NCBI GenBank assembly: GCA_004297725.1
Contig: SCUS01000071.1
Span: 62,001-126,000, forward strand
Source: Myxococcaceae bacterium
Lineage (GTDB): Bacteria; Myxococcota_A; Polyangia; Polyangiales; Ga0077539
Reading direction: 5' to 3'
DNA: 64,000 bases
Notes under the pieces: model-generated
Told to the model about the DNA's origin: nothing
Databases searched by the model: none
The model's input: the letters and a program-made list of their open reading frames with translations, nothing else
Translations under genes and position numbers: made by a program
In this document: piece by piece, positions 1 to 64,000 of the stretch
Numbering within the stretch: the first letter of the stretch is position 1
Layout: each line of letters opens with the position of its first letter

Positions 1-1927
1 GCTGACCGAAGGCGTTGGAGCCCCAGCAGCGGGCGCCGCCGTTGCGCAGCAGCACGCAGGAGTGCTTCTCGCCGGCGCCGACGCCCAGCGCCGTGGAGAT
101 GCCGGGCACCGCGGTGGGCGTCGCGCGGTCCATCATGGTGCCGTCGCCGAGCTGGCCGTCGGCGTTGGAGCCCCAGCAGAACACCGCGCCGGAGTTGCGG
201 GCGACGCAGGTGTGGCCGAGGCCCGTGGAGACCGCGAGCGCGTCGGCGATGCCGGTGGCCTCGACGGGCGTCGCGCTGGTGACGCGCATGCCGTTGCCGA
301 GCTGCCCCTGGGTGCCGCGGCCCCAGCAGGAGACGCCGCCGTTCGACCGGATGCCGCAGGTGTGGTTGGGACCCGCGTCGATCTGCTGGAAGTCCGTCGG
401 GCCCGACACGGTCACCGCGAAGGCGCGGTTGGAGTTGGTGCCGTCGCCCACCTGGCCGTCGGCGTTGGCGCCCCAGCACGAGGCCGACCCGCTGCGGCGC
501 ACCACGCAGGAGTGCGCGTCGCCCACCGCCACGGAGAGCGCGTCGTCGACGCCCTGCACCTGCACCGGCGTGGCCTGGTCGACCATCATCCCGTTGCCGA
601 TCTGCCCGCTGCGGCCGACGCCCCAGCACCACGCGGTGCCGTCGGACTTCACCGCGCACCCGTGGAAGCGGCCCACCGCGACGTCGACCACGCCCGTCAG
701 GCCCATGATGCTGGTGGGCGTGGAGCGGGTCTCCCGGGTGCCGTCGGCGATCATCCCGTTGTTGTTGGCGCCCCAGCACGCGGCCGTCCCGTCGCCGCGG
801 CGCGCGCAGATGGTCTGCGAGGTGGCCGCGAGGCGCAGGCCCATGCCGTCGCCGAAGTTGGTCATGTCCGTGTTCTGGTTGCAGTTGCCGGCCGGCCGCG
901 GCGGGCTCGAGGCCGTGTAGTTCACGACCGCGCCGTTGTCCCCGGCGGCCCAGATGTTGTTGGCGCTGAAGCCCCAGATGGTGCGCAGGTCGCGCGTGGT
1001 CATCGAGGGCACCGGGCCCCAGGCCGCGCCGTTCCAGTGCACCGCGGCGCCGCCCGCGCCGACCGCCCAGACGTCCGTCGCGCTGCTGCCCCACACCGCG
1101 CGCAGCACCCCCGTGGTGCCGGTCAGCACCCGGTTGAACTGCCGCCCGTCCCAGCGCTGCGCGGCGCTCGTGCCGACCAGCCAGACGTCGTTCGCCGACG
1201 CTCCCCAGACGCCATAGTAGTAGGTCGATCCGGAGAGGGACTGCTCGGTCCAGGTGGTGCCGTTGCCGCGGTAGACCTTGGCGCCGACGGCCCAGAGGTC
1301 GTTGGTGCCGAAGCCGTAGATGGCCTGCAGGTCGCTGCCCGCGGTGATGCCCATGGAGCTGTTGGTCCAGCGGGTGCCGTCGTAGTGCCAGGCCTGGTCG
1401 GTGCCGACCGCCCAGATGTCCGTGGCGGACGAGCCCCAGAACATCCGCAGCTCGGTGCCGCCCAGGTTGGCCATCACCTCCGCGCTGGTCGTCGGGGGCA
1501 TTCCCCCCATCACCGGGAAGCGCAGCATCGCGCCGACGCCCGCCTCGGCCGAGCCCGACGCCGGGATGGTCGCCCCGCCGGCGAAGATCGAGTCGCCGAA
1601 GCCGCCGATGGAGACCAGGCGGAAGTTGCGCTTCCCCATCTCGTCCATGAGCCCGACCATCGGACCCGCCACGAAGGCCGTGCCGTTGTACCGCCGCAGC
1701 GTCTGCTCGCCGAGGATGTACAGCCGGTCGGGCGCCGAGGCCCACATCGACAGGATGCTGTCGGTGGTGCCGCTGGCCACCGGGCGCCAGGCGCCGGGCA
1801 CCATGCTCGCGAGCGCCGAGCAGTTGTTGCCGCCGCCGGCCGGCGGCGTCGCGTCGTCACCGCAGTGGGCGACGGCGAACGCGGCGAGACAGGCACACAC
1901 CACAGGGGCGAGCTTCGATTGCTTCAT
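1..1927 (-). CDS. RCC1-repeat lipoprotein, 3' end outside the window
   Basis: The minus frame is open from the ATG at 1927 to the window edge, giving 642 codons without a stop, so the C-terminus is missing. The N-terminus (MKQSKLAPVVCACLAAFAVA then HCGDD) looks like a lipoprotein signal, although His before the Cys is not canonical. The first half has repeats of the form 'WGSSATDIWAVG' and 'WGASANDVWLVG', a beta-propeller-like pattern. From about residue 330 there are RCC1-type repeats of roughly 50 residues, each ending in CWG-x-N-x(4)-Q-[LIV]-G-[DN]-G, with a Cys pair per repeat. Such proteins are probably exported to the outer surface. The ligand is unknown. The reverse strand is open over the same stretch, but only because of codon bias. 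Confidence 0.9.
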   Translation of the reverse strand, partial: MKQSKLAPVVCACLAAFAVAHCGDDATPPAGGGNNCSALASMVPGAWRPVASGTTDSILSMWASAPDRLYILGEQTLRRYNGTAFVAGPMVGLMDEMGKRNFRLVSIGGFGDSIFAGGATIPASGSAEAGVGAMLRFPVMGGMPPTTSAEVMANLGGTELRMFWGSSATDIWAVGTDQAWHYDGTRWTNSSMGITAGSDLQAIYGFGTNDLWAVGAKVYRGNGTTWTEQSLSGSTYYYGVWGASANDVWLVGTSAAQRWDGRQFNRVLTGTTGVLRAVWGSSATDVWAVGAGGAAVHWNGAAWGPVPSMTTRDLRTIWGFSANNIWAAGDNGAVVNYTASSPPRPAGNCNQNTDMTNFGDGMGLRLAATSQTICARRGDGTAACWGANNNGMIADGTRETRSTPTSIMGLTGVVDVAVGRFHGCAVKSDGTAWCWGVGRSGQIGNGMMVDQATPVQVQGVDDALSVAVGDAHSCVVRRSGSASCWGANADGQVGDGTNSNRAFAVTVSGPTDFQQIDAGPNHTCGIRSNGGVSCWGRGTQGQLGNGMRVTSATPVEATGIADALAVSTGLGHTCVARNSGAVFCWGSNADGQLGDGTMMDRATPTAVPGISTALGVGAGEKHSCVLLRNGGARCWGSNAFGQ

Positions 1928-1994
1928 CGAGGTTCCAGGGCTCCAGCGTCGAGAGGGTTTTTACGAGATGAGGTAATGATCGACGATCCGGCGC

Positions 1995-3761
1995 TCAGGC
2001 CTGGACGCGGCGGCGGCGACGGCGGACCGCGATGACCGCTCCGAGCCCGAGCACGCCGAAGCCCCAGGCGGGGTCGGCGTCGCGGCTGCCCGCGTGGCAG
2101 CTGCAGTCGCGGTTGGAGGGCGGCAGGCTCGGGGTCGAGCCCGCGTCGATGGCGCCGTCGACCCCGGCGCCCGCGTCGCGTCCGGCGTCACGGCCCGCGT
2201 CGCGGCCCGCGTCGGCCACGGCGCCGTCGGTGCTCGCGACGTCGGGGGTGCCCGCGTCGCGCATCGGCATCGGGCGGGTGCCCGGCACGCAGGCTCCGTC
2301 GCGGCACACCTCGCCGGAGGGGCAGAGGATGGTGTCCGGCGGCGCCTCGCAGGCGTCGCGGCACATGCCGCGCTCGCAGTAGGTTCCGGTCGGGCAGGTG
2401 ATGCCGGTGCAGAGGTCTTCGCTGCAGTAGCCGTCGGGCTGGCAGCTCGCGCCGTCGGCGCAGGGGCGGCACTGGCAGCCGGGGATGCACTGCCCGAAGG
2501 TCGCCGAGGAGGGGGTGTTGTCGCAGACGTCGCGGCCGTCGCAGACCACGCCCTGGCAGGGGTTGATGCATCGGCCGGCGCGGCAGACCTGCGCGTAGGG
2601 GCAGGTGACGCCCTCGCAGATGCCGATGCAGCGGCCGTCGGAGCAGCGCTCTCCGCTGGGGCAGGTCACGTCGAGGCAGGAGGTCTCGACGCAGGTGCCG
2701 CGGGTGGAGCAGGTCTGGCCGGGCAGGCAGCCGAGCTCGGGCTGGCAGCGGTTGACGCACTGGCCGCGGTCGCACACCAGGTTGGTGCCGCAGAGGTCGT
2801 TGCCCTCGTCGGGCATGCCGTCGCAGTCGTTGTCGAAGCCGTTGCAGGCGCGGGCGCGGGGCATGTTCACCTGCTGGCAGCTCGTGCCCATGCCGGCGCA
2901 GAAGGTCACGCCCATGGCGCAGGCGCCCATCTGGCCGGGGACGGTGCAGGGCAGGCCCGCGCCGGTGCAGCCGCCCGCGATGTCGCCGCCGCGGATCTGG
3001 AAGCGGTAGAGCCCGGGCGAGCCGCCGGGGACGTTGGAGGTGCGGCACACCTCCTGGATCGCCATGGTGCGCGACATCGGGAGGGCGACGTAGTTCATGC
3101 GGTTGCCCGCGTCGAAGCCCACCTGGGCGGGCGTGCCGCCGAAGCCGCCCATGCCGCCGGAGGCGTCACCGGTGATCCACTCGCAGCGGTTGTAGCGAAA
3201 CTCCACGTCGAAGTCGCCGACGCGGGTGCAGGTGCCGGAGGTGGAGAGCACCATCTGGAAGTCGTTGAGGTGGTCGTTGTGCGAGCTGAAGTACCCGACG
3301 TTGTGCCAGGTCACGACGATGCGGTTGGGCTCGACGTGGAAGCAGATCGAGTTGTTGCTCGGCTGGCCTCCGCCGCGGGTGTCCACGTCGGCCCACCACG
3401 GCGCGATCATCGGCTGGTCGGCCACGGGAAAGGGCTGCGGCGTGAAGGTGCCGAGGCCCCCGCGGAAGGTGATGTTGCCGTTGGTGTTGAGGTAGAAGCT
3501 CTGGTAGGTGCGGCCGAAGAAGGTGAGGCCCATCGGGAAGGCGGGCCGCAGGTCGATGGCCTCGGCCGCCCCGGTGCCGTCGGGGCCCGCGTAGGAGCCG
3601 TCGTCGTTGGGGTGCACGCAGTGGTCGACGGTGCCGTAGCCGGTCGGGCCGCCGAACCCGTTGAGCAGCGGGATCGCTTCCGCGGTGGTCGCGACGAAGG
3701 TGGTCACGGTCATCGCGGCGCACGCGTTGAGAAGGGTTCGGAGGTTGCCCGGGGCGGTCAT
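1995..3761 (-). CDS. nidogen-domain, Cys-rich MYXO-CTERM surface protein (paralog 1)
   Basis: 588 residues from the ATG at 3761. This start puts a cleavable signal peptide (MTAPGNLRTLLNACAAMTVT, ending TTAEA) directly before the mature IPLLNGFGGPTGYG; the upstream in-frame ATG at 3869 would bury it. About residues 75-210 resemble an extracellular NIDO (nidogen) domain, with the conserved APWWADVD and VTWHNVGYF segments. Near residue 305, CNGFDNDCDGMPDEG matches the MopE-type metal-binding motif. Several short EGF-like Cys repeats follow, then an Asp/Ala/Gly/Arg linker. The tail has the MYXO-CTERM architecture: DCSCHAG, one hydrophobic helix, then an Arg cluster. This predicts sorting to the outer surface. 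The neighbour at 3990-5762 is a close paralog. The function is unknown, perhaps adhesion or matrix. Confidence 0.88.
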   Translation of the reverse strand: MTAPGNLRTLLNACAAMTVTTFVATTAEAIPLLNGFGGPTGYGTVDHCVHPNDDGSYAGPDGTGAAEAIDLRPAFPMGLTFFGRTYQSFYLNTNGNITFRGGLGTFTPQPFPVADQPMIAPWWADVDTRGGGQPSNNSICFHVEPNRIVVTWHNVGYFSSHNDHLNDFQMVLSTSGTCTRVGDFDVEFRYNRCEWITGDASGGMGGFGGTPAQVGFDAGNRMNYVALPMSRTMAIQEVCRTSNVPGGSPGLYRFQIRGGDIAGGCTGAGLPCTVPGQMGACAMGVTFCAGMGTSCQQVNMPRARACNGFDNDCDGMPDEGNDLCGTNLVCDRGQCVNRCQPELGCLPGQTCSTRGTCVETSCLDVTCPSGERCSDGRCIGICEGVTCPYAQVCRAGRCINPCQGVVCDGRDVCDNTPSSATFGQCIPGCQCRPCADGASCQPDGYCSEDLCTGITCPTGTYCERGMCRDACEAPPDTILCPSGEVCRDGACVPGTRPMPMRDAGTPDVASTDGAVADAGRDAGRDAGRDAGAGVDGAIDAGSTPSLPPSNRDCSCHAGSRDADPAWGFGVLGLGAVIAVRRRRRRVQA

Positions 3762-3989
3762 GAACGATGCCTCACTTCTGCGTCGGAAAACGCTTGAGCC
3801 CCAACAGGAATCCCCGGGAGCGGCGCGCAAGGGAAGACGGCGTCGGTGTCCGTGACGTGAGCACAGCACCCGACGAGATTGGCGCGACCATAGCCCAGCG
3901 TCGCGGCTCCCGTCGAGGGACAGAAGCCGCGGCGGAGGACGGCGATCAGCAGGGCGGTCGAGGGTTCTGCGAGGGAGGAGCGAGGCGGC

Positions 3990-5762
3990 TCAGCGGCGAG
4001 CGCGGCGTCGGCGGCGCGCCGCGAGGGCGGTGCCGAACGCGAGGGCGCCGAAGTACCAGCCCGGCTGATGCTCGGCCACGCCAGCGCGGCAGGTGCATCC
4101 GGTCGACCCCTGGGTCCAGCGGAGCGGGCCGGCGTCGCGGGTCGAGCCGTCGGCGAGGCGCCCGGCGTCGCGCCCGGCGTCCGCGGGGCGGCCCGTGTCG
4201 GTCGCAGGGCGGCCGGTGTCCGTGATGCGTCCCGCGTCGAGCGGGGGAGCGACGCCTGCATCGATGGGGGCGGGGGCGCCGCTCACGCACTCACCGAGCC
4301 GGCACACCTCACCCGCGGGGCAGAGCCGGGTGTCGGGGCCGACCTCGCAGGAGTCGCGGCAGGTGCCGGCCTCGCAGTGGGCGCCGGTGGGGCAGGTGAC
4401 GCCGGTGCACGCGTCGACGGTGCAGTGCCCGTCGGGCTGGCAGGTCTGGCCCGCGGCGCAGGGGCGGCACTGGCAGCCCGGGACGCACTGGCCGAAGCTG
4501 GTGGAGCGGGGGTCGTCGTCGCAGACGTCGCGGCCGTCGCAGACCACGTCGGCGCAGGGGTTGACGCATCGGCCCGCGCGGCAGCTCTGCGCCCACGGGC
4601 AGGTCACGCCGTCGCACACGCCGAGGCAGCGCCCGTCGGCGCAGCGCTGCCCCGCGGGGCAGGTCACGTTGAGGCACGAGGTCTCGACGCAGGTGCCGCG
4701 GTCGGAGCAGGAGCGGCCGGTGAGGCAGCCGAGCTCGGGCTGGCAGCGCTCGACGCACTGGCCGCGGTCGCACACCTGGTTGGTCGGGCAGAGGTCGTTG
4801 CCCTCGTCGATCATCCCGTCGCAGTCGTTGTCGAAGCCGTTGCAGGCGCGGGGGCGGGGGCGGTTGACCTGCTGGCAGGTGGTGCCCATGCCCGAGCAGA
4901 TGGTCACGCCCATGCCGCAGGCGCCCATCTGTCCGGCGACGGTGCAGGGCATGCCCGCGCCGGTGCAGCCGCCGCCGACGACGCCGCCCCGGATCTGGAA
5001 GCGGTAGAGCCCGGGCGCCCCGCCGGGGACGTTGGAGGTGCGGCACACCTCGAGGATCGCCGCGGTGCGCGACATCGGGAGCGCGACGAAGTTCATGCGG
5101 TTGCCCGCGTCGAAGCCCACCTGGGCGGGCGTGCCGCCGAGGCCGTTGGAGCCGCCGGAGGCGTCGCCGGTGGTCCACTCGCAGCGGTTGTAGCGAAACT
5201 CCACGTCGAAGTCGCCGCCGGTGGTGCAGGTGCCGGAGGTGGAGAGCACCATCTGGAAGTCGTTGAGGCGGTTGTTGTGCGAGCTGTAGTAGCCGACGTT
5301 GTGCCAGGTCACGACGATGCGGTTGGGCTCGATGTGGAAGCAGATCGAGTTGTTGCTCGGCTGGCCTCCGCCGCGGGTGTCCACGTCGCCCCACCACGGC
5401 GCGATCATGGGCTGATCGGCCACCGGGAAGGGCTGCGGGGTGTACGTGAAGAGCGCGGCGTTGAAGGTGATGTTGCCGTTGGTGTTGAGATAGAAGCTGT
5501 TGAAGGTCCGCCCGAAGAAGCGGAGGCCGGTCGGGAAGGCGGGGCGCAGGTCGATGGCCACCGCGGCGCCGCTCCCGCCGGGGCCGGCGTAGGAGCCGTC
5601 GTCGTTGGGGTGGACGCAGTGGTCGGCGGTGCCGTAGCCCGTCGGCCCGCCGAAGCCGTTGAGCAGGGGGATGGCCTGCGCCTCGGGGGAGGCCGCGACG
5701 AGCATGGCGGAGAACGCACAGACGGAGAGCAGCGGGCGCTGGAGTCGACCCAGGGCGATCAT
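3990..5762 (-). CDS. nidogen-domain, Cys-rich MYXO-CTERM surface protein (paralog 2)
   Basis: 590 residues with the same architecture as the downstream gene: signal peptide ending PEAQA, mature start IPLLNGFGGPTGYGTADHC, NIDO domain, MopE-like CNGFDNDCDGMIDEG, Cys-x(2-3)-G-x-x-C repeats, an Asp/Gly/Arg-rich linker, CTCRAG and a single hydrophobic helix followed by an Arg-rich end. By eye most of the NIDO and Cys-repeat region is identical to the other copy. The linker before the MYXO-CTERM tail has diverged in sequence and length. The 228-bp gap between the copies holds no gene. The pair looks like a tandem duplication kept under selection, because neither frame is broken. Confidence 0.88.
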   Translation of the reverse strand: MIALGRLQRPLLSVCAFSAMLVAASPEAQAIPLLNGFGGPTGYGTADHCVHPNDDGSYAGPGGSGAAVAIDLRPAFPTGLRFFGRTFNSFYLNTNGNITFNAALFTYTPQPFPVADQPMIAPWWGDVDTRGGGQPSNNSICFHIEPNRIVVTWHNVGYYSSHNNRLNDFQMVLSTSGTCTTGGDFDVEFRYNRCEWTTGDASGGSNGLGGTPAQVGFDAGNRMNFVALPMSRTAAILEVCRTSNVPGGAPGLYRFQIRGGVVGGGCTGAGMPCTVAGQMGACGMGVTICSGMGTTCQQVNRPRPRACNGFDNDCDGMIDEGNDLCPTNQVCDRGQCVERCQPELGCLTGRSCSDRGTCVETSCLNVTCPAGQRCADGRCLGVCDGVTCPWAQSCRAGRCVNPCADVVCDGRDVCDDDPRSTSFGQCVPGCQCRPCAAGQTCQPDGHCTVDACTGVTCPTGAHCEAGTCRDSCEVGPDTRLCPAGEVCRLGECVSGAPAPIDAGVAPPLDAGRITDTGRPATDTGRPADAGRDAGRLADGSTRDAGPLRWTQGSTGCTCRAGVAEHQPGWYFGALAFGTALAARRRRRARR

Positions 5763-5890
5763 CGATGGGGCCTCTTCGTGATGGTTGAACGGACGCTCAG
5801 AAGAATCTCTGCCGTCGCGGCATCGGGCACGTTAGTGCATTCCCGCAGCCCTCGTCGAGAGGACCCTTGACCGGCGACACGGCGGAGCTC

Positions 5891-6814
5891 TCAGCCTGGC
5901 GTCGGGGCTGATCCCTCGTCGCGGACCTTCGACCAGTCGAGGCGGTCGCTGTCGGCGGCGCGGGGGAGGGCGCGCTGCAGCGCCGCGAGGAGCGAGGCGC
6001 GGCCCTGCGGCAGCTTCTTCGGGTCGCAGCGCGCGGAGAGCCGCCAGGTGACCTTCTCGCCGTTGAAATCGAGGGGGCCCTCCAGCTCCACGGCGCCGCG
6101 CAGGTCGAACTTCGCGGGCTCGTCGACGAGGGGCTGCACCGCCGCCTGGAGGACGGCCCGGGCGCGCTCCACGGGGACGCTCCATGGGGAGCTCACGTCG
6201 ACGATGGCGCGCTGCCAGGAGTGGGTGCGGTTGGTGACGGTGCCGATGCCGCCGTTGGGGATGAAGTGCAGCGGGCCCGCGGCGTCGCGGAGCACTGTGA
6301 CCCGCATGGTCATCTCCTCGACGGTTCCGGTGATGGTGCCGATGGAGATGGTGTCGCCCACCGCGTACTGGTTCTCCATCAGGATGAAGAAGCCGCCGAA
6401 GAAGTCCTTCACGATGGTCTGCGCGCCGAAGCCGACGGCGACGCCCGCGATGCCCGCGCCGGCCAGCACCGGCGTCACGTCGAGGCCGATGCTCGCGAGC
6501 ACGGTGACCGTGGCGATGGCGTAGACGATCGCCCGCGCCACGGAGCCCGACACCCGCACCAGCGTCTCCACGCGCTGGCTCTGCTGGATCATCGAGGCCG
6601 TGGCGACGGTGTCCTTCGGGCCTCGCGCCGCCGCCCGCTGGGTGATGAAGCGCTCGAGCCGCGGCACCAGCCTCAAGAGCGCCCGGGCCACCAGGATCGT
6701 GACCGTGATGCGGAGGCCCGCGCCGAGGACCATCCGGACGACCTCGGGCAGCGCCGACCAGAACGGGAGCACGAACTCGCTCGCACCGCGCACTGAACCG
6801 TGGGTGTTCTGCAT
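5891..6814 (-). CDS. small-conductance mechanosensitive channel family protein (MscS-like)
   Basis: 307 residues from the ATG at 6814. A longer reading frame upstream runs antisense through the neighbouring epimerase gene and is not credible. The N-terminal part has about three membrane segments. The pore-lining region and start of the beta domain read 'AGAGIAGVAVGFGAQTIVKD' followed by FFGGFFILMENQYAVGD, the signature of MscS channels. The cytoplasmic beta domain (GTVEEMTMRVTVLRD, then HFIPNGGIGTVTN) follows. Channels of this family open under membrane tension and protect the cell from hypo-osmotic shock. The length is close to that of E. coli MscS (286). The gene is transcribed divergently from the epimerase gene, with only 51 bases between the two starts. 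Confidence 0.92.
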   Translation of the reverse strand: MQNTHGSVRGASEFVLPFWSALPEVVRMVLGAGLRITVTILVARALLRLVPRLERFITQRAAARGPKDTVATASMIQQSQRVETLVRVSGSVARAIVYAIATVTVLASIGLDVTPVLAGAGIAGVAVGFGAQTIVKDFFGGFFILMENQYAVGDTISIGTITGTVEEMTMRVTVLRDAAGPLHFIPNGGIGTVTNRTHSWQRAIVDVSSPWSVPVERARAVLQAAVQPLVDEPAKFDLRGAVELEGPLDFNGEKVTWRLSARCDPKKLPQGRASLLAALQRALPRAADSDRLDWSKVRDEGSAPTPG

Positions 6815-6865
6815 GGCGGCGGAAGATACTTCGCCCGCGGGACGCGCTGGTACACACTCTCCGGG

Positions 6866-7891
6866 GTGGAGCTGCTGATCACCGGAGCCACCGGTTTCCT
6901 CGGGCGGACGCTGACCGCCCGGCTGGTGCGAGAGGGCCATCGGGTGCGGGCGCTGGTGCGGTCGGAGTCCGACCCGGCGGCGAGGGAGCGGCTTCGGGCG
7001 CTGGGCGCCGTGGAGCGCGTTGGCACGGTGACCGACGAGGCCACCGTGCGCGCGGCGATGGCGGGCGTCGAGGCGGTGGTGCACTGCGCGCAGGTGGGGC
7101 CGCGGGCCTCCGACGAGCTCGCGGAGGCGGTCAACCTCGTCGGCGCGGAGAACGTGCTGCACGCGGCGCGGGCGCTGGGCGTCCGAAGGATGGTGTTCCG
7201 CTCGAGCGAGTCGGTCACCCGCGGGGGCGTCGCGCGCAGCTACGTCGACGAGGAGCATCCCTCGCCGCCGCGCTTCACCGACCGCTCGGCGGAGGCGCTC
7301 TCGCTCGCCGACGACCTCGTGGGGGCCGCGGGCAACGACGCCTTCTCGACGGTGGTGATCCGCCCGGGGATTCTCTGGGGCCCCGACGACACCCGGTGGC
7401 TGCCGGCGGTGCTGCGCCGCGTGCTCGCCGGGCGCTGGCGGTGGATCGACGGGGGGCGGTCGATGGTCCCGACGAGCCACGTCGACAGCGTGGTCGACGC
7501 GATGGTGCGCTCGCTGACGGTCGAGGTCGCGGCGGGGCGCACCTACTACGTGACCGACGACGAGCGGGTGACCGCGAGGGAGTTCGTGAGCCGCTCGGTG
7601 GCCGCCGCGGGCGCGGGGAAGTTCTCCGCGGGGAGCCTGCCTTACTGGGCGGCGTATGCGCTGGGCTGGTGGGCCGAGCGCGGGGACGACCCGCTGGCGT
7701 GCCACCGCGCGGAGGTCTCGACCCTCGGGCAGGTCGCGTATTTCAACGTCCAGCGAGCGCGCAAGGAGCTCGGCTGGGCGCCGGTGCTGAGCGTCGACGA
7801 GGGGATGCGCTCGCTCGCCGCGTGGGCTGCGAAGCGGGGCGGCGCGGAGGTCGTCGCGCGGGGCGAGGTCGACCCGGCGCTGCCGGGCTGA
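6866..7891 (+). CDS. NAD-dependent epimerase/dehydratase (extended SDR family)
   Basis: 341 residues from a GTG at 6866, chosen because it places the Rossmann motif TGATGFLG at residues 6-13, as is usual in this family. An ATG at 6800 would add an unrelated Arg/Gly stretch and overlap the start of the MscS gene. The region around residues 115-150 (VFRSSESVTRGG, then SYVDEEHPSP) replaces the usual YxxxK segment. I cannot place a clear catalytic Tyr-x(3)-Lys, so an atypical SDR is possible. The C-terminal half resembles NAD(P)-dependent steroid or sugar epimerase-like proteins. The substrate cannot be named. Confidence 0.85.
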   Translation: MELLITGATGFLGRTLTARLVREGHRVRALVRSESDPAARERLRALGAVERVGTVTDEATVRAAMAGVEAVVHCAQVGPRASDELAEAVNLVGAENVLHAARALGVRRMVFRSSESVTRGGVARSYVDEEHPSPPRFTDRSAEALSLADDLVGAAGNDAFSTVVIRPGILWGPDDTRWLPAVLRRVLAGRWRWIDGGRSMVPTSHVDSVVDAMVRSLTVEVAAGRTYYVTDDERVTAREFVSRSVAAAGAGKFSAGSLPYWAAYALGWWAERGDDPLACHRAEVSTLGQVAYFNVQRARKELGWAPVLSVDEGMRSLAAWAAKRGGAEVVARGEVDPALPG

Positions 7892-7914
7892 TCGTCGGGC
7901 CTCTCCGGGCGTCG

Positions 7915-7944
7915 GATCGCGGTCTCTGGGAGACCCTTGCGATC
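7915..7944. terminator. stem-loop between the epimerase gene and the SRP RNA
   Basis: GATCGC-GGTCTC, loop TGG, GAGACC, a three-base CTT bulge, then GCGATC form a 12-bp interrupted stem. It lies 23 bases after the stop of the plus-strand epimerase gene and just past the 3' end of the minus-strand SRP RNA, so it could stop both transcripts. There is no clear T run on either side, so intrinsic termination is only a guess. Confidence 0.4.
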
Positions 7945-7965
7945 AGACGATCGGAGGAGGGAGAG

Positions 7966-8051
7966 GGTGGCCCGGCTGCACCGCGATCTACGCTGCCGTT
8001 GCTTCGTTTCCGACCTGGCGGGGTTCACGAGCCAAGGTCAGCCGGGCCATA
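7966..8051 (-). ncRNA. ffs: signal recognition particle RNA (small bacterial 4.5S type)
   Basis: Read on the minus strand, the RNA begins TGGCCCGGCTG (8049 to 8039) and ends CAGCCGGGCCA (7978 to 7968), which pair as a perfect 11-bp closing stem. At its tip sits the conserved domain IV: CAGG, stem TCG, GAAA tetraloop, stem CGA, then AGCA. This is the Ffh-binding symmetric loop capped by a GNRA loop. The RNA is the scaffold of the signal recognition particle, which delivers inner membrane proteins to FtsY. At about 85-90 nucleotides it is slightly shorter than the E. coli 4.5S RNA (114). The exact ends are approximate, and no promoter could be fixed with confidence. Confidence 0.92.
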
Positions 8052-8189
8052 TGATCTTCAGGATCTCTCCCTCGGACGGCGCGGGGTGTACCCCAACCTC
8101 CCGGGGGAAGGCAACCCGAGAACGCGCGAATCATCCGCCGGGCCCTCGACTGGAGTCCGCGCGTCGATGGGGCTACAAGCCGCGCACCT

Positions 8190-9326
8190 ATGGCAGAGAT
8201 CGAGATCCGGGAGATTGCGGCGGGGAGTGATCCCCGCGAGTTCATCGACGCGTCGCACGCCGTGTTCGAGGGCGACCCGAACTTCATCGCGCCGCTGGAG
8301 ATGTTCGACATCAAGCCCCGGCTCGACCCGAAGAAGAACCCGTTCTTCAAGCGGGGCGAGGCGGTGTACTTCGTCGCTCGCCGCGGGGGGAAGCTGGTGG
8401 GCCGCATCTCGGCCTCCATCGACCACGAGCACAACCGGGTCTGGAGCGAGAAGAACGGCTTCTACGGCTTCTTCGACACCGTCGACGACGACGCGGTGGG
8501 GGCGGCGCTGCTCGAGCGCGCGGCCGCGTGGCTGAAGGCCAGGGGGATGACCCGGATGAGCGGCCCCTACGGGCTCTACGCCAACGAGGAGATCGGCACG
8601 CTGGTCGAGGGCTTCGACTCGCCGCCGGTGCTGATGATGGCGCACTCGCGCCCGTGGCAGGGCCGGGTCACCGAGGCCTGGGGGCTCACCAAGGAGAAGG
8701 ACCTCTTCGCGTGGCGCTACGAGGTCTCGGAGTTTCCGAAGCGGGTGGAGAAGGCCTGGGCGGACATGAAGGCCCTGCCGGAGCTCAAGCTGCGGTCGGT
8801 CAACACGTCGAAGATGCACGATGAATTGAAGATCATCATGGACATCTACAACGACGCCTGGGAGGGCAAGTGGGGCTTCGTGCCGGCGCTCCCCGACGAG
8901 ATCGAGAAGACCGCCGAGGACCTCAAGCTCATCATCGACCCCGACCTGGCGTTCATCGCCGAGATCGACGGCAAGCCGATGGGGATGTGCATCCTGCTGC
9001 CCAACATGAACGAGTGCATCCGGGACATCCGGGGCAAGGAGTTCCCCTTCGGCATCGTGAAGGCGCTCTGGCGCCTCAAGGTGTCCGGGCCGAAGTCCTC
9101 GCGGCTGATGCTGCTCGGCATCCGCAAGGAGCTCCGGGGAGTGCGCAAGTACATGCCGCTCTCCGCGGCGATGTACGTCGAGGTCGCGAAGCGCGGCTCG
9201 GCCAAGGGCTACACCTGGGGTGAGCTCTCGTGGACCCGCGAGGACGACTCGCCCATCAACAGCGGCATCGCCGCCATGGGCGCGAAGATCTACAAGCGCT
9301 ACCGGGTCTACACCAAGGACCTCTGA
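8190..9326 (+). CDS. GNAT-like N-acetyltransferase superfamily protein
   Basis: 378 residues, soluble, beginning MAEIEIREIAAGSDPREFID. The N-terminal third (PLEMFDIKPRLDPKKNPFFK, then GEAVYFVARRGGKLVGRISA) and the mid-region PDLAFIAEIDGKPMGMCILL look like two halves of a GNAT fold. The overall pattern resembles the conserved YghO-like family, for which no substrate is established. The ATG lies about 140 bases beyond the SRP RNA gene, which is on the other strand. Transcription probably starts in that gap, but I see no convincing promoter. The gene appears intact and monocistronic. Confidence 0.75.
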   Translation: MAEIEIREIAAGSDPREFIDASHAVFEGDPNFIAPLEMFDIKPRLDPKKNPFFKRGEAVYFVARRGGKLVGRISASIDHEHNRVWSEKNGFYGFFDTVDDDAVGAALLERAAAWLKARGMTRMSGPYGLYANEEIGTLVEGFDSPPVLMMAHSRPWQGRVTEAWGLTKEKDLFAWRYEVSEFPKRVEKAWADMKALPELKLRSVNTSKMHDELKIIMDIYNDAWEGKWGFVPALPDEIEKTAEDLKLIIDPDLAFIAEIDGKPMGMCILLPNMNECIRDIRGKEFPFGIVKALWRLKVSGPKSSRLMLLGIRKELRGVRKYMPLSAAMYVEVAKRGSAKGYTWGELSWTREDDSPINSGIAAMGAKIYKRYRVYTKDL

Positions 9327-9382
9327 CCCGCGCCGCGGGCTCGTTTGCAACTCCGCGCGGATCTCGGCCAGACTCCCGCGCC

Positions 9383-10342
9383 GTGCGCTCCCCCACCATC
9401 CTCCTCGCGCTCTCCCTCGCGGTCGTCGGCTGCGCGAGCACCGTCGACGGCACCGCCGCGCGCGGCGATGGGGGGCTCCCCTCCGATGTGCTGCCGGGGC
9501 TCAACCCCGACGGCCTCGATCCCTTCCGCCCCGTCGAGGCCGGGGTCATCACCGCCGACGCGGCCCGGGTCGACGCCGGCGAGCCCGGCTTCGCGGACGC
9601 CACGGTCTTCGACCAGCGCTACGGCACCCTCTACATCGGCAGCAACTCGTCGGGCGTCGAGGACACCACCTACGTCGGCGCGACCTTCCGCTACCTGCCC
9701 TACCCCGATGACCTCCGCTGCGGTCAGCGCTCGTCCGGGGCCTGGGACCTCTCGGTCTGCACCAGCGCCGGCGCCGCCCCGGTCGATCCGCACCCGCGAA
9801 CCTTCCCCCACGCCGGGGTGATCAGCCTCTCCGGCGGACTGCGCGCCGTCGCTCTCCGCCCGCAGTCGTCGGGCCAGTACAGCACCTACTTCAACCAGGG
9901 GACGGAGTTTCCCGGGCCTCGCATGGTGAGGGTCCAGGCCCCCGGGACGAGGGACATCCCCGCCTTCGACCTCGCGTTCTCCGTCCCTCCCACCGTCGTC
10001 GTGACCGCGCCCGGCAACGCCGAGGAGCTGGTCGTCGACCGGGGGCGAGACCTCGTCGTGGAGTGGATCCCCAACGCCGCGCGCGAGGTCTGGGTGGTGC
10101 TCTCGCTCGTCCACTCGGTCGACGGCGAGACGCGCAGCTACCGGGCCGCCGTGCAGACCTACGGCGACGTCGGCCGGGCGGTGCTCCCGGCGCGCGCCCT
10201 CGCCGAGCTCCCCGCCGGCACCGCCGGCCGGGTCGCGCTCACCATCCTCCCGTACAACGTCAGCACCGCGCGCATCGGGTCGTGGCCGCTCACCGCCACC
10301 GTCGTCGGTCAGGGCCGCCGCTACACCGTCACGCTCCGATGA
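9383..10342 (+). CDS. lipoprotein of unknown function
   Basis: 319 residues from a GTG at 9383, chosen because it gives a clean lipoprotein signal (VRSPTILLALSLAVVGCAST, lipobox AVVGC). Longer in-frame starts run back into the preceding gene. An Asp/Gly/Pro-rich linker follows, then a globular part with the segment TVVVTAPGNAEELVVDRGRD. This region could be an Ig-like beta-sandwich, but I cannot assign a family. The stop TGA (10340-10342) overlaps the ATG of the next gene at 10339, so the two are probably translated together. Confidence 0.72.
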   Translation: MRSPTILLALSLAVVGCASTVDGTAARGDGGLPSDVLPGLNPDGLDPFRPVEAGVITADAARVDAGEPGFADATVFDQRYGTLYIGSNSSGVEDTTYVGATFRYLPYPDDLRCGQRSSGAWDLSVCTSAGAAPVDPHPRTFPHAGVISLSGGLRAVALRPQSSGQYSTYFNQGTEFPGPRMVRVQAPGTRDIPAFDLAFSVPPTVVVTAPGNAEELVVDRGRDLVVEWIPNAAREVWVVLSLVHSVDGETRSYRAAVQTYGDVGRAVLPARALAELPAGTAGRVALTILPYNVSTARIGSWPLTATVVGQGRRYTVTLR

Positions 10343-11421
10343 GCGACCGCCGCCGCGCCCTCGCGTGCGCCTCCGCGCTCGCGCTCGCCCTGCCCGCCCG
10401 GGCCCAGCTCCGCCCCGCGCCGCACGCCCGCTGCGTCGTCACCGCCCACGTCGCGGTCGCCTCCGACGACCCCGGCGACCCGCTCGCCCCTCCGGCGCTG
10501 CTCACGCTCGACCGGCTCACCGTCGTGGCCTGGCGCGACCGCGCCGGCGCCCTCCTCGTCCAGCGCTTCGCCGCGGACCTGCGCGCCCTCGACCAGCCCC
10601 GGGTCGTCGCGCAGCCGGTGCGGATCTTTACCATGGCACGTACTCCGACGGGCTTCGCGCTGGCCTACGTCGAGCGCGAGCACGAGCTCGTCGTCGCGCG
10701 CCGCTCGGCCTCCATGGAGGCGCAGAACGTGCCGCGGGTCGTCGAGGCCATCCGCTCTCCCGTGACCTCGCTGTCGCTCGCCCCGGTCGCGGGCGGCTCG
10801 CTGCTCGCGTGGTCGACGCCGGAGGCGGTGCGGGTGATGGCCCTCGATGCGCGCGGGGTCCCTCGGGCTCCGTCGAGCGTGGCGCTCGATCAGCCCGGGG
10901 CCCGCTCGGTGGGCCTCGACGCGGCCGAGCGGGCGACCCTGCGCGTCGACGCGATCGACCCGTCGGTCGAGCCGTGGGTGCTCACGCTGCAGCCCGACGG
11001 CGCGGTCGCGAGCCGGGCGCGCTGGCCCATCGGCGCCCTCGGGCCGGTGCGCCTCGGGGGCGTCGTCTTCACGGCGCAGATCAACCCCGTCGGGAGCCCG
11101 ATGCTCCTGCGCAGCAACGTCGCGGCTCCCCCGGCGGCCATCGCCGACCCGGCGGTCGTGCCGCGGGCCCGCCTCGACGCCCTCGCGGTCGACGGTGAGC
11201 TGGCCGTCGCGATGGTGAGCGATCCGGTCGCGGGGCGGCAGTCCCTCGCGCGCCTGCTCCCCGACGGCAGCGCCTCGTGGCTCACCGGCGTCCGAGGCGC
11301 CCTCCCCGGACCGTCGTCGCTCGCCGTGCTGGCGCCGGGGACGGTGCTGCTGCTGACCCGGGACGCCGCGCACTCGCCGCCGCGCACGACGCTGCAGCGC
11401 TACGTCTGCACGCTGCCCTGA
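10339..11421 (+). CDS. secreted protein of unknown function, coupled to the upstream lipoprotein
   Basis: 360 residues starting MSDRRRALACASALALALPA with a signal peptide ending ARAQ. The ATG overlaps the preceding stop (ATGA). The mature protein alternates short beta-strand-like stretches (for example TSLSLAPVAGGSLLAWSTPE and VVPRARLDALAVDGELAVAM). This pattern is seen in beta-propeller proteins of myxobacteria, but there is no diagnostic motif. A single Cys pair is possible (ARCVV near the N-terminus, YVCTLP at the end). Co-transcription with the lipoprotein suggests a shared cell-surface role. No enzymatic function can be claimed. Confidence 0.72.
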   Translation: MSDRRRALACASALALALPARAQLRPAPHARCVVTAHVAVASDDPGDPLAPPALLTLDRLTVVAWRDRAGALLVQRFAADLRALDQPRVVAQPVRIFTMARTPTGFALAYVEREHELVVARRSASMEAQNVPRVVEAIRSPVTSLSLAPVAGGSLLAWSTPEAVRVMALDARGVPRAPSSVALDQPGARSVGLDAAERATLRVDAIDPSVEPWVLTLQPDGAVASRARWPIGALGPVRLGGVVFTAQINPVGSPMLLRSNVAAPPAAIADPAVVPRARLDALAVDGELAVAMVSDPVAGRQSLARLLPDGSASWLTGVRGALPGPSSLAVLAPGTVLLLTRDAAHSPPRTTLQRYVCTLP

Positions 11422-11431
11422 GGCGCGCCGG

Positions 11432-11995
11432 TCACCGCGGCCGGAACTCCAGCGAAGCCGAGTTGATGCAGTAGCGAAGCCCGGTGGGGGCGGGGCCGTC
11501 CTCGAAGACGTGACCGAGGTGCCCGTCGCAGCGCGCGCAGTGCACCTCGTCGCGCTCCATGCCCATCGAGGTGTCGACCGTCCGGGCGACGCGGCCCGGG
11601 GCGACGGGCTGCGTGAAGCTCGGCCACCCGGTGCCCGACTCGAACTTGTCCTCCGAGCGGAAGAGCGGCGCCCCGCACGCGGCGCAGCGGTAGACGCCGT
11701 CGGCGTGGTGGTCCCAGTAGCGCCCGGTGAACGCGCGCTCGGTGCCCTGCTCTCGCAGCACATGGAAGCGCTCGGGCGTCAGCCGCCGCCGCCACTCGTC
11801 GTTGGAGAGCACGAGGCGATCGCCGATCGGGGGGTCGGCGCCCGCGTCGCCGGAGCTCACCGCCGCCACGGCGGGCGCTCGCACGGACGCCTCGGGCGCT
11901 CGCGGCGATGCCCCCGGCCCCGTGGCCCCCGCGCGGCTGCACGCCGCCGTCGCCGCCACGCCCAGACACCCCTGCAGCCAGCTTCGTCGGTTCAT
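11432..11995 (-). CDS. msrB: peptide-methionine (R)-S-oxide reductase, exported form
   Basis: 187 residues from the ATG at 11995. MsrB reduces the R epimer of methionine sulfoxide in proteins. Diagnostic features are the zinc pairs CAAC and CARC, the [11 protein letters not shown] segment, and [11 protein letters not shown], whose Cys176 is the expected catalytic cysteine. The N-terminus, [20 protein letters not shown], looks like a twin-arginine signal with a lipobox-like TAAC, followed by an Ala/Pro linker. The enzyme is therefore probably a lipoprotein exported folded, to repair envelope proteins. The usual cytosolic MsrB lacks this about 60-residue extension. The gene is convergent with the preceding pair and lies 50 bases from the metallophosphoesterase stop. 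Confidence 0.92.
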
Positions 11996-12045
11996 GTCCG
12001 TGGCTACGCCCCGGCCCTGCGATCGGATACAGCGCCCCGTCGCGC

Positions 12046-13353
12046 TCACTGTTGACGGCGACGCAGCCACCACGCGCCGACGCCCACCAGCACCACGACC
12101 GGCAGCACCTTCCAGATCCACGACCAGTCCTCCGGGCTCTCCGGCACCTCCGGGGGAGCGGGCGCCGTCACGGCGGGCGGGCGGTCGCGGATCAGCACGG
12201 CGGTGTCGCTCCACCCCAGGTGGCGGAGCGTCGCGCGGTCGATGGTGGTGCCGTCCAGACGGAGCGCGGTGAACTCCACCTTCTCGCGCTCCACGTCGAC
12301 GCGCACGTAGTGGTGCTCCGAGGCGAAGGCGCGGGACATCGCCCGGGCGCTTCGCCGTCGGTAGAGGGGCGCGCCCCCGCCGCCGGTGACGAGGTAGTGA
12401 AGGCCCTCGTCGTCGCCGCGCTCGTAGGCGTGGTCGTGGCCCGAGATCACCAGGTCGACCCGGTGCCGCCGAAGGAGGGCGTCGATGCCCGCCTGGGCGG
12501 TGAGCTCGTTGTCGCCGTGCGGACCGGACGAGCGCGGGCCCCAGTGCATCACCACGAAGAGCCAGTCGTCGGGGCCCTCGCGGCGCTGCCGGCCGAGCTC
12601 GCGGTCGAGCCAGTCGCGGGCGTCACCGGACCAGTCCTCGTAGGAGTTGGCGAGGACGAAGCGCACGTTGCCGTAGCGCAGCACCGAGTCGAGCTCGGCG
12701 CTCGGTCCCCCGGGCGCGACGTGGACGTAGCGGCGGTAGTTGTCCGTGCCGTTGGAGAAGGGCTGCGCGATCTCGTGGTTGCCGATGACCGGGACGAAGG
12801 GCGCCACCCGCAGCAGCGGCGCCTCGATGGCGAAGAACTGTTGCCAGTCGTCCTCCTCGCGGCCGTCCTCGACGAGGTCGCCGGTGTGCACCACGAACTC
12901 CGGACCCTCGCGGCGGATGGCCTCCACCACGGCGGCGTGGGGCCGCGCCTGGCTGCGCGTGTCGCCGTAGAGCACGAAGCGGAAGGGCACCGGCGACGTC
13001 GGGGCGGTGCCGAAGGTGCCGGAGGCCGTCTCGACGTCCGGGGCGGACACCTCGTAGCGGTAGCGGGTGCCCGGGCGCAGGCCGCTGAGGGTGAGCTCCT
13101 GGAGGGTCGCGTCGACGCCCGAGCGCGCGGTCACCACGCCCTCGGTCAGGTCGCCGCCCGGACCCTGCGGGACGGCCCGCACCTCGAGGCCCCCCGGACG
13201 GCGGCGCTCGGCCATCACCACGACGCTGTCGGAGCGAAGGTCCATCAGCCACGGGCCCTTCTGCAGCCGGTCGAGCGCCCACGAAGGAGGAGCGAGCGCG
13301 CACGCCGCCAGAAACCACGCTGCTCGGGATGCTCTCGACACGGTGCTGGACAC
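12046..13353 (-). CDS. calcineurin-like metallophosphoesterase (purple acid phosphatase type), membrane-anchored
   Basis: 435 residues from a GTG at 13353 (another GTG is at 13341); an ATG at 13461 would overlap the divergent gene at 13442. A signal peptide ([16 protein letters not shown]) leads into a fibronectin-like domain (about residues 30-120). The metallophosphoesterase core follows, with motifs [33 protein letters not shown] and [10 protein letters not shown], which supply the two-metal ligands. The C-terminus has one membrane helix ([16 protein letters not shown]) and an Arg tail. This layout fits a periplasmic or surface phosphatase. The substrate is unknown. Confidence 0.88.
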
Positions 13354-13441
13354 TAGCTTCAACCCGAGTGCGGGCTCCACCCCTGTCTCGCCGGTGGGAC
13401 TCCGCTCGCGGTCCGTGGTAGCGACGCCGCGGATCTCTCCG

Positions 13442-14320
13442 ATGGCCGCCCCGCGCTCCACACCCCGCCGACGTCGCCTCCAGATCGACCGCGCCCTCGT
13501 GGCGGTCGCGGCCTTCCACCGCGGCTTCGATCCGCGCAGGGCGCTCGCCAGCGATCCGCTCCGCTTCGCCCACCGCTACGCCGACCCCGAAGACCGCGCC
13601 CTCGTCGCGCTGCTCTCCGCGCTGATGGCCTTCGGCCGCATCGCCACCATCGGGCAGAAGCTCGAAGACCTCTGCGTGAGGCTCGGAGCCTCCCCCGCCG
13701 AGGTGGTCCGCCGTGAGGACCGCGCGGCGCTCCAGGAGCGGATGCGCGGGTTTCGTCACCGCACCTTCCGCGGCGCCGACGTCGCCGACCTGCTCTTCGC
13801 CCTCGGGGAGAGCCTCCGCCGCGACGGGCGCGTCCTCGCGCCGCTGGAGCAGGCCTGGGAGTCCCACCGCGCGCTCCGCCCCGCGCTCACGGAGTGGGTG
13901 CACCAGCTCCGCGCCGTCGCATGGCCCGGCGGCGCCGACCGCGCTCAGTCGCACCTGCTCCCCGACCCGTCGGGGCCGAGCGCCTCCAAGCGGCTCATGC
14001 TCTTCCTCCGCTGGGTGGTGCGACGCTCGGGCGTCGACCTCGGGCTCTCGACGATCCCCGCCTCCGCGCTGCTGATGCCCGTCGACGTGCACGTGCACCG
14101 CATCGCCCGCAACCTCGGCTTCACCTCCCGCGCCGACGCCTCGTGGCGCACCGCCGAGGAGATCACCGCCGCGCTCCGGCTGCTCAGCGCCGACGACCCG
14201 GTCCAGTACGACTTCGCGCTCTGCCACCTGGGCATCAGCGGGCGATGCCCGTCGAGCCGCGACCTCCCAGAGCGCTGCGAGGGATGCGCGCTGCAGACCG
14301 TGTGCGTGCACTGGCGTTGA
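13442..14320 (+). CDS. TIGR02757/DUF2400 family protein
   Basis: 292 residues from the ATG at 13442. The sequence matches the TIGR02757 (DUF2400) pattern, including SALMAFGRIATIGQKLEDLC, PSASKRLMLFLRWVVRR and PVDVHVHRIARNLGF. The helical organisation and the last segment recall HhH-GPD DNA glycosylases. The C-terminus has four cysteines spaced C-x9-C-x2-C-x5-C (CPSSRDLPERCEGCALQTVC), suggesting an iron-sulfur or zinc site. No biochemical role is established for the family. The gene precedes the peptide-modification operon by 35 bases, so it may share its promoter, but a functional link is doubtful. Confidence 0.83.
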   Translation: MAAPRSTPRRRRLQIDRALVAVAAFHRGFDPRRALASDPLRFAHRYADPEDRALVALLSALMAFGRIATIGQKLEDLCVRLGASPAEVVRREDRAALQERMRGFRHRTFRGADVADLLFALGESLRRDGRVLAPLEQAWESHRALRPALTEWVHQLRAVAWPGGADRAQSHLLPDPSGPSASKRLMLFLRWVVRRSGVDLGLSTIPASALLMPVDVHVHRIARNLGFTSRADASWRTAEEITAALRLLSADDPVQYDFALCHLGISGRCPSSRDLPERCEGCALQTVCVHWR

Positions 14321-14355
14321 ACCGCCCCGCCCGGACTGGCAACGTACCGCCCACC

Positions 14356-14754
14356 ATGACCCCACTGGCCGAGCGCGTGATCATCGACCGACTGCGCGAG
14401 GGCGTGCCCGTCCGCTGGACCGTGCGGGGCAGCAGCATGTGGCCCTCGATCCGCGACGGGGCGACGGTGTCGGTCTCTCCCGGGGAGGTCCGCTCGATGC
14501 GCGCGGGGGAGCTCGTGGCCTTCACGCGCGGGGCGAGGGTGGTGGTGCATCGGGTGGTGGCGGTCGAGCCCGGGGGCCTGCGCTGCCGGGGCGACGCGCT
14601 CTCCCGGGAGGACGGCGTCGTGGCGTGGGCCGACGTGCTCGGCCGGGCGACGGTGCTCGAACAGCGGCCGCTCTCGCTGCGCTGGCCGAGGGCGCGCGAG
14701 CTCCGGGCCCTGCTCCGGGCGGCGCTGGGCGCGCTGCGCACGGTGCGCTCGTGA
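14356..14754 (+). CDS. S24/S26-like serine peptidase homolog at the head of a RiPP-like operon
   Basis: 132 residues, first gene of a tightly coupled set. The motif VRGSSMWPSIRDG contains the S26/S24 nucleophile pattern G-x-S-M-x-P-x-[IL], with Ser27 as candidate nucleophile. VVVHRVV places His65 where SipW/Sec11-type signal peptidases carry His in place of Lys. There is no convincing membrane anchor, unlike classical signal peptidases, so it may act in the cytosol. In this setting it could be the leader peptidase for the small peptide at 21823. Such short S24-like proteins are often seen beside PqqD and HPr-kinase-like genes. The stop overlaps the next start as GTGA at 14751. Confidence 0.78.
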   Translation: MTPLAERVIIDRLREGVPVRWTVRGSSMWPSIRDGATVSVSPGEVRSMRAGELVAFTRGARVVVHRVVAVEPGGLRCRGDALSREDGVVAWADVLGRATVLEQRPLSLRWPRARELRALLRAALGALRTVRS

Positions 14755-15590
14755 GGCTCGACATCGCGGGGCTGCGCGTGGCGGTCGAGGCCACCGGACC
14801 GATGAACCCCCGGCACGTCGACGTCCGCTTCGGGCGCTACGCCGCGCCGGACGACGGTCGCCCCGACGACCTGCGGCTCGAGCTCCGGGTCGACCCAGGG
14901 TGGGTCGCGCCTCACCCGGTTCGCAACCGCTTCCCCGGCGTGGACTTCGAGCGCGCCTCCGACGGCACCTTCCACTTCCTGCGCCCCGACGGCGAGACGA
15001 GGGTCGACCTCGCGCGCCACCGGGCGACGGCGGTCGTGCGCCCCACGCTCGTCACCGACGATCCGATGGAGGACATCACCCCCATCGACACGCCGCTGCG
15101 CCTTCAGCTCGCGAGCGAGCTCCCGGCGCACCAGGGAGCGATGGTCCACGCATGCGGCTACGCCGACGACCGCGGCGCCGTGCTCTTCATCGCCCGCTCC
15201 GAAGGGGGAAAGACCACCACCGCGCGCAAGCTCCCCGAGGCGAACGTGCTCTCCGACGACCTCGTGGCGGTGCGCCGCACGCCAGAGGGGTGGGACGCCT
15301 TCGCGCTGCCCTTCGTCGGCGAGTGGCAGCGACCGACGGTCCCTCGGCGCGGGCGCCTGCGGGCGCTGGTGTTCCTCCGCAAGTCCGACGAGCTCTCGAT
15401 CACCGACTGCCCCGCGGCGCTCGCCTTCCCCGACATGCTCCAGGCGATGGTGTGGTTCGCCAAGGGCGACCCCGCCGCCGCCGCGCTGCTCGACCACGCG
15501 CACGCGCTCATCCGCGCGGTCCCCTGCGTCACGCTCGCGATCCCCCGCGACCGTCCGGTGCTCCCGCTGCTCGACCGCTGGCTCGCGTGA
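14751..15590 (+). CDS. HPr kinase-related ATPase 1
   Basis: 279 residues from a GTG overlapping the previous stop. The C-terminal half has an HprK/PEPCK-like core: MVHACG near residue 131, the P-loop-like ARSEGGKTTT at 148-157 (Lys154), and LSDDLVAV at 167-174, whose Asp169-Asp170 match the acidic pair of HPr kinases. The first glycines of the P-loop are replaced (Ala148, Glu151). The N-terminal domain is unassigned. Related kinases accompany PqqD-type genes in the 'HPr-rel-A' cassettes, and an HprK-like enzyme phosphorylates the lasso peptide paeninodin. A role in peptide phosphorylation or carrier modification is therefore plausible but unproven. Confidence 0.8.
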   Translation: MRLDIAGLRVAVEATGPMNPRHVDVRFGRYAAPDDGRPDDLRLELRVDPGWVAPHPVRNRFPGVDFERASDGTFHFLRPDGETRVDLARHRATAVVRPTLVTDDPMEDITPIDTPLRLQLASELPAHQGAMVHACGYADDRGAVLFIARSEGGKTTTARKLPEANVLSDDLVAVRRTPEGWDAFALPFVGEWQRPTVPRRGRLRALVFLRKSDELSITDCPAALAFPDMLQAMVWFAKGDPAAAALLDHAHALIRAVPCVTLAIPRDRPVLPLLDRWLA

Positions 15591-16357
15591 GCGCCGTCGT
15601 CGGACTGCGCTTCGGCCCCGTCTCGCTGCGGGTCGAAGGGCCCGCGCTGCACCCGCTGCTCGACCCCTACCGCGCTCCCATCGAGGCCGACGCCCGGCGG
15701 GTGCGGGTCACCCTCGCCCACGAGCTCCCTCCGGGCTCCGCGCCCGCCACGGCCCAGGTGGGCTTCGCACTCGACGCCCACGCCGACCACGATCACCTCG
15801 CCCTGAGCGGCGACCCCTCGCGGCCCACCCCCTGGCTCGCGGCCTTCTGCGAGCTCGTGGCCAGGGACGCTCCCGCGCGCCGGGCGCTGCTGCTCCACGC
15901 CGGGGCGGTCACCGTTGACGAGGGCGTCGCGCTGCTGGTCGCTCCGCCCGGCGTCGGCAAGACCACCGCGGTGCGCAACGCCGGGGCGAGGGCCTTCGCC
16001 TCCAACGCCGTGCTCGTCGACCTGTCGGGTGAGCGCCCGACCGTGCTCGCGATGCCCTTCACCCGCGAGCCTGCGCCCGAGCTGGAGTCGCCACACAGGC
16101 TCCCCCTGGCGGCCCTGGCCTTCGTCCATCGCTCCCCCGAGGCCACCGTTGAATGGATCGCGGGCACGCTGGCAACCATTCGCCTGATGCCGCACGTGAC
16201 GCGTCCCCGGGGAGACGACCCCCACGCTCGGGCCCGCACCGACCTCGCCCTCTCCATGGGCGCCAGGGTGCGCGCTCTCACGCTGGGCTTGCCCTGGGGA
16301 CCGGGCTATCTTGCCGCCCTCGACGCCGCCCTCCAACCGACGACCTACCCGACATGA
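15587..16357 (+). CDS. HPr kinase-related ATPase 2, acidic pair missing
   Basis: 256 residues from a GTG overlapping the previous stop (GTGA at 15587). The P-loop APPGVGKTT (residues 119-127, Lys125) is canonical, and LLLHAGAVTV precedes it as in HprK-related proteins. The region aligned with LSDDLVAV of the first kinase reads FASNAVLVDL, so the Asp-Asp pair thought to bind metal and act in catalysis is absent. This copy may bind ATP without phosphoryl transfer, or pair with the first kinase. The two proteins share layout but are divergent. The stop overlaps the pqqD-like start as ATGA. Confidence 0.76.
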   Translation: MSAVVGLRFGPVSLRVEGPALHPLLDPYRAPIEADARRVRVTLAHELPPGSAPATAQVGFALDAHADHDHLALSGDPSRPTPWLAAFCELVARDAPARRALLLHAGAVTVDEGVALLVAPPGVGKTTAVRNAGARAFASNAVLVDLSGERPTVLAMPFTREPAPELESPHRLPLAALAFVHRSPEATVEWIAGTLATIRLMPHVTRPRGDDPHARARTDLALSMGARVRALTLGLPWGPGYLAALDAALQPTTYPT

Positions 16358-16635
16358 ACGCCCAACGAACCGTCCACCACGCCAGCGACGCGGTCTGGCG
16401 GCGCTACGACGACCAGGTCGCCGTGATCTCCCTCGACGCCAACCGGGTGCGCCTCTTCAACGCCGTCGGGAGCTTCCTCTGGGAGCGCTGCGACGGCTCG
16501 ACGGTCGACCAGATGGTGGCCGCCGTGTGCGAGCGCTTCGCCGTCGACGAGCCCACCGCCCGCGCCGACGTCGAGCGCTTCATCGACGACCTCGCCTCCC
16601 GCGGGCTGCTGCGTCCCGCGGCCGAGGCGCCATGA
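16354..16635 (+). CDS. PqqD-like peptide-binding protein (RiPP recognition element)
   Basis: 93 residues: MNAQRTVHHASDAVWRRYDD then QVAVISLDANRVRLFNAVGS. It has the winged-helix PqqD pattern of short beta strands, LFNAVGSFLWERCDG and the closing helices VAAVCERFAVDE and VERFIDDLASRGLL. PqqD-like proteins bind the leader of a precursor peptide and present it to a modifying enzyme. Its position between the kinase pair and the radical SAM gene, with four-base ATGA overlaps on both sides, strongly supports that role here. The family is normally about 90 residues, so it is a stand-alone chaperone rather than a fusion. Confidence 0.85.
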   Translation: MNAQRTVHHASDAVWRRYDDQVAVISLDANRVRLFNAVGSFLWERCDGSTVDQMVAAVCERFAVDEPTARADVERFIDDLASRGLLRPAAEAP

Positions 16636-17921
16636 ACGGCGCGCAGCTCCTCCGCTCGCTCGCGCTGCGAAACGGCCGCCCGATGGGGGTGCACCTCCAG
16701 GTGGCCGACCGCTGCAACCACGCCTGCCACCACTGCTATCAACTGCAGGGGCAGAAGGGCGAGCTGAGCTTCGACGAGCTGCGGTCCATCATCGACGGCA
16801 TCGCCGACGCCGGGGTGTTCACGCTCAACGTGAGCGGCGGCGAGGCCACGCTGCGCCCCGACCTCTTCGACATCCTGCGCTACGCCCGGGGCAAGGGCTT
16901 CGCGCTGCGCCTCTTCACCAACGGCTTCCTCATCGACGAGGCCTACGCCGACGAGCTCGCGCGCATCGGGCTGCTCGAGGTCCACGTGAGCCTCTACTCG
17001 GGCGCCGCCGAGGAGCACGACGCGGTGACCCGGGTGCCCCGCTCCTTCGAGCGCACCGTCGGCGCCGTCGCCGCGCTCCGCGCTCGGGGCGTGCGCGTCG
17101 TGCTGAAGACGCCCGCGACGACGCTCTCCCCGCTGGGGGCGCGCAGCGTCGAGGCGCTGGCGCGGAGCCTCGGGTGCGAGCACCAGACGTCCACCGACCT
17201 CACCATGCGCGAAGACGGCGCGGCCGACCCGTGGGCCGTGCGCGTCACCCCCGAGGCGCTGCTTCGCCAGGGGATGCTCACCCCGTGGCAGCCCTCCGAA
17301 GACGAGGCCCGCGCCCGCGCCTCGAAGCTCGCGGCCTTCCCCTGCGGCGTCGGTCGCTCGGGGCTCGTGGTGCTGCCCGACGGGCGCCTGCAGGCCTGCT
17401 CCGACACGCCCAACATCCTGGCCGACCTCACGCAGGCGCCGCTGGCCGAGGCGCTGCAGACGGCGCCCGAGCGCGAGCTCTTCGAGGGGCTCACCTGGGG
17501 GAGGGTGCACGGGTGCCGCGACTGCGACCTGCTCGCGGCCTGCCAGCGCTGCCACGCGACGGCGCTGCACGAGGGCGGCGACTACCTGGGCCCCTACCCC
17601 TCGGCCTGCGCCAGGGCTCGGGCGCGCTACGCCGCGGCGGCTGGATCGCTGGAGGTGACCGCGCCGTCGGAGGACTGCGAGCCCGGGCGCGACCCGGCGG
17701 TGGGCCCGTACGCCATCGTGGCGCTCGGGGTGATCCGGCCGTCACGGCACGTGCGCACCGCCGAAGACGAGGCGCTGGCGGCGAGGTTCGGGTGGCTTCG
17801 AGGAGAGGGAGCGAAGCCTGCCGAGTCGGGGCTGGTCACCATCCGGCGCAAACCATCCACGGCGTCTTTACAGTCGTCAGCTGTGGAACCATGCAGCGTG
17901 CCGCAGGTCGGACGGGTGTGA
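16632..17921 (+). CDS. radical SAM/SPASM peptide-modifying enzyme
   Basis: 429 residues. Residues 28-35 (CNHACHHC) give the CX3CX2C site that binds the SAM-cleaving 4Fe-4S cluster; VSGGEATLRPD follows as the usual GGE motif. The C-terminal SPASM region has seven cysteines: C and DGRLQAC (the G-x4-C part), then CRDCDLLAACQRC, then a last Cys in YPSACARA. This would hold two auxiliary clusters. The CX2CX5CX2C spacing differs slightly from the usual CX2CX5CX3C. Enzymes of this class install thioether, C-C or other crosslinks in ribosomal peptides bound by a PqqD protein. The substrate may be the peptide encoded at 21823. The last 30 residues look poorly conserved. Confidence 0.87.
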   Translation: MNGAQLLRSLALRNGRPMGVHLQVADRCNHACHHCYQLQGQKGELSFDELRSIIDGIADAGVFTLNVSGGEATLRPDLFDILRYARGKGFALRLFTNGFLIDEAYADELARIGLLEVHVSLYSGAAEEHDAVTRVPRSFERTVGAVAALRARGVRVVLKTPATTLSPLGARSVEALARSLGCEHQTSTDLTMREDGAADPWAVRVTPEALLRQGMLTPWQPSEDEARARASKLAAFPCGVGRSGLVVLPDGRLQACSDTPNILADLTQAPLAEALQTAPERELFEGLTWGRVHGCRDCDLLAACQRCHATALHEGGDYLGPYPSACARARARYAAAAGSLEVTAPSEDCEPGRDPAVGPYAIVALGVIRPSRHVRTAEDEALAARFGWLRGEGAKPAESGLVTIRRKPSTASLQSSAVEPCSVPQVGRV

Positions 17922-17984
17922 TAAACCCGCTCTCTCTCCTGAACTCACCTAAGTATCTGAACACACCGAATCCGGGGACTCACC

Positions 17985-20900
17985 ATGGCGCATCGCATCC
18001 GACTGGGACTTTTGCTTCCGTTCATCGCCTCCGCAGCCGTCGGCTGCTCGGACGATCCGGTCCCGCCTCCGGTCGACGCGGGCGCTGACGTCTCGGACAC
18101 GGGCGCGGACGTCGGCACGGACGTCGGCACGGATGCGGGCTCGGACGGCGGCATGTGCCCGTCGGTGGAGTTCATCCGACCGACGTCCTCGGCCGTCCTC
18201 GGCGTGGCCGACGACATGGACAACAACTGCAGCAACGGCTTCGCGTACGGGGTGCAGATCGCCACCAACGCGCCGATCGGCTCGCGCCTCGAGCTCCTCG
18301 TCAACGGCCGCAGCGTGGGCAACACCACCGTGAGCGGCCCGACGGTGCGCTTCGAGGGCGTGCAGTTCGACACCGGCGCCATGTCGACGCTCGAGATCCG
18401 CCGCTCCGGCTCGACCGTCGCGTGCGGCACGGCGACCATCTCCGTCGACTGCAACGTCCCTCGCTGCACCATCACCACCCCGGCGCGCAGCGCGCTCAAC
18501 CTCACCGACAGCACCGCGGGCGCGGGGATGCCCTTCGCCACCAGCTTCGTCGTCGGCACCGACATCGAAGACGGCCGCGAGGTCGAGCTCTCCATCACGG
18601 GCACCGCGACGCCGCTGCGCGCGGCCGTGATGTCCGGCATGGCGCGCTTCAACAACGTCCGCCTCAGCCCCGACGGCGAGTTCGTCACCCGCGCCACGTG
18701 CACCAACCGCGCGGGCAACATCGGCCGCTCGGCGGAGAGCCGCTTCACCGTCGACTCGGTGGCGCCGACCCTCACGGTGCAGAGCCCGATGGCCAACGCC
18801 GTGATCGGCCTCTCGGGCGACGTCAACGCGGCGGTCCCCGGGGTGCAGTTCAACGTGTGCGCCCGCAGCGACGCCGCGGGCCGGCGGGTGTGCGCCAACG
18901 TGATGGGCTCCACCCCGGCCGACCCGGCCGGCTGCGCGGACGTGCCCGCCTCCGCGACCACCGACGCCTGCGTGCAGGTGACCTGCCCCGACGGCAGCGC
19001 GCCCTTCAACGTCGAGGTCTCGACGCAGGACGCGGCGGGCAACGTCGCCCGCGGCTCCATCGCCGGCGTGCGCTGCCAGTCGGCGCTCCCCTCGGTGCGC
19101 GTCGTCTCGCCGGCGGCGTACAGCGCCACCGACGCCACGACGATCCTCAACGCGGCGCGCGACACCAACCCGGCCCTCGGCGGGATGCAGGTCGACGTCG
19201 TGGCCTGCACCGACCGCCCCTCGGGCACCGCGGTGCTCACGGCCAGCACGGTCTCGACGCAACTCGGCATGGCGACCGTGGCTCCCACCGCGGCGGGCGA
19301 CCCCTGCGCCGCGCTGGCCATGGGCTTCGTCGGCATCGCACGGTTCCCCGGCGTCACGCTGCCGGAGTCCTTCCCGGCGCGCACCTCGCCGACCTCGCCG
19401 GCCCCCACGGGCCCGTCGCTCCAGGTGGCGGTCACCGACGGCTCGGGCGACCGCGGATCCTCCGCCCCGACGCTGGTCTACGTCGACTCGTCGGCCCCGA
19501 CGCTCAGCATCTTCAACTGCAACCGCATCGTGCGGCCGGGCGCCGATGGCACCGCGCGCACCGACGTGACGGTGAACAGCGACGCCTACCCGGTGACGCT
19601 CACGGTCACGCGCACCGGCGACATGCCGCGCACCTTCGAGCTCGCCGCCCCGTCGATGGTCGGCGGCACCAGCACCTTCGCGAACCTCCAGTTCTTCGCG
19701 GGCTCCACGACGCTCCGGCTCGCGGCGACGGACCCGGCGGGCAACAGCAGCGCGACCAACGGGATGTGCACCATCGAGGTGGGCAACCCCCCGACGCTGG
19801 CGTTCACGAGCCCGACGCCGGGCGCGATCTTCACCACCCGCACCACCAACATCACGCTCAGCACCGACGCGCCCGCGGGCACCGTGGTCAGCCTCCGCAT
19901 CAACGGCGGCACGGCCATCACGGCCCCGGTCGCCGGGGGGATGGTCACCTTCCCGGGCGTGACGCTCCCCGACGGCGACGCGGTCAGCCTGCAGGCCGCG
20001 ACGGCCGATGTCTCGGGACGCGGCGTCGGGATGGCCTCGGTCACCGTGGTCGTCGACACGGGCATCCCCACGGCGCCCGCCGCCTTCGCGGCGACGATCC
20101 CCGCGACGCCCCGCTCGGCGCGTCGCGCGGGCACCCTGCGGCTCAGCTGGACCGACGGCTCCGACCCCAGCCCCTCGGGCACGGGCACCCGCCCGGTCAA
20201 CCGCTACGAGCTGCGCTACTCGACGGTGCCCTTCACCCTGACGAACTTCCCGGGCGGCACCCCGGCGGTGTTCACCGCCACGCCGGGCACCCCGGGCGCG
20301 GCCAACACCGCGGACATCACCGGCCTGCAGCTCGGGCGCACGTACTACCTGGCGATGCGCTCCTTCGACGTGTCGGGCAACGCGAGCCCGACGATCGCCA
20401 CGGCCGGCCCGGTGACCCCGGACGTCGTCGTCGACGAGATCTCGAACCCGGTGCCTCCGCTGGGCAACAACGTCTCCGGTGGCCAGGACTTCAACAACGA
20501 CGGCTTCGCTGACCTCATCGTGGGCTCCGGCACCTCGATGACCACCACCGGCGGCTACGCGCGCATCTACTTCGGCTCGGCGACGGGCCTCTCGGCGACC
20601 AACTTCACGGAGTTCCGCGGGGGCGCCTCGGACGGGCGCTTCGGCTTCGTCGTGGCGGCGCTCGGCGACATCAACGGCGACGGCATCTCCGACCTCGCCA
20701 TCTCCGAGCCCGGTCCGACGACGGCGGGCGCGACGCGTCCGGGCATCGTGTACCTCTACTTCGGCCGCGAGTCGGCGATGTGGCGCCGCGGGGCGGAGAT
20801 CTACCTCCCCATCGAGGCGAACGTCATCATCGGCAACGGCACCGCGGAGTTCGCGACGGCGCGCCTCGGCGTCTCCCTCGCGCGCATCGGCGACTTCGAC

Positions 20901-21788
20901 GGCGACGGCCTCAACGACGTCGTGGCGGGCGCTCCCAACGCGACCGACGGCGGCGCGGTGGTGATCTTCCGCGGGCGTCGCACCTGGCCCGCGACGCTCA
21001 CCCCCAACGGCGCGGACCTCGTCATCCGCAACGGCGCCGCGACGACCTTCTTCGGCTTCACCCTCGCGGGCATCGGCCGGGTGATGGGCGGCGACATGCT
21101 GGAAGACCTCGCCATCGGCGGCGGCCCCAACAACCAGGGGACGGTCTTCGTCTTCGCCGGTCGCTCGCTGGCGACCCCGGCCTCGCTGCGCGGGGCGGAC
21201 GCGAACTTCACCCGGGTGGGCGTGCTCGCGGGCAGCGCCGGGAGCGCCGCGGGCTCGACCGCCGCGTCCGGGCAGTGCCAGGTCGGCGGCGTCGGTGACA
21301 TCAACGGCGACGGCCGGAGCGACCTCGCCATCGGGACGCTCGGCAGCGCCCCCATCGGGAGCACGGGCCTGGGCGGCGAGGTGTTCCTGTACTTCGGCTC
21401 GGCCGCTGGCGGCCTGACCCTCGGCGGGAGCGTGCGCACGGCCTCGACCTCCGGTCCCAACGACCTCTTCGGCCGCTCGATCGCGTCGATCTACAGCCCG
21501 ACGCAGGTGCGCCCCTCGCTGCTCCAGTCGGCGGCCTCCTCGGCCGACCTGCTGATCGGCGCCCAGGGCTACCAGTCCAGCAACCCGCCGCGCCTCTCCA
21601 TCTTCCGCGGCCGCGGGTCGTGGACCGGGGTCACCGCGGCCGAGCCCGATCGCTTCGTCGCCACCGTGGGTAGCGGCACCTCCCTGTCGATCACCAGCAC
21701 CAACTGGATCGGCGACGTCGACGGCGACGGCGCCGTGGACGCGGCCTTCGTGCAGTCCGGAACCGGAACGCTGTTCATCGTGCGGTGA
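17985..21788 (+). CDS. large FG-GAP/VCBS repeat lipoprotein with Ig-like domains
   Basis: 1267 residues. MAHRIRLGLLLPFIASAAVG before Cys21 is a lipoprotein signal, followed by an Asp/Gly/Val linker. The central part is a series of Ig-like or bacterial adhesin-like modules (for example CTITTPARSALNLTDSTAG and PTLAFTSPTPGAIFT), and then a fibronectin type III module near residues 685-810. From about residue 830 to the end are FG-GAP (integrin alpha-like) repeats with calcium-binding loops DFNNDGFADL, DINGDGISDL, DFDGDGLNDV, DINGDGRSDL and DVDGDGAVDA. It is presumably on the outer surface. It follows the radical SAM gene by 63 bases and precedes the peptide gene by 34, which is unusual if the operon makes a RiPP. 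Confidence 0.88.
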   Translation: MAHRIRLGLLLPFIASAAVGCSDDPVPPPVDAGADVSDTGADVGTDVGTDAGSDGGMCPSVEFIRPTSSAVLGVADDMDNNCSNGFAYGVQIATNAPIGSRLELLVNGRSVGNTTVSGPTVRFEGVQFDTGAMSTLEIRRSGSTVACGTATISVDCNVPRCTITTPARSALNLTDSTAGAGMPFATSFVVGTDIEDGREVELSITGTATPLRAAVMSGMARFNNVRLSPDGEFVTRATCTNRAGNIGRSAESRFTVDSVAPTLTVQSPMANAVIGLSGDVNAAVPGVQFNVCARSDAAGRRVCANVMGSTPADPAGCADVPASATTDACVQVTCPDGSAPFNVEVSTQDAAGNVARGSIAGVRCQSALPSVRVVSPAAYSATDATTILNAARDTNPALGGMQVDVVACTDRPSGTAVLTASTVSTQLGMATVAPTAAGDPCAALAMGFVGIARFPGVTLPESFPARTSPTSPAPTGPSLQVAVTDGSGDRGSSAPTLVYVDSSAPTLSIFNCNRIVRPGADGTARTDVTVNSDAYPVTLTVTRTGDMPRTFELAAPSMVGGTSTFANLQFFAGSTTLRLAATDPAGNSSATNGMCTIEVGNPPTLAFTSPTPGAIFTTRTTNITLSTDAPAGTVVSLRINGGTAITAPVAGGMVTFPGVTLPDGDAVSLQAATADVSGRGVGMASVTVVVDTGIPTAPAAFAATIPATPRSARRAGTLRLSWTDGSDPSPSGTGTRPVNRYELRYSTVPFTLTNFPGGTPAVFTATPGTPGAANTADITGLQLGRTYYLAMRSFDVSGNASPTIATAGPVTPDVVVDEISNPVPPLGNNVSGGQDFNNDGFADLIVGSGTSMTTTGGYARIYFGSATGLSATNFTEFRGGASDGRFGFVVAALGDINGDGISDLAISEPGPTTAGATRPGIVYLYFGRESAMWRRGAEIYLPIEANVIIGNGTAEFATARLGVSLARIGDFDGDGLNDVVAGAPNATDGGAVVIFRGRRTWPATLTPNGADLVIRNGAATTFFGFTLAGIGRVMGGDMLEDLAIGGGPNNQGTVFVFAGRSLATPASLRGADANFTRVGVLAGSAGSAAGSTAASGQCQVGGVGDINGDGRSDLAIGTLGSAPIGSTGLGGEVFLYFGSAAGGLTLGGSVRTASTSGPNDLFGRSIASIYSPTQVRPSLLQSAASSADLLIGAQGYQSSNPPRLSIFRGRGSWTGVTAAEPDRFVATVGSGTSLSITSTNWIGDVDGDGAVDAAFVQSGTGTLFIVR

Positions 21789-21805
21789 GCGGCTGATACA
21801 ACGCT

Positions 21806-21815
21806 GAAGAGGAGT
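21806..21815 (+). promoter_or_regulatory. strong ribosome binding site for the 55-residue peptide gene
   Basis: GAAGAGGAG ends about nine bases before the ATG at 21823. It is one of the clearest Shine-Dalgarno sequences in the window and argues that the short downstream frame is translated. Confidence 0.7.
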
Positions 21816-21822
21816 CTCCCTT

Positions 21823-21990
21823 ATGCCCCCCGAGAACATGAACCCGAACGCCCCGGCGCCGCTCCTCCCCTACGAGGCGCCGCGCGTCGTCGAAGACCTC
21901 CCGCTCGAGACGTACAGCCTCGCCTGCGATCCCGGCGCGGGCGGCAAGAACCCCGGCGTCTGCGACGAGTTCGGCTTCGCCAACACCTGA
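21823..21990 (+). CDS. candidate RiPP precursor peptide, 55 residues
   Basis: Short frame with a strong ribosome binding site (GAAGAGGAG) placed 34 bases after the FG-GAP gene. The first half is Pro/Asn-rich (MPPENMNPNAPAPLLP) and continues YEAPRVVEDLPLETYSLA. Tyr17-x-x-Pro20-x-Val22 matches the YxxPx[LVI] motif that PqqD/B1-type proteins bind in lasso and other RiPP leaders. The C-terminal part has Cys35 and Cys47 in a Gly/Asp/Asn-rich stretch, CDPGAGGKNPGVCDEFGFAN, a plausible core for a crosslink spanning 11 residues. No signal peptide or membrane segment is present. No known family is recognised. The alternative is a small regulatory protein. Expression and modification are inferred from context only. 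Confidence 0.66.
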   Translation: MPPENMNPNAPAPLLPYEAPRVVEDLPLETYSLACDPGAGGKNPGVCDEFGFANT

Positions 21991-22011
21991 GAGCCCCGCC
22001 GAGGTAGCGCC

Positions 22012-22869
22012 TCAGCGCAGCACGCGGTCGAGCGCACGCAAGGCCGCGTACCTGATCGCCCACCCGGGCAATCCTCCCCACCGATCGCTCAACACCGGCC
22101 GCTCCAGCAGCACCCCCGAGCGGCGACCCATCGGTCGTCGCCTTCGGAGGCTCTCGCCGGCCTCGATCCAGCGCCCGATGATCCGTCGACGAGCCCGCAT
22201 CCAGGGGTCGGACTCCCATGGGGTCGCCGGCACGTTCACGCCCCGAGCGCGGAGGTGTTCGAGGAGGAGCTGAAGCGCCAGGCGCATGCCCCCGCGGTCG
22301 GCCTCGCGGAAGACCAGCGACCAGTCGAGCGCCTCCCGGCCGAGCAGGCGGATCACGTCGCCCGCGTGGCGCTCGTCGATCTCGTAGAGGTGGTTGGCGT
22401 AGTGGAGCGCGGCGTAGAGGAGCTGGTCCTCGGCGCCGAGCGAGCGGATGGTCTCAGCGCCTGCGCGCCAGTCCCGGGCGCGGGAGAAGACCGCCGAGGC
22501 GTCCAGGTCGAACCACGGCCGCTCGGCGAGCTCGCGGTGCAGGTCGACGGGCATCCACGCGCCGGGGTGCCCGTAGGTCCACTCCTTGGAGCCCCACTCG
22601 ATGGTGGCGCGATACCTCGGGGGCTCGTAGCGACGAAAGCCCCGCTGCTCCAGGGCCGCCGCGAAGGCCTCGAAGCGCCCGGGGCTCACCAGCACGTCGA
22701 GGTCGCTGCCGGTGCGCTCTCCCCGCGCTCCGTAGAGCACCGGGTCGGCCCACGCGGCCTTGAGGAAGAGCAGGTCCGCGCCGACCTCGCGGGCGACCTC
22801 TCTCAGGAGCTCCCGCTGTCGATGGAAGAGCAGCGACTGCACCCACCCTGCGCTCGGTCCGGTCGCCAT
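22012..22869 (-). CDS. nucleotidyltransferase family protein (PF14907-like)
   Basis: 285 residues from the ATG at 22869. GSDLDVLVSPGRFEAFAAAL contains the G-S-D-x-D-hydrophobic signature of the Pol-beta-type nucleotidyltransferase fold, and VDLHRELAERPWFDLD matches the uncharacterised NTP_transf_5 family. Such proteins are recurrent neighbours of PqqD/HPr-kinase-like RiPP cassettes and of some lasso peptide clusters, where their reaction is unknown. It is convergent with the candidate precursor gene (22 bases between the stops) and lies 36 bases after the 61-residue small gene, with which it probably forms a two-gene transcript. Confidence 0.82.
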   Translation of the reverse strand: MATGPSAGWVQSLLFHRQRELLREVAREVGADLLFLKAAWADPVLYGARGERTGSDLDVLVSPGRFEAFAAALEQRGFRRYEPPRYRATIEWGSKEWTYGHPGAWMPVDLHRELAERPWFDLDASAVFSRARDWRAGAETIRSLGAEDQLLYAALHYANHLYEIDERHAGDVIRLLGREALDWSLVFREADRGGMRLALQLLLEHLRARGVNVPATPWESDPWMRARRRIIGRWIEAGESLRRRRPMGRRSGVLLERPVLSDRWGGLPGWAIRYAALRALDRVLR

Positions 22870-22905
22870 GGTCGGGGGCTTGGGTTGCGCGGGGAGGGGC
22901 GCCGT

Positions 22906-23091
22906 TCAGGCGCTGTTGGCCTTGTCGAGCGCGGCGCTGTCGTCGAGGCAGCCCACCAGCCACCAGCGGCGCGTCTGCTCCCAGCGCGAGAAGGCCATCT
23001 CGGCCTCCGCGAGGGCGTCGAGGTCTCGGTCGCTGATGAGGTAACGGGTACCCGCGGTGCTGAGCCCCTCGTCCTGATCGTCGTCGTGCAT
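22906..23091 (-). CDS. small acidic/tryptophan-containing protein, 61 residues
   Basis: The frame starts at the ATG at 23091, preceded by a GGAAGGGA ribosome binding site nine bases upstream. The sequence (MHDDDQDEGLSTAGTRYLIS, ending LVGCLDDSAALDKANSA) has an acidic head, a predicted amphipathic helix (DLDALAEAEMAFSRWEQTRR), a WW pair and one Cys. No family is recognised. It sits immediately upstream of the nucleotidyltransferase gene and shares its direction. It could be a second substrate peptide of the locus, a partner of the nucleotidyltransferase, or unrelated. Confidence 0.55.
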   Translation of the reverse strand: MHDDDQDEGLSTAGTRYLISDRDLDALAEAEMAFSRWEQTRRWWLVGCLDDSAALDKANSA

Positions 23092-23112
23092 GGCGTCGTC
23101 CCTTCCTTCTAC

Positions 23113-23141
23113 CTAATCCCCACCTGGGGCCTGAGGTGCAA
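23113..23141 (-). promoter_or_regulatory. candidate sigma-70-like promoter for the 61-residue gene
   Basis: On the minus strand, TTGCAC and GATTAG are separated by 17 bases, and GATTAG lies about 22 bases before the ATG at 23091. The spacing is ideal but the -10 box is weak. The 107-bp gap to the DUF218 gene suggests that transcription is renewed here. Confidence 0.33.
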
Positions 23142-23198
23142 CGCTGCGATTCTGCTCAGTGCTGAACGGATGGCTGAATTCCTGGCGGACAGGGAATG

Positions 23199-23960
23199 TC
23201 AGGGCTTCAACATCCCCAGGAATTCGTGGACGCACTGCTGGGTGCGGGCGATGGAGGAGGCGGTGGGGACGAGGTCACCCGCTCCGCCGAAGGTCGCCCC
23301 GAGGTACTCCACCGGCGCCCCGACGGGCTCGACCCCCGCCCGACGAAACTCCCTCAGCGACCTGCGCATGTGCACGGCGCTGGTCACCACCACGAAGCGG
23401 GCGACGCCTCGGGAGCGGCCGAGCTCGACGCTGTACCGCGCGTTCTCCCGGGTGTTGGTGGCGTTGGCTTCGAGCCAGATGCGCTCCCTCGGGACCCCGG
23501 CGCTCACCAGCGCGTCGGCCATCGCCTCGGCCGAGGCGCGCGGCTCGTTCGCAGGACCGATGCCCGTGACGATCACCGCCGCGGGCTGCGTGCGCTGGTA
23601 CCACCGCGCGGCCCCCTGGGTGCGGGCCCGCCCCGCGCTGTCGAGGCGCTCCCTCGGGGGAATGCCCTCGACGGCCGGACCCACGTTGGAGCCCAGCACC
23701 ACGAGCGCGGTCTGCCCTCGCAGCGCGGCCGGGACCACCGCCTCGGCGGTCGGCACCGCGGGCTCGAGCGAGCGCAGCAGCGCGGCGGAGACCGCCGGGG
23801 TCGCGGAGATCCAGAGCAGGGCCCAGCAGGCGAAGCCCAGGCGGAGGGCCCAGCGCGCCCGCCGCGAGGGGATCAGGAGCTCCCGCTTGAGGACGACGAG
23901 CGAGGCGCCGAGGAGGAGGAGGGTGAGGAGGCCGTGGTCGAGCAGCCGCGAGGGCGACAT
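23199..23960 (-). CDS. DUF218 (YdcF/ElyC/SanA-like) membrane protein
   Basis: 253 residues. Two N-terminal hydrophobic segments (LLTLLLLGASLVVL and LGFACWALLWISATPAVSAA) precede a DUF218 domain recognised by ALVVLGSNVGPAVEGIPPRE, VIVTGIGP, the segment EANATNTRENARYSVEL and VVTSAVHMRRSLREFR. E. coli relatives (ElyC, SanA) affect envelope integrity, but the chemistry is not settled. The start lies five bases after the stop of the saccharopine dehydrogenase gene, so the two are probably co-transcribed. Confidence 0.82.
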   Translation of the reverse strand: MSPSRLLDHGLLTLLLLGASLVVLKRELLIPSRRARWALRLGFACWALLWISATPAVSAALLRSLEPAVPTAEAVVPAALRGQTALVVLGSNVGPAVEGIPPRERLDSAGRARTQGAARWYQRTQPAAVIVTGIGPANEPRASAEAMADALVSAGVPRERIWLEANATNTRENARYSVELGRSRGVARFVVVTSAVHMRRSLREFRRAGVEPVGAPVEYLGATFGGAGDLVPTASSIARTQQCVHEFLGMLKP

Positions 23961-23965
23961 CGCGC

Positions 23966-25285
23966 TCAGACCGGGTGGCGCTCTTCGCGGAAGCGGATGC
24001 CCGCGGTCTCGAGCTCGTCGAGGATGGGGTTGTAGACCTCGGGGGTGACCGGGACGACGACGCCGCGGTCGCGGATGGTGCCGTCGAGGATGCGCAGCAC
24101 GCCGATGGCCGCGGGCAGGCCCACGGTGCGGGACATCGCGCTCGGGCCGCCGGGCTCGCCGAAGTCCACCAGCGTCGAGCGCATGAACTCCTTGCGGTCG
24201 CCGTACTCCGCGATGAACTCGTGCTGCAGCACGATCATGTCGCGCTCCCCGGCCTTGTACTGGAGCCGCTCGACCATGCGGCTCACCAGCGCGTCGAGCG
24301 GCGAGGTGTCCGACTCCGGCAGCGCCGCGCCCTCGAACATACCCAGCCAGGTAAGCTTCTGGATGGGCGCGCTGTCCCGCGCGATGCCCGCCTTGGCCGC
24401 GACCGCGCCCTCGACGTCGCCGTCGACGGCCACGTTGCCGAGGGCCGCGAGCACGCCGCGGTACGACTCCGCGGCGTAGCGGCGCCGGGTGTCGTCGAAG
24501 AGCCCGATGTCCGCCATCGCCTTCCAGGTCTCGCAGTGCCCGAGGTTGCGGAGCGTCCCTCGGAACATCGTCTTCACCCCGACGAGGTCATACACGCCCA
24601 CGTACGCGGTGGAGTCGCGGTTGGGGTAGCCCTCGAAGACCCCGGCGCCCTCGACGGTGACGATCTCCGGCTTCGCGAAGAGCTCGGGGCCGGGGATGAC
24701 CACCTCGACGCCGTCGCGGAGGTACTTCGCGGCGTTGCGGGCGGCGAGCACCACGCCCCGCGGCGACCAGGAGAACTTGTACCCGAAGGGGTTGTCGTTG
24801 GCCTCCGGCGCCGGGAGCCCGCCGCAGTAGGAGCGGAAGGACGTGACGGTGCCGCCCGCGGCGCGGATACCGTGGATGATCTTCATCGCGGACATGTGGT
24901 CGATGCCCGGGTCGAGCCCGAGCTCGTTGAGCAGCACCACGCCGGCGGCCTTCGCGCTGTCGTGTAGGGCGCGCATGGCGGGGGAGACGTAGGAGGTGGT
25001 CACCAGGTGGTGGCCGTGGGCGATGCAGCGCTCGGCGACCTTCACGTGGTGCAGGTAGGGGAGCATCGAGACCATCACGTCGCTGCTGGCGGCGAGGCGG
25101 TCGAGCGTCGCGGCGTCGTCGATGTCGAAGGCGACGGAGTTGCCCCGGGGGTGCGAGCGCACCAGCTCGTTGGCGCGGTCGATCGACCGGGCCGCCACGG
25201 TGACGGTGTGCGAAGAGGCTTCGAGAATGTGCCGGACCACGGGACCTGCCACGAGTCCGGCGCCCAAGACGGTGACGTGCGCCAT
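23966..25285 (-). CDS. saccharopine dehydrogenase-like oxidoreductase
   Basis: 439 residues beginning MAHVTVLGAGLVAGPVVRHI, a Rossmann NAD(P) site (GAGLVAG). The family-specific NELGLDPGIDHMSAMKIIHG and FRSYCGGLPAPEANDNPFGY segments are present. It fits the NADP, L-glutamate-forming saccharopine dehydrogenase group (Lys9-like), which makes saccharopine from glutamate and aminoadipate semialdehyde in lysine metabolism. Bacterial copies may work in lysine degradation or on other substrates. It sits between the VOC gene (12 bases upstream) and the DUF218 gene. Confidence 0.9.
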   Translation of the reverse strand: MAHVTVLGAGLVAGPVVRHILEASSHTVTVAARSIDRANELVRSHPRGNSVAFDIDDAATLDRLAASSDVMVSMLPYLHHVKVAERCIAHGHHLVTTSYVSPAMRALHDSAKAAGVVLLNELGLDPGIDHMSAMKIIHGIRAAGGTVTSFRSYCGGLPAPEANDNPFGYKFSWSPRGVVLAARNAAKYLRDGVEVVIPGPELFAKPEIVTVEGAGVFEGYPNRDSTAYVGVYDLVGVKTMFRGTLRNLGHCETWKAMADIGLFDDTRRRYAAESYRGVLAALGNVAVDGDVEGAVAAKAGIARDSAPIQKLTWLGMFEGAALPESDTSPLDALVSRMVERLQYKAGERDMIVLQHEFIAEYGDRKEFMRSTLVDFGEPGGPSAMSRTVGLPAAIGVLRILDGTIRDRGVVVPVTPEVYNPILDELETAGIRFREERHPV

Positions 25286-25297
25286 AGTGCGGTCGGT

Positions 25298-25666
25298 CTA
25301 CTCCACCCCGGGCGTGGATGGGAAGCCGTCGAAGCAGGACACGCCCACGCGGCGCCCGTCGGGGTCGCGCACGTAGACCGTGAAGGCGGTGCGGTGCTCG
25401 ACGCTGACGGCCGCGAGGGCGCAGCGCTCGAGGAAGGCGTCGCGCTCGATGGGGGTCACCCGGAGGGCGAAGAACTCCATGGTTCCGGCGGGGATGCGGG
25501 GCTCCGAGGGGAGCGCGGGCTCGATCATCAGGGCGGCGTCGTCGAGCCCCAGCCAGATGGAGGGGCCGGGCTGCTCGCGCCACACCGCGAGGCCGAAGAG
25601 GGCGATGTACCAGCGGGCGAGGGCGGCCGGGTCGGCGGTGCGCAGGGCGAGGTGGTGGAGCTTCAT
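25298..25666 (-). CDS. VOC family (glyoxalase/dioxygenase superfamily) protein
   Basis: 122 residues, one VOC domain. MKLHHLALRTADPAALARWY gives the first metal-ligand His and the beta-alpha-beta start; the closing strand reads AFTVYVRDPDGRRVGVSCFD. Members bind a divalent metal and act as lyases, isomerases, dioxygenases or drug-binding proteins. There is not enough here to choose. It is the first gene of a minus-strand run with the saccharopine dehydrogenase gene and is divergent from the membrane protein at 25720. Confidence 0.83.
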   Translation of the reverse strand: MKLHHLALRTADPAALARWYIALFGLAVWREQPGPSIWLGLDDAALMIEPALPSEPRIPAGTMEFFALRVTPIERDAFLERCALAAVSVEHRTAFTVYVRDPDGRRVGVSCFDGFPSTPGVE

Positions 25667-25719
25667 CAGGTCGCTCTCGGAGGGGGGATGGACCCTTCGC
25701 GGCGTGGGCGAGAGGATCG

Positions 25720-26466
25720 ATGGCTATGGGAATGTGGGACGAGCTCATGCGCCAGCCGGGGTTCTCGCCCCTGCAGGCGGTGTTCGGGGCGGTGATGTAC
25801 CTCGCGTGGACGGCGGCCTACGCGACCGTCATCCACCGGGGATTCAAGGACCGCACGTACGGCGTCCCGTGGCCCTGCATCGTGCTCAACGTGGCCTGGG
25901 AGGCGATCTTCTCCTTCGAGCTCACGGACGCGAGGCTCCATTGGTTCTTCCTCTATGGAAACCGGTTCTGGCTCGTCTTCGACGTCTTCATCCTCTATCA
26001 GCTCGCGCGCTTCGGGCGCGAGGCGCAGGTGGTGCCGTGGCTGAAGCGCTGGTTCTACCCCCTGTTCGCGCTCTCCGCGGTCGCGGCCTTCGGGGCGATC
26101 TACACCTTCACGCTCTACTTCCATGACCTGAAGGGCGTGGCCTCGTCCATGTCCATGAACCTCGTGATGAGCATCGCGTTTCCGGTCTTCCACCTGTCGC
26201 GGCCGGGGCGCGAGGGCCTCTCCACCAGGGCCGCCTGGCTCAAGATGGTCGGCACCCTCGCGGGCTCGGTCTTCCTGGCGACCTGGTGGCCCGCGCAGTT
26301 CGTCGACGGCCACCTGCGCACCCACCCGAGCGTCGACGAGCCGACCACCTACGGCTTCATGTACTTCCTCTACGGGGCGATCTTCGTCTTCGACTGCATC
26401 TACATCGGGCTCTGCCTGCGCGACGACCGCGAGCGCGCGTTGACCGTCAACCCTCGGGCCTCATAG
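25720..26466 (+). CDS. transmembrane terpene cyclase-like (Pyr4-family) integral membrane protein
   Basis: 248 residues with about seven membrane segments. VPWPCIVLNVAWEAIFSFEL contains the N-x(3)-WE pattern typical of the fungal Pyr4/PaxB-type membrane terpene cyclases, and the length (about 240) and the spacing of helices agree. Bacterial homologs exist whose substrates are unknown. No isoprenoid gene is nearby, so a cyclase activity is only a fold-level suggestion. The ATG at 25720 is preceded by GGGCGAGAGGAT-like sequence. The start lies 54 bases from the divergent VOC gene. Another ATG at 25726 is possible. Confidence 0.6.
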   Translation: MAMGMWDELMRQPGFSPLQAVFGAVMYLAWTAAYATVIHRGFKDRTYGVPWPCIVLNVAWEAIFSFELTDARLHWFFLYGNRFWLVFDVFILYQLARFGREAQVVPWLKRWFYPLFALSAVAAFGAIYTFTLYFHDLKGVASSMSMNLVMSIAFPVFHLSRPGREGLSTRAAWLKMVGTLAGSVFLATWWPAQFVDGHLRTHPSVDEPTTYGFMYFLYGAIFVFDCIYIGLCLRDDRERALTVNPRAS

Positions 26467-26477
26467 CATCCGCGGCG

Positions 26478-27350
26478 ATGTCCCTCTCCCTCCGGGCCTC
26501 CCTCGTCGCGGCGCTCGCCCTCGCGACGCCCGCCGTGGCCCTCGCGCAGTCCGGCGGCAACGTGCAGCTCGTGGCCGCCGGGCGGCAGCAGTTCGATGAC
26601 CTCCGCTACGAGGAGGCCGTGCAGACCCTCTCGGCGGCGCTGCTCCGCCGGGGCAACACGCCCGCGCAGGAGGTCACCATCTACGAGCTCCTCGGGCTCT
26701 CGTACCTGGCGCTCAACCGCGACGAGGAGAGCGAAGGGGCGTTTCGGCTGATGCTCGCCAGGGAGCCCGAGCACGCCCTCGAAGCGGGCCAGGCGCCCCG
26801 GGTCAGGGACTTCTACCAGGGGGTGATGGAGCGCTGGGTGCGCGACGGTCGCCCCGGGCTCGCGAGGACCAGCGACGGCGCACGGTCCGAGCGGCCGGTC
26901 ACCATCGACCATCGCTCTCCCGCGCAGCAGACCGCGGGCGTGGTGCTCACGCTCACCGCGCAGATCACCGACCCCGACCGGCGCGCCGAGGCCCTGGTGC
27001 TCGCCTACCGGCCGGGCTCCCGGGGGCTCTTCCGCAGGCTGCGCACCAGCCGAAGCGCCGGGGTGTTCTCGGCGTCGATTCCGCCGGAGGAGGTGCGCCC
27101 GCCGGTGGTGGAGTACTACCTCGAGGCGGTCGACCCTCGGGGCATCGCGGTGTCCTCGCGCGGCGACGCGTTCGCCCCGCTGCGGGTGGTGGTGCCGCAG
27201 GCCGAGGCGACGCCCATCACGTCGCGCTGGTGGTTCTGGACGGGCGCCGCCGCGGTGCTCGCCGGCGTGGCCGTGGGGACCTACTTCGCCGTGTCGGGCT
27301 CCTCCGAGCCGGAGCCCGCGCGGCTCACCATCACCGTCCGCGGCGAGTGA
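26478..27350 (+). CDS. secreted/inner-membrane TPR-like protein of unknown function
   Basis: 290 residues from the ATG at 26478. The signal peptide is MSLSLRASLVAALALATPAV ending ALAQ. Residues 30-110 look like two TPR-like helical repeats (RQQFDDLRYEEAVQTLSAAL and ELLGLSYLALNRDEESEGAF). A beta-rich domain (residues 145-235) follows, then one membrane helix (RWWFWTGAAAVLAGVAVGTY) near the C-terminus. This layout recurs in myxobacterial proteins of unknown function. It starts 11 bases after the stop of the membrane protein gene, so the two are likely one transcript. Confidence 0.73.
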   Translation: MSLSLRASLVAALALATPAVALAQSGGNVQLVAAGRQQFDDLRYEEAVQTLSAALLRRGNTPAQEVTIYELLGLSYLALNRDEESEGAFRLMLAREPEHALEAGQAPRVRDFYQGVMERWVRDGRPGLARTSDGARSERPVTIDHRSPAQQTAGVVLTLTAQITDPDRRAEALVLAYRPGSRGLFRRLRTSRSAGVFSASIPPEEVRPPVVEYYLEAVDPRGIAVSSRGDAFAPLRVVVPQAEATPITSRWWFWTGAAAVLAGVAVGTYFAVSGSSEPEPARLTITVRGE

Positions 27351-27394
27351 GGGCCTTTCCCTGGTGACCTGCTCCGTGGGATGAAGCCGACCCC

Positions 27395-28156
27395 ATGAGC
27401 GAACACACGAAGCACGGCGCAGGCGAGCAGGGCACGATCGACGTGAGCGAGCGGGGGGCCCCGAAGGATGGGGTTCCGCAGGTGAGCGACCGGAGGCTGT
27501 TCATGCAGCTCACGGTCTTCGAGCACCCGACCAGCTTCGACGCGGCGGTGACGGCCCTCCAGGCGAGGCTCACCCAGAGCCGGATTCCCGCGGTGCTCTA
27601 CGCCGACGTCAACCACCCGCAGGGCCTCGGGCTGCTCACCTTCAGCGAAGACCCGAACCACTTCGTCTCCCGCGTCCACGACGCCGTGCGCGACTGCAAC
27701 CGCGCGGCGGACCTCGCCCCGTGGAAGATCCGCCCGGAGTTCGCGATGTTCGGCCGCACGTACAGCACCGGCTTCGAGAGCGACCTCCAGCACTGGCTCA
27801 TCGACCGGCCGCGCGACACCGTCATGCACGAGGGCTGGGACTGGGTGGTCTGGTACCCGCTCAAGCGCACCGGGGCCTTCAGCCGCCTCGACCCGAAGGA
27901 GCAGGGCGCCATCCTCCGGGAGCACGGCACCATCGGCCGTCAGTACGGCGCGCAGGACCTCGCGCACGACATCCGCCTCGCCTGCCACGGCCTCGACACC
28001 AACGATAACGACTTCGTCATCGGCCTCATCGGCGCGTCGCTCTACCCGCTGTCGCACGTCGTGCAGTCCATGCGGAAGACCAAGCAGACCGGCGAGTACA
28101 TGGAGCACATGGGGCCCTTCTTCGTGGGCCGCGTGATCGCTCGCATCCCGGGCTGA
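27395..28156 (+). CDS. chlorite dismutase-family protein (possible coproheme decarboxylase-like)
   Basis: 253 residues. After a variable 35-residue head, the heme-binding fold is shown by WYPLKRTGAFSRLDPKEQGA, ILREHGTIGRQYG with His177 in the place of the proximal heme ligand, GLDTNDNDFVIGLIGASLYP, and a final EYMEHMGPFFVGRV. The Tyr of WYPLK lies where coproheme decarboxylases (HemQ/ChdC) have a catalytic Tyr. No other heme gene is nearby. True chlorite detoxification would need a distal Arg that I cannot place. The gene is convergent with the next one, with a single base between the stops. Confidence 0.82.
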   Translation: MSEHTKHGAGEQGTIDVSERGAPKDGVPQVSDRRLFMQLTVFEHPTSFDAAVTALQARLTQSRIPAVLYADVNHPQGLGLLTFSEDPNHFVSRVHDAVRDCNRAADLAPWKIRPEFAMFGRTYSTGFESDLQHWLIDRPRDTVMHEGWDWVVWYPLKRTGAFSRLDPKEQGAILREHGTIGRQYGAQDLAHDIRLACHGLDTNDNDFVIGLIGASLYPLSHVVQSMRKTKQTGEYMEHMGPFFVGRVIARIPG

Positions 28157-28157
28157 G

Positions 28158-30233
28158 CTACCGCTCGGACAGCGACCGGGCCCACGCGTCGGCGTCGGCC
28201 CGGGCCCTCGCGTCGGGGTGACGCCGCGCCACCCAGCGCAGCACCGGCGCCGCGCGCTCGCTCCCCAGCGCCGCGGCTCTCGTCGCGTGAAACCTCGCGC
28301 CCTCCACGTCGCCCAGCGTCGCCAGCACCGACGCGAGGTCGGCCCGCACCCCAGCAGGCGTCGCGTCGTCCATGACCTCCGCGGCGGCGGCGAGCGGGGC
28401 GCGCAGGGCGGCGGTGCGGCCCAGCCCCTGGAGCGCCGGGGCGAGCTCGGCCAGCGCGTCGAGGCGCCCCTCGGCGCAGAGCGCGGTGACGTCCTCCAGG
28501 GCCTCGTCGAGGCGCCCCTGACGGACCGCGACCCTGGCGCGCAGCGGGCGCAGCCAGGAGGGCAGCGGGCGCGTGGCCGCGGCCGCCGAGAGCAGCGGTG
28601 AGATCGCCGGGTCGAGGGGCGCGCCGCACGCGAGGGCGACCGAGGCGCGCACCATCAGCGCCTCGTCGCGAGGGAGCCTCGTGAGCTGCGCCGCGAGCTC
28701 GCGAGAGGCCTCCAGCGAGCACTGTGCACGCACCCAGCGAGGACCGCACGGAGACAGCGCCGTGATCCTCGGACCGCCCGAGGCTTCGCCCTCCCGGACG
28801 AACACGCTCCAGGCGCCAGCGAGCTGCACCGGGCGCCAGCGGGCGTCGCCGTCGAGCCAGGCGCAGAGGGCGGAGTCGCGCTCGACCACGGCCGCCCGGA
28901 CGCCGTAGCGTTGGAAGCCCGCGGAGGGGTCGACCGCGCGCTGCAGGTCGCGGCTCATGGCGAATTGCAGGTCGTCGAAGTGCATCGGGGTGCGGCTGTC
29001 GACCAGCGTGCGCACCCGCCCGTCGAGGGCGAAGCCGAGCGCCGCGGAGGCGTCCATCGAGGCGAACACCGCGCTCCCCGCAGGGAGCGAGCGCAGCGTC
29101 GGAACGGCCCCCATGGGCTGCGAGAGCGCGGGCACGCCGATCTCGCCGACGGGCCCCTGGCGGGACTCGAACCACACGGCGCCGCGAGCGAGGACGGCGA
29201 AGGAGAGCGCCGCGAGCCCGAAGGTCGCTCGGCGGCCCGAGCGGGCGTGCAGGGAGGTCCAGAGGGCGGTGGAGCCGGAGGCGGCGAGGGGCAGCAGGAG
29301 CAGCGCGCCGGGGGCGAGGCCTCGCACCGCGGTGGAGGCGAGGAGGCAGCCGAGGGCGGCCCAGCCCAGGCGGCGCGGCCAGCAGCGGCCCGCGTGGAGC
29401 ATGCCGCCCAGACCCAGCAGCAGCAGCGCCGCGAAGGCGGGGCCCATCACCGCCGCGGTGGGGTCGAAGGACTCCCAGAGCGGGCGGTGCATGTCCGCGA
29501 GGTGAGCGACCGCGTCGCCGCGGGAGTGCGCCCTCAGCGCCAGGAGGGCGCCCGGTCCCTGCGCGCCGGTGAGGCACGCCACGGTGACGCCCGAGAGCAG
29601 GGCGAGGGAGGCGCGGTCGAGCGATCGCCGGCGGAGGTGGGCGAACAGCGACGGGGCGACGGAGACCAGCACCATCGGGGCGATCAGCGGGGCCGTCCCG
29701 TGCACCTGCGCCCAGAGCAGTCCCACGGCGACCAGGGCGAGCCCGGTGCGGGGGCTGTGCTCCGGAGAGGCGCCCCAGCGGCGGAGCAGCAGCAGCGAGG
29801 CCAGCAGCAGGGCCAGGGCGAGCACCTCGGGGCGCTCTCTCACCCGGCCCACGAGCGCGGGAAGCGCCAGGGCGAAGATGAGCGCGGAGGGAGGGAGGGA
29901 GACCGCAGGGTCGTGGCCGCGGAGCACGCGCCAGCCCAGGGAGGTGATGAGCCCGCCGAGCAGCGCCAGGAGGAGGGTGAGCGAGAGGGCGCCGCCGTGG
30001 TTCCAGAGGCTGTAGCAGGCGAGGTCCCAGAGCCACTCGGGCACCGCGCGGGTGTCGCCGAGGGCCGCCACGGACATGGGCTCCGGGACCACGCGGCGAC
30101 CCGCTCGAAGCACCGCGCGGCCCAGCGCCAGGTGCCAGAAGAGGTCGGACTCCCTCATGGGCTTGATCGCCGAGAGGGCGCCCAGAACGCCGACGATCCA
30201 GCCCAGGAGGCGCCGGGTGCTCTGCTCGCTCAC
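28158..30233 (-). CDS. polytopic membrane protein with C-terminal helical repeats
   Basis: 691 residues from a GTG at 30233. The first about 400 residues hold ten or more hydrophobic segments. MRESDLFWHLALGRAVLRAG is a motif seen in GT-C-like membrane proteins that act on lipid-linked sugars. The last about 150 residues are helical and TPR-like (RLDEALEDVTALCAEGRLDA, then LGDVEGARFHATRAAAL). A glycosyltransferase role is possible, but no catalytic Asp motif is certain. It is the last gene of a minus-strand run that includes a GDP-mannose hydrolase and a GT-C-like protein, so a glycoconjugate role is suggested. Confidence 0.7.
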   Translation of the reverse strand: MSEQSTRRLLGWIVGVLGALSAIKPMRESDLFWHLALGRAVLRAGRRVVPEPMSVAALGDTRAVPEWLWDLACYSLWNHGGALSLTLLLALLGGLITSLGWRVLRGHDPAVSLPPSALIFALALPALVGRVRERPEVLALALLLASLLLLRRWGASPEHSPRTGLALVAVGLLWAQVHGTAPLIAPMVLVSVAPSLFAHLRRRSLDRASLALLSGVTVACLTGAQGPGALLALRAHSRGDAVAHLADMHRPLWESFDPTAAVMGPAFAALLLLGLGGMLHAGRCWPRRLGWAALGCLLASTAVRGLAPGALLLLPLAASGSTALWTSLHARSGRRATFGLAALSFAVLARGAVWFESRQGPVGEIGVPALSQPMGAVPTLRSLPAGSAVFASMDASAALGFALDGRVRTLVDSRTPMHFDDLQFAMSRDLQRAVDPSAGFQRYGVRAAVVERDSALCAWLDGDARWRPVQLAGAWSVFVREGEASGGPRITALSPCGPRWVRAQCSLEASRELAAQLTRLPRDEALMVRASVALACGAPLDPAISPLLSAAAATRPLPSWLRPLRARVAVRQGRLDEALEDVTALCAEGRLDALAELAPALQGLGRTAALRAPLAAAAEVMDDATPAGVRADLASVLATLGDVEGARFHATRAAALGSERAAPVLRWVARRHPDARARADADAWARSLSER

Positions 30234-30240
30234 GGGCGCA

Positions 30241-30705
30241 TCAACCCGGGAAGTAGGCGCGGGTGTTGGGGTGCACCGTCGGGTCGGCGCGCAGCTCGTC
30301 GGGGTGCATCCACTTCCAGCGGGCGTGCTGGGCGCCGGGGAGGGCGCCGAGGTGCAGGTCGAGCGAGACCCGGTGGGCGATGACCACGTAGTGGGTGGAG
30401 ACGCCCGGCTCGCCCGCGAAGTTGTCCTCGTAGAGGTGCTCGTAGACGCCCAGGGGGGAGGCGTCGGCGAGGCCGATGGGGTGGCCGAGCTCCTCGCCGG
30501 TGAGGCGACGGAAGGCGGCGTCGAGGCGCTCGTCCTTCTGGATGCGACCGCCAGGGACGAACCAGTAGCCCTCCGCGGGGCGGTTGGTTCGCAGGCCCAC
30601 CAGCACCTCCCCTCGGGGGTTGGTCACCACGAGGTCGAGGGAGACCAGCGGCGCGAGGCGCACCACGGTGAGGAAGTCCTGCGTCGAGAGTCGATGGCCG
30701 CTCAT
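30241..30705 (-). CDS. gmm: GDP-mannose mannosyl hydrolase, NUDIX family
   Basis: 154 residues. The modified NUDIX box GGRIQKDERLDAAFRRLTGE plus ELG, and the family-specific LVGLRTNRPAEGYWFVPGG and STHYVVIAHRV segments, match Gmm (NudD/WcaH), which hydrolyses GDP-mannose to GDP and mannose. The usual NUDIX REUXEE sequence is altered to RLTGEE, as in known Gmm enzymes. The length is typical (150-160). It may balance GDP-sugar pools for the glycoconjugate genes on either side. The gaps to the neighbours are 7 and 23 bases. Confidence 0.88.
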   Translation of the reverse strand: MSGHRLSTQDFLTVVRLAPLVSLDLVVTNPRGEVLVGLRTNRPAEGYWFVPGGRIQKDERLDAAFRRLTGEELGHPIGLADASPLGVYEHLYEDNFAGEPGVSTHYVVIAHRVSLDLHLGALPGAQHARWKWMHPDELRADPTVHPNTRAYFPG

Positions 30706-30728
30706 GGGGATTGGTCGGGAGTCTTATC

Positions 30729-32312
<1,584 letters not shown>

Positions 32313-32330
32313 CCTCGGTCTCCGTCCCGC

Positions 32331-33962
32331 TCAGGTCACGGCTTCGCCGAGCAGGATGCGGCCGTGCTCCTCGCGCAGCTTCGACTTCAGGAACTTCCCC
32401 GTCGAGGTGCGCGGGATCTGCGACACCACCACGTAGGCGTCGGGCAGCCAGAACTTCGCGAAGCGCCCCTCGATGTGGGCGCGCAGCTCGTCGGGCGTGG
32501 CGCTCTGGCCCGGCTTGAAGGCCACCGCGGCGACCGGGCGCTCGCTCCAGGTCGGGTGCTGCGCGGCGAAGACGGCGGCCTCCAGCACCGCGGGGTGGCT
32601 CATCAGGGCGTTCTCCAGGGCGACGCTGCTGATCCACTCGCCACCGGACTTGATGACGTCCTTCGCGCGGTCGGTGATGCGCATGTAGCCCTCCGGGTCG
32701 AGGGTCACCACGTCGCCGGTCTTGAACCACCCGTCGTCGGTGAAGCGGTCGCCGCCGTCGCCGTTGTAGTAGCTCGACGCGACCCACGGGCCTCGCACCT
32801 CCAGCTCACCGAAGGTCTCCCCGTCGCGGGGCAGCGGGCTCCCCTGGTCGTTGACGTGGCGGGTCTCGACGAAGGGCACCGCGTAGCCCTGGCTCGCTCG
32901 CAAGCTCAGCAGCTCCTCGGGGCTGCGGTCGAGGAGGCCGTGCTTGATGTTGGCGACGGTTCCGAGGGGGCTCATCTCGGTCATGCCCCAGGCGTGCACG
33001 ACCTGCAGCGAGTGGCGCGTGGAGAAGCCCTCGATCATCGACGCGGGGGCGGCCGCTCCGCCGATGACCATGGCGCGCACGGAGCGCAGGTCCCAGCGCC
33101 TGGGCTCGTTGTCGAGGGCCGCGAGGATGCCCAGCCAGATGGTGGGCACGCCCGCGGCCAGGGTGACCTTCTCGGCGGCCATGAGGTCGAGCAGGGAGAG
33201 GCCGTCGAGGTGCGGTCCGGGCATCACCAGCTTCGCGCCAGCGAGCACGGCGCTGTACGGGAGCCCCCACGCCGCCGCGTGGAACATCGGCACCACGGGC
33301 ATGCACGTGTCGCCCTGTCGGATGCCGAGGGTGTCGGTCATGCAGGACACCATCGCGTGCAGCACCGTCGAGCGGTGGGAGAGCAGCACGCCCTTGGGGT
33401 TGCCCGTGGTGCCGGAGGTGTAACAGAGCATCGCGGCGGTGTTCTCATCGAGCGCGGGCCACGCGTACTCGTCGTGCTCGGCGGCGAGCAGGGCTTCGTA
33501 GTCGTGGGTTCCTTCCGGGGCGGGGCCCGCGTCGGGGACCACGATGACGTGGCGGAGGCTCCGGACCTCCGGGCCGAAGGCCTCGTAGAGCTTCCAGAGC
33601 GAGCGGTCGACGATGAGGACCGAGTCCTCGGCGCTCTGCGCGATGTAGAGCAGCTCGCTCGGGTGGAGCCGGATGTTGAGCGTGTGGACCACGGCGCCCA
33701 TCATCGGGACGGCGTAGTAGGCCTCGAGGTGCTGACGGTGGTTCCAGCAGAGGGTGGCGACGCGGTCGCCGGGGCCGACGCCGAGCTTCTTCAGCGCGTT
33801 GGCGAGGCGGGCGGTGCGCGCCGCGAAGTCCGCGTAGGTCTGCCGGTGCAGGCTCTTGTCGGGCAGCCGGGAGACCACCTCCTGGCGGGGGAAGAACTCC
33901 CTCGCGCGCTGCCAGAGGTGCGTGATCGTGAGCGGGAAGGCCATCATCCGTCCGGTCAACAT
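32331..33962 (-). CDS. medium/long-chain acyl-CoA ligase (AMP-forming)
   Basis: 543 residues. The adenylation motif LCYTSGTTGNPKGVLLSHRS, the GMTEMSPLGTV (A5) segment, DGWFKTGDVVTLDPEGYMRI (A7) and RAKDVIKSGGEWISSVALEN (A8) are complete. A Lys near the end (RTSTGKFLKSKL) is the expected catalytic A10 lysine. It activates a fatty acid through acyl-AMP to the CoA thioester. The nearest subgroup is the medium-chain/alkyl acyl-CoA synthetases. It heads a four-gene minus-strand run. An in-frame ATG five codons downstream is an alternative start. Confidence 0.92.
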   Translation of the reverse strand: MLTGRMMAFPLTITHLWQRAREFFPRQEVVSRLPDKSLHRQTYADFAARTARLANALKKLGVGPGDRVATLCWNHRQHLEAYYAVPMMGAVVHTLNIRLHPSELLYIAQSAEDSVLIVDRSLWKLYEAFGPEVRSLRHVIVVPDAGPAPEGTHDYEALLAAEHDEYAWPALDENTAAMLCYTSGTTGNPKGVLLSHRSTVLHAMVSCMTDTLGIRQGDTCMPVVPMFHAAAWGLPYSAVLAGAKLVMPGPHLDGLSLLDLMAAEKVTLAAGVPTIWLGILAALDNEPRRWDLRSVRAMVIGGAAAPASMIEGFSTRHSLQVVHAWGMTEMSPLGTVANIKHGLLDRSPEELLSLRASQGYAVPFVETRHVNDQGSPLPRDGETFGELEVRGPWVASSYYNGDGGDRFTDDGWFKTGDVVTLDPEGYMRITDRAKDVIKSGGEWISSVALENALMSHPAVLEAAVFAAQHPTWSERPVAAVAFKPGQSATPDELRAHIEGRFAKFWLPDAYVVVSQIPRTSTGKFLKSKLREEHGRILLGEAVT

Positions 33963-34063
33963 CGGCGTCGTGCTCCCTCGTAGCGACTGGGTGTGAAACC
34001 GGGCGCGATGGTGACGGGTGTTGGGGGGGCGGGGGAAGGGGGAGCGTGGGGGGGCGATGCTCT

Positions 34064-34190
34064 CCGGTACGACCGCGAGGCCGTCGGCGGGGATATCCCC
34101 GGTGCGACCGCGAGGCCGTACCGGGGAGATCCTCGCTGGCGACCTCGCGGTCGTACCGGGGATATCCTCGCTGGCGACCTCGCGGTCGTA
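34064..34190. repeat. intergenic repeat cluster with direct and inverted copies
   Basis: A 35-base unit occurs twice back to back (34119-34153 and 34154-34188, one mismatch). A 17-base part of it (CCTCGCGGTCGTACCGG at 34143-34159) is exactly inverted at 34064-34080, and a second, imperfect inverted copy follows at about 34104. A 12-base palindrome GGGGATATCCCC lies at 34089-34100. No gene lies in 33963-34227. The cluster might be a protein-binding array, a mobile repeat or a folded terminator. Confidence 0.7.
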
Positions 34191-34227
34191 TCGCGGCAGC
34201 GCGGTGAGGGGGCCGCGGCCTTCCGCG

Positions 34228-35085
34228 TCAGCCCGTCGGGGCGACGGGCTTCTCGGCGGGCTTCTTCGCGCGCTTCTTCGCCACGTAGCGCGCCTGGAGC
34301 CGCGGGACGTGCGCCCCGAGGTCGCGGCCCCAGCGCGCCCCGGCGATGCGCTCGAAGTACTCGTTGGTCTGCACCAGCAACGTCCAGAGGCGGTCGCGCA
34401 GGGCCAGCATGGCCTCCTGTCCGCTCGTGCGGGTTCGCGCGCGGCTGGCGGTCGCGGGGCGGATCTTCTTCAAGAGGTCGGTTCCGAGCGCCTTGGCGCG
34501 CTTGACCTGCGCCGCGGTGACGGCGCTACCAGTGCCGACGAGGTCGCGGTCGGTGTGGAGCACGGCGAGGTCGACGAGGTCGGTGGCGGCGTCGACGGAG
34601 CCGAGGCCCCGCTCGATGCGGGCGACCTCCGCGGGCGAGCACCGGCCGATGAGCGAGAGCGTGCGGGCGTTGGAGAGGAGCAGCGCGCGCAGCGGCCGCG
34701 CCTCGCGCAGCATCGCGCGCACCTCGCCGGTGATGCGCGGATCCGCCGAGACGCGGCTGGCGGCGTAGACCACCGCGAGCGCGAGCGACTCGACGCCCTC
34801 GACGCGGGTCCAGTCGACGCGGAAGCCGGTGGCGTCGATCTCCGCGCGGGCCTCGAGGAGCGCCGCGCGACCGGACATGGCGTTGTGATAGGCGAGGTGC
34901 GGATCGGCGTGGCAGCGCAGCACGTCGGCGGGGCGCAGCGCGTCCGCCCGGGTGCGGAAGAGCTCGACGGCGTCGGCGGAGCCCTCGACCTCTGGGGCGT
35001 CGGGCTCGGCGTCGATCACCGACGCGACGCGACGCTTCGGGGCAACGGGTGACTTCTTCCTGGTGGATGTGACCGGTCTTGCCAT
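34228..35085 (-). CDS. uncharacterised alpha-helical protein with a Lys/Ala-rich tail
   Basis: 285 residues from the ATG at 35085, which is preceded by a good AGGAGGG site. An upstream ATG at 35160 lacks such a site. The protein is soluble and mostly helical, for example RTLSLIGRCSPAEVARIERG and QVKRAKALGTDLLKKIRPAT. Both ends are basic: the head MARPVTSTRKKSPVAPKRRV and the tail VAKKRAKKPAEKPVAP resemble the basic extensions of nucleic-acid-associated proteins. No family is recognised. It stands alone between two repeat regions. Confidence 0.68.
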   Translation of the reverse strand: MARPVTSTRKKSPVAPKRRVASVIDAEPDAPEVEGSADAVELFRTRADALRPADVLRCHADPHLAYHNAMSGRAALLEARAEIDATGFRVDWTRVEGVESLALAVVYAASRVSADPRITGEVRAMLREARPLRALLLSNARTLSLIGRCSPAEVARIERGLGSVDAATDLVDLAVLHTDRDLVGTGSAVTAAQVKRAKALGTDLLKKIRPATASRARTRTSGQEAMLALRDRLWTLLVQTNEYFERIAGARWGRDLGAHVPRLQARYVAKKRAKKPAEKPVAPTG

Positions 35086-35197
35086 GAATGGACCCTCCTG
35101 GGCGTCGATCGTAGGTCCAGGCGCGCGAGGGTCGGGAGAACGAAATGCACTCGCCCGCAAGCATATCCGGTGCTCCCCGGAGGGTGGATGTACGTCC

Positions 35198-35491
35198 GGG
35201 GAGCACTCCGGGTGCTCCGCAACGGGCGCGAGATGCGTGGGGGAGCATTCCGCGGGCTCCGCGACGGGCGCGAGATGCGCCGGGGAGCATTCCGCGGGCT
35301 CCGCGACGGGCGCGAGATGCGCCGGGGAGCACTCCGGGGGCTCCGCAACGGGTGCGAGATGCGCCGGGGAGTATTCGAAGAGCTCGCGAGCGGGCGCGAG
35401 ATGCGCTGCGGAGTATTCGACGAGCTCGCAGGCGGGCGCGGGATGCGCTGCGGAGCATTCGGCGAGCTCGCAGACGGGTCGATCGTCCGTT
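35198..35491. repeat. seven tandem copies of a 42-bp repeat
   Basis: Units beginning GGGGAGCA (or variants) start at 35198, 35240, 35282, 35324, 35366, 35408 and 35450, so the period is exactly 42 bases. Copies 2 and 3 are nearly identical; copies 5 to 7 have diverged. Because 42 is divisible by three, several frames stay open. On the plus strand a frame from ATG 35188 to 35565 would encode 14-residue repeats of the type GAFRGLRDGREMRR. Hydrophobic positions are kept in the divergent copies (GVFEELASGREMRC), which weakly favours that frame. Coding is not established. Confidence 0.85.
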
Positions 35492-35503
35492 GGAGAGCGC
35501 GTC

Positions 35504-35645
35504 GGCCCCCTTCCCCGCTGCCGCGCGCCCTACCCCCGCCTCGGGGGCAGGGCTCAGTGACCTGACAGCTTCGCGCTCGGATTGCAGACGTCGGAGCCCT
35601 GCCCCCGAGGCGGGGGTAGGGCGCGCGGCAGCGGGGAAGGGGGCC
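35504..35645. repeat. perfect 52-bp inverted repeat with 38-base spacer
   Basis: Left arm 35504-35555 begins GGCCCCCTTCCCCGCTGCCG; the right arm 35594-35645 is its exact reverse complement, ending CAGCGGGGAAGGGGGCC. The spacer (35556-35593) is unrelated. All 52 base pairs match. This would form a long hairpin or cruciform and could be a small non-autonomous element or a strong bidirectional terminator. It begins 12 bases after the 42-bp repeat array. Confidence 0.9.
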
Positions 35646-35938
35646 CCTCGCTCAGCTCGACAACCACTGGGGAGCATCCGCTGGCGCTGCGATACCCTCC
35701 GCGCCCATGACCGCCACCCTGACGAGCGACGTCGGCCGCCTCGAAGCCCATGAGATCCCCGCCGAGCACTCCGCGAAGCGGATGCGGGCGTGAGCAACGG
35801 GGCGCGATGGGAGGCGAACGCGCCCGATGAGAAGACGCGGCAGCTGCGCGAGTGGCCTCGCTCGGGCCGACCGCGGTCCACGAGGGAGCGGCTCCCCTCA
35901 TGGCCACCGCGGCGCCCCTCGTCGCCATGGCGCCCGCG
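35646..35938. other. region without a convincing gene
   Basis: The stretch 35646-35938 has no gene I can support. A 28-codon frame (ATG 35707 to TGA 35793, MTATLTSDVGRLEAHEIPAE then HSAKRMRA) is open but lacks a clear ribosome binding site. GAGCACTCCGCGAAGCGGAT near 35765 resembles a decayed copy of the 42-bp repeat unit, as does GGGGAGCATCCGC near 35670. Confidence 0.5.
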
Positions 35939-36574
35939 TCATGACCCGACGCGGAAGCCCGCCCCGACGTCGGCGCTCCAGCGCGTCGGGCCCATCAGCC
36001 CGAGCTCCCCGGAGGCCGTCAGGAAGAACCACCGGCGCAGGTCGACGCGCACGCCCGCGCGGCCGGTGAAGCCGAAGCGCAGGGCCTCGTAGTCCAGCGC
36101 CCGCCCGTCGACGTGCACCGTGGTGGTGACCCGCTGCACCGAGCCCAGCAGGTCGACGTAGGGGGTCACCGGGCCGAAGCTGTACTCGCCACCCAGCCCG
36201 AAGCGCACCGCCCAGCTCCACATGGAGCGGGGGGTGACGTCGTGGCCGTCGAGGCGCGTCGAGGCGGCGCTCTCGAAGCTGGTGAAGGGCAGGTCGAGCC
36301 CGGCGGTCATGCGCACGTGGGAGAGCACCGCGCGGGTCTCGTAGCGCAGCCCGAGGCCGAGCGAGCGGTCGTAGGGAGAGCCCTGGAAGGACTGCGAGAG
36401 CGCGGGGGCGGAGCTGTTGGCGAAGCCCGTGGCGCGGTGGTCCTGCGAGGTGACGAGGAAGCCCATGGTGGCCTCGAAGTGGTCGCCGCTCGCCGCGGGA
36501 TCGGCCGACGCGGTGGAGGCGGCCAGCGAGGCGGCCAGGGCGAGAGGGACGGCGAAGCGAGGAAGTGAGTTCAT
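35939..36574 (-). CDS. outer membrane beta-barrel-like protein
   Basis: 211 residues from the ATG at 36574. The signal peptide MNSLPRFAVPLALAASLAAS ends at TASA. The mature part alternates short hydrophobic/aromatic strands (SLGLGLRYETRAVLSHVRMT, MWSWAVRFGLGGEYSFGPVT, FGFTGRAGVRVDLRRWFFLT) and ends with a strand-like VGAGFRVGS. This fits an eight-stranded outer membrane barrel of the OmpA/opacity-like size class. No specific ligand or pore role is evident. It is divergent from the peptidase gene, with 46 bases between the starts. Confidence 0.75.
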   Translation of the reverse strand: MNSLPRFAVPLALAASLAASTASADPAASGDHFEATMGFLVTSQDHRATGFANSSAPALSQSFQGSPYDRSLGLGLRYETRAVLSHVRMTAGLDLPFTSFESAASTRLDGHDVTPRSMWSWAVRFGLGGEYSFGPVTPYVDLLGSVQRVTTTVHVDGRALDYEALRFGFTGRAGVRVDLRRWFFLTASGELGLMGPTRWSADVGAGFRVGS

Positions 36575-36620
36575 GCGAGGGGAGCAGTGCATGGCCGGTG
36601 CCTGCGGTAGGGTGCCCTCG

Positions 36621-37406
36621 ATGTGGTTCCACTGGCTCACCCGGCGACGACGCGCGCACATCCTGGAGACGCCCTTCCCGGAGGCGTGGGAGGCGATCGT
36701 GCAGCGCAACGTCTCGCACTGGTCGCTGCTCGACGACGAGGAGCGATCGCGGCTGCGCGACCTGGTGAGGGTCTTCGTCGAGGAGAAGCACTGGGAGGGC
36801 TGCGGGGGCCTGGAGATGACCGACGAGGTGAGGGTCACCGTGGCCGCGGAGGCGTGCCTGCTGCTGCTGGGCCGGGACCACGACCTCTACGACGACGTGG
36901 AGAGCATCCTGGTGTACCCGAGCACGGTCATCGCGGCCGATCGGCAGCAGGGGGTCTTCGAGCGCGGCGGGGCGGTGGTCGAGGAGTCCGAGGCGATCCT
37001 CGGGCAGGCGCACAAGGGCGGCCCGGTGATCCTGGTGTGGGACGCGGTGAAGCGCGGGGCGCGCGACCCGGACGACGGGCGCAACGTGGTGTTTCACGAG
37101 TTCGCGCACAAGATCGACATGGTCGACGGGCCGGTGGACGGCACGCCGCCGCTGCCCGACGGGGAGGCGCTGCGGAGCTGGGCGGAGGTCTGCTCGGAGG
37201 TCTTCCTGGCGCTCAAGCGCCACGAGCCGGAGGTGCAGCGGGTGCTCGACCCCTATGGGGCGCGCAACGAGGCGGAGTTCTTCGCGGTGGCGACGGAGTC
37301 CTTCTTCGAGCGACCCGCCGCCCTGAAGGGGGCGCTGCCCGAGCTCTACGCCCTGCTCTCGGGCTTCTATCGGCAGGACCCGGCGGCCAGGGAGCCGCGC
37401 CGTTGA
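36621..37406 (+). CDS. mtfA: MtfA-like zinc-dependent peptidase (M90 family)
   Basis: 261 residues from the ATG at 36621. It starts MWFHWLTRRRRAHILETPFP, and the catalytic region reads VVFHEFAHKIDMVDG, where HExxH (HEFAH) binds zinc; the downstream NEAEFFAVATESFFERP supplies the third ligand region typical of MtfA. E. coli MtfA (265 residues) interacts with Mlc, the glucose PTS repressor, and has aminopeptidase activity. Whether that link exists here is unknown. Longer in-frame starts lie inside the divergent gene and are unlikely. Confidence 0.9.
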   Translation: MWFHWLTRRRRAHILETPFPEAWEAIVQRNVSHWSLLDDEERSRLRDLVRVFVEEKHWEGCGGLEMTDEVRVTVAAEACLLLLGRDHDLYDDVESILVYPSTVIAADRQQGVFERGGAVVEESEAILGQAHKGGPVILVWDAVKRGARDPDDGRNVVFHEFAHKIDMVDGPVDGTPPLPDGEALRSWAEVCSEVFLALKRHEPEVQRVLDPYGARNEAEFFAVATESFFERPAALKGALPELYALLSGFYRQDPAAREPRR

Positions 37407-37476
37407 CGTAGGTCCCCGGCGAGACAAGGCATCTCCCCAGAGACGCGGCGCCCGTGACGCCGGGAAACCGAGGCGA

Positions 37477-39819
37477 GTGCCAGACGAGTCAACGAAGACC
37501 AGGGGCGGATCATCGAGGACGGGAGCGACCATCCCGGGGGGATGGACGGCGGGCGCGCGACCGGAGCTGCTGGGGGTGCCCGCGGAGGTAGGGCTCTGCG
37601 ACGGGCGCACCATCACGGGCCTGCTCGAAGGCTTCGCCCCGGAGGCCCGGGAGCTGGTGATCTGGCTCGGCTCCAACGACCCGGAGATCGAGGCCTTCGA
37701 CCGCAGGATCGTGGTGGCCGCCGAGCGCACCGTCTTCATCGGCCTGCTCAGGCGCGGCGGAGGGAGCGTCCCGGCTGCGACCGGCGCCGCCGCCGAGACC
37801 CTGCGGGTGCACGTCTCCCGGGAGCGCCACTTCGACGTGAGCGTCACGTCCACGGTCGAGGGCGCGGCGCTGGGCATCCGGGCGGTGCCGCTCGGGGGAG
37901 GGCCCTTCCGCGAGATGCTCTTCTCGCGCGACAACGTGCTCGGCCTCGAGCGCCTCGAGCAGATCGGCTCGATCCTCCTCTCGATGGGCGCCGTCAGCCG
38001 GGAGAACGTCGACCGCGCGCTCGTCCAGCAGGCCGAGCTCCGCCACCGCACGACGGTCATGCCCGCGGTGACCCCGCCCGCCGTCCCCGCGGCGGCCCCG
38101 GTCGCGGCGGTCGAGCCCTCGGCGGCGAACGGGCTGCGGCTCGGCGAGGTGATGCGCGGGATGGAACTCATCACCGAGGTCGAGCTCGCGCGCGCCGTGG
38201 CGGCGAAGTTTCACCTGCCCTTCGTCGACCTCGACGCGACGAGGCCCGACCCCGCGGCGGCGGCGGAGATGCCGCGCGAGGTGATCCACCGATACGGCGT
38301 GCTGCCGACGGCCTTCGACGCCCGCACGCTCACGCTGGCCACGCGCGAGCCCATGGCGCCCGAGCACCGCAACCTGCTGGAGTTTCGCATCGGGCGGAGG
38401 GTGCGGGAGGTGATCGTCGCGCCGACGCAGCTCGCCCGCCACGTCGAGGCGTGGCTCGCGCTGGCCCCCGCGCCGGCGCCCGCGCGCCTCCCAGGCGTCC
38501 CTCCGCCGCTCGACCTGGCGGCGCCGCAGGAGGACTTCGAGCAGATCCTCCGCGAGCTGGGCGCGCTGCCCCCGGAGGCGGACGAGGAGGGCGACGGCGT
38601 CGAGGCCACGGAGGTGTCCGACAACGTCATCGTGCGCCTCGTCCATCGGATCTTCACCGACGCCCACCGCCGCGGCGCGTCGGACATCCACATCGAGCCC
38701 AACGGCGCGGCGGAGAACACCATCGTGCGCTTTCGCATCGACGGCGACTGCGTGGTCTACCAGGAACTCCCGCCCGCCAGCCGTCGCCCGCTGGTGGCGC
38801 GCATGAAGATCCTGGCGGGGCTCGACATCGCCGAGCGCCGCAAGCCGCAGGACGGGAAGATCAAGCTCCGGCTCTCCGGGCAGCCGGTGGAGCTGCGCGT
38901 GGCGACGCTGCCCACCTCGATGGGCGACGAGGACGCGGTGCTGCGCATCCTGGCCTCGTCGCGCCCGCTGCCGCTGGCGCAGATGGGCCTGTCCGAGCGC
39001 AACCACCGAGAGGTCGCGCGCATCCTCGCGAGGCCCTACGGGCTCATCCTCTGCGTGGGGCCCACCGGGTCGGGCAAGACCACCACGCTCCACTCCATGC
39101 TCGGCGCCATCAACACCCCCGACATGAAGATCTGGACCGCCGAGGACCCTGTGGAGATCACCCAGGCGGGGCTGCGGCAGATGCAGGTCAACGTCCGCGC
39201 GGGGCTCACCTTCGCCAGCGCGATGCGCGCCTTCCTGCGCGCCGACCCCGACGTCATCATGGTGGGCGAGATGCGCGACGCGGAGACCGCCGGCACCGCC
39301 GTCGAGGCCTCGCTCACGGGCCACCTCGTGCTCTCCACGCTGCACACCAACAGCGCCCCGGAGACGGTGACCCGCCTGCTGGACATGGGCCTCGACCCCT
39401 TCAGCTTCGCCGACGCGCTCGCGGGCGTGCTGGCCCAGCGCCTCGCCCGCGCCCTCTGCAAGCGCTGCAAGGAGCCCTACGACGCGCCCGAGGAGGCGCG
39501 CGCCGAGATCGCGCTGGCGCTCGGCGAGGCGGCGGTCGCGTCGCGGCCCGAGCTCGCCCCCGGCGGGACGCTGCGTCTCTGGCGGGCTCCGGGCTGCGGG
39601 GCCTGCGGCAACAGCGGCTACAAGGGCCGCGTGGCGCTGCACGAGCTGATGATCACCGACCCGGCGATCAAGCGCCTGGTCGCCCGCCACGCGCCGGTGG
39701 ACGAGCTGCGCGAAGCCTCCGTGGGGGGCGGCATGACCACGCTGCTGCAGGACGGCATCGAGAAGTGCCTGCTCGGGCTCACGGACGTGCGGCAGGTGCT
39801 GGCGGTGTGCACGGCGTAG
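37477..39819 (+). CDS. GspE/PilB-type secretion or pilus assembly ATPase with extended N-terminus
   Basis: 780 residues from a GTG at 37477. The first about 200 residues carry a domain of unknown type (VGLCDGRTITGLLEGFAPEA, then EIEAFDRRIVVAAERTVFIG). An MshEN/GspE-N-like domain follows (LGEVMRGMELITEVELARAV to about residue 330). The ATPase has Walker A GPTGSGKTTTL near residue 529, the Asp box (RADPDVIMVGEMRD), the His box (LSTLHTNSAPETVTRL) and the zinc tetra-Cys CKRCKEP...GCGACGNSGYKG. Such motors drive type II secretion or type IV pilus extension. No pilin or platform gene is in the window. It is convergent with the PilT-type gene. Confidence 0.9.
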   Translation: MPDESTKTRGGSSRTGATIPGGWTAGARPELLGVPAEVGLCDGRTITGLLEGFAPEARELVIWLGSNDPEIEAFDRRIVVAAERTVFIGLLRRGGGSVPAATGAAAETLRVHVSRERHFDVSVTSTVEGAALGIRAVPLGGGPFREMLFSRDNVLGLERLEQIGSILLSMGAVSRENVDRALVQQAELRHRTTVMPAVTPPAVPAAAPVAAVEPSAANGLRLGEVMRGMELITEVELARAVAAKFHLPFVDLDATRPDPAAAAEMPREVIHRYGVLPTAFDARTLTLATREPMAPEHRNLLEFRIGRRVREVIVAPTQLARHVEAWLALAPAPAPARLPGVPPPLDLAAPQEDFEQILRELGALPPEADEEGDGVEATEVSDNVIVRLVHRIFTDAHRRGASDIHIEPNGAAENTIVRFRIDGDCVVYQELPPASRRPLVARMKILAGLDIAERRKPQDGKIKLRLSGQPVELRVATLPTSMGDEDAVLRILASSRPLPLAQMGLSERNHREVARILARPYGLILCVGPTGSGKTTTLHSMLGAINTPDMKIWTAEDPVEITQAGLRQMQVNVRAGLTFASAMRAFLRADPDVIMVGEMRDAETAGTAVEASLTGHLVLSTLHTNSAPETVTRLLDMGLDPFSFADALAGVLAQRLARALCKRCKEPYDAPEEARAEIALALGEAAVASRPELAPGGTLRLWRAPGCGACGNSGYKGRVALHELMITDPAIKRLVARHAPVDELREASVGGGMTTLLQDGIEKCLLGLTDVRQVLAVCTA

Positions 39820-39831
39820 GAAAGGGGGCGC

Positions 39832-41406
39832 TCACTCCGCGAAGGGCGTGTCGAGCCCGCGGGCCTTGAGCGCCGCGACGTAGGGGGCCTTCTCCAGCGA
39901 CCTCGCGTAGCCCTCGGCGGGGTCGATGAGCGCGCCGTCGACGAGGTCGAGCAGCGCGTCGTTGAGCGTGGCCATCCCGATGCGCCGCGAGGTCTGCATC
40001 ACCGTGGGGATCTGGAAGGTCTTGCCCTCTCGGATGAGGTTGGAGACCGCGGGGGTGGTGAGCAGCACCTCGCGCGCCGCCACGCGCCCGCCGCCGAGCT
40101 TCTTGCAGAGGGTCTGGGAGATCACCGCGCGCAGCGAGCTCGCGAGCATCACCCTGATCTGCGCCTGACGGTCGGCGGGAAACTGGTCGATGATCCGGTC
40201 GACGGTGCTGGCCGCGGTGGAGGTGTGCAGGGTGCCGAAGACCAGGTGCCCCGTCTCGGCGGTCTCGATGGCGATGGAGACGGTCTCCAGGTCGCGCAGC
40301 TCGCCCACCAGGATGATGTCCGGGTCTTCGCGCAGGGCGGCGCGCAGGGCGGTCTTGAAGGAGTCGGTGTGCACGCCCACCTGGCGCTGGGTGATCACGC
40401 ACTTCTTCGCGGCGTGCACGAACTCGATCGGGTCTTCGATGGTGATGACGTGGTCGGTGCGCGAGCGGTTCACGAGGTCGATGAGCGCGCAGAGCGTGGT
40501 CGACTTGCCCGACCCGGTGGGGCCGGTCACCAGCACGAGGCCCTTGGTGAGCTGGCAGAGCCGCTGCACCTCCGGCGAGATGCCCATCTGCTCGACGGTC
40601 ACCACCGAGGCCGGGATGTGACGGAACACCGCCGCCGGGCCGAGCCGCTCTCGCAGCGCGTTGGCGCGAAACCGCCCGACGCCGGGCAGCTCGTAGGCGT
40701 AGTCGGTGTCGTGGCTCGCCGCGTACTGCCTGCGGTTTCGCTCGGGCATCACCGAGCGCACCATCGCGTCGAGCGCGGCGGCGTCGAGCGGGGCCTCCCC
40801 GGGCAGCCGGTACATCTCCCCGTGCAGCCGGAGGATGGGCGGCTGCGCGCAGCGCAGGTGCAGGTCGGAGGCGTACTTGGAGACCATCGAGCGCAGCAGC
40901 GCGTCGAGCGCCGCGCGCGCCCTCTCGATGCCCTCGAAGGGGCGGATCGTGTCGCCGTCGTCCTCCGCCGCCGCGGCCACCGGCGCCAGGGCCTCGATCG
41001 GCGCCGGGGCCTCCGCCGCGGGCGTCGCCGGGGCGGCGGGTTCGACCGCCTCGACGGGGCGCTTGATGGCGCGGTACTGGCCGGTGAGGCGCTGCCGCTC
41101 GCGGCCCTCGTCGATGGTGACGCGCGCCCTCCAGAGGCCGTCGACGCGGGTGGTGTGCACGGTGAAGGCGCCGTCGTCGGAGAGGTAGGCGAAGTCCGCG
41201 GGCTGCCCCGAGGCGAGGAGCGCCGCGGCGTCGGGCGGAGCGATCTCCGTGAGCAGCGAGAGCACCTGAGGGCCGGTGAGCGGGGCCTTGGTGACGGGCC
41301 TCGGGACGCCGTCGATCTCGAACTCGGCGAGCTCCCCCTCGCGCAGCCGTAGCGCGGCGGCGCGGTGGCTCACCATGGCCGAGAGCAGCCGGTCGAGCTG
41401 AGGCAT
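39832..41406 (-). CDS. PilT/PilU-type twitching ATPase with extended N-terminus
   Basis: 524 residues. After about 165 unassigned residues and an Ala/Pro-rich linker, the PilT core begins at LDALLRSMVSKYASDLHLRC. It has Walker A VTGPTGSGKSTTL near residue 292, the Asp box REDPDIILVGELRD, the His box FGTLHTSTAASTVDRIIDQF and the C-terminal AVISQTLCKKLGGGRVAARE (normally AIISQ/AVVSQ). PilT retracts type IV pili. The first 165 residues (MPQLDRLLSAMVSHRAAALR) resemble the N-terminal part of myxobacterial 'DUF4388/PilZ-like' additions only vaguely. The start overlaps the stop of the upstream gene (TGATG). Confidence 0.9.
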   Translation of the reverse strand: MPQLDRLLSAMVSHRAAALRLREGELAEFEIDGVPRPVTKAPLTGPQVLSLLTEIAPPDAAALLASGQPADFAYLSDDGAFTVHTTRVDGLWRARVTIDEGRERQRLTGQYRAIKRPVEAVEPAAPATPAAEAPAPIEALAPVAAAAEDDGDTIRPFEGIERARAALDALLRSMVSKYASDLHLRCAQPPILRLHGEMYRLPGEAPLDAAALDAMVRSVMPERNRRQYAASHDTDYAYELPGVGRFRANALRERLGPAAVFRHIPASVVTVEQMGISPEVQRLCQLTKGLVLVTGPTGSGKSTTLCALIDLVNRSRTDHVITIEDPIEFVHAAKKCVITQRQVGVHTDSFKTALRAALREDPDIILVGELRDLETVSIAIETAETGHLVFGTLHTSTAASTVDRIIDQFPADRQAQIRVMLASSLRAVISQTLCKKLGGGRVAAREVLLTTPAVSNLIREGKTFQIPTVMQTSRRIGMATLNDALLDLVDGALIDPAEGYARSLEKAPYVAALKARGLDTPFAE

Positions 41407-41867
41407 CAGGCCACCGCCCGCGCGAAGGCGAGGTGGCGCAGGCTCACCGCGATCAGCCGGTCGTGGGCGAAGAGGGCGATGAAGTCGAGCGGGGTGTCGT
41501 TGAGGAAGTCGACGAGCCGGGTGCGGTCGGCGCGCGCCTCGGGGAAGATCGACCCGGTGCAGGCGCGGCCGTCGGCGAGGGTGAGCTCGACGTGCATGCC
41601 GACGAGGCCTCGGTCGACGGTGTCGTCCTCGCGGGGCAGGGCGGTGGCGACGAAGGCGATGTGGGACTTCTGCACGAGGAGCACCTCGCCCGAGGCGAGC
41701 TCCAGGGGCAGGAAGCGGTCGTCGCCGTTGAGCGCGTCGAGCGGGTCTTCGGGCCCCGGACGGAAGCGCGCTGCGCTCTGGAGGAAGAGGCTGCCGTCGA
41801 GGCAGAGGCCGCTGTCGAGGGTGACCGAGACGCGGTGGCGAACCTTGTCGATCCGGTACTCGCTCAT
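41406..41867 (-). CDS. small partner protein coupled to the PilT-type ATPase
   Basis: 153 residues from the ATG at 41867. The stop TGA shares a base with the ATG of the PilT-type gene. There are two similar beta-rich halves: VSVTLDSGLCLDGSLFL...PLELASGEVLLVQKSHIAFVA and VELTLADGRACTGSIF...DFIALFAHDRLIAVSLRHLA. The internal duplication, with D-G-x-x-x-x-G-x-[LI]-F in each half, recalls the N-terminal domain of the facing PilB-type ATPase (LCDGRTITGLLEGF). No family name is certain. Regulation of the pilus motor is a plausible role. Confidence 0.75.
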   Translation of the reverse strand: MSEYRIDKVRHRVSVTLDSGLCLDGSLFLQSAARFRPGPEDPLDALNGDDRFLPLELASGEVLLVQKSHIAFVATALPREDDTVDRGLVGMHVELTLADGRACTGSIFPEARADRTRLVDFLNDTPLDFIALFAHDRLIAVSLRHLAFARAVA

Positions 41868-41913
41868 GCGCCGGGAGTGTCGGCCCGGCGCGGTGGGCGT
41901 CAAGCGCGGTCGG

Positions 41914-43014
41914 CTACTGAAGCCGCGCGCGGAAGCCGCAGTAGGAGGGCCACGCCGTCGGGAGCGCGGCGGCCCACGGGGAGGCGGCGACGCCCCGGGG
42001 GTGCGCCGCGAAGAACTGCACCACCTGCCGGCCGAGCAGCGCGCGGGGCACGGTGTGGCCGCTGTTGTGGTTGCAGTAGACGACGTCGTGCTGGCGGGCG
42101 TTGAGGTAGCCCACGTCGTTGCCTGCGAAGACGTCGAAGTGCGCCATGGCGACGAAGAGGTTGAACGCGTCGCTCTCGCCGCCGAACATCATCAGCTGCG
42201 CGTAGCGGGCGCTGCTCGGGAGCGCGGGCCACGCGGGGTAGGTGCGCAGCGGGCCGAGCGTGGGAGGGTTTTCGGGGTTGGAGAAGTAGCCGCCGGAGTA
42301 GCTCGCGATGGCGGCGAGCTGAGAGCCGCGCAGCACGCCCAGCAGGTCGGACATGATCGCGCCCGCGGAGAAGCCGGCGGTGTAGACGCGGTCGCGGTCG
42401 ACGCCCCAGCGCTGGTCGAGGCAGCGCAGCACGGCGTCGAAGAGGCGGGCCTCGCGGTTGGGCGTGGTGGCCCGGAGGTTCTCCCACTCCAGTCCGAGCG
42501 GAGAGGTCGTCGGGCCGAGGCGCGTCGAGACCGGCGTCACCAGGATGAAGGGCATCGCGGCGTTGCCCACCTCGCCGGCGAAGAGCGGGTTCATGTTGGC
42601 CGCGCTGTCGCCGAGCCCGTGCCAGTTGAAGACCACCGCCCAGTGGCCGCCCGGCGCCGTCGCCCCCGGAGGCAGCGTCAGGATGAAGGAGCGGTCGAGG
42701 GAGTCGACGCGGAACCCGGAGACCATCCCCGGGGCGAGCGCGTCGCAGGAGCCCGCCTCCAGCGGCGGCTCGGTGATGTCGGGGTCGGGGACGTCGCGGA
42801 CCACCATCGGGGGAACATCCTCCGAGGGCGCCTCTCCGGCGTCGACCGCCGCGGGGACGTCCGCCGCGGGGACGGCGCCCGTGTCGGCGGTCGCGGCGTC
42901 GGCCGAGGAGGGCGGCGGCGTGACGGCGGACTCACCGCAGCCCAGTGGGGCAGCGGCGAGCAGCATCGGGACGACGAGCGAGTGCAGCAGGCTTCGCGGG
43001 GCGGTCGACGGCAT
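41914..43014 (-). CDS. esterase/PHB-depolymerase-like lipoprotein
   Basis: 366 residues from the ATG at 43014. The signal MPSTAPRSLLHSLVVPMLLA ends AAPLGCGE, a lipobox. After an Asp/Ala/Pro-rich linker of about 70 residues comes an alpha/beta-hydrolase: WAVVFNWHGLGDSAANMNPL (oxyanion region), then YTAGFSAGAIMSDLLGV with nucleophile GFSAG. HNSGHTVPRALL supplies the likely catalytic His. It resembles LpqC-like esterases and polyhydroxybutyrate depolymerases. The mature enzyme sits on the cell surface or in the periplasm. Confidence 0.85.
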   Translation of the reverse strand: MPSTAPRSLLHSLVVPMLLAAAPLGCGESAVTPPPSSADAATADTGAVPAADVPAAVDAGEAPSEDVPPMVVRDVPDPDITEPPLEAGSCDALAPGMVSGFRVDSLDRSFILTLPPGATAPGGHWAVVFNWHGLGDSAANMNPLFAGEVGNAAMPFILVTPVSTRLGPTTSPLGLEWENLRATTPNREARLFDAVLRCLDQRWGVDRDRVYTAGFSAGAIMSDLLGVLRGSQLAAIASYSGGYFSNPENPPTLGPLRTYPAWPALPSSARYAQLMMFGGESDAFNLFVAMAHFDVFAGNDVGYLNARQHDVVYCNHNSGHTVPRALLGRQVVQFFAAHPRGVAASPWAAALPTAWPSYCGFRARLQ

Positions 43015-43037
43015 CGGGCGGGGACTCCTTCGGTGAT

Positions 43038-44669
43038 CTATGGCGCGGAGGGAGGCGGCGCGATCATAGCCGGTCGCCGCGCGAAGGCGGCCGTCAGCAG
43101 CACCGGGGCCAGCACGTAGGCCAGCGAGATGGCGAGGTAGCGGTCGTCGTAGAACCACCCCACCGCGGGCATCACCATCAGCACCTGCACCGCCGCGGCG
43201 AAGCCCAGCAGCCAGCGCTCGAGCGCCGCGCGCGCCGAGGCCAGCACCGCGGCCACGACGAAGAGCATGAGGTAGTAGCCCGAGAGCTCCGTGGCGAGGG
43301 GGGCGGCCAGGATGGCGAGGGTGAGCCCGATCCAGGGGCGGCGGGCGCGGACGAGCGCCAGGAGGAGCAGCGCTCCGAAGGCGAGCTGCAAGCCCCGGAG
43401 CCAGAGGTGGCGCGCCTCGCGGGTGGCCCTCACCTCGTCGGCCCAGCGCTCCATCCAGACCTCCGTGGGAGCGCCCGGGAGGCGGGCCTGCACGCGCTCG
43501 ACGCGGTGCTCCGGGTCGAAGGAGACCAGGATGCCGAGGCCTGCCTTGTTGGAGGACGCCACGGCGGCGTGGCGGCGGATGTGCTGGGTCCACTCGGTCC
43601 AGGAGGAGGGGCCGACCACGGCGGCGCCGAGGGCGACGAGCGCCGCCGCGGTGAGCAGGAAGCCCGCGGCGAAGCGCCGACGGTCGACGGCGTAGCGGGC
43701 CCGCAGCGCCGGGGAGGCGACGCCCGAGAGGAGCACCCCGACGAGGCCGAGCGCCGGGAAGCCGCGCATGGCGGCGGCCCACCCGAGAGCCGCGCCCGCG
43801 AGCCCGGGGCGCCCGCGGCGAAGGGCCACCAGCGAGAGCACCAGCAGGAAGAACCAGTCGAAGCGCAGCATGGAGAAGGCGACCCAGGTGAAGCGCCCGG
43901 GCTCCTGGGTTCCCCAGAGGACGAGGGCCAGCGCGGCGACGCGCCAGCCGAAGGAGGCCGCAAGCGCCGCCACGCAGAGCGCGATCAGCACGAGGTCGAG
44001 CGAGGCCAGGAAGCGCAGCCCGAGCTCCGTCGAGGGGACCACCCTGGAGAGCGCCCCGCTGGTGACGGTCCATGCGGGGGTGGGGTTGTACCCGTGGTCG
44101 ATCTGGCTCTGTCGCCACGCGGGCTCGTTGAGCCCGGTGCGCAGGTTGCGCACGTCCTCGCGGAAGCTCCGCCAGCGCTCCGGGGTGAAGCGGGAGCGGC
44201 ACACCGACGGGTCATCCAGGGCCATGCTCGCGGGCACCTGCCGGTCGGTCACCAGGTCGCGGAACATCCGCTGCCGCACCAGCGCCTCTCCGCCGGTCTC
44301 GGCCTCCGCGAGCGCGGCGCAGCGGTAGATCAGCCCGTAGCCGAGCTCCCGGTGGTACTTGCTGCCGACGTAGTAGTGGAAGACGTCGTGGCGGTGCACC
44401 CCCCCGGTCGCGATCACCGCGCCGAAGTTGAACCACGACGCCGCGGCGCAGAGGGCCACCGCCCCGGCGACCCCGTGGGCGACGGGCACGGACACCGGCC
44501 GCCCCTCACGTCGGCGAGCGCGGAGGTAGACCGCCCAGCCCAGCGCCGCGAGGGCCACCAGCGCCCTCGCCCTGGCGCCGCCCCACTCGTCGAGGCCGCC
44601 GAGGCAGATCCACCACCCGAGCGCGATGCCTGGCGCGCCGAGGCCCAGCGCGATCGCCGCGCGCCTCAA
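43038..44669 (-). CDS. polytopic membrane protein (GT87/DUF2029-like)
   Basis: 543 residues starting with TTG at 44669, which overlaps the upstream stop as TTGA. The alternative starts far upstream lie in the preceding gene's antisense and are not real. About 10-12 membrane segments are visible. A large first loop reads GVHRHDVFHYYVGSKYHREL, followed by a soluble region with CRSRFTPERWRSFREDVRNL. The DVFHYYVGSKY motif is seen in bacterial GT-C-type glycosyltransferase-like proteins. A role in surface polysaccharide or lipid glycosylation is possible. Confidence 0.7.
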   Translation of the reverse strand: MRRAAIALGLGAPGIALGWWICLGGLDEWGGARARALVALAALGWAVYLRARRREGRPVSVPVAHGVAGAVALCAAASWFNFGAVIATGGVHRHDVFHYYVGSKYHRELGYGLIYRCAALAEAETGGEALVRQRMFRDLVTDRQVPASMALDDPSVCRSRFTPERWRSFREDVRNLRTGLNEPAWRQSQIDHGYNPTPAWTVTSGALSRVVPSTELGLRFLASLDLVLIALCVAALAASFGWRVAALALVLWGTQEPGRFTWVAFSMLRFDWFFLLVLSLVALRRGRPGLAGAALGWAAAMRGFPALGLVGVLLSGVASPALRARYAVDRRRFAAGFLLTAAALVALGAAVVGPSSWTEWTQHIRRHAAVASSNKAGLGILVSFDPEHRVERVQARLPGAPTEVWMERWADEVRATREARHLWLRGLQLAFGALLLLALVRARRPWIGLTLAILAAPLATELSGYYLMLFVVAAVLASARAALERWLLGFAAAVQVLMVMPAVGWFYDDRYLAISLAYVLAPVLLTAAFARRPAMIAPPPSAP

Positions 44670-46156
44670 GGCGACTCCCCCGGTCGGGGCTGGGGGAGCG
44701 AGTACCCGGTGGCCTCCCGAAAGGCCTGGCCGAAGCGCGGATCGGGGATCGCCGAGGAAAGCTCCAGCGAGGCCGCGCGTAGCGCCCTGCGGTCGTCGAG
44801 GCCCGAGGCCCATCGACGGAGCAGCGTCACCGCCGCGCGATGGTCGCCCCTCGCCGAGGCCACCGCCCCGAGGCAGCCGTCGGCGCGCCCGGTGTCGGGC
44901 TGCGAGAGCGCGTAGCGGAGGCACCACGGCGCCGCGGCGGACAGCCGGTGCTGGCGCAGCTCGAGGCGAGCGCGGGCGAGCGAGGCCTCCGGGTCCGACG
45001 GGTCGCGACGGGCGATGGCGCGGAGCACGGCGACCTCGTCGGTCCACCCTCGCACCCGGTGCGCGGTGAGCGCCGCCGGGAGCGCGAAGCCGACCAGCAT
45101 CCATGGCCTGGCCAGGCGCGCCGTGGTCGGGCCGAGAGCGCGCAGCAGCCCGAGGGCCGAGAGCACGAGCCCGAGGTGAAGCCCGAGGGAGGCGCCGCCC
45201 CCGGTCACCAGCGCGGCGCCCGAGAGGCCGGAGGCCAGCGTGGAGGCGAGCAGGGCGGCGGCTCCGGCGCGAAGCAGCGAGGCGTCCTCGGGCTCGCTGG
45301 CGCGGGTGGAGAGCGAGGCCGAGAGGGCGGAGAGCAGCAGGGGAAGGATCCAGGCGGCGCTGGCGACGGAGCGGGTGGTCGCGGCGGCGAAGGGGGAGGG
45401 AGAGGGGATCCAGGCGAGGAGGCTCGCGGTGCCGCCCCCGCCCAGGGCGGCGATGCCGGGGAGGAGGGCGCCGTCGCCTCGGGTGATGGCGAGCGAGGCG
45501 AGGGCCGAGAGCGAGGCCGCGGCGAGGGCGATCCGGCGGTGGGCGCGGGGTCGGACGAGGCTCGCCGGGAGCAGACCGAAGAGGCCGTAGCCGGGGGCGC
45601 AGAGGCCTGCGGCGAGGGCGGCCGAGGCGCTCCAGGCGACGCCCGCGAGGGGAGGGGCGCGGAGCGAGCGACGGGCGGCGAGGAGCGAGAGCGCGAGGGC
45701 GAGGAGGGCGTCCCGGCCGGCGAGGGGGGCGCTCAGGTCGGCGGCGCAGGGATGGAGCGAGAGGGCGAGCGAGGCGACGGCGGCGACGGCCGCGGGGACC
45801 TTCGAGGCGCGGAGCAGGGAGAAGAGCGAGGCGACGAGGGCGAGGAGCAGGGCGGGCCCGAGGGCGTGCTGCACCAGCGGCGCGGCGCGAAACCACTCCC
45901 AGGAGAGCCACGACCCGAAGGCCCCGAGTGGGGCGTGGTCGCGCACCTGTAGCCCTGCGCCACGGAGCAGCACCCGCCCCTCGGAGAGCATCGCGGCCAG
46001 GCCCGAGAAGGAGTGGAGCCGGGGGTTGCGGACCAGCAGCAGCCGGTCGCCGTCGAGGAGGTTCCCGCCCAGCGCTGCGGCGTGGGCGAGCGCGGTGACC
46101 GAGAGCGCGAGCCCACGCCACGCGCGGTCTGCGCCCGCTTCGAGCGGGGGCGCCAT
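44666..46156 (-). CDS. polytopic membrane protein with TPR-like tail
   Basis: 496 residues from the ATG at 46156. About ten hydrophobic segments, rich in Leu/Ala, occupy residues 15-370. The loop after the first helix reads LLDGDRLLLVRNPRLHSFSG. The last 110 residues are helical and TPR-like (DPSDPEASLARARLELRQHR, then GDHRAAVTLLRRWASGLDDR). This arrangement parallels the protein at 28158-30233 and the TMTC-like O-mannosyltransferase-type proteins (membrane domain plus TPRs), but no catalytic motif is secure. It is co-transcribed with the following TTG-start gene. Confidence 0.7.
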   Translation of the reverse strand: MAPPLEAGADRAWRGLALSVTALAHAAALGGNLLDGDRLLLVRNPRLHSFSGLAAMLSEGRVLLRGAGLQVRDHAPLGAFGSWLSWEWFRAAPLVQHALGPALLLALVASLFSLLRASKVPAAVAAVASLALSLHPCAADLSAPLAGRDALLALALSLLAARRSLRAPPLAGVAWSASAALAAGLCAPGYGLFGLLPASLVRPRAHRRIALAAASLSALASLAITRGDGALLPGIAALGGGGTASLLAWIPSPSPFAAATTRSVASAAWILPLLLSALSASLSTRASEPEDASLLRAGAAALLASTLASGLSGAALVTGGGASLGLHLGLVLSALGLLRALGPTTARLARPWMLVGFALPAALTAHRVRGWTDEVAVLRAIARRDPSDPEASLARARLELRQHRLSAAAPWCLRYALSQPDTGRADGCLGAVASARGDHRAAVTLLRRWASGLDDRRALRAASLELSSAIPDPRFGQAFREATGYSLPQPRPGESP

Positions 46157-46219
46157 CGGCGCGATGGGAGACCGCCGCCGAGGACGGCGTCAAGGGTCAT
46201 CGTGGCGAGAGGGCGGCGA

Positions 46220-46654
46220 TCAGCCGCTGCGCTGGACGCCGCAGCGGCCGCCCAGGCAGACGCAGCGCGCCTGGCCGCAGTCGAGGGTACCTGGCGCGCA
46301 GTTCATGGTGCACGCCGTACCTGCGCAGCTCGGGGCGTTCACGCGAGCGGTGCACGCCGCGGGGTGGCAGCACGCGTCGGGGACGCAGTCGGCGTCGGTG
46401 CGGCAGGCGGGCTGGGGGTTCTGGTCACGGCCCGGGTTGGGGGGGAGGTTGTTGCCCAGCGGACCCACCATGGGAGGGATCTCCGGCTGCCGCCCGGTGC
46501 CGGGAGAGGGCTGCAGGGGCTGACCCGACTGCACGCTCGGCGGCGACGGGGGATTGGCCGAGGCCGACGCGGGACCGGGCTCGGCGTAGCCGCCGCGTGA
46601 CGCACAGCCCGCCGAGAGCACCAACAACAGCATCGCGGACCGGTGGAACTTCAT
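46220..46654 (-). CDS. short Cys-rich lipoprotein
   Basis: 144 residues from the ATG at 46654: MKFHRSAMLLLVLSAGCASR, a clear lipoprotein signal (LSAGC). A Pro/Ser/Gly linker of about 65 residues leads to a compact domain with more than ten cysteines (CRTDADCVPDACCHPAACTA, then CAGTACTMNCAPGTLDCGQA, then RCVCLGGRC). The ADCVPDACCHPAAC pattern is common in secreted Cys-rich domains of myxobacteria. The disulfide-stabilised domain is presumably on the outer surface. Function unknown. Confidence 0.78.
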   Translation of the reverse strand: MKFHRSAMLLLVLSAGCASRGGYAEPGPASASANPPSPPSVQSGQPLQPSPGTGRQPEIPPMVGPLGNNLPPNPGRDQNPQPACRTDADCVPDACCHPAACTARVNAPSCAGTACTMNCAPGTLDCGQARCVCLGGRCGVQRSG

Positions 46655-46976
46655 CGGGGCTTCCCATCTCTTTCGGGGCGCGCGGTGGCCCACGCGGGTG
46701 TCTACCGCCGTTGCATCGCCGCCGCCACGCCGTCGCTCGGATGAGCCCTGCCGCCACAGTGTGGCGAGCGGACCGTTGACTCCGCCTCGGGCACCGGGTG
46801 GCTCTCCGCGGCGGTGCAGGCGCCTGTGCGCCGCTGGCACGCGGACTGCTCTCCTCAAGCGCGGTCGGGTTCACGGCCCTGAGGGCGGTGCTCGATGATC
46901 GAAGAGAGTCGGACAACCCATCATCGCCGCCGCCTGTGAGGGATGCAGGGGCGTCACGGAAGGGGGAATGGTCCCC
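46655..46976. other. 322-base gap, no gene seen
   Basis: This stretch lies between the divergent Cys-rich lipoprotein and the small hemerythrin-like frame. Short open frames occur but have no ribosome binding site or recognisable product. It presumably holds the promoters for both directions. I could not identify convincing boxes. Confidence 0.4.
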
Positions 46977-47198
46977 ATGGACATCCTGGATGTCATGAAG
47001 CTGGCCCACGATCGAACCGCGACGCTCCTCCGTCGGGTGAACACCACCGCCGAGGAGGATGGTGAGCTCGCGATCACGGCCTACGAGGTGCTGAACGAGC
47101 CCGTCGCTCCGTCTCCGACGGAGGCTCCCGGCTCCAGCGTCCGCGCTCGCAGCGGGCAATGGCAGACCGGGCCCACCCGAGGCGGGCGTGCGGCCTGA
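46977..47198 (+). pseudogene. hemerythrin-like N-terminal fragment
   Basis: 73 codons from ATG 46977. The first about 43 residues (MDILDVMKLAHDRTATLLRR, then VNTTAEEDGELAITAYEVLN) resemble the start of a hemerythrin/HHE four-helix domain, with His11 where the first metal ligand is expected. The sequence then changes to a Pro/Ser/Gly/Arg-rich stretch and stops, so the other helices and their His/Glu ligands are missing. A full domain needs about 130-150 residues. Most likely this is a broken gene. It could also be an intact small helical protein. Confidence 0.42.
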
Positions 47199-47237
47199 GC
47201 GGCGAAGCGCCGGGGGGCGCCGGACGCGAGGGGGCGA

Positions 47238-48296
47238 GTGACGCGTCGGGCCCTCGGCCGCACCCGGCTGCTGCTGCCGGGGCGCGACATGAGCTGGAAG
47301 GAGTTCTTCTCCAGGCTCTTCAAGGAGCTGGAGCACGACGCCGTCGACGACGTCGCGGCGACGGTCACGTTCTACTGCGTGCTGTCGCTCTTCCCCTTCC
47401 TGCTCTTCGTGGTGGGCGCGCTGAGCAAGGTCGTGAGCTGGGAGACCATCGACGACGTGGTGCACCAGGTGTCGCTGGTGATGCCGCGCGAGGTGACGGC
47501 CATCGTCTCCACCCGGCTCACCGCGCTCAAGACCCAGCCCGCCACCGGGGTGCTCACCCTGGGCTTCATCGGCGCGCTCTGGTCGGGCTCCGCGGGCGTC
47601 GCGTCGCTCATCCCCGCGTTCAACCACGCCTACGACGTGGTCGAGACCCGCCCCTATTGGAAGCGGCGGCTGCTGGCGCTGGTGACCACCCTCGGCGTCG
47701 GGCTCGTCGCCCTCGTGGCCTCCCTCGTCGCGCTCGCGGTGCCCGCGCTCTCCCGCTGGGTGGGCGGCCCCCTCGGGGAGCTCCTCTCATGGGTGCGCTT
47801 CCCCATCGCGGGGGCGATCATGATGGTCACCTGGGCGCTGCTCTACCGCGTGCTGCCCAACGTGAAGCCGCGGTTCCAGCCCGTGTCTCCGGGCTCGATC
47901 GTGGGCGTGCTGCTCTGGGTGGGCGCCTCGTGGGGCTTCGGCCAGTACGCCCAGCGCTTCGGCAGCTACGAGGCGACCTACGGGGCCCTCGGCGGCGTGG
48001 TGGTGCTGCTGCTCTGGATGTGGGTCTCGGCGCTGGCGCTGATCCTTGGCGCGGAGATCAACAAGATCCTGATGCCGGTCGGAGAGAAGGAGCAGATCGA
48101 CACGCACGTCACCAACATGCCCGAGACCGCGAAGCAGCAGGAGGGCGCGCCGGAGATCGCGCCCGAGCAGTACGCCGGTCAGGACGCCGAGACCGAGAGG
48201 ACGCAAGGGGAGAAGCGCCCCAGCGCTCCGGGGGAGGAGAAGGCCCCCGAAGGGGAATGGATCAGCGGGCGCCAGCCAGGATCGTCACCGACGTGA
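47238..48296 (+). CDS. YihY/BrkB-family inner membrane protein
   Basis: 352 residues from a GTG at 47238, preceded by GAGGGGGCGA; an ATG at 47289 is the alternative. About six membrane segments. The family pattern is seen in DDVAATVTFYCVLSLFPFLL, then SAGVASLIPAFNHAYDVVET and YGALGGVVVLLLWMWVSALA. The C-terminus has a long charged tail (EKEQIDTHVTNMPETAKQQE and onward). YihY/BrkB proteins were once called ribonuclease BN, an error in the literature; their role is not known. The last 35 bases overlap the end of the convergent cyclophilin gene. Confidence 0.88.
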   Translation: MTRRALGRTRLLLPGRDMSWKEFFSRLFKELEHDAVDDVAATVTFYCVLSLFPFLLFVVGALSKVVSWETIDDVVHQVSLVMPREVTAIVSTRLTALKTQPATGVLTLGFIGALWSGSAGVASLIPAFNHAYDVVETRPYWKRRLLALVTTLGVGLVALVASLVALAVPALSRWVGGPLGELLSWVRFPIAGAIMMVTWALLYRVLPNVKPRFQPVSPGSIVGVLLWVGASWGFGQYAQRFGSYEATYGALGGVVVLLLWMWVSALALILGAEINKILMPVGEKEQIDTHVTNMPETAKQQEGAPEIAPEQYAGQDAETERTQGEKRPSAPGEEKAPEGEWISGRQPGSSPT

Positions 48297-49035
48297 TGCG
48301 CGTGGGCGTGGCGGGGGGCTCGCCGCGGGCGATGCGGTCGAGGACGTCGAGGTCGGAGACGCCCAGCACCCGGCCGAAGACGGTGTACTGGCCGTCGAGG
48401 CTGGGGGTCGGGGCGAGCGTCAGATAGAACTGCGAGCCGTTGCTGTTGGGGCTGGCGGAGCGCGCCATGCCGAGGACGCCGGGGGCGTCGAAGCGCAGCG
48501 CGTCGGTGACCTCGAGGCCGAAGTTGTAGCCGGGGCCCCCGCGGCCCCAGGTGGCGCGGCCGCCGTCGACGGTGTTGGGGTCTCCGCCCTGCGCGACGAA
48601 GCCCTCGATCACCCGGTGGAAGGCGATGCCGTCGAAGAAGTGGTTGCGCGCCAGCCAGACGAAGGAGTTCACCGTGATGGGCGTGGCCTCCTCGAAGAGG
48701 TCGATGGTGAGGGTGCCGATGTCGGTCACGACGAGCGCGCGGTAGTCGTAGCCCGGCATCAGCGAGGGCTCCGGGGCGGCGGCGAAGCGGCGGATGGGCG
48801 TGGGGGAGAGCGCCGGGAGCTCGCGGTAGTCGAGCGGAGGAACGTCCACCGCGGCGGGACGGTCCTGGGCGACGGGGGCGTCGACGGCGGCGGGGCGGTC
48901 GGGGGGCGGGGCGGTCGCGTCGATGGGGGCGCCGAGGTCCTGCGCGGCGCGGGCGTCGGCAGGGACCAGCGGAGCGGACGACGAGGAGCACGCCGAGAGC
49001 GCGAGGAAGAGGAGCAGGCCAGAGGTGGGTCGCAT
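48262..49035 (-). CDS. cyclophilin-type peptidyl-prolyl isomerase lipoprotein
   Basis: 257 residues from the ATG at 49035. The signal [20 protein letters not shown] has a lipobox LSAC. An Asp/Ala/Pro-rich linker of about 80 residues precedes a cyclophilin domain of the bacterial PpiA/B type: [20 protein letters not shown] then [14 protein letters not shown], and [20 protein letters not shown]. The [14 protein letters not shown] segment contains the active-site Arg, and [14 protein letters not shown] contributes further active-site residues. It should assist folding of exported proteins at the envelope. Its 3' end overlaps that of the YihY gene tail to tail. Confidence 0.92.
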
Positions 49036-49121
49036 CGGCGCGGGAGCGGAGCACGAACGCGCGGTCGCGTCGACGATCGGGCAGCTTCCGCGCATCGGGT
49101 CGGGGTGCCATAGCTTCAGCG

Positions 49122-50537
<1,416 letters not shown>

Positions 50538-50585
50538 GGCGGAGTTCATCGCAGGTACGCAATCTCGCCACAGGGCGCAGGGGGT

Positions 50586-50600
50586 GAGGCGACGCGCCTC
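50586..50600. terminator. short stem-loop after fumC
   Basis: GAGGCG, loop ACG, CGCCTC form a perfect 6-bp stem 48 bases after the fumC stop. There is no T run. It may weakly end fumC transcription or cover the GGGGGAGG that follows it. Confidence 0.3.
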
Positions 50601-50608
50601 GGGGGAGG

Positions 50609-50749
50609 ATGTCGGCAGAGCGAAAGAGCCTGGAATTCAAGCCCGATTCCGAGGAAGTGGCGACCGGCATGGGGATTGAAGTGCGCTCCCTGGCGAGCGG
50701 CGAGGCGGACCGTCTGACGCGCCCGCCGTCGCAGGAGGCCAATCGATGA
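50609..50749 (+). CDS. 46-residue frame coupled to the KaiC-like gene
   Basis: ATG at 50609 to TGA at 50747-50749, overlapping the KaiC-like ATG as ATGA. The product (MSAERKSLEFKPDSEEVATG, ending TRPPSQEANR) has no recognised family. The only Shine-Dalgarno-like sequence, GGGGGAGG, is directly against the ATG with no spacing, which is poor. The KaiC-like gene has its own CAGGAGG at 50731-50737. The frame may be a translated leader or just chance. Confidence 0.35.
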   Translation: MSAERKSLEFKPDSEEVATGMGIEVRSLASGEADRLTRPPSQEANR

Positions 50750-52260
50750 AGTCATTCACCCTGCAACGCGCCTCGACGGGCATCGAGGGACTCGACGACA
50801 TACTCGGCGGCGGGCTCCCCTGCGACCGGGTGTACCTGGTCCAGGGCAACCCTGGCGTGGGCAAGACCACGATGGCGTTGCAGTTCCTGATGGCGGGGGC
50901 GGAGCGGGGGGAGGTGGCGCTCTACATCACCCTCTCGGAGACCGAGGCGGAGCTTCGCACCACGGCGCACTCGCACGGGTGGACGCTCGACGGCGTCACC
51001 CTCTTCGAGCTCGACGCGACGGCGATGAGAACCCACGACGGCGACGCCAACGAGCCCTACACCGTCTTCTACCCCGCGGAGGTCGAGCTCTCCGAGGTGA
51101 TGAAGTCCCTGCTCGCGGAGGTCGACCGCATCGGCCCCTCGCGGGTGGTCTTCGACTCCCTCTCCGACATCCGCATGCTCGCGCAGGACGCGCTCAACTA
51201 CCGCCGCCAGGTGCTGACGCTGAAGCAGTACTTCTCCGGTCGGGCGTGCACGGTCATCATGCTCGACGACCTCACCGGCGAGAACTACGACGGCCAGCTC
51301 CAGAGCCTCGCCCACGGGGTCATCACCCTGGAGCAGATGGCCCCCGTCTACGGCGCCGACCGCCGCCGGCTGCGGGTGGGCAAGCTACGGGGCTCTACCT
51401 TCCGCGCGGGCTTCCATGACTTCAACGTCTTGAAGGGCGGGCTCAAGGTCTTCCCCAGGCTGGTCGCGGCCGAGCACCGCAAGCCCTTCTCCCCGGAGCC
51501 CGTCACCAGCGGCGTGCCCGCCATCGACGCCCTGGTGGGCGGCGGCCTCGACCGCGGCACCAGCACGCTCATCCTCGGCCCCACCGGCGTCGGCAAGTCC
51601 GCGCTGGCCTCGCAGTACGTCGCGAAGGCGGCCGAGCGGGGAGAGACCGGCGCGCTCTTCACCTTCGACGAGAACGTCGGCACCCTGCTCTTCCGGGCCG
51701 AGGCCCTCGGCGTCGGGCTGCGAAAGCACGTCGACTCGGGCAAGGTGATGCTCCAGCAGGTCGACCCGGCGGAGCTCAGCCCCGGGGAGTTCATCCACAA
51801 GGTGCGCGACGCCGTCGAGCAGCGGGGCGCGCGCCTCGTGGTGATCGACAGCCTCAACGGGTACCTGAAGTCCATGCCCGCGGAGGAGTACCTGGTGATC
51901 CAGCTCCACGAGCTGCTCACCTACCTGAGCCAGCGCGGGGTGATGACCATCCTCATCGCCACGCAGCACGGCATCCTCGGCAGCGGCATGACCACCCCGG
52001 TGGACGCGAGCTACATCGCCGACGCGGTGATCGTGATGCGCTACTTCGAGTCCGGCGGGAGGGTGCGCAACGCGCTCGCGGTGATGAAGAAGCGCAGCGG
52101 CAGCCACGAGCGCACGATCCGGGAGTTCACCGTCGGGCCGCAGGGCTTCGAGGTGGGGCCGCCCATGAAGGCCTTCCACGGCGTGCTCACGGGGGTGCCG
52201 ACGTACACGGGCGCGAGCGACCCGCTCATGGGGAGCGACGATGCCGACCGCGGGTTCTGA
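50746..52260 (+). CDS. double-domain KaiC-like RecA-superfamily ATPase
   Basis: 504 residues with two KaiC domains. The first P-loop is QGNPGVGKTTMALQFL (near residues 34-49), the second LGPTGVGKSALASQYV (near 278-293). Acidic Walker B segments (RVVFDSLSDIRMLAQDAL and RLVVIDSLNGYLKSMPAEEY) follow each. CCIII-like tail phosphosites of cyanobacterial KaiC are not evident. KaiC-like ATPases outside cyanobacteria usually work with a histidine kinase, and here the next gene, overlapping by 20 bases, is exactly that. The pair probably forms a sensing or stress-signalling unit rather than a clock. Confidence 0.92.
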   Translation: MKSFTLQRASTGIEGLDDILGGGLPCDRVYLVQGNPGVGKTTMALQFLMAGAERGEVALYITLSETEAELRTTAHSHGWTLDGVTLFELDATAMRTHDGDANEPYTVFYPAEVELSEVMKSLLAEVDRIGPSRVVFDSLSDIRMLAQDALNYRRQVLTLKQYFSGRACTVIMLDDLTGENYDGQLQSLAHGVITLEQMAPVYGADRRRLRVGKLRGSTFRAGFHDFNVLKGGLKVFPRLVAAEHRKPFSPEPVTSGVPAIDALVGGGLDRGTSTLILGPTGVGKSALASQYVAKAAERGETGALFTFDENVGTLLFRAEALGVGLRKHVDSGKVMLQQVDPAELSPGEFIHKVRDAVEQRGARLVVIDSLNGYLKSMPAEEYLVIQLHELLTYLSQRGVMTILIATQHGILGSGMTTPVDASYIADAVIVMRYFESGGRVRNALAVMKKRSGSHERTIREFTVGPQGFEVGPPMKAFHGVLTGVPTYTGASDPLMGSDDADRGF

Positions 52261-53881
52261 CCGGGAGGCGAAGCGGGTGCTGGTGCTCGCCCCGGTGGGA
52301 ATCGACGCGAAGCTGATGAAGCGAGCGATCCTCGACGCCGGCCTCGGCGCGGAGACCTGCCTGGACGTGGCGTGCCTCTGCGAGGAGCTGTTGCGCGGCG
52401 CCGGGGCGGCGGTGTTCACCGAGGAGGCGCTCACCGAGGAGGGGGTGCGCACGCTGCTCGACGCGCTCGGGCAGCAGCCCGCGTGGTCGGACATGCCGCT
52501 GGTGGTGTGCACCTTCCCAGGGGCGCTCGGTCGGGCGAGCAGCGGGAGGCTCCGGGCGATCATCGACCGGGGCAACGTGACGCTGGTCGAGCGGCCGATG
52601 CGGGCGCGCACGCTGGTGAGCGCGATGCGGGCGGCGCTCAACGCGCGGGGACGACAGTACGAGCTGCGCGACCTGATCGAGCAGCGCGAGGCGCTCCTGC
52701 GGGAGGCCGAGGCCGCGAGCCGGCTGAAGGACGAGTTCCTGGCGACGGTGAGTCACGAGCTGCGCACGCCCCTCACGGCGATGCTGGGGTGGGCGGAGCT
52801 GCTGCGCATGGGGCGGCTCTCCGAGTCGAAGCAGCGGCAGGCGCTCGCCACCATCGAGCGCAACGCCCGGGCGCAGGTGCAGCTCGTCGAGGACCTCCTC
52901 GACGTGAGCCGGATCGTGTCGGGCCGGCTGCGGCTGGAGATGGGCGCGGTGCTGCCCGGGCAGTTCATCGAGCCGGCGGCGGAGTCGGTGCGCGTGGCGG
53001 CCGACGCCAAGGAGGTGGCCCTGGAGCTCGACCTCGACCCGACGCTCGGACCGGTGCTCGGCGACGCGGCGAGGCTGCAGCAGGTGGCGTGGAACCTCCT
53101 TACCAACGCGGTGAAGTTCACCCCGCGGGGCGGCAGGGTGAGGGTCACCTCGCGCCGCGTGGGGCCCTCCGTGGAGCTGCGCTTCTGCGACACGGGCCGC
53201 GGGGTCTCGCCGGAGTTCCTGCCCTACATGTTCGACCGCTTCCGGCAGGCGGACGGGTCGAGCACCCGCGCCCAGGGCGGCCTCGGGCTCGGGCTCGCCA
53301 TCGTGAAGCACCTCGTCGAGCTGCACGGCGGAACCATCGAGGCGCACAGCGACGGCGACGGCTGCGGCTCGGAGTTCATCGTCCGTCTCCCGGTGCCCGT
53401 GGGGGGCCTCCTCGTGGCGCCGCGCTCGATCGAGGCTCCGCTTCACTCGTCGCTCGGCTTCGACTGTCCGCCGGAGATGGTCGGGCTGCGCGTGCTGGTT
53501 GTCGAGGACGAGCCCGACACCCGCAACCTCCTGGTGATGCTGCTCGAGCTCTGCCACGCGCAGGTCGTCAGCGCCGCCAGCGCCGCGGAGGCCCGCGAGC
53601 TGGTCGCCCGCGGCGCGCCCGACCTGATCATCTCCGACATCGGGATGCCCGGCGGCGACGGGTACGCGCTCATCCGGGACGTGCGCGCGATGCCCGACGA
53701 CCGCGGCGGCCGGGTGCCCGCGGTCGCGCTCACCGCCTACGCCCGCGCCGAGGACCGCGCTCGGGCCCTCCGCGCCGGCTTCGACGAGCACCTCCCCAAG
53801 CCCGTCGAGCCGCGCGAGCTGGTGCGGGTGATCGCGTCGCTCGCCCGCGCCAACGGCCTCGTCGCCCCCGCGGCCCGGTAG
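52241..53881 (+). CDS. hybrid histidine kinase with N-terminal receiver-like domain
   Basis: 546 residues overlapping the KaiC-like gene. Residues 1-135 look like a degenerate receiver domain (KRVLVLAPVGIDAKLMKRAI, then DMPLVVCTFPGALGR). HisKA has FLATVSHELRTPLTAMLGWA with the phosphoacceptor His near residue 172. The ATPase lobe has NLLTNAVKFTPRGG (N box), DTGRGV (G1) and GGLGLGLAIVKHLVELHGG (G2). A C-terminal receiver (about residues 415-540) has LIISDIGMPGGDG, with the phosphoacceptor Asp near 466, and LPKPVEP. There are no membrane segments, so it is cytosolic, consistent with signal input through KaiC. Confidence 0.92.
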   Translation: MPTAGSDREAKRVLVLAPVGIDAKLMKRAILDAGLGAETCLDVACLCEELLRGAGAAVFTEEALTEEGVRTLLDALGQQPAWSDMPLVVCTFPGALGRASSGRLRAIIDRGNVTLVERPMRARTLVSAMRAALNARGRQYELRDLIEQREALLREAEAASRLKDEFLATVSHELRTPLTAMLGWAELLRMGRLSESKQRQALATIERNARAQVQLVEDLLDVSRIVSGRLRLEMGAVLPGQFIEPAAESVRVAADAKEVALELDLDPTLGPVLGDAARLQQVAWNLLTNAVKFTPRGGRVRVTSRRVGPSVELRFCDTGRGVSPEFLPYMFDRFRQADGSSTRAQGGLGLGLAIVKHLVELHGGTIEAHSDGDGCGSEFIVRLPVPVGGLLVAPRSIEAPLHSSLGFDCPPEMVGLRVLVVEDEPDTRNLLVMLLELCHAQVVSAASAAEARELVARGAPDLIISDIGMPGGDGYALIRDVRAMPDDRGGRVPAVALTAYARAEDRARALRAGFDEHLPKPVEPRELVRVIASLARANGLVAPAAR

Positions 53882-53918
53882 CCGCCGGGGCCGGGCGGGC
53901 GGTACCATCCGCGGCTCC

Positions 53919-56327
<2,409 letters not shown>

Positions 56328-56372
56328 AGCCGCGGGGAGGAAGGTTCGTACTTCCCGACTGGAGGCTCACTC

Positions 56373-57026
56373 ATGATGTTCACACGACGCTCGACCTCGA
56401 TGCTGGTCCCCCTGCTGGCGGCGCTCGGCACGCTGCTCATGGCCGCACCAGCCTCCGCGCAGTTCCGTTGCCCTCCGGGCATGATGCGCAACCGCTGGGG
56501 TCGCTGCGTACCCTTCCGCAACCGGATCTGTCCTCCAGGGCAGATGTTCCAGAACGGCATGTGCGTGACCGTCGGGGTGCCTCAGCCGGTGGCCTGTCCC
56601 CCGGGCACCGCCTTCGTCAACGGGTCGTGCGTCCCGATGCAGCAGCCCGTGGTCTGTCAGCCCGGCTACGCCTTCGTCAACGGGTCGTGCGTCCCGATGC
56701 AGCAGCCCGTGGCGTGCCCGCCGGGCTTCTTCTTCGCCAACGGCCGCTGCGTCCAGGCGCAGCAGCCGCCCCCCATGGCGTGCCCGCCGGGCTTCTTCCT
56801 CTCCAACGGCCGCTGCCTCCCGATGGGTCAGCCCGCCCCGGTGCTCTGCCCCCCCAACACCGCCCTCGTCAACGGCGTGTGCACCCCCATCGCCGTGCCG
56901 TCCCAGCCCGTGGCGTGCCCGCCGGGGTACTTCTTCAACAACGGCACCTGCGTCCAGGGCGGCATCCAGCCCACGGCGTGCCCCCCGGGCTGGTTCTTCT
57001 TCCGCGGTCGCTGCCGCCCTCGCTGA
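56373..57026 (+). CDS. secreted protein made of about 20-residue Cys-pair repeats
   Basis: 217 residues. Signal peptide MMFTRRSTSMLVPLLAALGT ends APASA. The mature part is eight or nine repeats of the form C-P-P-G-x-x-[FM]-x-N-G-x-C-[VL]-P-x-x-Q-P, for example CPPGTAFVNGSCVPMQQPV. Each has two cysteines ten to eleven apart. Two repeats share a nearly identical DNA stretch (56608-56651 and 56668-56711, period 60), pointing to recent internal duplication. It probably forms a rigid disulfide-rich rod outside the cell. No function is known. It starts 45 bases after the receptor kinase gene and may be co-transcribed. Confidence 0.8.
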   Translation: MMFTRRSTSMLVPLLAALGTLLMAAPASAQFRCPPGMMRNRWGRCVPFRNRICPPGQMFQNGMCVTVGVPQPVACPPGTAFVNGSCVPMQQPVVCQPGYAFVNGSCVPMQQPVACPPGFFFANGRCVQAQQPPPMACPPGFFLSNGRCLPMGQPAPVLCPPNTALVNGVCTPIAVPSQPVACPPGYFFNNGTCVQGGIQPTACPPGWFFFRGRCRPR

Positions 57027-57054
57027 AGCGCCGCGCTCCTCACCGCCCCCCGCC

Positions 57055-57681
57055 TCAGGCCATCCCCATCCCCCCATCGCGGCGAAACACCACAGTGAGG
57101 TTGTTCGCCGGCATCGCCACGGTCTCCACGTGGCCGAGCCCCCGGGAGCGCGCCTCCTCGATCACCGCCTCGAGGTCTCGTACCCCCCAGCGCGCGTCCC
57201 TGCCGCGGAGGTCTTCGTCGAAGGCCGCGTTGCTCGGCGCGGTGTGCTCGCCCCCCACCCGAAACGGCCCGTAGAGCACCAGCGGAGCGCCCGGCGGGAG
57301 CACCCTCGCGGCCCCTCGCATCAGCCCCGTGCATGCCTCCCAGGGGGCGATATGCACCATGTTGATGCACACCACCGCGTCGGCCCGGTCGATCGGCCAC
57401 TCCTCCGCCGCCGCGTCGAGCGCCCTCGGCGCCACCACGTTGCGCACGCCCGAGCGCTCGGCCCACGCCGCGATGCTCGCCCTCGCCGCCTCGCCAGGGT
57501 CCGAGGGCTGCCAGGTCAGCGCTGGCATCTGCTCGGCGAAGTAGACCGCGTGCTCGCCGCTGCCGCTGGCGATCTCCAGCACCGTCCCGGAGCGGGGGAG
57601 CACCCGGCGGAGCACCGCCAGGATCGGGTCGCGGTTGCGCTGCGTGGCGGGGGCGAAGCGTCGGGGGTCGGAGGGCTCCAT
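57055..57681 (-). CDS. DUF938-type SAM-dependent methyltransferase
   Basis: 208 residues. The SAM site (motif I) is VLEIASGSGEHAVYFAEQMP; FAPATQRNRDPILAVLRRVL precedes it, as in DUF938. VVCINMVHIAPWEACTGLMR and VLYGPFRVGGEHTAPSNAAF complete the family pattern. The substrate is not known. An alternative reading in another frame over the same DNA lacks these motifs. It is convergent with the Cys-repeat gene (28 bases between the stops). Confidence 0.9.
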   Translation of the reverse strand: MEPSDPRRFAPATQRNRDPILAVLRRVLPRSGTVLEIASGSGEHAVYFAEQMPALTWQPSDPGEAARASIAAWAERSGVRNVVAPRALDAAAEEWPIDRADAVVCINMVHIAPWEACTGLMRGAARVLPPGAPLVLYGPFRVGGEHTAPSNAAFDEDLRGRDARWGVRDLEAVIEEARSRGLGHVETVAMPANNLTVVFRRDGGMGMA

Positions 57682-57712
57682 GCGCCGGAGGATACCTCCG
57701 CCGCGACCCGCG

Positions 57713-60070
57713 TCAGTCGGCGAGCACCGCGTGGAGCTTGTCGAGCAGGGACTGCGGGCAGAAGGGCTTCTCCACGAAGCCCGCGAGCCCCATGCCCGCG
57801 AAGCGGCTCATCGCCTCCTGCCCGGAGTACCCGCTGGAGAGCAGCACCCTCACGTCGCCGCGGATGCGCCGCAGCTCGAGGAAGGTCTCCTCGCCGCCCA
57901 TGCGCGGCATCGTGACGTCGAGCAGCACCGCGGCGATCTCGCCCTGATGCTCGCGGAAGCGCTCCACGCCCTCGACGCCGTCGCAGGCGAGGAGCACCGT
58001 GAATCCAGCGCGCTCGAAGATGCGCCTCGCCAGGAAGCGCACGCCCTCCTCGTCGTCGATCACGAGGATGGTGCCGCTGGCCTTCGCCCTCGCCCGGGCG
58101 GGCCGTCGGACGGGCGCCGCGGAGGGCTTCGCGCCCACCGGGAAGAAAGCCCGCAGCGTGGTGCCCCGTCCCAACTCGCTCTCCACCTGGATGGCGCCCT
58201 TGTGCCCTCGGAGGATGCCGAGCACCGCGGCGAGCCCGAGGCCCCGGCCCACGAACTTCGTGGTGTAGAACGGGTCGAAGATCCTGGCGGCGGTCTCCGG
58301 GGTCATGCCCGCCCCGGTGTCCGCGACCTCCAGGCAGACGTAGTCGCCGGACGGGAGATCGTCGTCGACGAAGGTGTCGGCCAGGAAGGACGCGTCGGCG
58401 TGCACCACGCTGGTCGCGACGGTCACCTCGCCGCCGCGGTCGCCGATGGCGTCCGAGGCGTTGTTGATCAGGCTCGTCAACACCCGACGGATCTGCGCGG
58501 CGTCGCCCTCGATGAGCGGCAGCCCGGGGGCGAGCCGGAGGGTGAGCGTCACCCCCCGGGCGACGGCGGTGGGGAGCACCTGCGCCATGTCCTCGACGAG
58601 GCGGCCGAGGTCGATGGAGGTGAGCACGAAGCGACCCCTCCCGGAGTAGGCGAGGAGCTGCCGGGTGAGGTCGGCCGCGCGCAACGCCGCGGTCTGGATG
58701 TCGGATACGAAGGGCCGCAGGGGGCTCGACGGCGGCAGCTCCATCAGCGTGAGCCCGGCGTTGCCCAGGATGCCCACGAGGAGGTTGTTGAAGTCGTGCG
58801 CGATGCCGCCGGCGAGCACCCCGAGGCTCTCCAGCTTCTGCGACTGGAGGAGCCGCTCCACGATGCGGCGCGTGCTGGTGATGTCGGTGATGACCCCGAG
58901 CATCGCCTCGGGGTTGCCGTGCTCGTCCTTGATCTCGCGGCTGTTGGCGCGGACCATCACCTCGTGCCCGTCGTCGAGCGAGCGCAGGCGCCAGGTGAAG
59001 GGGAAGCTGTAGCCCGCGCGCCGCCTGCGGATGCGCTCCTCGGCCTTCTCCGCGTCCTCGGGGAAGATCAGGTCGCTCATGCTCAGCCCGACGACCGCCT
59101 CCGGGGTCGATCCCAGCATCGCCGCGAACTGGTGGTTGCTGTAACGGATCACCCCGTCGAAGCCGGTGATGTTGATGCCGTCGAAGACCGTGTCGAGGAT
59201 GCTGCGGTAGCGCTGCGCGAGGAGCCTGCTCTCGGTGAGCACCTGTGCGTTGCTGACCGCGCTCGCGGCCTGGTCGGCCATGCCGCGCAGCAGGTCGAGG
59301 TCGGCCGGCTCGAGCACCAGCGGGCCGCTGCAGGAGGAGAGCGAGAGGGCGCCGTGGAAGGCGCTGCCGCTCACCAGGTAGGCCACCGCGAAGCCGCGCA
59401 CCCGGTGCCGGTCGGCGTCCGCGGCGTCTTCGGTGAGCGCCGCGACCGGGGCGTACTTCACCCGCTCGGGCTGGAGGCGCTCGGGATAGGGGACGCCGGC
59501 GTAGGGGACGATCGGGGGCAGCGGGCACGCCTCGTCGCCGCCCTCGGAGTACACCACCCGGTAAGAGCGGGCGTCGGACTCGTAGAGCAGGAAGGACGCT
59601 CGGAGGTGGGGGCCGAAGCTGTCGCGCATGGCGGCGCAGAGCACCCGAGCGATCTCCGGCAGCTCCGTGCGCTCGGAGATCTTCGAGGCGACGGCGATGA
59701 GGGCGTCGGCGCGGCGACGGTCGGCGGTGGTGGCCTCCTCGGCGCGGACGCGGTCGGTGATGTCGACGATGATCCCGTCGAGGCGGGCGCCGGCGCGGAC
59801 GAGCTTCGCGGCGGCCCATCGCAGCTCTCCGCAGCGCCGGTAGCGGAACTCGAAGGCCGCGTCGCTCGTGGCCCCGAAGCGCGCGGCGTCGGCGGGGTGC
59901 ACCGCGGCCATGAGCGCGTCCCAGCCGAGGCCCGCCCGCGGGTCTGTGCCGACGAACTCACCGACGGTGGCGCTGAGGTGGCTGATGCGGTCTTCGTCGA
60001 GGTCGCGGACCCACGCGACGTGGCGGAGCGCCTCGGCGGAGCGGTTGGGGCTGCGGCTATCCGATGACAT
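57713..60070 (-). CDS. hybrid histidine kinase (PAS-GAF-PAS-HisKA-HATPase-REC)
   Basis: 785 residues from the ATG at 60070; longer starts lie in non-coding-like sequence. A PAS-like region (residues 1-110), a GAF-like region (about 120-280) and a second PAS (YRSILDTVFDGINITGFDGV, about 285-405) precede the kinase core. GGIAHDFNNLLVGILGNAG has the phosphoacceptor His425 in the HDFNN context. INNASDAIGDRGG is the N box and GRGLGLAAVLGILRGHKG the G2 box. The C-terminal receiver has VLLDVTMPRMGGEE with Asp718 as likely phosphosite and VEKPFCPQSL. There are no membrane helices, so it is a soluble sensor. Confidence 0.92.
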   Translation of the reverse strand: MSSDSRSPNRSAEALRHVAWVRDLDEDRISHLSATVGEFVGTDPRAGLGWDALMAAVHPADAARFGATSDAAFEFRYRRCGELRWAAAKLVRAGARLDGIIVDITDRVRAEEATTADRRRADALIAVASKISERTELPEIARVLCAAMRDSFGPHLRASFLLYESDARSYRVVYSEGGDEACPLPPIVPYAGVPYPERLQPERVKYAPVAALTEDAADADRHRVRGFAVAYLVSGSAFHGALSLSSCSGPLVLEPADLDLLRGMADQAASAVSNAQVLTESRLLAQRYRSILDTVFDGINITGFDGVIRYSNHQFAAMLGSTPEAVVGLSMSDLIFPEDAEKAEERIRRRRAGYSFPFTWRLRSLDDGHEVMVRANSREIKDEHGNPEAMLGVITDITSTRRIVERLLQSQKLESLGVLAGGIAHDFNNLLVGILGNAGLTLMELPPSSPLRPFVSDIQTAALRAADLTRQLLAYSGRGRFVLTSIDLGRLVEDMAQVLPTAVARGVTLTLRLAPGLPLIEGDAAQIRRVLTSLINNASDAIGDRGGEVTVATSVVHADASFLADTFVDDDLPSGDYVCLEVADTGAGMTPETAARIFDPFYTTKFVGRGLGLAAVLGILRGHKGAIQVESELGRGTTLRAFFPVGAKPSAAPVRRPARARAKASGTILVIDDEEGVRFLARRIFERAGFTVLLACDGVEGVERFREHQGEIAAVLLDVTMPRMGGEETFLELRRIRGDVRVLLSSGYSGQEAMSRFAGMGLAGFVEKPFCPQSLLDKLHAVLAD

Positions 60071-60215
60071 GGGGGCGTCTATCCAAGGTACACCAACGAC
60101 CAACCGACCGATCGCCCCATGAACGCAGGGCCCGATGCTCCGGATGGGGTAAGCGCTCGGTCGGTGAAGTGCACTTGACGGGCCGCACCCCTCGCACTCC
60201 ATAAGACCCACCACC

Positions 60216-61076
60216 ATGCAGCGCATCCTCTCCGACCTCGTCGAGCTCCTCCGCCTCGAACGACTCGACCGCGACCTCTTCCGCGGCAACAGCCAGGACC
60301 TCGGCTGGGGCGCCATCTTCGGCGGCCAGGTGCTCGGCCAGGCGCTCTCCGCCGCGGCGCAGACGGTCCCCGGCGACCGCTCGGTGCACTCGCTCCACGG
60401 GTACTTCATCCGCGCGGGCGACCTGCGCCGGCCGATCGTCTACTCCGTCGACCGGCTGCGCGACGGCAAGAGCTTCGTCACCCGGCGCGTCGACGCGGTG
60501 CAGGAGGGCGAGGCCATCTTCAGCCTCGAGGCCTCCTTCCAGGTCGAGGAAGACGGCCTCGAACACCAGGACCCGATGCCCGAGGTGCCTCCCCCCGAGG
60601 CGCTGCGCTCCGAGCGCGAGCTCGCCCTGCTCCTCGCCGACCGGCTGCCCGAGGCCTTCCGCGCCATCGCCACGGCCGAGCGGCCCATCGAGATCCGCCC
60701 CGTCGAGCCTCGCAACCCGCTCAAGCCCACGGCGGTCGAGCCCCGTCGGCACCTCTGGGTGCGCGCCATCGACACGCTCCCCGACGACGCCGCGCTCCAT
60801 CGTTACATGCTCGCGTATGCGTCCGACTTCTCCTTCCTCGGCACCGCGCTCGACCCGCACGGCGTGAGCTGGCTCACCCCCGGGATGCAGGTCGCCTCGC
60901 TCGATCACGCGATGTGGTTCCACCGGTCGTTTCGCTTCGACGACTGGCTGCTCTACGCCGTCGAGAGCCCCTCGGCCTCGGGCTCCCGAGGCCTCGTCCG
61001 CGGGCGCTTCTTCGACCGCTCGGGCCGCCTCGTCGCGAGCTGCACCCAGGAGGGGCTCATCCGACGGCGCAAGTGA
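60216..61076 (+). CDS. tesB: acyl-CoA thioesterase II
   Basis: 286 residues, typical of TesB. The double hotdog fold shows FRGNSQDLGWGAIFGGQVLG with QALSAAAQTVPGDRSVHSLH, HGYFIRAGDLRRPIVYSVDR and, near the C-terminus, ASLDHAMWFHRSFRFDDWLL, which carries the catalytic Asp of the second repeat. The enzyme hydrolyses medium- to long-chain acyl-CoA. It could counterbalance the acyl-CoA ligase at 32331, though the two are not linked. It is divergent from the histidine kinase with a 145-base gap. Confidence 0.93.
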   Translation: MQRILSDLVELLRLERLDRDLFRGNSQDLGWGAIFGGQVLGQALSAAAQTVPGDRSVHSLHGYFIRAGDLRRPIVYSVDRLRDGKSFVTRRVDAVQEGEAIFSLEASFQVEEDGLEHQDPMPEVPPPEALRSERELALLLADRLPEAFRAIATAERPIEIRPVEPRNPLKPTAVEPRRHLWVRAIDTLPDDAALHRYMLAYASDFSFLGTALDPHGVSWLTPGMQVASLDHAMWFHRSFRFDDWLLYAVESPSASGSRGLVRGRFFDRSGRLVASCTQEGLIRRRK

Positions 61077-61099
61077 ACCCGCGGGCTCTCCCCCCGCGC

Positions 61100-63370
61100 T
61101 CACCCTTCGCCCTTCCTGCTCCTCGGCTTCGCGGGCTTCGCGCCCGGCTTGCGCACCCGCTTCGGCTTCGCCGCGGGCTTCGCGCCGGGCATCCCCCCCT
61201 CGAAGGGAAACACCGCCCCGCAGCCCTCCTTCCACCGGGAGCACCCCCACGCGCGGCGCCCCACGATCAGCGTCCCCTGGCCGCACACCGGGCACACCAC
61301 CCCCGTGCGGCTCCCCAGCGCCGGAGCGCCCGACTCCGCCGCCGCCGTCGTCGCCTGCTTCGCCGCGGGCTCCCTCGCCGGCGCGCTCCTGCGCCCGGCC
61401 CTCGCCCTCGTCGCTCCGGGCGCCGCGATGCCCGGCGCCGCGGCCACGCGCTTCACCAGGTCGCGCACCACGTCCTTGATGTCGCGCATGAAGTCGTCGC
61501 GCTTCTCCTCCCCGCGGGCCACGCGCGACAGGCGCTCCTCCCACGCCCCGGTGAGCTCCGCGGAGGCCAGCGCGGGCACCGGCAGCCCGTCGATGAGCGC
61601 CTCTCCCAGGGGGGTCGACACCAGCGACTTCTGCTCCCTCGCGGCGTACCCGCGGGTGATCAGCGTCTCGATCATCGACGCGCGCGTGGCGGGCGTGCCG
61701 AGCCCCCGGTCCTTCAGCGCCTCTCGCAGCGCCTCGTCGTCCACCTGGCGACCCGCGGACTCCATCGCCCCGAGGATGGTCGCGTCGTTGTAGCGCCTCG
61801 GCGCCTGCGTCTGCTTCTTCTCGGGGGTGTAGCGCCCCCGGAGCGCCTCTCCCTCCCTCAGCGCCGGGAGCGACTGGGCGTCGTCCTTCGCGCCCTTCGC
61901 GGTGGGCTCGTCGTCGCCGAAGCCCGCCACCTCCTGCCAGCCCGCCGACACCCGCACCCGCCCCCTCGCCACGAAGCGATCGGGCGGCGGAGGCAGCGCG
62001 TCGAGCAGCCGGTCGTCGGCCTCGTCGTCCCTCTTCTCGTCGTCCTTCGGGCCACGCTTCGCCGTCGCCTTGCGGGCCGGAGCGCCTTCGCCCACGACCA
62101 CCACCGCCACCGTCTGGTCGAACTCCGCGTCGGGGTAGAACACCCCGAGAAACCTCCTCGCCACCAGGTCGAAGAGCTTTCGCTCATCGCCGTTGAGCGC
62201 GCCGAGCGAGCCCTTGTGCTCCGTGGGAATGATCGCGTGGTGGTCGCGCACCTTGCCGTCGTCGAAGACCCTCCCGGAGCGAGGCAGCGGCGACTGGAGC
62301 AACACGTTGGCGAAGGCCGAGTACTCTGGCTGGGCGCCCACCGAGCGGATCACCTCCGGCAGCGTGGCGTGCATCCCCTTCTGGAGGTGCCGCGAGTCGG
62401 TGCGAGGGTAGGTGAGCACCTTGTGCTTCTCGTAGAGGGCCTGCGCGAGGTCGAGCGTGCGCTGCGCCGAGAAGCCGTAGCGCCCGTTGGCGGTGCGCTG
62501 CAGCGAGGTGAGGTCGAAGAGCATCGGGGCCGACACCCGCTGACGCTTCGTCTCGATGGACTCCACCCTCGGACCGTGGGGCGATCCCACCCTGGACGAG
62601 ACCCGCTCGACCAGCGACTGCGCCAGCTCGGCGCGGGCGAGGCGCTGCCTCCCTTCGGCGGTCCACCGGGCCGTGAAGCGCACGGCCTCCGCGGTGGTGA
62701 ACTCCCCCGCGAGCTCCCAGTAGTCCTTCGGCACGAAGGCCCGGATCGCCTGGTCTCGGGCCACCAGCATCGCCAGCGTCGGGGTCTGGACGCGCCCCAC
62801 GGAGAAGAGCGCGTCGCTCCCCGCGCTGCGCCCCCGCACGGTCACCGCGCGCGTGGCGTTGATGCCCACCAGCCAGTCGGCCTCGGCCCGGCAGCGCGCC
62901 GCGTCGCCGAGGGCGTCATAGCGGGCCGACGGCTCCAGCCGGGCGAAGCCCTCCCGGATGGACGCCTCGGTGAGCGAGGAGATCCAGAGCCGCCGCACCG
63001 CCGCCCGCGCCCCGGCGAGATCGTGGCACAGCCGGAAGATGAGCTCCCCCTCCCGGCCCGCGTCGCAGGCGTTGACCACCTCGTCGAAGCGCCGGTCTCG
63101 CAAGAGCGAGCGCACCACCTTCCACTGCGACGCCGAGCTCCTCACCGGCCGCAGCCGGAAGGTCTCCGGCAGCATCGGCAGCGAGGAGAGCCGCCAGGGC
63201 TTCCACCCGGGGTCGTAGGCGTCGGGCTCCTCGAACTCCACCAGGTGGCCGAGGCACCAGGTGATGACCCGCCCGTCGCCCTCGATGCACCCCTGACCCC
63301 CGCCGCGCACCCCGAGCGCTCGGGCGAGGTCGCGGGCCACGCTGGGCTTCTCCGTGATGATGAGCTGCAT
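61100..63370 (-). CDS. topB: DNA topoisomerase III (type IA)
   Basis: 756 residues from the ATG at 63370. The TOPRIM start MQLIITEKPSVARDLARALG with VVNACDAGREGELIFRL, and the active-site segment LTYPRTDSRHL with Tyr321, identify a type IA topoisomerase of the TopB group. RTANGRYGFSAQRTLDLAQA and GLGTPATRASMIETLITRGY are further family segments. A C-terminal zinc-finger-like stretch (CPVCGQGTLIVGRRAWGCSR, then CGAVFPFEGG) and a Lys/Arg/Pro tail follow. It relaxes negative supercoils and decatenates DNA. A Lys/Asp-rich insert (about residues 420-450) is unusual. The length is above the 650 residues of E. coli TopB. Confidence 0.96.
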   Translation of the reverse strand: MQLIITEKPSVARDLARALGVRGGGQGCIEGDGRVITWCLGHLVEFEEPDAYDPGWKPWRLSSLPMLPETFRLRPVRSSASQWKVVRSLLRDRRFDEVVNACDAGREGELIFRLCHDLAGARAAVRRLWISSLTEASIREGFARLEPSARYDALGDAARCRAEADWLVGINATRAVTVRGRSAGSDALFSVGRVQTPTLAMLVARDQAIRAFVPKDYWELAGEFTTAEAVRFTARWTAEGRQRLARAELAQSLVERVSSRVGSPHGPRVESIETKRQRVSAPMLFDLTSLQRTANGRYGFSAQRTLDLAQALYEKHKVLTYPRTDSRHLQKGMHATLPEVIRSVGAQPEYSAFANVLLQSPLPRSGRVFDDGKVRDHHAIIPTEHKGSLGALNGDERKLFDLVARRFLGVFYPDAEFDQTVAVVVVGEGAPARKATAKRGPKDDEKRDDEADDRLLDALPPPPDRFVARGRVRVSAGWQEVAGFGDDEPTAKGAKDDAQSLPALREGEALRGRYTPEKKQTQAPRRYNDATILGAMESAGRQVDDEALREALKDRGLGTPATRASMIETLITRGYAAREQKSLVSTPLGEALIDGLPVPALASAELTGAWEERLSRVARGEEKRDDFMRDIKDVVRDLVKRVAAAPGIAAPGATRARAGRRSAPAREPAAKQATTAAAESGAPALGSRTGVVCPVCGQGTLIVGRRAWGCSRWKEGCGAVFPFEGGMPGAKPAAKPKRVRKPGAKPAKPRSRKGEG

Positions 63371-63494
63371 CGCGCAGGGAGCTATGGCGCCGCCCCGCGC
63401 CCTCACGCAAGCGACGGTGACGGGATATGTCCAGATGCGGCGCGTCGGCCGGGAGCGTGACGGGGGCGCCGGCTTCTGCGACAACCCCCGGCAG

Positions 63495-64000
63495 ATGTCC
63501 GCCGTGCTTCGACCGCTCACCCTCTGCGCGCTGACGCTCCTCGCCGGGTGCAGCATCGACTTCGACCACTTCCTCGGCGGCCGCGCCGTCGGCGACGCCG
63601 GCACGCCCCCGACGGACACCGGCTCTCCCCCCACCGATCTCGGCACGCCCCCGACGGACACCGGAACTCCCCCTCGCGACACCGGGAACCCTCCCGTCGA
63701 CGTGGGCACTCCGCCCGTGGATGTGGGCACCCCCCCGGTGGACGTGGGCACGCCCCCGGTGGACACCGGGGTGATCCCGACGGAGTGCCGCGCGCCCTAC
63801 CTCGTGGCCGTCGCGGAGAACCTCGACTCCAACGCCTCGCGCCTGCTCCGCTGGTCCTTCGCCGACGACCGCGCCTGCGCCGACCTGCCGCTCACCATCT
63901 CTCACCCTCGCGCCGTCGGCGTGGCCTTCGACAACATCAGCGCCCTGGGCGGCCCGCAGCTCATCGTGGTCAACGATGAGGCCGTCAGCGTGGTGGACGC
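63495..64000 (+). CDS. lipoprotein with tandem TPPVDVG repeats, 3' end outside the window
   Basis: 168 codons are visible from the ATG at 63495. MSAVLRPLTLCALTLLAGCS is a lipoprotein signal (LLAGC). Residues 35-95 are a linker of 7-residue repeats (TPPTDTG, TPPRDTG, NPPVDVG, then TPPVDVG several times), spaced 21 bases in the DNA. This unit continues the Asp/Gly/Pro linker type seen in other lipoproteins of this window. A globular part follows (ECRAPYLVAVAENLDSNASR, then LLRWSFADDRACADLPLTIS) and is cut by the edge. It may be a beta-propeller, but the family cannot be told. Confidence 0.85.
   Translation, partial: MSAVLRPLTLCALTLLAGCSIDFDHFLGGRAVGDAGTPPTDTGSPPTDLGTPPTDTGTPPRDTGNPPVDVGTPPVDVGTPPVDVGTPPVDTGVIPTECRAPYLVAVAENLDSNASRLLRWSFADDRACADLPLTISHPRAVGVAFDNISALGGPQLIVVNDEAVSVVD

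Follow-up and report, generated by a model that had tools for sequence, protein, structure and literature searches.

A conserved Myxococcota peptide encoded with PqqD, HprK-like and radical SAM genes: a probable new RiPP family

Gene content of the locus

The window examined here, a 64,000-nucleotide stretch of contig SCUS01000071.1 from a Myxococcaceae bacterium (assembly GCA_004297725.1), contains the following genes.

14356..14754, + strand: S26-like protease (SipW/archaeal-type, 132 aa); PF00717, E 1.8e-5; TIGR02228, 1.8e-7; Ser/His dyad
14751..15590, + strand: K1, HprK/PEPCK-fold P-loop kinase, assigned by motif and fold
15587..16357, + strand: K2, second HprK-like protein; Walker A; TIGR04352, 3e-4
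16354..16635, + strand: PqqD/RRE protein; PF05402, 4.6e-19
16632..17921, + strand: radical SAM/SPASM maturase; PF04055, 6.5e-21; CNHACHHC; seven SPASM cysteines
17985..21788, + strand: surface lipoprotein, 1267 aa; lipobox, Ig-like and FG-GAP beta-propeller repeats
21823..21990, + strand: precursor peptide, 55 aa; leader YEAPRVVEDLPLET, predicted core YSLACDPGAGGKNPGVCDEFGFANT
22012..22869, - strand: NTP_transf_5 nucleotidyltransferase; PF14907, 6e-24; convergent with the peptide gene

It was noted that the first five genes are joined by four-base stop/start overlaps (GTGA at 14751-14754 and 15587-15590, ATGA at 16354-16357 and 16632-16635), each exactly where an earlier sequence-only reading of this DNA had placed it, and that GAGGAG stands upstream of the peptide ORF, in agreement with the ribosome binding site proposed there. 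The list of five operon genes and a short peptide given by that reading was correct, although the FG-GAP lipoprotein was left out of its title, and its interval encloses the enzymes and the peptide but ends just before the NTP_transf_5 gene. The lipoprotein and the NTP_transf_5 gene are both parts of the peptide system.

Conservation of the peptide with the operon

The peptide has no family in Pfam, NCBIfam or PHROGs, and the window's own genome carries a single copy with no second. Four genus mates carry it at 81-85% identity, and homologs can still be recognised across other genera of its family. A profile built from the genus and family sequences matched 39 of the 184 genomes of the order, while a broader profile matched 51 of 379 genomes in a sample of the phylum, the weakest of these matches being doubtful. 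In total, 59 clear homologs were recovered by profile search from 59 Myxococcota genomes. System genes adjoin the peptide in all 59 of these loci, which meets the RiPP criterion of a leader conserved with its modifying enzymes; the few loci showing only one or two system genes lie at contig ends. Across classes, the synteny of the peptide loci revealed that the order of the system genes is reshuffled while the set is retained: the order S24/S26 protease, K1, PqqD, radical SAM, FG-GAP lipoprotein, peptide found here becomes PqqD, FG-GAP lipoprotein, peptide, K1, radical SAM, protease in L139-L142. Because the order varies and the set is constant, this points to function and not to inherited order.

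The converse was also assessed. The radical SAM gene has orthologs in 27 of the order's genomes, 23 of which yielded the peptide by profile search. Among the other four, three contigs end before the peptide would be reached, and one (L153) is an intact locus where the absence is real and was counted against the RiPP reading. Sister genera from the same family that have no radical SAM gene (G007, G008, G010, G012) gave no peptide match when the order was searched with the profile. The sequence-only reading had called for this co-occurrence analysis in Polyangiales, and had held that homologous operons without a short peptide, or a frame that is not conserved, would refute it; with 59 of 59 peptides beside system genes and 23 of 27 in the converse direction, the reading survived. 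Its proposal that the PqqD/radical SAM operon acts on the short peptide as its substrate is supported by this conserved co-occurrence and is still an inference.

Among the genus mates, the leader has hardly changed in amino-acid sequence. The dN/dS across all 55 codons ranged from 0.3 to 0.96 between distinct genus sequences, only moderately below 1, and this too was weighed against the RiPP reading.

Two unusual loci were recorded. The L153 operon (7283-11763, in a complete genome) comprises a fused kinase-PqqD ORF, a radical SAM gene, a protease and an NTP transferase with no recognisable peptide, and it may use another substrate. The Eisenbacteria locus L041 encodes a peptide with one cysteine and the motif only in part; only 1 of 47 genomes in the phylum carries the radical SAM operon, so L041 is likely a case of transfer or mis-binning.

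Anatomy of the peptide

Across the 59 homologs, and with the leader tyrosine numbered 0, the peptides follow the pattern Tyr(0)xxPro(3)x[VIF](5)...[FL]E[TAR](11-13)...Cys(18)...Cys...Ser/Thr-COOH. The YxxPxV motif (as YxxPx[VIF]) and the two cysteines pointed out from the single sequence recur, and the spacing is rigid. The first cysteine lies exactly at +18 from the tyrosine in nearly all loci, the second follows 6-14 residues later, and the peptide ends at about position 37, while the sequence between the cysteines differs freely between homologs. Of the 59 peptides, 52 finish with Ser or Thr (45 Ser, 7 Thr), compared to 14 of 203 neighbouring proteins (~7%); a formal p-value for this contrast would be meaningless owing to relatedness. 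In the window's own genus the last residue is Thr. The seven peptides without a Ser/Thr end were counted against the RiPP reading.

A strict signature gave one match in each of 57 related loci (30,463 ORFs) and none in 20 shuffled sets, with the reservation that the pattern was derived from these same peptides. Four of the loci with weaker peptide matches (L060-L063) fall outside the system and contain no match to the signature.

Enzymes of the operon

The PqqD protein scored 68.9 bits against PF05402, meeting the curated cut-off of 23.4, and its best solved relative is the lasso RRE TbiB1 (7e-15). That it binds the YxxPxV leader is strongly inferred, without binding data. The closest solved relatives of the radical SAM protein are the sactipeptide enzyme SkfB (2.6e-27) and PqqE (2.1e-22). 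Pfam places its SPASM domain below cut-off, the NCBIfam maturase models all score it below theirs, and all seven SPASM cysteines are invariant in the window's lineage. The radical SAM proteins of L055, L095 and L106, from the group without FG-GAP proteins, lack the CxxCxxxxxCxxC part of SPASM.

Neither K1 nor K2 reaches the cut-off of any Pfam family, and K2 matches TIGR04352 (HprK_rel_A) at no better than 3e-4. The HprK-like assignment rests on motif and fold. By alignment, K1 retains all four residues of the His-Lys-Asp-Asp catalytic set described in the lasso kinase PadeK (PMC9266682). Its predicted structure (mean pLDDT 69, with the kinase half better) matched HprK/P 3tqf (Z 10.3, rmsd 3.1, 122 aligned) and PEPCK, of the same fold class as HprK (Z 12.2), in a fold search. 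K1 is therefore proposed as a putative peptide kinase, with a phosphorylation site that is inferred and not shown. K2 retains the Walker A motif with Asp-Asp replaced by Ser-Asn, and without this pair it is probably no kinase. The two HPr-kinase-like ATPases named in the sequence-only reading are therefore probably one kinase (K1) and one degenerate paralog (K2). Several K1 relatives lack the first Asp of the pair, a further point against the RiPP reading, and this loss correlates only partially with the non-Ser C-termini of the peptides.

The protease matches the archaeal signal peptidase I model TIGR02228 better than PF00717, with the TIGR02228 match below the model's cut-off. Its catalytic Ser (GSSM) and His (VVHRVV) form the dyad seen in signal peptidases of the archaeal and SipW types, which is conserved in most homologous loci, and no obvious membrane anchor was seen. 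On this resemblance, we propose that it may serve as the leader peptidase. In the proteases of L054-L056, L095, L100-L102 and L041, a GxCM motif was observed in which the catalytic Ser is replaced by Cys; judged from the motif, these SipW-like proteases may have exchanged a Ser nucleophile for Cys.

Surface proteins and nucleotidyltransferases at the peptide loci

An FG-GAP lipoprotein accompanies 36 of the 59 peptides, and a lipobox is visible in most of the N-termini read. In some loci without FG-GAP, a C25 peptidase or a lipoprotein of Kelch or EGF type stands beside the peptide. It was noted that a C25 (gingipain-like) peptidase borders the peptide cluster, with no FG-GAP protein present, in L105 (6580-10521), L151 (4437-7568) and L096 (3935-7348). 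In the f5/g9 group (L054-L056, L100-L102) no large surface protein was found, and the group retains the kinase, PqqD, radical SAM, peptide and NTP transferase genes. The position of the NTP_transf_5 gene is conserved in the family, and roughly one in three of all loci has the gene. The scanned neighbours in the window and the related loci gave no match to a transporter family (not every neighbour was scanned), so export is unexplained, and this was likewise held against the RiPP reading.

Comparison with known systems

The nearest described relatives are the linear polyphosphorylated peptides (LPP) of Bacillota, reported in Nat Commun in 2026, in which a SipW-like protease, assisted by an RRE, cuts a YxxPxV leader after F-E-T, and an HprK-like kinase phosphorylates core Ser3 (PMC13381572). 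Both systems have an archaeal-type signal peptidase as leader protease (here by a best match to TIGR02228 that is sub-cut-off), a discrete PqqD/RRE protein, an HprK-like kinase, an NTP transferase (here in about one-third of loci), and a YxxPxV leader ending in F-E-T, and both lack a macrolactam cyclase. However, the LPP precursor motif YxxPxVLxHQxIxFETxxS is not met, as the myxobacterial peptide has neither the HQ nor Ser3, and its F-E-T lies two residues closer to the tyrosine. The radical SAM/SPASM enzyme has no LPP counterpart, a two-cysteine core with a C-terminal Ser/Thr stands where LPP has Ser3, a large surface lipoprotein is present, the MsbA-like ABC transporter of the LPP cluster was not found among the scanned neighbours, and the hosts are Myxococcota and not Bacillota. 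With the full precursor motif absent and no such transporter among the scanned neighbours, the system is not an LPP.

With the lasso peptides of the paeninodin/pseudomycoidin type, the system shares an HprK-like kinase with the H-K-D-D set and a conserved C-terminal Ser (PMC9266682), as well as an NTP_transf-type protein, a discrete RRE and a [YW]xxP leader. It differs from them in having a radical SAM enzyme and an S26-like protease and no matched B2 protease or cyclase. Neither the window genes nor the scanned neighbours gave a match to an asparagine-synthetase-like lasso cyclase or a B2 cysteine protease, and neither enzyme belongs to the core common to the loci, in keeping with the different chemistry that had been anticipated from the sequence. 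Sactipeptides and other SPASM-radical SAM RiPPs (SkfB, PqqE) have the same maturase class and a Cys-containing core, but here PqqD is separate as the RRE, a kinase and a SipW-like protease are present, and a Cys-to-alpha-carbon thioether has not been shown. The HPr-rel-A system (TIGR04352/TIGR04353) also pairs an HprK-related protein with a PqqD relative, although both scores are below cut-off (K2 19.9 bits against 200; PqqD 15.4 against 35).

Assignment to the lasso or mycofactocin class was dismissed, with no cyclase matched among the scanned genes and no model above cut-off. No description of RiPPs combining radical SAM with HprK and PqqD, or with FG-GAP proteins, was found in the literature searched, which did not cover subscription papers. 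The sequence-only reading called the locus probably undescribed, and this stands for the combination with a radical SAM enzyme, whereas the core without it is known as LPP (PMC13381572). By its features, the system appears to be neither an LPP nor a lasso peptide, and is predicted to be a new RiPP family on a known plan.

Proposed pathway and alternative readings

The conservation of the peptide with the same enzyme set indicates that it is very probably one of a new peptide family whose members are chemically modified. We estimate at roughly 85% the probability that the operon directs the biosynthesis of an undescribed Myxococcota RiPP family, LPP-like with an additional radical SAM enzyme. 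The gene set, the conservation and rigid architecture of the peptide, the catalytic motifs and the kinase fold are direct results of the analysis, while the product, cross-link and phosphorylation site are inferred; there are no expression, mass or product data, and modification of the peptide has not been shown.

In the proposed pathway, PqqD would bind the 55-aa precursor through its YxxPx[VIF] leader, a step that is strongly inferred. By inference from homologous enzymes, the two-Cys core would then be modified by the radical SAM/SPASM enzyme, most likely with a Cys-dependent cross-link; K1 would phosphorylate the C-terminal Ser/Thr, and where NTP_transf_5 is present a sugar or nucleotide may be added to the C-terminal phosphate; and the SipW-like protease would cut past [FL]-E-[T/A/R], freeing a core of ~25 residues. 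Gene order alone prompts the guess that the product acts extracellularly, together with the surface lipoprotein encoded beside it. Given the same enzymes and a matching leader as in LPP, leader binding by PqqD and cleavage at [FL]E[TAR] are the best-supported steps. A cut within a lipobox-like (S/L)LAC sequence, between A and C, was also considered for the leader and was dropped in favour of the FET site in view of the LPP cleavage (PMC13381572). LPP has nothing equivalent to the radical SAM enzyme. By inference, this enzyme most likely acts on the two fixed cysteines. C-terminal phosphorylation is proposed since the core has no Ser3 and the conserved hydroxyl is C-terminal, as in paeninodin and pseudomycoidin, whose kinases act there; in pseudomycoidin, a nucleotidyltransferase then adds hexoses to phospho-Ser (PMC9266682). 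Caution is warranted here, as this putative step is weakened by the Thr end in the window's own genus, the LPP kinase having rejected a Ser3-to-Thr change at its site (PMC13381572).

The single peptide copy in the window's genome, with almost every other genome also giving a single match, together with a core length conserved across classes and a radical SAM protein resembling PqqE and the mycofactocin maturase, could instead suggest a peptide-derived cofactor of the PQQ or mycofactocin kind, not a secreted peptide, in which PqqD and the radical SAM enzyme would remodel the precursor and the protease would free a small redox or prosthetic group for a partner protein. We judge this improbable: the core between the cysteines is free in sequence and in length (6 to 14 residues) whereas cofactor precursors fix their reacting residues, no dehydrogenase partner was seen, and the C-terminal Ser/Thr and the kinase would be left without a role. 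We give hardly any credence to the notion that the radical SAM/kinase module acts on the large surface lipoprotein (FG-GAP, Kelch or C25 peptidase), with the peptide as an accessory guide or inhibitor. In most loci a large secreted protein does adjoin the peptide (an FG-GAP protein in 36 of 59, elsewhere a Kelch or EGF protein or a C25 peptidase), yet the f5/g9 loci keep the kinase, PqqD, radical SAM, peptide and NTP transferase without one, the fold of the partner varies while the peptide architecture is constant, and the peptide carries a YxxP leader of the type bound by PqqD proteins.

Within the preferred RiPP reading, the association with surface proteins raises the question of what links a peptide pathway to giant beta-propeller lipoproteins of the cell surface. 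One tentative and rather doubtful answer is that the mature, radical SAM-modified and phosphorylated peptide is an encoded ligand or prosthetic tag for the giant surface protein (FG-GAP/Kelch beta-propeller or C25 peptidase). If true, a post-translationally made peptide would equip a cell-surface lipoprotein, and we know of no example of RiPP chemistry doing so. The system would join the kinase/NTP-transferase tailoring and SipW-like leader protease of LPP and lasso pathways with radical SAM/SPASM core chemistry. It also provides a testable precursor rule (a Tyr-xx-Pro leader, a cut after FET, Cys at +18 and a C-terminal Ser/Thr), with 59 precursors available for heterologous expression.

Other genes near the peptide loci

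In four loci of different families, a protein of ~440 aa with two cyclic-nucleotide-binding domains is encoded directly upstream of the kinase gene (L057 16503-17798, L094 794-2125, L097 2300-3625 and L111 1127-2509); it is possibly a regulator. Elsewhere in the window, a Ser/Thr protein kinase fused to RCC1 repeats was noted at 53919-56327, with a KaiC-like gene nearby at 50746-52260. A Pyr4-like transmembrane terpene cyclase domain (PF25129, 3e-15), from a family described chiefly in fungi, was found at 25720-26466.
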